Shown: piece by piece, positions 1 to 20,987 of the stretch
How positions within the stretch are numbered: position 1 is the stretch's first letter
Layout of the letters: each line of letters begins with the position of its first letter
DNA from: a virus
Length of the DNA stretch: 20,987 nt
IMG/VR virus record: IMGVR_UViG_3300037090_000130
Span: 1-20,987 of that record
Strand: one strand, 5' to 3'
Position numbers and translations under genes: made by a program
Notes under the pieces: generated by a model
Told to the model about the DNA's origin: nothing
Databases searched by the model: none
What the model saw: the letters and a program-made list of their open reading frames with translations, nothing else

Positions 1-16
1 ATCTATAGCCCTTCCC

Positions 17-74
17 CTTTACAGGCTTGCCTACCCAAGCGCCCTCACCACGCGCCCCTGAAACGCCCGCCCTA
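17..74 (-). repeat. 3' flanking element, copy A (downstream of the acb2-like gene)
   Basis: Immediately after the acb2-like gene (stop TAG at 72-74) the minus strand reads TAGGGCGGGC, then GGGGCGCGTGG, then CTGTAAAG. The same three blocks occur in the same order after the stop of the 63-aa gene at 3149-3180. Blocks two and three are identical between copies (11 and 8 nt) and the first differs at one base; only spacer lengths differ. No protein coding is apparent in positions 1-71. The role is unknown: a shared 3' UTR element or a recombination footprint are both possible. Confidence 0.55.
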
Positions 75-302
75 CTCGACCGGGACTTCCCGCCGCGCGA
101 TCGCCGCGTTCGCCCAGAAGATGGCCTGCTCCAACTCGGTGATGGCCAACGACTGCTCCCGGCTTTCCGGCGTGTTCTCGACGATGAAGTACGCCAGATC
201 CTTGGCCTTGTCCCGGATCTGGATATACCGATATCCCTGTGTGCCTTGCGGCTTGTGGTAGGTGAATCGCGTCTCCATCTCCTTCGTGTCAATCCTTGCC
301 AT
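72..302 (-). CDS. acb2: Acb2/Tad1-like anti-CBASS cyclic-nucleotide sponge
   Basis: A 76-aa protein that I recognise as the Acb2 family. Members are small helical phage proteins that bind and sequester the cyclic di- and trinucleotides made by CBASS defence, so that effectors are not activated. The family signature is clear: RFTYHKPQGTQ at residues 12-22, RDKAKDLAYFI at 30-40, then PESREQSLAITELEQA (45-60) and WANAAIAR (63-70). The length fits the family. The start is chosen for the strong Shine-Dalgarno AGGAGGAGAG just before ATG; the longer in-frame extension upstream is an Arg/Gly-rich shadow of the ERF gene. It sits 41 nt after the ERF annealing gene at the end of the early block, the usual place for counter-defence genes. 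Family assignment is from recognised motifs; activity is inferred. Confidence 0.82.
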   Translation of the reverse strand: MARIDTKEMETRFTYHKPQGTQGYRYIQIRDKAKDLAYFIVENTPESREQSLAITELEQAIFWANAAIARREVPVE

Positions 303-339
303 CTCTCTCCTCCTTGTGTGAATGTCCGTCATGGACGGA
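303..339 (-). promoter_or_regulatory. 5' leader of the acb2-like gene: perfect hairpin plus strong RBS
   Basis: On the minus strand TCCGTC-CAT-GACGGA (325-339) is a perfect 6-bp stem with a 3-nt loop. It is followed at once by CATTCACACAAGGAGGAGAG and the ATG. The same stem sequence occurs at 7821-7835 in front of the lipoprotein gene, and a similar CATTTCACAAGGAGG leader precedes the 63-aa gene. It may set mRNA stability or translation level of a gene that is not translationally coupled to its neighbour; that is inference. Confidence 0.5.
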
Positions 340-343
340 ATGG

Positions 344-1528
344 TTACGGCAGGGTGTCCTCGGGCGGCTCGGTCTTGGCCACTTCCACCAGCCGCGCCTC
401 CTCGGCCGCCTGGTCGGTCACGGGTTCGCCGGCCAGGAACATCTTGAGCGCGCGCACCTGCTCCAGGCCCAGCTCCTGCGGACCCACTTTGTGCGTCGTG
501 CGCACGTAGGCGATGAGCTTCTTCTTGTCGTACCCGCGCGGCCCGGCGAGCGCCTTGATGTCGAGCCACAGTTTATCGCGGATGCCTAGCAGGTCCAGCG
601 TGGAGGGACCAGCGGCAGCGGGGGCCGCCGTCTTCTCGTCCTCGGGGTGTCGGTGGATCAGGTTCTTCTTGCCCGTCTCGGCGGAGCCGGTCGACGTCTC
701 CGGCTTCGCGGTCTTCTCGGCAATCGCCTCCTGGATGGCGTCCACGAGCCGCTGGTTGCCAGCCTTGTACCGATCGTTCTCCTCCTCCGCGGTCTTCGTC
801 TGCCAGAAGGCCAGCTCTTTGTGCAAGTCGGTCACGTCCAGGGCGGACGGCGGTTCCCCCTTGTGCTTGCCAAACGGGAACACCGGGCCGCTGTCTGCCC
901 GCGGTCCGCCCTCGCCCTGTCCTCCCTGCGCGCTGTCGCCGCTCGTGGTCCCCTGCGCGTCGTCATCATCCTCTGGGGTGAGACCGCTGGACGACAAAAA
1001 TGAATAGCGCTTGGCATAGGAGAGGGCACTCCCGACCCGTTGTGCCGGATTGCCGCCGCCCCGCTCCTCCGCGCCGGCGATGGGCATGCGGACCTCGCCT
1101 GAGTCCTCCGAGTGTCCGAGGACGTGGGAAATACGGCAGTTCACCGCCACGCCGTTCGCCTCTATCCGTGACGACCAGCACACGGACAAGCCGAGCCCTC
1201 CCATGATCGGGCGGACGACCTCCATGATCTCGTCCAACGGCGCGTAGCGGTAGGAGTACGAGCCGCGCGTCGTTTGGATGTCGGCCTTCTTCGTCTTCGT
1301 GATCGGCGGGCAGGTGCGCTGGAACTCTGCCATCGCCTCGTGCCACGCCTCTTTCGCGCGGATCGCCTTCATGTCCTTCGCCAGCGCCATCAGCCGTTCC
1401 AGCGTCTCGACCGTGGCCCCCTTGTCCACGGCCCGGGCCAACAGGTCTTGCGGGTTCAGGGTGATGAGCGCCAGCGCGGATCCGGCTGGCTGTGCCTCTG
1501 TGCGTGGTGCTGCTGCTGTTCCTGCCAT
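344..1528 (-). CDS. erf: ERF-family single-strand DNA annealing protein
   Basis: A 394-aa protein with an ERF domain at about residues 45-195. ERF proteins anneal complementary single strands in phage recombination, circularisation and recombination-dependent replication. Visible family features are SYSYRYAPLDEIMEVVRPIM (90-109), the NPAQRVGSALSYAKRYSF block (160-177) and the acidic tail PEDDDDAQ (185-192). The C-terminal half is linker-like; it contains FPFGKHKGEPPSALD (217-231), which resembles the FGKHKG motif of DUF3820-type domains found appended to phage recombination proteins, and a Lys/Glu-rich helix region. The start ATG has AAGGGGGAGCAC in front, directly after the stop of the coiled-coil gene. 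With the VRR-NUC nuclease and the Gp157-like protein it forms the DNA-metabolism part of the early block. Confidence 0.88.
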   Translation of the reverse strand: MAGTAAAPRTEAQPAGSALALITLNPQDLLARAVDKGATVETLERLMALAKDMKAIRAKEAWHEAMAEFQRTCPPITKTKKADIQTTRGSYSYRYAPLDEIMEVVRPIMGGLGLSVCWSSRIEANGVAVNCRISHVLGHSEDSGEVRMPIAGAEERGGGNPAQRVGSALSYAKRYSFLSSSGLTPEDDDDAQGTTSGDSAQGGQGEGGPRADSGPVFPFGKHKGEPPSALDVTDLHKELAFWQTKTAEEENDRYKAGNQRLVDAIQEAIAEKTAKPETSTGSAETGKKNLIHRHPEDEKTAAPAAAGPSTLDLLGIRDKLWLDIKALAGPRGYDKKKLIAYVRTTHKVGPQELGLEQVRALKMFLAGEPVTDQAAEEARLVEVAKTEPPEDTLP

Positions 1529-1540
1529 GTGCTCCCCCTT

Positions 1541-3007
1541 TCAAAAGGTATCGAGTGTCGGATGATTTGGTTCAATCACCCGTAATGCCGACTCCAGCGC
1601 CGCGATGCGCTGTTCTAGGTCACACGGCGCTGGTCTAGCGATATCCTGGCCGTGGAGGATTCGCCACGCCATCTCGCGGAGGTCGGTGGCATTCGTGCAA
1701 TTCTCGCAACTTTCGGAAATGTCGCGCACGCCCGCCTCCAGCGCCGCGATGCGGGCGAGGGCGATAGCTAGGTCAACGTGCATGTGATGGTCACAAGCCT
1801 GAATCCACTCAAGCCCACAGTCTTGGCACTTAATGAAATGTTCACCGTCCTGGCAGGCTGCACGGCAATGCAGGTGATTACATCGCTTCTGTTCATCCCG
1901 CTCCCGCACCAGCCGCGCATTCTCGCGAGTAACGCAGTCATGTGAGTGAAATGACGTGTTATAACTTCCACATTCAGAACACCGATCCGGACCACCTTCA
2001 GCCAATAATTGCACCAGCCGCGCATTCTCGGCGTCCAGGGCCGCACACTTATCGAGTGTCATGGCGTAGTGATGGAGCCCAGTCCCGTGACATTCTCCGC
2101 ACAGCTCCTGCTCCACCTCTTCCCGTTCATCTGGCAATAAGACACGGGCCACGACCGTCATCATTCCCGTTCCGTCACACGTCTCGCACGTGCGAAGTTT
2201 CGCAATCTCCTCCTGCGCTGTGGCAATACGAGCAAGCGCAATAGAGACACCTGTTCTAAGGGTTGTATTCTCCTCATGCAATCGCTCACACGTTTTATCT
2301 ACGCCCGCCATCGCTGCAGCGTGCAGTTCTCGGGAGGTTTCGTCCTCCTCCCGCGCCGCCTCCAGGTCCGTCAACGCTTGACCGTGCAGCTTCGTCAGCC
2401 GCTCGATGTTCTCGTCGCTGAAGGCAATCGCTGCCGCCAGTTGCTCCCTCAGCACGATCTCCCGATCCACAGCCCTGCATACGTCTCCATAGGAAGCAGA
2501 CCAATAGGGGCTCTCCGGTAGAATACGATCGTTTGTGGAAGCCGCGGTGTTCTGCATTGCTGCCACACCACATCCGGCAAGGCGCATGCGTTCGGTTTCC
2601 AGTTGCTCCCTCAGCCGCGCATTCTCCTCTTGCAGCCGAACGAAAGCAGGCTGGTCCTCGACTCGCAACGCCGCGAGGCTAGCATCCCGACTCGCAACTT
2701 TCTCCTGTGCTGCGGCGAGTTGCACGCGGAGGGTAGATATCTCCGTGGTATCCATCGACAATGCGGCCCTCAATATCCCGACCACACGCAGCCGCTCCTC
2801 GACTTCATTCCTAAGCTGGGTGCGGAGGGTGGCGATCTCTACTTCCTTTTCTTCTTGCCCATGCTTTCGTCCACCGTCGTAGCCCTTGTTCTCTGCTTGA
2901 ATCACGTCCTGTTCCGTAAGAGGACGCATCGCGGCATAGTCAGCGCAATTTTCTTTTGGTCCGTGGTCTGCACAACAAGACGGGCACCAATACGTTTCTG
3001 CGTCCAT
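1541..3007 (-). CDS. large coiled-coil protein with many Cys pairs, two DnaJ-type
   Basis: A 488-aa protein of unknown function. Long heptad-like stretches (about 50-270 and 320-370, plus 410-430 and 464-478) alternate with cysteine clusters: CPSCC (8-12), CETCDGTG (274-281), CGECHGTG (303-310), CSECGSY (343-349) with HSHDC, CNHLHC (376-381), CQDCGLEW (394-401) with CDHHMH, and CENC (434-437). The CxxCxGxG pair matches the zinc-binding repeats of DnaJ, but no J domain is present. Related blocks such as IALARIA, ENARL and RIAALE recur, suggesting growth by internal duplication. I chose the ATG at 3007 because GAGGAGGGAGTG precedes it; an in-frame ATG at 3127 would add 40 residues without a good RBS. 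A scaffold or nucleic-acid adaptor role is a guess. Confidence 0.72.
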   Translation of the reverse strand: MDAETYWCPSCCADHGPKENCADYAAMRPLTEQDVIQAENKGYDGGRKHGQEEKEVEIATLRTQLRNEVEERLRVVGILRAALSMDTTEISTLRVQLAAAQEKVASRDASLAALRVEDQPAFVRLQEENARLREQLETERMRLAGCGVAAMQNTAASTNDRILPESPYWSASYGDVCRAVDREIVLREQLAAAIAFSDENIERLTKLHGQALTDLEAAREEDETSRELHAAAMAGVDKTCERLHEENTTLRTGVSIALARIATAQEEIAKLRTCETCDGTGMMTVVARVLLPDEREEVEQELCGECHGTGLHHYAMTLDKCAALDAENARLVQLLAEGGPDRCSECGSYNTSFHSHDCVTRENARLVRERDEQKRCNHLHCRAACQDGEHFIKCQDCGLEWIQACDHHMHVDLAIALARIAALEAGVRDISESCENCTNATDLREMAWRILHGQDIARPAPCDLEQRIAALESALRVIEPNHPTLDTF

Positions 3008-3177
3008 CACTCCCTCCTCGTGAAAGATGGGCTGGTCGGTCCCTAGGGCCTCGGAGTAAATTCCTATACGCTGTGCCCAGAGCGGACATTTCAATCCGCC
3101 CACCGCTTTGAGACCGTACCAGCCCACCCCCTGCGCGTGTCGTCTTTGCTTTACAGCCCACGCGCCCCTTGCCTGCC
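3008..3177. other. non-coding gap with leader and 3' element
   Basis: These 170 nt lie between the 63-aa gene and the coiled-coil gene. The right end is the shared 3' element (3149-3180). The left end is a leader ending in CATCTTTCACGAGGAGGGAGTG before the ATG at 3007, preceded by a CCCTAGGG palindrome. I see no convincing ORF with its own RBS. A TTGAAA followed by CGTATA (18-nt spacing) on the minus strand is too weak to call a promoter. Confidence 0.4.
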
Positions 3178-3180
3178 CTA
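3149..3180 (-). repeat. 3' flanking element, copy B (downstream of the 63-aa gene)
   Basis: Minus strand: TAGGGCAGGC (including the stop codon), GGGGCGCGTGG and CTGTAAAG, the same ordered blocks as copy A at 17-74 but with shorter spacers. Copy A also carries a GTAGGCAAG stretch resembling the GGCAAG between the blocks here. The pair marks the acb2-like gene and this gene as having related surroundings. Confidence 0.55.
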
Positions 3181-3369
3181 CTTCGTTTTCTCCAGTTCAG
3201 CCGCGAACTGCGCCAGCGCTGCCGAGATTGCCAGTGCGCGGGCGAACAGTTTGCCTCGATAGACGTGTATGGCATCTGTGGTCCACCTGACAGCGGCATC
3301 ACGCAATAGGTTTCCAGGTTCGCTAGCCCCGTTTCGCACGTCCCTCAGTGTGTCCACAAGTTCTTGCAT
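3178..3369 (-). CDS. hypothetical small helical protein (63 aa)
   Basis: A 63-aa protein I do not recognise. It is predicted mostly helical, with an amphipathic start (MQELVDTLRDVRNG) and an alanine-rich C-terminal half (LFARALAISAALAQFAAELE, 41-60) that could be a buried helix or dimer interface. No membrane segment or Cys motif is evident. The start is well supported by AAGGAGGTGGGAG before ATG. It has its own leader and a 3' element shared with the acb2-like gene, so it behaves as a free-standing cassette rather than an overlapping operon gene. By position it could be another accessory or counter-defence gene; that is only context. Confidence 0.62.
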   Translation of the reverse strand: MQELVDTLRDVRNGASEPGNLLRDAAVRWTTDAIHVYRGKLFARALAISAALAQFAAELEKTK

Positions 3370-3565
3370 CTCCCACCTCCTTGTGAAATGCCCGCCTTGG
3401 CCGGCCTTGATACCGGCTGCTCGATTTCCCGGGAGTGCTTAGGTACGCCAGGGAGGGAAACGAAGTGGCGCTTTGAATTGAAAACCCTCCCCTACCATGC
3501 CCGTCGCCCACGAGCCCTACTGTCCAGGCGTGTCCTTCCACACCGCAGGGCGGGCACTGGTTCAC
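3323..3565 (-). CDS. doubtful 80-aa ORF, N-terminal CPPC motif; possible remnant
   Basis: A GTG at 3565 overlaps the stop of the Gp157-like gene as GTGA, the junction style of this operon. The N-terminus NQCPPCGVEGHAWTVGLVGD looks like the first knuckle of a zinc ribbon. No second Cys pair follows, the rest is low-complexity and Arg/Ser-rich, and the ORF runs 47 nt into the well-supported 63-aa gene. It could be a real small protein, a decayed zinc-ribbon gene, or chance. Together with the leader it fills the stretch 3370-3561. Confidence 0.35.
   Translation of the reverse strand: MNQCPPCGVEGHAWTVGLVGDGHGRGGFSIQSATSFPSLAYLSTPGKSSSRYQGRPRRAFHKEVGDARTCGHTEGRAKRG
3370..3410 (-). promoter_or_regulatory. 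5' leader of the 63-aa gene
   Basis: Minus strand: a GC-rich imperfect hairpin around CCGGCCAAGGCGG, then CATTTCACAAGGAGGTGGGAG and ATG. The CATTTCACAAGGAGG string closely matches the acb2 leader (CATTCACACAAGGAGG). The Shine-Dalgarno is near-perfect, unlike the weak sites at overlapping junctions. Confidence 0.45.
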
Positions 3566-4392
3566 TTCTTCCGAATCCCCAGGCTCGGCTCGCCCGTCTT
3601 CTCCTCCGCGATCGCGGGGAGCGTCACGCCTGCGATGTCGCCGGGGCGCTCCGCGAACACCTTCGGCAGGCTGTCCAGGGCCACCTTCAATTCCTTCATC
3701 ACGAGCACCTTCTTGGTCTCGACTGCCTTGGGATAGTGCTTCTCACAGGCGGCAATCGTTTTCTCTTCGTCGAGCACCTTCAGGGACGGCCTCCCCTTGC
3801 TGATGTACACGGTCCACCAGGGAGACGATAGATTCTTGACCTCATTCCGCCGCATCCAGCCCAGGACCATGGCCCGCCAAGCGTCCGAATGGGCCGACGC
3901 CTTTGCGATCATCTCCGACCACGCTTGCGCGTCCGCCCGGGCACGCTTTTCGAGTTGCTCCACCGACGCCTCGGCCTTGAGGATGGCCCGCACCAGGTGC
4001 CCTGCGGTGGCCTCCTGAAGCCTGGTCTCGTCCCGCACCGCGACGGCGAGCACCTCCGGGTCGGGGTCGGGCTTCATCAGCTCGTCCCAGAACGCCTCTT
4101 CGGCCGCGGTGGGAGGAGCGGGCTCGTCCGGGACCTCGCCCAGCGTTTCCCAGGGAATCGTTTCGGTGGGCTCAGCCGTGGGTACCTGTCCGAGCGGGAT
4201 CGCCACGGCAGGGCCAGGGACCGTCTGACCAAGCGGAGGCAGCGCGTCGAGCCCCGCCTGGGCCAAATGCTTACAGAGTTTCCCGGTCCCCTTCAGTCGC
4301 GCCTGGAAATGCGGGCACGTGCATGTCTGGGCGTCGAGGTCCACCTCGTACGTCACGCCGGGGTCCTTCTCTGACGGCACGGTGACTTTCAC
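3562..4392 (-). CDS. SWIM zinc finger plus Gp157-like recombination-associated protein
   Basis: A 276-aa protein. Near the N-terminus C24-x-C26 ... C40-x-H42 fits a SWIM zinc finger (CxCx(n)CxH), usually a DNA- or protein-binding module. A Pro-rich linker (about 50-100) leads to a C-terminal region (about 105-270) resembling the phage Gp157 family: a coiled coil, then WWTVYISKGRPSLKVLDEEK and KELKVALDSLPKVF. Gp157-type genes usually sit beside single-strand annealing proteins, as here with ERF. It starts at GTG 4392, overlapping the upstream stop as GTGA. Function is inferred from family and neighbours; the SWIM fusion is the unusual part. Confidence 0.7.
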   Translation of the reverse strand: MKVTVPSEKDPGVTYEVDLDAQTCTCPHFQARLKGTGKLCKHLAQAGLDALPPLGQTVPGPAVAIPLGQVPTAEPTETIPWETLGEVPDEPAPPTAAEEAFWDELMKPDPDPEVLAVAVRDETRLQEATAGHLVRAILKAEASVEQLEKRARADAQAWSEMIAKASAHSDAWRAMVLGWMRRNEVKNLSSPWWTVYISKGRPSLKVLDEEKTIAACEKHYPKAVETKKVLVMKELKVALDSLPKVFAERPGDIAGVTLPAIAEEKTGEPSLGIRKK

Positions 4393-4643
4393 GGCTGCAC
4401 CTCCTCAGCCTTCTTTGACTTCCGCCCCTGATACCGATCCCGCCACACCTCCACCGCGTCCGCGATGCGGGCGAAACTCATCGCACTTTCTGCCATCAGC
4501 TTCTCGGTGGTCTGCCAGTACACCAACACTCTCCGCTCCGTCTCACTCTGTTCCCGCTTCCGCACTGGAGCGAGCACGTCCAACAACCATTGCACTGCGA
4601 ACACCACTAGTGCCCCCACCAACCCCCCGATGATGTACCGCAT
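4389..4643 (-). CDS. small membrane-anchored protein (84 aa)
   Basis: One N-terminal transmembrane segment (IIGGLVGALVVFAVQWLLDV, 4-23) is followed by a charged helical tail rich in Glu, Arg and Lys, ending KSKKAEEVQP. The N-terminal hydrophobic helix with a positive flank suggests an inner-membrane anchor with a cytoplasmic or periplasmic helical domain. The start overlaps the VRR-NUC stop as TGATG, with GAGGAGG upstream. No family recognised. Confidence 0.65.
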   Translation of the reverse strand: MRYIIGGLVGALVVFAVQWLLDVLAPVRKREQSETERRVLVYWQTTEKLMAESAMSFARIADAVEVWRDRYQGRKSKKAEEVQP

Positions 4644-4987
4644 CACGCCTCCTCTCGTTTTGGAATCACCCCACCCCCACACCCGAGCGCCTGCGCAATC
4701 GTCCCAAGATCCCAATCTGCCGGCCGCCAGACGTGAACCTCGACTCCAGCCCGTAACAGGTCCCGGAGCCAATAGGTTTGCTCCAATGTCGTCACCCCAT
4801 TACGAGATTTCAGTTCCGCGACGATGAACCGCTCCCCCTTAACCATCGCCAGGTCAGGCCATCCCTTGTGCCCCTGCAACGCCGTCCGCCATCCCATTGC
4901 AGTCCGGGCCGGGCGAAAGTGGCACACGCGCCAGCCCGCAAACTTCGCCAGCTCCAGCACGGCGGTTAGGAGGTCGTCTTCGGTCAT
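4643..4987 (-). CDS. VRR-NUC domain nuclease
   Basis: A 114-aa protein of the VRR-NUC group of PD-(D/E)xK nucleases, found in phages as stand-alone Holliday-junction or structure-specific nucleases. The catalytic pattern is visible: GWPDL (42-46) supplies D45, AELKS (57-61) supplies E58 and K60, and EQTYWLRDLLRAGVEVHVWRP (69-89) is the typical following helix-strand with Q70. The length suits a single-domain member. It starts at ATG 4987, overlapping the previous stop as ATGA. It probably processes branched DNA made by ERF-dependent recombination. Confidence 0.85.
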   Translation of the reverse strand: MTEDDLLTAVLELAKFAGWRVCHFRPARTAMGWRTALQGHKGWPDLAMVKGERFIVAELKSRNGVTTLEQTYWLRDLLRAGVEVHVWRPADWDLGTIAQALGCGGGVIPKREEA

Positions 4988-5247
4988 TGCATCCTCACCC
5001 ACGCCACCACGGGGAACCCGATCGCCACGAGCCACAGGAGCCACCCCAGCCAGACGCGGATGGCACTCCTGGCCCAGATCGGCCCGTAATCGCCATGCCA
5101 GCCGGTAGCGATCCATGTTGGGCCGGGGCAGCTACGAGATTCCTTCAAGCTGGTCGCGGCCAGGAGGCGGGCAACGTGGATCTCACGCAGATAGGCGCTC
5201 AGTTTGTCGTGGCACTCTTGCCAGCCCCATTCGTCGCGGTGGCTCAT
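4984..5247 (-). CDS. small C-terminally anchored membrane protein (87 aa)
   Basis: An 87-aa protein with a soluble, His/Trp-rich N-terminal part (SHRDEWGWQECHDKLSAYLR) and one C-terminal transmembrane helix (about 66-83, VWLGWLLWLVAIGFPVVAW). I do not recognise a family. The start at 5247 follows GGAGGTCCCCCG and overlaps the upstream stop (ATGA). The much longer reading frame upstream is only an Arg-rich shadow of the Ala-rich repeats of the DUF7666-like gene. Confidence 0.65.
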   Translation of the reverse strand: MSHRDEWGWQECHDKLSAYLREIHVARLLAATSLKESRSCPGPTWIATGWHGDYGPIWARSAIRVWLGWLLWLVAIGFPVVAWVRMQ

Positions 5248-5861
5248 CGGGGGACCTCCTTGAATAGATCTTTCACCATCTGAGAGAATCTCTTTTTTTG
5301 GGCGTCCCGTGCGGCGTCCCGTGCGGCGTCCCCTGCGGCGGCCCCTGCGGCGTACCGTGTGGCGGCCCGTGCGGCGTCCCATGCGGCGTACCGTGCGTCG
5401 GCCCATGCGGAGGCCCATGCGGCGTACCGTGCGTCGGCCCATGCGGAGGCCCATGCGGCGGCCCCTGCGGCGGCCCGTGCGGCGGCCCGGAGACTCTCCT
5501 CTCCGGTTGTCAGATATTGCACGACGACCGGAGGCGCATCCCACAGTTTCACAACATCAAGCGCACAGGACCGCGCGAAGGACCAGAGCAGTGACGTTGC
5601 ATCTACCCGCGTCACAATCTTGCGACGTGTCGCCACGCACTTGTCGTCACCCTGGATAATCGTCCCACCCAGTTGGACCCGGCAGAGCGTCTCTCCGGGG
5701 GCATATGTCAGGGCATCGAATGGGTCTAGAGATCCGTGCAGTCCCCGCTCGCACATGATGACCGGGAGGGGACCGTCATACTCCAGCCAGACGCCGTCTG
5801 GGGGGATCGGCTGGCCATTGCGCAAGGTCTTGCCGGCAAAATGATACGCGCTAATTGTCAT
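5244..5861 (-). CDS. DUF7666-like protein with Ala/Trp-rich C-terminal repeats
   Basis: A 205-aa protein. The N-terminal part (1-125) resembles the phage DUF7666-type family: a CERGLHGSLDPFDALTYAPG block (37-56), LCRVQLGGTIIQGDDKCVAT (59-78), and a helical ALDVVKLWDAP section. The function of the family is unknown. From about 125 the chain is an alanine-rich repeat of AAWASAWADARY type, predicted as one long helix, ending in a Lys-rich tail (KKRFSQMVKDLFKEV). Such tails are common in this family and vary in copy number. The start has a strong AGGAGGGACG before ATG at 5861, overlapping the previous stop (ATGA). Confidence 0.68.
   Translation of the reverse strand: MTISAYHFAGKTLRNGQPIPPDGVWLEYDGPLPVIMCERGLHGSLDPFDALTYAPGETLCRVQLGGTIIQGDDKCVATRRKIVTRVDATSLLWSFARSCALDVVKLWDAPPVVVQYLTTGEESLRAAARAAAGAAAWASAWADARYAAWASAWADARYAAWDAARAATRYAAGAAAGDAARDAARDAQKKRFSQMVKDLFKEVPR
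5380..5451. repeat. two tandem 36-bp repeats in the DUF7666-like gene
   Basis: A 36-bp unit beginning catgcggcgtaccgtgcgtc occurs twice head to tail without a mismatch, coding for the 12-residue AAWASAWADARY. Degenerate Ala-codon repeats extend it to about 5303-5490. The exact identity suggests recent slippage or unequal recombination. Confidence 0.85.
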
Positions 5862-6130
5862 CGTCCCTCCTCTTTCGGGTATCTCGGATGGATTCTGAAA
5901 TATCCTTGCCACTTCGTAACCGTCTTGACCTTCAGGCTCTCCCCACTGGTCAGGTGCATAAAGATATTCGCCGACTCCCACAGAAATCCGATCCCGCTAC
6001 CGACCAACACGCACCAGATGAAGAGCGCCACGAAGAATCGGCGAAACCAGGAACGCTGTAACGTGGTGTGGGCTTTCTTCCACCCCTTGATCCAGGCCGC
6101 CGACTTCGCCAGAATCATGACGCCGGTCAC
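5858..6130 (-). CDS. small membrane protein (90 aa)
   Basis: One clear transmembrane segment (FFVALFIWCVLVGSGIGFLW) follows a basic, Trp-rich N-terminal region (KSAAWIKGWKKAHTTLQRSWFRR); a basic tail ends HPRYPKEEGR. I chose the GTG at 6130 because it overlaps the upstream stop as GTGA and has GGGGAAAG in front; an in-frame ATG at 6118 would shorten it by four residues. No family recognised; the positive-inside rule predicts a cytoplasmic N-terminus. Confidence 0.6.
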   Translation of the reverse strand: MTGVMILAKSAAWIKGWKKAHTTLQRSWFRRFFVALFIWCVLVGSGIGFLWESANIFMHLTSGESLKVKTVTKWQGYFRIHPRYPKEEGR

Positions 6131-6231
6131 TTCGCTTTCCCCGCGATCAGCATACACATGGCGAAGACTGTCAGCGCTGAGCCAATGAGCATCCCCGCAA
6201 CGAAGGCGAGCAGGACGTGATGGGCGGTCAT
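6127..6231 (-). CDS. very small membrane protein (34 aa)
   Basis: MTAHHVLLAFVAGMLIGSAL and the following residues form one hydrophobic helix over almost the whole 34-aa chain, ending in GKAK. The ATG overlaps the upstream stop (ATGA), matching the other operon junctions. Role unknown; single-helix phage micro-proteins often act on host membrane proteins, but nothing here shows the target. Confidence 0.5.
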   Translation of the reverse strand: MTAHHVLLAFVAGMLIGSALTVFAMCMLIAGKAK

Positions 6232-6530
6232 CGGATGTTCAACACAAAAACTGTGGAGACAAATCCCGCCACGAAAATAAGTATGACAGAGGACACGGTC
6301 GACATTCCAGAGTGCGTTGTCACGAACGCTACCGCACCTCCTACCGACCACCCGACCACAAGCGCAGTAAAAGTTTTCATCGCACGCACCCCCCCCAAAA
6401 GGTTCATCAATTTCCAAACGATGTCACAGGCTCCCCATGTGGAGAGAAAGACGACCACGATGAATCCGACGATAGCCAGGGTCGTCCAGAACATTCCGTT
6501 CTCGCATACGCGGGAGACGCGATCGGTCAT
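6228..6530 (-). CDS. small polytopic membrane protein (100 aa)
   Basis: Three predicted transmembrane segments: about 13-33 (MFWTTLAIVGFIVVVFLSTW), 51-70 (MKTFTALVVGWSVGGAVAFV) and 76-97 (MSTVSSVILIFVAGFVSTVF). A short charged N-terminus MTDRVSRVCEN precedes them. It starts at 6530 by ATGA overlap with the ABA-sandwich gene. No family recognised. It is one of five small membrane proteins encoded between 6530 and 4389. Confidence 0.6.
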   Translation of the reverse strand: MTDRVSRVCENGMFWTTLAIVGFIVVVFLSTWGACDIVWKLMNLLGGVRAMKTFTALVVGWSVGGAVAFVTTHSGMSTVSSVILIFVAGFVSTVFVLNIR

Positions 6531-6943
6531 GGTGCCACCTCGTATCCAACAGCTTTGAGCGCGGCGAGACAGATGGATAGGGGGGCGGTTGGGGTATGGG
6601 CACAAGCCCAGTCAGAATCGCCAAATTGGCAAAACCACCTTTTACCTTCCGGGATCTCTCTCCAACACGGCCCCCCCTCTTCGCCCGCTCCTTCTTGTCT
6701 CTGGTATAACAAGTCAAAGTCGAAGCATCCTGCATCAAGATTAGCGTCTTTGAGTTTCTCCACCACTTCCCACGCCGCCGCGATGTCGGTGGAGGGGGAC
6801 CATTGGTCAATCGGGTGGTGACAAAAGAGAAGTCCGTCCTTCTCAGTTGTAGTCCATACATGTAGAATCCCGCCTACCGTAGAATTAGCCCACCCCATCA
6901 CCTTCTCCGCCACCAGGGCGTCGAGTTCTCGTCTGGCGTTCAT
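6527..6943 (-). CDS. phage ABA-sandwich domain protein
   Basis: A 138-aa protein. The opening ELDALVAEKVMGW (6-18) and the later SPSTDIAAAWEVVEKL (49-64), with a closing PLSICLAALKAVGYEV (121-136), match the phage ABA-sandwich family, small alpha/beta proteins of unknown function common in early regions. The start is the ATG at 6943, supported by GGGGGTGACGCC upstream and by ATGA overlap with the HTH gene; the extension to 7012 is a shadow. Confidence 0.75.
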   Translation of the reverse strand: MNARRELDALVAEKVMGWANSTVGGILHVWTTTEKDGLLFCHHPIDQWSPSTDIAAAWEVVEKLKDANLDAGCFDFDLLYQRQEGAGEEGGPCWREIPEGKRWFCQFGDSDWACAHTPTAPLSICLAALKAVGYEVAP

Positions 6944-7149
6944 GGCGTCACCCCCAAAGCCCTGTCCAGCCACGCGCTGAAATGTTGGCTCGTTCGCTTT
7001 CGCTGCATCCACATGGTCACGAAGGACCGGGAGCAGCCCATGCTCCCGTCCGGCTTGACGTAGAGGTCGGCCAGCGCGTAGAGAGAATGAGGAACACGGC
7101 CCTCGCGCCGGTTGCGGATCAAGATGCGCTCAACTTGGGTGGGGGTCAT
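6940..7149 (-). CDS. small helix-turn-helix DNA-binding protein, candidate early regulator
   Basis: A 69-aa protein, the first gene downstream of the early promoter. It begins MTPTQVERILIRN and contains LYALADLYVKPDGSMGCSRSFVTMWMQRKRT and then HFSAWLDRALG; the CSRSFVTMWMQRKRTS part resembles a recognition helix, and the ending resembles the closing helix of small phage HTH proteins (Ner/Nlp or Cro-like). The 16-residue insert before the recognition helix is longer than usual, so the fold call is tentative. It starts at ATG 7149 with GAGGCGTATCC in front. A palindromic site lies 17 nt upstream of the start, so autoregulation is a reasonable inference. Confidence 0.6.
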   Translation of the reverse strand: MTPTQVERILIRNRREGRVPHSLYALADLYVKPDGSMGCSRSFVTMWMQRKRTSQHFSAWLDRALGVTP

Positions 7150-7165
7150 GGATACGCCTCTAAGT

Positions 7166-7179
7166 GGTTAACGTTATCC
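7166..7179. promoter_or_regulatory. palindromic operator candidate at the early promoter
   Basis: GGTTAACGTTATCC is a 14-bp near-perfect palindrome, with one mismatched symmetric base pair. It lies just downstream of the predicted transcription start of the early promoter and just before the HTH gene. This is where a repressor would block transcription. Binding by the 69-aa HTH protein is inferred. Confidence 0.4.
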
Positions 7180-7190
7180 GTTCACCTGGG

Positions 7191-7219
7191 ATAATGTACC
7201 AGAGGACTCCCGTCGTCAA
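7191..7219 (-). promoter_or_regulatory. sigma70-like promoter of the early operon
   Basis: Minus strand -35 TTGACG (7214-7219), 17-nt spacer, -10 CATTAT (7191-7196). Transcription would start near 7184, about 35 nt before the HTH gene. No other promoter this good lies closer to the early block. Confidence 0.6.
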
Positions 7220-7267
7220 GACTTATTTTCAGAAAAGCGACAGGACTAATTTGGTAGGATTAGACAC

Positions 7268-7297
7268 GAACGCCCCCGGCGGGAACCAGGGGCGTTC
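7268..7297. repeat. 9-bp perfect inverted repeat (hairpin)
   Basis: GAACGCCCC and GGGGCGTTC flank a 12-nt loop. Neither strand shows a T-run after the stem, so it is not a standard intrinsic terminator. Its arms share AACGCCC/GGGCGTT with the terminator hairpin at 7427-7454, so the two could form alternative pairings in a long transcript. Confidence 0.6.
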
Positions 7298-7385
7298 AAA
7301 ATCATAATTCCTTTGTTCTGGATCTACATGGCATTCTCCTTTCGGTGAAACGACCATAGCCACTATCATCAGTAGGGGCATCTTG

Positions 7386-7414
7386 AATATGGGACTGACG
7401 CCAGAAAATGTCAA
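7386..7414 (-). promoter_or_regulatory. second sigma70-like promoter in the intergenic region
   Basis: Minus strand -35 TTGACA (7409-7414, consensus), 17-nt spacer, -10 CATATT (7386-7391). It starts just past the late terminator and would transcribe the hairpin at 7268-7297 and then the early genes. Between them a good Shine-Dalgarno (AAAGGAG) is followed at proper spacing by ATG TAG, a start codon next to a stop. No convincing protein gene lies in 7150-7478. Confidence 0.5.
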
Positions 7415-7426
7415 GAGGAAAACCAC

Positions 7427-7454
7427 AACGCCCTCCGGTTTCCCGAAGGGCGTT
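7427..7454 (-). terminator. terminator of the late/lysis operon
   Basis: Minus strand AACGCCCT ... AGGGCGTT, an 8-bp stem with a 12-nt loop, followed by GTGGTTTTCCTC. It lies 24 nt after the stop of the lipoprotein gene. The T-run is short and offset, so termination may be partial. Confidence 0.55.
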
Positions 7455-7478
7455 TGAGGTAGTGGATCACCTCCTTGA

Positions 7479-7796
7479 TTACTTGGCAGGCACCGCTGGC
7501 ACCGCTGTTCCAGGAGCCGCAACCGAGGCCGGGACCGCGACATCATCCTTGGTGATGGTACATGAGGTTCCGCTGAGGGTCAACGCCGAGCCGACGCTGT
7601 TGACGCGGCCGAGTATCCCATCGAACTGGCTTGTCGTGGTCAGGCCGGGTTTGGTGACGTTGAAGCCGAGGCAGAAGTCGGCGTGGTTCCTGCCGATCGA
7701 GTCCACCATCCCGCCGATATCGGCGGCCTGCCAGCCGCTTCCCGCACAGCCGCCCAGCGCGAGACCGAGAACAAGGAGAACCAGAACAATTTTCAT
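7479..7796 (-). CDS. lipoprotein in the lysis cassette, possible outer-membrane spanin
   Basis: A 105-aa protein with a lipoprotein signal: MKIVLVLLVLGLALGGC, lipobox L14-G15-G16-C17, so the mature chain would start at a lipidated Cys17. A Ser/Thr-rich middle follows, then an Ala/Pro-rich tail (VPASVAAPGTAVPAVPAK). Two more cysteines lie at about 42 and 79. It follows the endolysin and holin-like genes, where an Rz1-type spanin is expected. It is longer than typical Rz1 proteins and only mildly Pro-rich, so spanin is a positional guess. The start has GGAGGGTAGGGCT before ATG. Confidence 0.6.
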   Translation of the reverse strand: MKIVLVLLVLGLALGGCAGSGWQAADIGGMVDSIGRNHADFCLGFNVTKPGLTTTSQFDGILGRVNSVGSALTLSGTSCTITKDDVAVPASVAAPGTAVPAVPAK

Positions 7797-7808
7797 AGCC
7801 CTACCCTC

Positions 7809-7904
7809 CTACGTGATGTTTCCGTCAATGACGGACAAATCCGACGGCCACTCCATCGCGTGCGCGAGGATACCGTTCGGCACGACTGCTTGCAGGGGTG
7901 TCAT
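7809..7904 (-). CDS. 31-aa ORF coupled to the holin-like gene
   Basis: ATG at 7904 overlaps the holin-like stop (ATGA) and codes for 31 residues (MTPLQAVVPNGILAHAMEWP and on), ending TAG five bases into the spacer before the lipoprotein RBS. No family, signal or membrane helix is evident and it has no independent RBS. Its 3' end contains the TCCGTC palindrome. It could be a real micro-protein or only coupling translation onward. Confidence 0.35.
   Translation of the reverse strand: MTPLQAVVPNGILAHAMEWPSDLSVIDGNIT
7821..7835. repeat. 15-bp palindrome TCCGTC-AAT-GACGGA
   Basis: A perfect 6-bp stem with a 3-nt loop. The same stem with a different loop is at 325-339. On the minus strand it is followed by AACATCACGTAGGAGG, a leader layout like those of the acb2-like and 63-aa genes, here serving the lipoprotein gene. 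Confidence 0.55.
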
Positions 7905-8107
7905 GGCTTCGCCACCGGCGGAGGAGGCGGATCACCCCCATTCCTCAAATAGGCATCTACACCCTTCACGCCGGCCACGATGCTGCCACTGATAAGGATG
8001 AGCCATTGGAGCTTGTTCGGCCACGCCTGCAGGACACCCACGCTGGTCCCGAAGGCGATACAGAAGGCCGCGAGACCTTGCCACGAGATGAAAAAGGTTT
8101 GTTTCAT
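7901..8107 (-). CDS. holin-like small membrane protein
   Basis: A 68-aa protein with two hydrophobic segments (about 7-27, ISWQGLAAFCIAFGTSVGVL, and 39-57, LQWLILISGSIVAGVKGVD) and a hydrophilic tail with a run of five prolines. Size, two-helix topology and position next to the endolysin fit a class II holin, which would permeabilise the inner membrane to release the signal-less endolysin. It starts at ATG 8107 with GGAGGTGAGGCA in front, overlapping the endolysin stop. Confidence 0.6.
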   Translation of the reverse strand: MKQTFFISWQGLAAFCIAFGTSVGVLQAWPNKLQWLILISGSIVAGVKGVDAYLRNGGDPPPPPVAKP

Positions 8108-8517
8108 TGCCTCACCTCCTCGATCCATTCTCCGGTTTGCATCATGGCCGCCAAGTCCTCGGCCCGTTTCGGTGCGATGTGGCTATTAAGAATCTCTGCC
8201 GATGCCTGGAGATAGTCCTGCGCGACCATGGCGGCCCGGAACTTGACGAAGCCGCGGAAGGTCTCCAGCCCTAGGTTGAACAGCATATCGAGCACCACGG
8301 CCTGCCGTACGAGGTCCAGCGGGGCAAACCACGGGAAGGTGCGGGCGTCCTGCTGGGCGTCCGCGATGTCGCCGGCCAGCAGCATCCGGGATTCACTGAC
8401 GGTGATGCCCTTGTCGGTGAGGTTGTGGCCGACACCGATCGTCACCTTGCCCGCGGTGTCGGTGTAGGCCTTCAGCCGTTCGCCTTCGTGCAGGAGGAGC
8501 AGGTCGGTGATGGTCAT
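8104..8517 (-). CDS. endolysin, T4-type lysozyme (GH24)
   Basis: A 137-aa muramidase that cleaves the MurNAc-GlcNAc bond of peptidoglycan. The T4-lysozyme triad is present at the same numbering: E11 (HEGERLKAY), D20 (TDTAGKV) and T26 (VTIGVGHNLTDKG). A later helix LDMLFNLGLETFRGFVKF matches the family core. It is shorter than T4 lysozyme (164 aa), lacking part of the C-terminal lobe. No signal peptide or SAR helix is visible, so it should need a holin, and one follows directly. It starts at ATG 8517, overlapping the previous stop (ATGA). Confidence 0.92.
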   Translation of the reverse strand: MTITDLLLLHEGERLKAYTDTAGKVTIGVGHNLTDKGITVSESRMLLAGDIADAQQDARTFPWFAPLDLVRQAVVLDMLFNLGLETFRGFVKFRAAMVAQDYLQASAEILNSHIAPKRAEDLAAMMQTGEWIEEVRQ

Positions 8518-8765
8518 CCCTCCCCTCCCCCCTTGTCAATGTGCGCGTCTATGCGCTTCACAAGGTAGCCCACCGAGACCTCGATCCGATTCAACTGATG
8601 CTCGATAGCGTCCTTGTCCGCCTTCTCAGTCTTCACCTTTGCGAGCTCTTCCCTGATTTCCTTCGCCGTCTTCACGTCCGCTTTCGTCCTTTCCAGGTAG
8701 AGAAGGGCAAGCACAACCCCGATGACGACCGTGAGCTGCGGGATCAGGAAACTTGGCTCAGTCAT
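8514..8765 (-). CDS. TM plus coiled-coil protein of the lysis cassette, possible i-spanin
   Basis: An 83-aa protein: a transmembrane helix near the N-terminus (about 8-26, IPQLTVVIGVVLALLYLE) followed by a highly charged coiled coil (about 28-75, KADVKTAKEIREELAKVK and on) and a Gly-rich end. This is the layout of inner-membrane spanins (Rz), and it lies directly before the endolysin. Length is short for Rz, so another membrane-tethered coiled-coil role is possible. ATG at 8765 follows GGGGGC; the extension to 8831 is antisense shadow. Confidence 0.6.
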   Translation of the reverse strand: MTEPSFLIPQLTVVIGVVLALLYLERTKADVKTAKEIREELAKVKTEKADKDAIEHQLNRIEVSVGYLVKRIDAHIDKGGGEG

Positions 8766-8791
8766 GTAGCCCCCGTGGTGAAGAGGAGGTA

Positions 8792-10438
8792 CTAGGTAGT
8801 ATCCGCTGCCGTGCGGCTCACTTCGACCCACGCTCCAGTTTCATACTCAAACGTGATGAGCCTGCTATGGCCGGTGGCGGGAGTTGTAAACGCCCCGGCC
8901 AGGAGATATACCGTATCCCACGTAATCGCCCCCATCGCGCCGCCGCAGGTGTTCGCAATGCGAAACGTAATATGCTGGCCCACCGTGGGGTTCGTCGGAT
9001 TCGCCAGTGTGAAGGCGGTGTTGTTCGTCGCTACGAGGGTAAAGGTGTTCCCGGTGGAGGCATCGACGGGAATTGGACCGGGGCCGTAGGTCAGCGTTTG
9101 ATGTGCGCCAATAATCGCTCCGACTGCCTGGAGGACGGGCGCAACAAAGATGTTATTTCCTGTCGAGGGGTCAGGATAGGCGACCAGGACCGCGGATTGT
9201 AGGGTTGTATATCCAATCCGAGAGTTTAAGACCACGACGGATTCCATGCTCGCCGCCGCGACAATGTAGTAATGCCCGGCGCCTCCACCGGAAGAGGACA
9301 CCGGGGAACCCTGCCAGAGCAAGGACCCGCCCGTGAAGGTGGCACAGTACGGGGGACCAGTCGCTCCCCCGTCAAGGAACGTATTGCTGGACACTTCGGC
9401 CGTGGCGAAGCCTGACGCGCCCGTGGCCTCGATGTCGCTGTTGCCGTTGTTGCTTTCAAACCAAGAATCCCGCACGCTCAGGTAGGCCCCGAGGGAGGCG
9501 TCGGCTGCTACGTTCGTGGCTTTGATGACGCCTGTGCTCGTATTCCCAGCCGTGCCGTTGCCCGAAAACAACATGCCGTCGAATTTCCACCCCGTCGCGT
9601 GATCCACCAAGACGGCCCGTGTGGTGTTCGTGGCAAATTGCCCGCCGTAGAATTTCACGAGGTTCGGGCTGTAGCCCCCAGACGCCACGGCAGACACCCC
9701 CGTGGCGTTGTTCTGAATATAACAGTTCCAGCACGAGAAGTTCTCCGTCCCGTTGAGGGTCAACCCGGTTGCCGTCGAGCTATACCCGATCAGGACATCA
9801 GAGAGTGTGACCCCGTAGACTGCCGGGAGCACCAGGACATTGTTCCCGAGGCTGTTCCCGTGCAGCGTGAAGTTCTGCCAGCGCATGTTGATGGCGTATT
9901 GCGCCGCAGCCGTGACGGTGAGGAGTGCCCCAGTCGATCCGGTCTTTTGCATGATGCCCGAGAGGCCGACCCCCAGCCCCTCGATGTTGATAGGCTGATA
10001 GCTGCCGGCAAGCGCGATGGTGAGGTTCGTGGCGATACAATACCCGGCAGGGAGCCGCAAGGTTCCACCCGCCGCCACTGCCGCAATCGCGTTCGTGAGC
10101 GCCGTGGTATCATCGGTCGCGCTGTCACACTTCGCCCCGAACCACTTGGGGTTCACGAGGTCAAAGGTCGCGCTGAACCATTGGTTTGCATAGTAGACCC
10201 AGAGGCCACGGATGGTATCCGTGACGATGGCAAGCGTGCCGGCGGTGGGGGCAGCAGGGAGTGACGCATAGGCATACGCCGATGGACCCTTCCCATTGTT
10301 GAGATAGGTAAAGTTGTCATCCAGATATTGCAAAGGAATCGCCCCGGTCATCGGTCCGAAGGTATGCGGCATCTGGGCCGAGACGAGACCGGGGAGGAGG
10401 AGACACAGGCAGACGAGACCGAGCACGAGTCTTTTCAT
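8792..10438 (-). CDS. tailspike-like right-handed beta-helix protein with signal peptide
   Basis: A 548-aa protein. Residues 1-21 form a classical Sec signal (MKRLVLGLVCLCLLLPGLVSA, cut before Q22). From about 97, PKWFGAKCDSATDDTTALTNAI and TLRLPAGYCIA are the start of a pectate-lyase-3-type parallel beta-helix, used by tailspikes to bind or cleave surface polysaccharide. Asn/Gly-rich rungs follow to about 440. The C-terminal part (about 455-548) is a beta-rich domain, NTFTLVATNNTAFTLANPTN and ITFEYETGAWVEVSR, probably for trimerisation. Catalytic residues cannot be placed by eye. A Sec signal is unusual for a virion protein assembled in the cytoplasm. It starts at ATG 10438 with GGAG upstream. 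Confidence 0.75.
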   Translation of the reverse strand: MKRLVLGLVCLCLLLPGLVSAQMPHTFGPMTGAIPLQYLDDNFTYLNNGKGPSAYAYASLPAAPTAGTLAIVTDTIRGLWVYYANQWFSATFDLVNPKWFGAKCDSATDDTTALTNAIAAVAAGGTLRLPAGYCIATNLTIALAGSYQPINIEGLGVGLSGIMQKTGSTGALLTVTAAAQYAINMRWQNFTLHGNSLGNNVLVLPAVYGVTLSDVLIGYSSTATGLTLNGTENFSCWNCYIQNNATGVSAVASGGYSPNLVKFYGGQFATNTTRAVLVDHATGWKFDGMLFSGNGTAGNTSTGVIKATNVAADASLGAYLSVRDSWFESNNGNSDIEATGASGFATAEVSSNTFLDGGATGPPYCATFTGGSLLWQGSPVSSSGGGAGHYYIVAAASMESVVVLNSRIGYTTLQSAVLVAYPDPSTGNNIFVAPVLQAVGAIIGAHQTLTYGPGPIPVDASTGNTFTLVATNNTAFTLANPTNPTVGQHITFRIANTCGGAMGAITWDTVYLLAGAFTTPATGHSRLITFEYETGAWVEVSRTAADTT

Positions 10439-10439
10439 G

Positions 10440-11537
10440 TTAGCTCCATGGGAAGTCTTCTTTTACTCCGATCGCCCAGTTGGACGCCCACCCGCGATAC
10501 CGGCCGGATGCCAGCGGGCTGGGGTTGATGTTGCCGTCTTTCTGCGTGGGGGATTTCGAGGAAAAATCGAAATAGGACGGGGAGACACGCCGCAGGTTCG
10601 TGTGTTCTTTGACCACGTCCACGTACTGCGTCATCGGCAGTCGCGCGGCGCTCGTCGGGGGATTCCAGCGCGTCCAGTTTTCATAATACGCCTTGGAGAA
10701 AAAGCGCCGGTCGGTGTGTCGCCGGATGTCATCCACCAGCAGCGGGGGGACCCAGACCGGGGAACTCCCGGGGGCCTGGAATGAGGCGAACGGCTCGAAA
10801 TAGACCTTGCCACGCGGGCGTCGGTCAATCTGCGTCTTGTCCTCCGGGAGATACTGCGTCGTGATGGAGGATTCGGACATCACCGCCCAGGTGTAGCCAC
10901 TTGAGTCGTTGTAGTTAAAGTTTGGGATGATGGACCACGCATCGCCAGCGGTGCCGTTCGGTTTGCTGGAGACGACGACGCCCATGATGGAGGGGGTGAG
11001 GACTTGCTGCAATGCCGTAGTCGCCCAGGTGATGACAACGACGGAAAGGTTTGTTCCATTCCTAAAATAGGGTTGTGTTGCGTCAGCGGTCGCATAGCCA
11101 CTATTCCCAAATCCAGTAACAAACGAGGTAGCGTCTGAACTGGTTTTAATTTGCGTCACGCCGAGTGTGGCCGATCCGTTCAACGTACCCTTGTAGAGAC
11201 CCCCAAGCGTCAGGGGAAATCCGGTGCGGTACATCCCACCAGCTCCGGTCATCGTAAAGGTGGTCGCGTTCGTGATGGTGCAGTTGAAATTCGTCCATCC
11301 CGTCGTGAAATCTTCGCTATGGGCGGCGAGAGTATCCGCCGCCAGAGTCTCCCCCGACCCCGCTGTCAAGATATACGCGGACGCTGGCCGCCCAGACGAA
11401 TCCCACACGACCAGCTTTTTCCCGAGGTAGAGTCCAAGGTTTACGCCTTCCAGATCCGCAAAGGCGGTCCCGGCGACGAGCGAAAGATGGGTCTGAACTA
11501 GCGCGAGGTTTCCCGAGGCAATGAGGGTATCAGCCAT
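10440..11537 (-). CDS. virion-associated, tail-fibre-like protein
   Basis: A 365-aa protein I do not recognise precisely. The N-terminal region (SGNLALVQTHLSLVAGTAF, ASAYILTAGSGETLAADTLA) and the Ser/Thr/Asn-rich middle with beta-strand periodicity resemble a carbohydrate-binding or fibre domain. The C-terminal third is richer in Arg, Trp and Tyr (RRHTDRRFFSKAYYENWTRW). It lies directly before the tailspike, so it may link the spike to the tail. I chose ATG 11537 since GGGGA is correctly spaced before it; ATG at 11543 and the longer extension to 11603 lack good sites. It overlaps the methyltransferase stop by 8 nt. Confidence 0.62.
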   Translation of the reverse strand: MADTLIASGNLALVQTHLSLVAGTAFADLEGVNLGLYLGKKLVVWDSSGRPASAYILTAGSGETLAADTLAAHSEDFTTGWTNFNCTITNATTFTMTGAGGMYRTGFPLTLGGLYKGTLNGSATLGVTQIKTSSDATSFVTGFGNSGYATADATQPYFRNGTNLSVVVITWATTALQQVLTPSIMGVVVSSKPNGTAGDAWSIIPNFNYNDSSGYTWAVMSESSITTQYLPEDKTQIDRRPRGKVYFEPFASFQAPGSSPVWVPPLLVDDIRRHTDRRFFSKAYYENWTRWNPPTSAARLPMTQYVDVVKEHTNLRRVSPSYFDFSSKSPTQKDGNINPSPLASGRYRGWASNWAIGVKEDFPWS

Positions 11538-12144
11538 TGCCATTCCCCGGCGAGGCGGGCCACAGCGGATACGGGGGCCGCATGATCCACAACCCCCGCG
11601 CACACGGGAGATACAGCTTCGTGTAGGTCTCCGGGACCTCCTGATAGTGGTAGTGGTGGCTGTGGTAGGCGTCGTGCATCAGGATCACGCCGCGGGGCGA
11701 AAGGTGCGGGGAAAAGTTCGCTAGCTCCAGGTGCCGCTCGTTCCCGCCGTCGATGAAGAGGAGGTCAATCGCCTTGTTGAACTGCACTTCGCGCGCATCC
11801 CCGGAAATGAAGTCCACGAAGTCGAGTAGCCCGTTCTCCTGGATGAGCGGATAGGCCCGCTGCAGGAAGGGCGGATACTGCTCCACCGTCCAGACGTGGC
11901 CTATCTTGTTATCCTTGCAGCCCTGCGCCAATGCCGCCGTGCCGTACCCTAAGTGCGTGCCGGTCTCCACGATCACGTCCGGCTTGAGCAGAACGACCAG
12001 GCAGCGCAGGAAGTGCAAGACCTCTATCTCGCTACTCTGGTCATCCAGACAACACCAGCGCGTCGCATCCCCGCACGGATTGCGGATGTCGGAGGGATAC
12101 TCCGGTGTCACCGGGGCGAGCGTCTGAAAGGGCGGCTTGATCAT
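11530..12144 (-). CDS. class I SAM-dependent methyltransferase
   Basis: A 204-aa Rossmann-type methyltransferase. Motif I is VIVETGTHLGYGT (57-69), with an acidic residue and Gly-rich loop for S-adenosylmethionine; HVWTVEQY (83-90) supplies motif II; LLFIDGG (128-134) and VILMHDAYHSHHYHY (153-167) are the later strands, resembling the O-methyltransferase/CmcI-like group. The substrate is not evident. It overlaps the second glycosyltransferase as ATGA, so it may modify the same glycan, for example by capping a sugar. The His/Tyr-rich HSHHYHY stretch could bind metal. Confidence 0.75.
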   Translation of the reverse strand: MIKPPFQTLAPVTPEYPSDIRNPCGDATRWCCLDDQSSEIEVLHFLRCLVVLLKPDVIVETGTHLGYGTAALAQGCKDNKIGHVWTVEQYPPFLQRAYPLIQENGLLDFVDFISGDAREVQFNKAIDLLFIDGGNERHLELANFSPHLSPRGVILMHDAYHSHHYHYQEVPETYTKLYLPCARGLWIMRPPYPLWPASPGNGNG

Positions 12145-12875
12145 TTCGGCTCCGTCTGCCCGTCCGTCTCGACCAGGATATGCCGGGCGCCGCTGTCAGT
12201 CACGAACTCCACGCCATAGCCGGGCTTCGGCCAGACCTCCGCCACGACCATGTGGCCGATATGCCGGTCACAATCGCTGTAGAGCTTGTAGCCGGCCTCG
12301 AACACCTTGCGGGAAAAGTCCACGTCCTCCAGCGCGTAGCCCCGCTCCAGTTGCCCCGGCTCGAACCACGGATCGCCGATCTTCTCCAGCACGGGACGTT
12401 GGATCAACAGGCCGTTGCCCCCGAGCACGGTGGTCTCCAGGAGGCCGGTGGTCGGGATCTCCGCCCACGTCCGGTATTCCCAGTTGATTGTCTTGTCCTC
12501 GTTCCGCCACGTCCCTGACCCGTTCTTGAATTTGGTGCTGATCGGCGGAAAGGGCGTATGCCGGTTGACGCAGAGCGGGGAAATCACGTCCACCCGGCGC
12601 ATCAGCAGGCGAATCAGGGTGTCGGGCTGAAAGGTGTGGTCATCGTCCAGGAGGAAGACCCACTTGAACTTTTCATCCTTCATCATCTGCCGGATGCAGG
12701 CATTCCGGTTGGCCGCGCAATCGTAGGACGTGCTCTGAAGGCAGATAGAGCCTTCCGGCGCAAAAAGCGTCTCCAGGTTGCTCCAGAAGTCCCCAAACCG
12801 GGACAGTTCCCCCCGGATGACCGCAATGGCACCGGGTGGGAAGATGTACGGGTGCGTGCCGGTGACGAGGTTCAT
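12141..12875 (-). CDS. GT-A fold glycosyltransferase (copy 2)
   Basis: A 244-aa protein. KWVFLLDDDHTFQPDTLIRL (71-90) holds a DxD-type metal and nucleotide-sugar site (D77-D79) on a GT-A fold; YDCAANRNACIRQMM (51-65) and GGNGLLIQRPVLEKI are shared with the next gene upstream, and EDVDFSRKVFEAGYKL is the expected acceptor-side acidic motif. The two genes are clearly tandem paralogues. It starts at ATG 12875, overlapping the upstream paralogue (ATGA), and is followed by the methyltransferase with the same overlap. Sugar and acceptor are unknown; host surface glycan or virion glycosylation are both possible. Confidence 0.8.
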   Translation of the reverse strand: MNLVTGTHPYIFPPGAIAVIRGELSRFGDFWSNLETLFAPEGSICLQSTSYDCAANRNACIRQMMKDEKFKWVFLLDDDHTFQPDTLIRLLMRRVDVISPLCVNRHTPFPPISTKFKNGSGTWRNEDKTINWEYRTWAEIPTTGLLETTVLGGNGLLIQRPVLEKIGDPWFEPGQLERGYALEDVDFSRKVFEAGYKLYSDCDRHIGHMVVAEVWPKPGYGVEFVTDSGARHILVETDGQTEPK

Positions 12876-13570
12876 TTCGAATCCTCCATGGCGATCGGCA
12901 CGGTGAGCCGAGCCCGGGAGAGGTCAAAGCCGACTTGCAGCCCATAGCCGGGAACCGGCCACAAGCAGCAGGGGGTCATGTGGCCCACCTTGTTGTCCGA
13001 GTCAATCCACATATCCACGCCGGCCTGGAAGAGCTTGAAGGAGAAAAAGGTGTCCTCCCCGAGACGTCCGGGAAGCATCGCGCCGGGGTGATACCAGGGC
13101 TTCTCGATCTTCTCGAATACCGCGCGTTGAATGAGCGGTCCCGCCCCGCCGATGACCATGCTTTCCTGCAGACCGGTAGTCTGGACTTCCTGCCAGCAGC
13201 GGAAGCAGTTGCAATTCCACCCGCCATCCGGTCCCCGTTTGGCGGAGACCGGACGGAAGGGCGGATAGCGGGTGGTGCAGAGGGGCGCAACGACATCTAC
13301 GCGCCGGTCGAGCAGACGGAGAAGCAGATCCGCATCCCAGGAATGGTCATCGTCAATCAACCATCCCCACTTGTATTTCGGGTCAGCCAGCAGTTTCTCA
13401 ATGCCGAGGTTCCGGTTGGCGCAAATGTCCGCGCCACACGTCCACGCGAGCGAGCTTCCCATCGGGACGCGCATTTGGTTCAGGGACAGCGCAAAGTCTA
13501 CATACCTCGCCAAGTCCCCGGAGGTGACGATAATCACCCCCGGAGGGTGTGGCGATTGAACCTCCTGCAT
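12872..13570 (-). CDS. GT-A fold glycosyltransferase (copy 1)
   Basis: A 232-aa protein. KWGWLIDDDHSWDADLLLRL (67-86) carries the DxD-like site (D73-D75). The blocks ADICANRNLGIEKLL (47-61), RRVDVVAPLCTTRYPPF (88-104), GGAGPLIQRAVFEKI and GEDTFFSFKLFQAGVDMW match the downstream copy in order, showing tandem duplication followed by divergence. No membrane anchor or signal is seen, so it should act in the cytoplasm. The start has TAGGAGGCCGCC before ATG 13570. It sits among virion genes rather than in the early block. Confidence 0.8.
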   Translation of the reverse strand: MQEVQSPHPPGVIIVTSGDLARYVDFALSLNQMRVPMGSSLAWTCGADICANRNLGIEKLLADPKYKWGWLIDDDHSWDADLLLRLLDRRVDVVAPLCTTRYPPFRPVSAKRGPDGGWNCNCFRCWQEVQTTGLQESMVIGGAGPLIQRAVFEKIEKPWYHPGAMLPGRLGEDTFFSFKLFQAGVDMWIDSDNKVGHMTPCCLWPVPGYGLQVGFDLSRARLTVPIAMEDSK

Positions 13571-13579
13571 GGCGGCCTC

Positions 13580-14269
13580 CTAGCGGGTCATGAAAAAGAC
13601 CATGTTGACGGCCGTGGTCCCGTTGCTCCCTTGTCCGACCAGTCGGAAGCGGAGCCACGGAGCCGGGGTCGGGGTCAACAGCACCTCATGCGGTGCCGTG
13701 TCGGTGAGCACTGCCGCCGTCCCGCCGACGGTCGGGACGCAGTATTTTTCCGACACGTCAAACGGGGCCTGCAACATCTGTAAGGCCACGGCTGGCGTGC
13801 CACTCCAGGCCACACACTGAATCCAGCAGCCGAAGAAGATCCCGTTATACGCGACGGGAATCCCATATTGCCGCCCGGTGGCGGGGTTCAAACACCACGA
13901 ATCGACACTCGCGGTCCCCGTGACCAGCTCCGTCGAGAAGATTTGCCACGACTGGGCATACGCCGGAGCCCCCGGCAAGAACTGGGGCGGCGACGTAATC
14001 AAGTACGCCGGGTTGATCGCATAGGCGATGGTCCCCGCGTCCACCCGCCCCATGACAAACTCGGTGCCTTTCTGCCACTGCCACCGTTTCCAATGAGACC
14101 AGCGGGGAAGCGACATATCCGGGAGGCAGGGGAGCGACTGGAAGTCCTGGACCGGCCCGAAAAACGGGTCGTTACTCCAGGACCTCCAGTCCGCATACGC
14201 CGGGTGACGCCCGCGTCGGGCGAGGTCTTCTACCTGTTGGAAGCCAAGATCCGATGTACCACCAGTCAC
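13580..14269 (-). CDS. hypothetical virion-type protein (229 aa)
   Basis: No recognised family. The N-terminal third is aromatic-rich (Trp in YADWRSWSNDPFF and WSHWKRWQWQKGTEF); the rest is beta-type with small residues and closes GQGSNGTTAVNMVFFMTR. This C-terminal pattern resembles that of the 154-aa neighbour (VEAVSIVFDQV), as if both carry a similar jelly-roll or beta-sandwich fold. It starts at GTG 14269 with AAAGGAG and proper spacing. A capsid or tail accessory protein is the best guess from its position. Confidence 0.6.
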   Translation of the reverse strand: MTGGTSDLGFQQVEDLARRGRHPAYADWRSWSNDPFFGPVQDFQSLPCLPDMSLPRWSHWKRWQWQKGTEFVMGRVDAGTIAYAINPAYLITSPPQFLPGAPAYAQSWQIFSTELVTGTASVDSWCLNPATGRQYGIPVAYNGIFFGCWIQCVAWSGTPAVALQMLQAPFDVSEKYCVPTVGGTAAVLTDTAPHEVLLTPTPAPWLRFRLVGQGSNGTTAVNMVFFMTR

Positions 14270-14285
14270 GGCTGGCTCCTTTCAG

Positions 14286-14750
14286 CTAGACCTGGTCGAA
14301 GACGATGCTCACAGCCTCGACGCCCGTGCCGGTCGTCTGCCGCAGGCTGATGTTGTTCGTGGTGGCCGCGCCCAGGCAGTAGATTTCCTCGCCCGGAGCC
14401 GCCAGCCAGCGCACTACTCCGCCGTTGTTGTTGACCGGCAGATACAGCAGAACCACGCCCGCCGTCGGCTGGTTGGTCCAGGCCGCCGTGCTCAGGGTCA
14501 TGGCGGCGCCCGTGATGTTCGCGTTGACTGCCGGAGACGAGATGCTCATGGGGTTCAGGGTCATCGCCACGGCCGTGGTGCCCGTGCTGGTCCGCTGGAT
14601 GGCGATCACACCGACCGCCGAGGCGGTGCCCAGCCCACCCGCCAGCACGTCGATGACGTTGAAGTTCCCGGCCGCCGCGCCGATGAGGGCGATGTTGTCG
14701 TTGCCGGCTGACGGGGTGATGTTGTTCGCGCCTGCTCCGTACCGTGCCAC
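14286..14750 (-). CDS. hypothetical virion-type beta protein (154 aa)
   Basis: A 154-aa protein rich in Ala, Gly, Thr, Val and Asn with few charges, typical of phage decoration or fibre proteins. Alternating strands such as VGVIAIQRTSTGTTAVAMTL and VVLLYLPVNNNGGVVRWL are visible; C-terminal strand VEAVSIVFDQV. It starts at GTG 14750 after a strong AGGAGGAAGAGACA. No family recognised; a structural role is inferred from composition and from neighbours. Confidence 0.6.
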   Translation of the reverse strand: MARYGAGANNITPSAGNDNIALIGAAAGNFNVIDVLAGGLGTASAVGVIAIQRTSTGTTAVAMTLNPMSISSPAVNANITGAAMTLSTAAWTNQPTAGVVLLYLPVNNNGGVVRWLAAPGEEIYCLGAATTNNISLRQTTGTGVEAVSIVFDQV

Positions 14751-14768
14751 TGTCTCTTCCTCCTGCTC

Positions 14769-15050
14769 CTACCCGATGAGGAGCGCGTTGTGCCGCTCGC
14801 GTTGTGCCACTTTCTCACATTGCTCGTACCAGGAGCCGAGCCCCAGGTCGTGTGAGTGGACGCACTCGGCACGTTCACAAATAGGACCGCCACACTTCAT
14901 GCACCAGTTCCCCTCCCGCTGCTTCCGGCTGATCTTCAGTTGCCGCTGACAATGCCGACAGCTCACCAGGTCAAACTCCTCCAGGCCCCCGCCGTTGTTC
15001 CGATTGTCGATTGACAAGTAGCTGTGTGCTCCGAAGATCACCGATCCCAC
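14769..15050 (-). CDS. small zinc-binding protein (93 aa)
   Basis: Six cysteines in zinc-finger spacing: C31-x2-C34, C50-x2-C53, C58 and C63 (CRHCQRQL, CMKCGGPICERAEC), with H65 and H67 as further ligands. Between the pairs lies a basic stretch KISRKQREGN. The N-terminus GSVIFGAHSYLSID is hydrophobic and the C-terminus helical (YEQCEKVAQRERHN). I chose the GTG at 15050 because AAAGGAGGTGACGCG lies at the right distance; a longer ATG frame from 15122 would read through that RBS. Related small Cys-rich proteins occur among phage structural genes, function unknown. Confidence 0.68.
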   Translation of the reverse strand: MGSVIFGAHSYLSIDNRNNGGGLEEFDLVSCRHCQRQLKISRKQREGNWCMKCGGPICERAECVHSHDLGLGSWYEQCEKVAQRERHNALLIG

Positions 15051-15078
15051 CGCGTCACCTCCTTTCTGATAAGAGGTT

Positions 15079-15144
15079 TTACCGTTGCCCCCGCTTGCCC
15101 TTTCGCCCGCCGTGCTTTCCACCCTTCCCGCGCAGATCGGTCAT
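15079..15144 (-). CDS. 21-aa Lys/Arg/Gly-rich micro-ORF
   Basis: MTDLRGKGGKHGGRKGKRGQ and a final Arg. The ATG overlaps the previous stop (ATGA) and has AGAGGGGGACGAAA in front, a good RBS. Ten of 21 residues are Lys, Arg or His. Such a peptide would bind nucleic acid or DNA-rich capsid lumen if made; expression is not shown. Confidence 0.5.
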   Translation of the reverse strand: MTDLRGKGGKHGGRKGKRGQR

Positions 15145-15200
15145 TTTCGTCCCCCTCTGCGGATCTTCTTCTTGCGCTTGCTGATCCCCTTGGCTGGCAT
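15141..15200 (-). CDS. 19-aa Lys/Arg-rich micro-ORF
   Basis: MPAKGISKRKKKIRRGGRK. AAGGGGGACGATA precedes the ATG, which shares one base with the preceding TAA. Ten of 19 residues are basic. Its RBS, AGGGGGACGA, is almost the same string as the one of the next micro-ORF, suggesting that the pair arose by duplication. Confidence 0.5.
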   Translation of the reverse strand: MPAKGISKRKKKIRRGGRK

Positions 15201-15364
15201 TATCGTCCCCCTTTCCGCGTTCTTTTGACCCTACGGTAGCCCCCGCGCTTAGTCAAGCGTCCAGCGCGTTTCATGGACAGGGCCTCCGCCACGGCTTGCC
15301 GCTGCGGGACGCCCTCGTGGCGGAGAATCGAAATCTTCTTGGAAACCCTATCCCTTTTTGCCAC
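15200..15364 (-). CDS. 54-aa basic phage protein
   Basis: A GTG start at 15364 inside the end of the 74-aa gene, with GGAAGAAGC in front. The protein VAKRDRVSKKISILRHEGVP (1-20), QRQAVAEALSMKRAGRLTKR (21-40) and a basic tail resembles small phage proteins with a Q-x-QAVAxALS-xxRAG motif near packaging and head genes. Function is unknown. I prefer GTG over the in-frame ATG at 15439, which would lie wholly within the preceding gene. Confidence 0.62.
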   Translation of the reverse strand: MAKRDRVSKKISILRHEGVPQRQAVAEALSMKRAGRLTKRGGYRRVKRTRKGGR

Positions 15365-15572
15365 GCTTCTTCCGCCCCGACATATCGGTGGCCGCCTGGC
15401 CCCGGTCCAGGGGCAACGGCGGCGTGAACGAGTGGACAAACTTCATGGGCTGCGCAGAGACATCCCACGTCTTCCACGGGTTCTCCGTCCGCTGCCGGGG
15501 CCGGGAGATTCCCTCCTTGACCATCTTTTCTGCTGAACGAAGCCCGGGACCGTAGGTCTTGCCCATGCTCAT
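15348..15572 (-). CDS. 74-aa basic protein
   Basis: MSMGKTYGPGLRSAEKMVKE opens the chain; Pro-rich middle (SFTPPLPLDRG); end SGRKKRGKKG. No family recognised. It overlaps the previous stop by ATGA and the following 54-aa gene by 17 nt. Its polybasic tail matches the character of the three ORFs after it. Confidence 0.58.
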   Translation of the reverse strand: MSMGKTYGPGLRSAEKMVKEGISRPRQRTENPWKTWDVSAQPMKFVHSFTPPLPLDRGQAATDMSGRKKRGKKG

Positions 15573-15844
15573 TTCTCCTTGCTGCGCATCACGATTTGAG
15601 GGACGAATGTCACCGCCGCGAAACTGGTCGCGATCACCTCGCGGAGCCAGGTCGGATCATAGATTGCATACCCATAGAGGGCGATGGTGCCGAGCATCGC
15701 CAGCCAGAGGAGGCAGCGATCGGCCAGAACCTTCAGCATGACTTCGAGCACGTAGATCACGAAGGGCTTGTGTTTCTCCGCGTGAATCCGCTCCGCGTCC
15801 AAGAGTTCCGGGGGAATGGATGACATCGTACCGGGTCCAGCCAT
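15569..15844 (-). CDS. small membrane protein (91 aa), possibly two helices
   Basis: An N-terminal soluble region (SIPPELLDAERIHAEKHK) then two hydrophobic stretches: about 41-61 (ADRCLLWLAMLGTIALYGYA) and 68-85 (REVIATSFAAVTFVPQIV), ending MRSKEK. The size would suit a holin, but a better holin candidate sits beside the endolysin. It has AAGGAGAGCGCC before ATG 15844. Family not recognised. Confidence 0.62.
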   Translation of the reverse strand: MAGPGTMSSIPPELLDAERIHAEKHKPFVIYVLEVMLKVLADRCLLWLAMLGTIALYGYAIYDPTWLREVIATSFAAVTFVPQIVMRSKEK

Positions 15845-15855
15845 GGCGCTCTCCT

Positions 15856-16041
15856 TTAATCGGCCAGTTCGGCCCCTTGGCCCTCGGGTTCCCGCCGCTG
15901 CTTCACGGCAATCCAGCCCTTTGCTTCTTTCAAGACTTGCAAGTAGTCCAGGTCCGCCGAGGAGATAGACTTCTTCTTGAGCATCTCCATGAAGCCCGTC
16001 TCGATGAGGGATTCCAGGTCATCGTTACTGGGGTCCGGCAT
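15856..16041 (-). CDS. 61-aa protein resembling podovirus small terminase subunits
   Basis: MPDPSNDDLESLIETGFMEM (1-20), LKKKSISSADLDYLQVLKEA (21-40), KGWIAVKQRREPEGQGAELA. The pattern of an acidic start, LIETGFMEML, a basic turn, SSADL and a helix resembles the N-terminal part of short TerS proteins of T7-like phages (LLEKL-x-ATAADL). It is at the end of the internal-protein genes, compatible with T7-like order. The large terminase, expected next, is not found, so this is tentative. It overlaps the 570-aa gene by 17 nt; the longer frame to 16260 is a shadow. Confidence 0.45.
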   Translation of the reverse strand: MPDPSNDDLESLIETGFMEMLKKKSISSADLDYLQVLKEAKGWIAVKQRREPEGQGAELAD

Positions 16042-17737
16042 TGTCGCCTCGCAGGACATCGCTCGCCAGCTTGCCGAGCGGTGCTCCCATTTGTCCACCG
16101 ATTGCCGAAGCCCCCTTGGCGACGGTCGGCTGAAAACTCTTCTGGATGTAGCCCGGAGACATACGAAGCCCCCCCACGGCCTCAAGCCCCTGTGATCCGC
16201 CGGCCAAGAGCGCCCCCATGGCCCCGGCCTCCGCTGTCGGGATGCCAAGCGCCCGACCAATCAGGGCCGCCGCTGAGGCTCCGAGCGCGTAGCGTCCAGA
16301 GCCGAACTTCTGGCCGGGAATGCTGCGGCCGGTCGTGTCGGTGATTGGGATGATCTCCTCAAGGTCCTGCCGGATTGAATCGAGCAATCCCGGCTTGGCC
16401 TTCTCGACCGACTGCTCCCATTCCGGGTGCGTTGTCATCCACTGAATCACCTTTCCCGGGCTGGTCACGACAGACATACCCGTCCGGGATTGCCTCACGC
16501 CCGAACTTTTAATCACCTTCTCCAGATCTTGCCGGAGAAAGTTCAATCGGGCTTCCTGGATCGCGTCCGCGAATGCCTTGAAGGCCGGGTCCTTGGTCTT
16601 GGTGGCCGCCGCGGTCAGGTCCTCGTGGAGCCCCCCGAGAAGGTGCTTCCACACGCCCTCGGTCGTCGCGTCAGTCGCTTGGCTGATGCGCGTGTTGACT
16701 GACTTGATGATCCGGTCAATCTGCTCCGGGGACACCCCGCCCGCCTTCAGGCCCTTCACCTCGTTCGCGGCCTGCGTCAGCTCCTTCAACATCGGCTTGT
16801 CTTGCAAGGACTTGATCGGGTTGCCCTTGATGTGGCCCATGATCTCGTCTATCCGAGCGCCGAACTTATCCAGGCTCGCGTTGACCTCCGGGGGGCGGAC
16901 ATTCAGAAGCGTGGGAGCCGGGGGTGGCGGGGCTGCCTTCGGAAGGTTGGAGACTACCTGAGCAGCCTTGTCTGCGGCGATCGTCTCGCCCTGGCGCCCG
17001 ATGGTCTTGGCGATCCCCTTGTTGACAGCCGGGAGAACCTCGTCAAGGCTATATCCCTTCTGCACAAACTCCCCCAGGACCTTCTCACCGGCCCGGATGT
17101 GGTTGAATCCCCGTCCCGTGAGCCGGGAAATAGCATCTTCCACCGCTACCGGGTCCACAGGGTTCTTTGTCTTGGCGGCTGCGGCCGTAGCTCCCGCCTT
17201 GGGCGTCGGTGACTCCGGAACCGTCTTGGCGAGATTTCGGGCCTTCGTATAGGCTGCGTCCACGGAGTCATTCGACACGCCGAACCGCTCCGGTACCTTC
17301 TCCATCATCTCCGCGCCTGCGCCCATACGCTCGGCCGGAAGCGAGAGATATTTCCCCGGGGCCTTCTTGAGCCACTGGCCCACCCTGCCGAGAGCCGATC
17401 CTATCCCGGTAGTCGCCCCGGTCAAGGCCGCCTCGCCCGCGTCGGGCTTGCCCTGGAACAGTTGGCGGGTTGCCGTCCCCATCATGGCGCCAGGGATGCC
17501 ACCGCCGAGAGGCATGGCCGCCTCGCCTGCCGCGAAACCTACCGCCTCTGGGCCGCCGTAGTCCGTGAAGGCTTTCCCCATGCGAGAGAAAAACTCACGG
17601 CCTCCAGGGAAGAAGGAGCCGGTTTCCTTCGCGGGGGTAGACGGAGAAGCGGATTCCGACACCACCTCCGCGCCTGGTGGTAGGTCGGAATACACAACCT
17701 CAGCTCCCGCGGGGAGGTCGGAATACTTACTACTCAT
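16025..17737 (-). CDS. large internal/ejection-type virion protein (570 aa)
   Basis: The N-terminus carries an 11-residue tandem repeat YSDLPAGAEVV / YSDLPPGAEVV (5-26); short motifs of this kind are common at the start of phage DNA-transfer proteins. Next comes a Gly/Ala-rich hydrophobic part (about 55-125, EAVGFAAGEAAMPLGGGIPG), long helical regions (150-430), and near the C-terminus a hydrophobic stretch (ALGASAAALIGRALGIPTAE and GAMGALLAGGSQGL) that could insert in a membrane. No transglycosylase motif is seen. The start at 17737 overlaps the stop of the preceding gene. It matches the T7 gp16 position but is much shorter; role inferred. Confidence 0.6.
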   Translation of the reverse strand: MSSKYSDLPAGAEVVYSDLPPGAEVVSESASPSTPAKETGSFFPGGREFFSRMGKAFTDYGGPEAVGFAAGEAAMPLGGGIPGAMMGTATRQLFQGKPDAGEAALTGATTGIGSALGRVGQWLKKAPGKYLSLPAERMGAGAEMMEKVPERFGVSNDSVDAAYTKARNLAKTVPESPTPKAGATAAAAKTKNPVDPVAVEDAISRLTGRGFNHIRAGEKVLGEFVQKGYSLDEVLPAVNKGIAKTIGRQGETIAADKAAQVVSNLPKAAPPPPAPTLLNVRPPEVNASLDKFGARIDEIMGHIKGNPIKSLQDKPMLKELTQAANEVKGLKAGGVSPEQIDRIIKSVNTRISQATDATTEGVWKHLLGGLHEDLTAAATKTKDPAFKAFADAIQEARLNFLRQDLEKVIKSSGVRQSRTGMSVVTSPGKVIQWMTTHPEWEQSVEKAKPGLLDSIRQDLEEIIPITDTTGRSIPGQKFGSGRYALGASAAALIGRALGIPTAEAGAMGALLAGGSQGLEAVGGLRMSPGYIQKSFQPTVAKGASAIGGQMGAPLGKLASDVLRGDNAGPQ

Positions 17738-19316
17738 CCACCCATGCCCCGTTCTTCTTCACCTGAAACTTTTTCCCCACTTTAATGCGGGTCCCCTCGG
17801 GAGCGGGGGAACTTTCAGTAGACTTCCCGCCGCCCGTCTGTCCTCCGGCCGTCGTCTTCAACATTTCCCGTGCTTCTGCGATGTCGTCCTTGAGTCCCTT
17901 AATTCGAGAATCCATATCCTTCGAGAGAACGTTGTTGACTACCCCTTCAAACTGCCCCTGAGAAAGTGCCGTTGCTAGCACCTCTCTCGCCTCTCGGCGG
18001 GCCGTATCACTGCTCACGCCGGTTAAGCTGGTCGTGACTCTGGCCACTTCGTTTGCGGCCACAAGGGCGGCACTCTCGAACTCTGCGGCGGGGGAACTTC
18101 CACTCATGCGCTCCCCTGCAATGAGCGCCTTGTTGATGGCCGTGAAGTCAGAGCGCGGGACCGCCTTTGACTTCTGTACCGCAAGCTGGAGGTTCGCGCG
18201 CGCGGTCTTTTCAAACGGGGACACCTGCGCGTATTGCTGCTCCAGCTTGTTCAGCCGAACCGTGATCGCATGAAAGGCGGCCTTCTTCGTCGCAACGTCT
18301 TCGGGGGTGTTGCCGGGTTGCACCGAGAGTTGTGCGAGTCGCTTCAGGTATCTCTTTCTGAGGGGGTCCTTTCCCGACATCCCGAAGCTCGGATCTTTCC
18401 CGCCCGGCATCAAAGACTTTCGCGCAAGCGCATCAAGTTCCTCGTCGGTCATGGTATCCCCTGAACCACCTCCCCCTTCGCCCTTCTTCAGCATGCCCGC
18501 GTGATACTTTTCCCGCTCCTCAAGGTCTTCCTTGTGTTGCTTCTCCTTGTCTTTCGCCTGCTGCTCTCGAAAAGTCTGCATATCCTTGTGATTCTCATAC
18601 TGCATCCAGAGCGTGTCTCGGTGCGTTTGCAGCGCGTCGATGTGCTTCTGCCGGTCCTCCATGAATTTCAGGATAGAGTCTAATCCTTCCGCTTTGGAGG
18701 CGTCAGCGGCAATCTTGTCTTCAAACTCCGCCCCCGCCAAGGCGTAGGCTTGCCTCTTCATCTCAAAGCTGATCTTGGAGCTTTCCAGGATGGCCTTGTA
18801 GTGCTCCTGTTGCGACGTCGCGGTCTGGAGTACGTGATCCGTCGCCGCCTTCCACTGGTCCATCTCCCGCTGCACGCGGGCGTCATCCCCTTGCATCCAC
18901 CCCTTCATGGCCCCGTTCATGGCCGAGGAGGCGACGATCCCGCTCTTGCCGATCAACCCGCCGATCGGTCCCGCCAAGATGGAGAGCGCCTGGAGAAACT
19001 CCTTGATTGTGTCGGCCGGCTTGCCAGGCCCTTCAAGGAATGGGTGACGCTTCATGTCGGGAGGCTTGGGAAGATCCGGAGTCTCCGGGACCTGTGCGGC
19101 CGTCGCCTCTAGTTTCCCCATCGCTCCCTTGAGGGCGGGGACCGCCTCCGCCTTGGCTGCGCCCCGTGCCTCGATGTCCTCGGCCTGCTTGCGACCGACT
19201 GCCCGCCTCTCCTCCAGTACGGAGTCTTCCGCCTTCCGGGTATCCGGCGGCTCGCGCTGATCCTGCGTCTGCTGCGCGATGTCCGAGAGGTCTTGCGTAT
19301 CCGTCAAGACAGCCAT
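17730..19316 (-). CDS. coiled-coil internal virion-type protein (528 aa)
   Basis: The chain has a charged N-terminus (DTQDLSDIAQQTQDQREPP), an Ala/Gly-rich hydrophobic stretch at about 107-140 (FLQALSILAGPIGGLIGKSG, AMNGAMKGWMQGDDARV), then a long coiled coil (about 145-290, ending KEDLEEREKYHAGMLKKGEG), a Gly-rich break, and a helical C-terminal half. The block 'ALKGW-x-GD-x3-x-R-E-x-D-x-WK' recalls podovirus internal proteins. It starts at ATG 19316, next to the stop of the 428-aa gene, with GTGGGGAC in front. It probably acts with its two large neighbours in DNA ejection; that is inference. Confidence 0.6.
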   Translation of the reverse strand: MAVLTDTQDLSDIAQQTQDQREPPDTRKAEDSVLEERRAVGRKQAEDIEARGAAKAEAVPALKGAMGKLEATAAQVPETPDLPKPPDMKRHPFLEGPGKPADTIKEFLQALSILAGPIGGLIGKSGIVASSAMNGAMKGWMQGDDARVQREMDQWKAATDHVLQTATSQQEHYKAILESSKISFEMKRQAYALAGAEFEDKIAADASKAEGLDSILKFMEDRQKHIDALQTHRDTLWMQYENHKDMQTFREQQAKDKEKQHKEDLEEREKYHAGMLKKGEGGGGSGDTMTDEELDALARKSLMPGGKDPSFGMSGKDPLRKRYLKRLAQLSVQPGNTPEDVATKKAAFHAITVRLNKLEQQYAQVSPFEKTARANLQLAVQKSKAVPRSDFTAINKALIAGERMSGSSPAAEFESAALVAANEVARVTTSLTGVSSDTARREAREVLATALSQGQFEGVVNNVLSKDMDSRIKGLKDDIAEAREMLKTTAGGQTGGGKSTESSPAPEGTRIKVGKKFQVKKNGAWVDE

Positions 19317-20603
19317 TTACGTCCCCACTGCCGCCAACTGCGCCAAGGTCTGATTGGCCGAGGAGAGCGAATCCGTCAGGGTCGTTGGCTGGGCTTGTGT
19401 TGCCCCGGCCGGCGCGGCCCCCGATGCCGCACTGATGGCGGAAATGCCTTCCTGCGCCGTCTGGTCCACCATGGCTTGCTTCTGCGCCAGGGCCTGCTGG
19501 TCTACCCACGCATCCCATTGCGCGATCATGGTGGAGTTCAGGAGGCCCATGTTGGCGAGCTTCTGGTGAATCGCGGACTTCTGGTTCGTCGTCCATGTGT
19601 CCAGGCTCGCCTGTTGCGAGGCGGTCAGGTTGCCAGCCGTGGCCGTGGCAAGCTGCGACTTTCCGTAGTCTGCTGCGGGTTGCGCCGCATCCATGCGAAG
19701 TTTGTTCGCCGCCTCAGCGTCCTTCAGGGCTTGCATGCTGATGTTGCTCGACTTGGCCGCTTGCATACCGCCCATGACATTGGAGGCAATCGAGCCGAGT
19801 GCCCCGCCGGCTTGCATGTAGGGGAGGGCCGTCTTGAGGGCTCCGGTGAATCCGCCTCCCGTATCGGGAGCGGTCGTCGCGGGGATAATTTCTCCTGGTC
19901 CATAGGCGGTACTCCCTGCGCCAATTTCCCCGCCCCCCCAGGAGGTTGACGGGGTTGTGGGGCCAACGCCCCCCAAGGCTCCAGACGGTCCAGCCGATCC
20001 AGAGGGCAAAGCCCCGGGAAGCGGTTCCGCGGCAACCGGAACGGCGGCGGCTCCGGGGGCGATGCCGGTTGCTCCAGGGGCAACGCCGGCCCCCGCATCC
20101 AAGCCGGTCCCACTGGCCCCCGCAAGTCCGGAAAGGTCTGAGGCGCCCGCCCCGAGGGCTGGAGCAACGGCAGCGGCAACGTCTCCAAGGCCACTCGCTC
20201 CGGGAGCGACCCCAGCGCCAACGTCAAGACCTGTGCCGGATGCTCCGGCGAGGCCTGAGAGTCCCGTGCCTGCTGTATCCGCAAGCGCCCCCGTTCCAAA
20301 AGCACTTCCTCCCATACCTGCTTCAGCTCCAAGGCCCGTGCCAGCGATTTCTCCAACGCCAGCACCTACGCCTTCGGCTACGCCAGCACCTACGCCTTCG
20401 CCTACGCCAGCACCTACGCCTTCGGCTACGCCAGCACCTACGCCTTCGGCTACGCCTGCGCCTACGCCTTCGGCTACGCCTGCGCCTACGCCAGCACCTA
20501 CGCCTTCGGCTACGCCAGCACCTACGCCAGCCTCTCCCGCTCCAGATGCAAACAAGGCTGCGAGTGCAGCCCCAATCGCTTCCAAGCCGTCGTCGCTCTC
20601 CAT
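19317..20603 (-). CDS. Gly/Ala/Val-rich internal virion-type protein with 8-residue repeats
   Basis: A 428-aa protein. Residues 26-85 are a near-exact array of GVGAGVAE; further Gly/Ala-rich units such as LSGLAGASGTGLD-x-GAGVAPGA appear twice (about 115 and 165). From about 255 the chain is ordinary: a Gly-rich hydrophobic part (LPYMQAGGALGSIASNVMGG) then an Ala/Gln-rich helical region (SNISMQALKDAEAANKLRMD, MGLLNSTMIAQWDAWVDQQA). That C-terminal part resembles T7 gp14-type proteins in composition and place. It starts at ATG 20603 with GGGGAGGCCG. The repeats suggest a flexible or fibrous segment that varies between strains. Confidence 0.62.
   Translation of the reverse strand: MESDDGLEAIGAALAALFASGAGEAGVGAGVAEGVGAGVGAGVAEGVGAGVAEGVGAGVAEGVGAGVGEGVGAGVAEGVGAGVGEIAGTGLGAEAGMGGSAFGTGALADTAGTGLSGLAGASGTGLDVGAGVAPGASGLGDVAAAVAPALGAGASDLSGLAGASGTGLDAGAGVAPGATGIAPGAAAVPVAAEPLPGALPSGSAGPSGALGGVGPTTPSTSWGGGEIGAGSTAYGPGEIIPATTAPDTGGGFTGALKTALPYMQAGGALGSIASNVMGGMQAAKSSNISMQALKDAEAANKLRMDAAQPAADYGKSQLATATAGNLTASQQASLDTWTTNQKSAIHQKLANMGLLNSTMIAQWDAWVDQQALAQKQAMVDQTAQEGISAISAASGAAPAGATQAQPTTLTDSLSSANQTLAQLAAVGT
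20356..20530. repeat. 24-bp minisatellite in the 428-aa gene
   Basis: A unit of 24 bp (ccagcacctacgccttcggc plus tacg) repeats about seven times with some 12-bp truncated units. It is in frame, coding for GVGAGVAE/GVGAGVGE on the minus strand. The near-identity suggests active slippage. Confidence 0.9.
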
Positions 20604-20613
20604 CGGCCTCCCC

Positions 20614-20970
20614 TTATGTGATGAGTTTCCCTACCGCGACCGACTTGAAGTCGGTATTCACCTTCCATCCCATTTTCGTCAGTACGCGAAGGAGCTTTGA
20701 GTTTTCGATGGTGTGCGTGAGGAGCATCGCGCATCCATACGACTTCGCCATCGTCAAAGACGCTTTTGCCAACAGGATTGCCGCTTGCGGCTCCGCGTGA
20801 AACCAAATACCGATCATCGCCACCGGACCCCCATACGACATCCAACAGATTCCCCGTACCTTCTCATTTTCATCTACGCAAACCAGCGTAGTTTCGTTGT
20901 TCGGCCTCAATTTCCCCATGCGCCATCGGGGAGGCTCTAGCACATCACTGTCTCGTAAATGTCGCACCAT
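20614..20970 (-). CDS. GNAT-like acetyltransferase / T7 gp13-type protein
   Basis: A 118-aa protein. MVRHLRDSDVLEP looks like the first strand and helix of a GNAT fold; ETTLVCVDENEKVRGICWMS is the beta-hairpin; MIGIWFHAEPQAAILLAKAS and NSKLLRVLTKMGWK (the usual N-x7-L-x-x-x-GF/W motif) complete it. The acetyl-CoA loop (RxxGxG/A) is not recognisable, so it may be a non-catalytic structural member. GNAT-like proteins precede internal virion proteins in several podoviruses, as here. No RBS is seen before ATG 20970 and the frame is open to the window edge (TTG at 20973), so the start is uncertain. Confidence 0.55.
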   Translation of the reverse strand: MVRHLRDSDVLEPPRWRMGKLRPNNETTLVCVDENEKVRGICWMSYGGPVAMIGIWFHAEPQAAILLAKASLTMAKSYGCAMLLTHTIENSKLLRVLTKMGWKVNTDFKSVAVGKLIT

Positions 20971-20987
20971 CAAAGGCGGGGATGTCT

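Follow-up and report, generated by a model that had tools for sequence, protein, structure and literature searches.

Gene organization around the spike gene

The window, that is, the whole stretch of DNA that was analysed, is a virus record in full (20987 bases). On its minus strand, positions 8792..10438 form a CDS for a 548-aa tailspike-like beta-helix protein, as judged by reading of the open reading frame (ORF) and by profile matches; it is referred to here as the spike gene. The ORF is real and begins with MKRLVLGLVCLCLLLPGLVSAQMPHTF, as the preliminary description had claimed. The coordinates given there were also correct, but the strand was absent and is minus.

The upstream ORF on the same strand (10440..11603, minus; 387 aa in the ORF list) has its stop one base ahead of the spike start, and neither Pfam nor PHROG profiles gave a trustworthy family match for its product. 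Also upstream of the spike gene, window 11530-13570 contains a methyltransferase gene and two adjoining genes of the phrog_1574 family, one of which has weak glycosyltransferase matches. The genes of this region may be glycan modifiers.

Four genes follow the spike gene, all on the minus strand. The first, at 8514..8831 (ORF list, Pfam and PHROG scans), encodes 105 aa with a hydrophobic segment and is holin- or spanin-like by eye. The second, at 8104..8517, encodes an endolysin of the phage lysozyme family (PF00959 E-value: 8.8e-10, above cut-off; phrog_7 E-value: 3.4e-16). At 7901..8128 the ORF list has a small hydrophobic ORF, holin-like by eye, and at 7479..7796 there is a small lipoprotein-like ORF (MKIVLVLLVLGLALGGCAG) that is spanin-like by eye from its sequence and has no family match in Pfam or PHROG. 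The position of the spike gene directly before the lysis genes fits late expression.

A second contig of the same phage (L109) is 99.9% identical to window 13500-20987. It extends the phage beyond the window, with a major head protein gene further on, and stops short of the spike gene. With an internal virion protein as query, this contig was the only match. Two repetitive regions also lie in the window. Short repeats at 20349-20528, within a 428-aa gene (19317-20603), encode GAGVAEGV-like units and appear as off-diagonal matches between contigs, and positions 4984-5981 are a low-complexity stretch with long ORFs on either strand.

Predicted signal peptide

Residues 1-21 of the spike protein (MKRLVLGLVCLCLLLPGLVSA, followed by QMPHTF; 10376..10438, minus) are predicted from the sequence, a signal rule and chance estimates to be a Sec signal peptide with cleavage at VSA|Q. 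KR is followed by a hydrophobic core and then by VSA|Q, and the features of a type I signal are thus present (positive n-region, hydrophobic core, small residues with Val at -3 and Ala at -1). Signal peptidase sites are judged by the -3,-1 rule, which was applied by eye to place the cut at VSA|Q; the home-made signal rule cuts at residue 17. The leader has KR rather than RR before the hydrophobic core, and the twin arginine of a Tat signal is absent.

The home-made rule accepts 7 of 8 well-known exported controls (it misses beta-lactamase) and rejects LacI. In the window it is passed by 8 of 378 ATG frames of at least 25 aa. With ATG, GTG or TTG starts, frames of at least 40 aa and a Shine-Dalgarno of at least 4 bases, six window starts pass, including those of the spike gene and of the lipoprotein-like ORF at 7796. 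The spike start (ATG at 10438) lies one base past the TAA of the upstream ORF and has the Shine-Dalgarno GGAG (10444..10447, minus) with a 5-base spacer, which supports translation of the leader. The Sec-type signal suggested in the preliminary description is therefore borne out by its anatomy, by GGAG at M1 and by passage of the home-made rule.

N-terminal segment and beta-helix body

Motif scan and phmmer show that residues 22-48 (QMPHTFGPMTGAIPLQYLDDNFTYLNN; 10295..10375, minus), which contain TFxxxxGxIPLxYLDxNF, match the N-terminus of phage tail proteins. The spike thus has one of the features by which tailspikes are recognized, an N-terminal segment common to phage tail proteins, and the earlier statement that it lacks an obvious tail-attachment head domain was wrong. 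Two scans of viral contigs with the motif, the match starting at TF or IPL according to the pattern used, yielded 117 distinct proteins among the matches listed (11 matches with fewer than 100 aa after the motif were left out). A start with a Shine-Dalgarno of at least 4 bases lies 5-22 residues ahead of the matched motif in 91 of these 117 listed proteins. By the home-made rule, none of the 117 listed has a signal ahead of the motif, as the only one that passes the rule (L292) has its cut inside the motif. Tail proteins with this segment begin at it, whereas in the spike a Sec signal comes before it.

Ten segment proteins, hand-picked mostly for a beta-helix body, all match PHROG tail or virion families, the matches coming mainly through the remainder of the protein. 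Tail proteins with xxxYTFxxxxGxIPLxxLDxNF (L082, L301 and L303) combine the segment of residues 22-48 with a beta-helix body, a combination that is predicted for the spike as well. The phmmer alignments of the spike to L333, L082, L311, L259 and L014 begin within residues 21-23 of the spike and residues 3-6 of the target, so that the signal ends where a tail protein normally begins. Judged by these alignments, the spike signal is an added module. In bacterial genomes the motif occurs in 27 stretches, mostly by chance; one of them (L136/L137) is a real phage-like spike, and it has no signal.

Pfam and PHROG matches to the body begin at residues 92-96. Among PHROG families, those for tail proteins and tailspikes match the body from residue 92 onward (best E-value: 7.4e-8), and PF12708 matches with an E-value of 4.4e-5 (23.8 bits, below the cut-off of 27). 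A right-handed beta-helix is predicted from profiles, model and Foldseek at about residues 96-440 (9119..10153, minus), confidently only to about residue 240. Taken as a whole, the AlphaFold model, built from an alignment of 12 rows, is weak (mean pLDDT 53). Its first helix coils are fair, with pLDDT mostly 70-87 at residues 101-240, and pLDDT is below 50 at residues 338-455. The best PDB match of this weak model in Foldseek is CBA120 TSP2 (E-value: 3.6e-7, low TM-score). The description of the protein as a tailspike-like beta-helix is supported by the profiles (PF12708 below cut-off) and by this low-confidence model. No Pfam match to the P22 Head_binding domain (PF09008) was found in the protein. 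Residues 445-543 (8810..9106, minus) form a C-terminal module common to other phage proteins (matches in L106, L107 and L108), and L108 holds it twice, one copy shortly after a Sec signal. The spike protein is probably sugar-binding.

Sec signals on other phage beta-helix proteins

No close relatives of the spike protein were found; a scan of viral contigs gave 4 distant loci and the phage collection none. Among seven relatives found by sequence, a signal is seen by eye in L003, L004 and L108 and is not seen in L002, L005, L106 and L107. A scan with the beta-helix core motif alone returned 57 contigs with 48 distinct judgeable proteins. By the home-made rule, five of the 48 have a Sec signal (L054, L055, L058, L086 and L096), and L068, which is cut by the end of its locus, apparently has one by eye. 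Other ORFs of the same contigs have such a signal in 10 of 245 cases (Fisher p=0.08), so enrichment on beta-helix genes is not proven; these surveys of phage spikes are small, biased samples. Some of the signal-bearing other ORFs (one in L050, 6533-7714; one in L096, 3340-4341; three in L099, 1036-4710) are clustered with the beta-helix gene, and another (L059 6233-7121) lies about 4 kb from it.

The clearest case is L086, in which the signal directly precedes the Pfam Head_binding domain of the P22 tailspike (64 bits, cut-off 24), followed by the helix core motif. Its 90%-identical relative L365 retains the signal, with differences in 2 of 24 codons, one of them silent. The neighbours of L054 (tape measure, central tail fibre J), L004 (terminase and portal) and L055 (major head protein) are phage genes for the head, the tail, lysis or packaging. 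In searches of isolated phages for Sec-type spikes, L055 or its N-terminus gave no match as query, and L108 and L004 gave weak partial matches. Export signals thus recur on other phage spikes, a fact invisible to the preliminary description.

Tat-like leaders in P22-like tailspikes and bacteria

The Head_binding motif gave 76 distinct N-termini among the matches listed, a sample rich in near-identical P22-type sequences. In none of these 76 is a Sec signal accompanied by a good Shine-Dalgarno. Eight of the 76 listed have, ahead of the ordinary start and in frame with it, a Tat-like leader, the leaders being called with the commonly known Tat motif, and the two signal-rule matches in the sample are Tat-like. 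Such leaders are also present in isolated E. coli phages. The loci with Tat-like leaders are L170, L182, L196, L202, L244, L251, L255, L142 and L197, with isolate loci L377-L380.

The leaders of L202 and of the isolate APC_JM3.2 are separated by 8 synonymous and 0 nonsynonymous changes (p=1.5e-5). L196 and L202 differ by 11 synonymous and 5 nonsynonymous changes (p=2e-4), and L170 and L182 by 12.8 and 16.2, respectively (p=0.02). Four pairs were tested (p 1.5e-5, 2e-4, 0.005 and 0.02), which are not independent, and the L244 leader is too divergent to be informative. Leader change is mostly synonymous in two P22-like lineages, in which the leader is conserved at the protein level, and this excess makes it very probable that at least one lineage translates the leader. 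The Shine-Dalgarno of these genes is good at the ordinary internal start and poor at the upstream one, making two protein forms likely; given the good internal Shine-Dalgarno, it may be the short form that goes into the virion.

A full-length leader match was found in 6 of the 25 phage records listed from a total of 159. In four of the six, the annotated start is the Tat-like one (JEP4, Bas106 and Louie) or the inner one (APC_JM3.2), and in P22 itself the tblastn match extends upstream of the annotated start. This difference in start choice between database records of similar spikes is a practical problem.

Head_binding also occurs in six bacterial genomes (398 and 394 searched; three genomes found in both). 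Four of five N-termini are Tat-like (L371, L372, L373 and L375) and L374 is ordinary; L376 was left out. Three of the four Tat-like proteins adjoin genes that are glycosyltransferase-like by eye. By their sequences, all four appear to be similar to WceF of Pantoea stewartii, a protein from a polysaccharide cluster that is described as having a tailspike fold and a Tat signal (PMC7949094).

Proposed model and alternatives

The preliminary description had raised export or envelope localisation, and this is the natural reading of a Sec-type signal on a tailspike-like protein. We also prefer it to the alternatives, since the signal has all its parts, is preceded by a Shine-Dalgarno of its own and stops at the tail-protein segment. 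We consider it fairly probable that the spike is made as a Sec preprotein, exported and cleaved, and acts on envelope glycans, with possible later docking on virions. The steps would be as follows. The gene product, a Sec preprotein, would be a beta-helix protein of tailspike type that binds or cleaves glycans. Its signal of 21 residues would direct passage across the inner membrane and be cut after VSA, and the mature spike would start one residue before the ATG equivalent to the usual start of segment-bearing tail proteins. The spike would then fold and trimerise, probably in the periplasm, and late in infection it would act on glycans of the envelope. Lysis would release it together with the virions, to which mature spike may also add afterwards, as the tail-protein segment has been kept. 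P22 tailspikes can reportedly join finished heads outside cells. From the sequence features, we infer export and cleavage; the fold and the example of WceF suggest the role in the envelope, and the enzyme activity, the target and post-lysis docking are speculative. Tail proteins are regarded as made and assembled in the cytoplasm, and the predicted Sec signal argues against this for the spike.

A sub-case of the export reading is that the spike is an enzyme that is only secreted, either a depolymerase or one that trims glycans; it would never be in the virion and would be periplasmic or extracellular like WceF. The signal and the adjacency to lysis genes agree with this, as do WceF, the other Tat-signal Head_binding proteins of bacterial genomes and the similar published case of gp40 of Xanthomonas phage PBR31 (PMC10975493). 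Against it, the spike retains a tail-protein N-terminal segment and L086 the whole P22 Head_binding domain. We regard this sub-case as quite possible without being the expected one.

It is unlikely that the real start is M23 (ATG at 10372, the next in frame), which would leave the signal-like leader untranslated and the protein an ordinary cytoplasmic tailspike. Phage relatives mostly begin 5 residues before TF, close to M23 at 3 residues before it, and the 117 listed relatives with the segment are uniformly signal-free. M23, however, has no Shine-Dalgarno match, whereas M1 has GGAG and lies one base past the upstream stop. A Shine-Dalgarno of at least 4 bases is usual in this phage, being present at 9 of 11 other gene starts (the exceptions are a 528-aa gene with GGA only and a 570-aa gene with no match). 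An open 66-base leader with a signal is also improbable by chance: among random ATG leaders of this length, an open signal-passing frame occurs in 0.94% with the composition of the spike leader (1.3% of open ones) and in 0.26% with that of the window (0.47% of open ones).

The preliminary description also allowed for a non-cleaved anchor. A short hydrophobic N-terminus could hold the protein in the inner membrane, for example to exclude other phages, but the core is short and interrupted by PG and the canonical VSA|Q stands immediately ahead of the tail-protein segment, making an uncleaved anchor improbable and a cleaved signal the likelier form. That the spike gene belongs to a host or entered the contig by contamination is very improbable even though exported beta-helix proteins are common in bacteria, since phage genes surround it, the endolysin gene is close by, and the 99.9% identical second contig bears the major head protein gene.

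A wider proposal can be made, which we put forward tentatively and regard as rather doubtful: a minority among tailed phages of unrelated lineages may export spikes by Sec or Tat, use them on the envelope and fit them to virions after lysis, and a two-start gene of the P22-like kind may give both an exported and a cytoplasmic spike. Export signals on tailspikes are unexpected under standard models of phage assembly. If the proposal is true, signals placed right before virion-attachment segments would mean that spikes are made for two places or that virions are finished outside the cytoplasm. Since P22-like cases occur in isolated phages of E. coli, the idea is open to immediate testing.

Comparison with known systems

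Among the matches listed from the full-text literature, mostly outside subscription papers, no beta-helix tailspike of a tailed phage was found to be reported with a Sec or Tat signal. In one paper, absence of a signal peptide is counted as support for the phage origin of a protein (PMC6199706). Exported phage proteins of other kinds are described. Lys44 of fOg44 is a Sec-exported endolysin with a real signal peptide (PMC6116005); it resembles the window spike in that both are phage-encoded and begin with a signal sequence, and differs in being a lytic enzyme, not a tailspike. PBR31 gp40, encoded near lysis genes, is an esterase that resembles tail hydrolases and bears a signal peptide (PMC10975493). 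Unlike the window spike, it is an SGNH esterase, and a beta-helix is not described in the available portion of that report.

Among bacterial proteins, the MAT fibres of Bdellovibrio are phage-adhesin-like and have signal peptides (PMC10769870); they differ from the window spike in being bacterial and serving predation. WceF is an exported tailspike-like beta-helix protein with an N-terminal export signal, as the window spike is predicted to be, but it is encoded by a bacterial gene in a polysaccharide cluster and has a Tat instead of a Sec signal.

The tailspikes of CBA120 (TSP2), Sf6 and P22 have in common with the window spike the predicted beta-helix fold, the profile matches and a gene position near lysis genes. 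To our knowledge, none of the three has an export signal. The window spike differs from them in that a Sec signal precedes its tail-protein segment.
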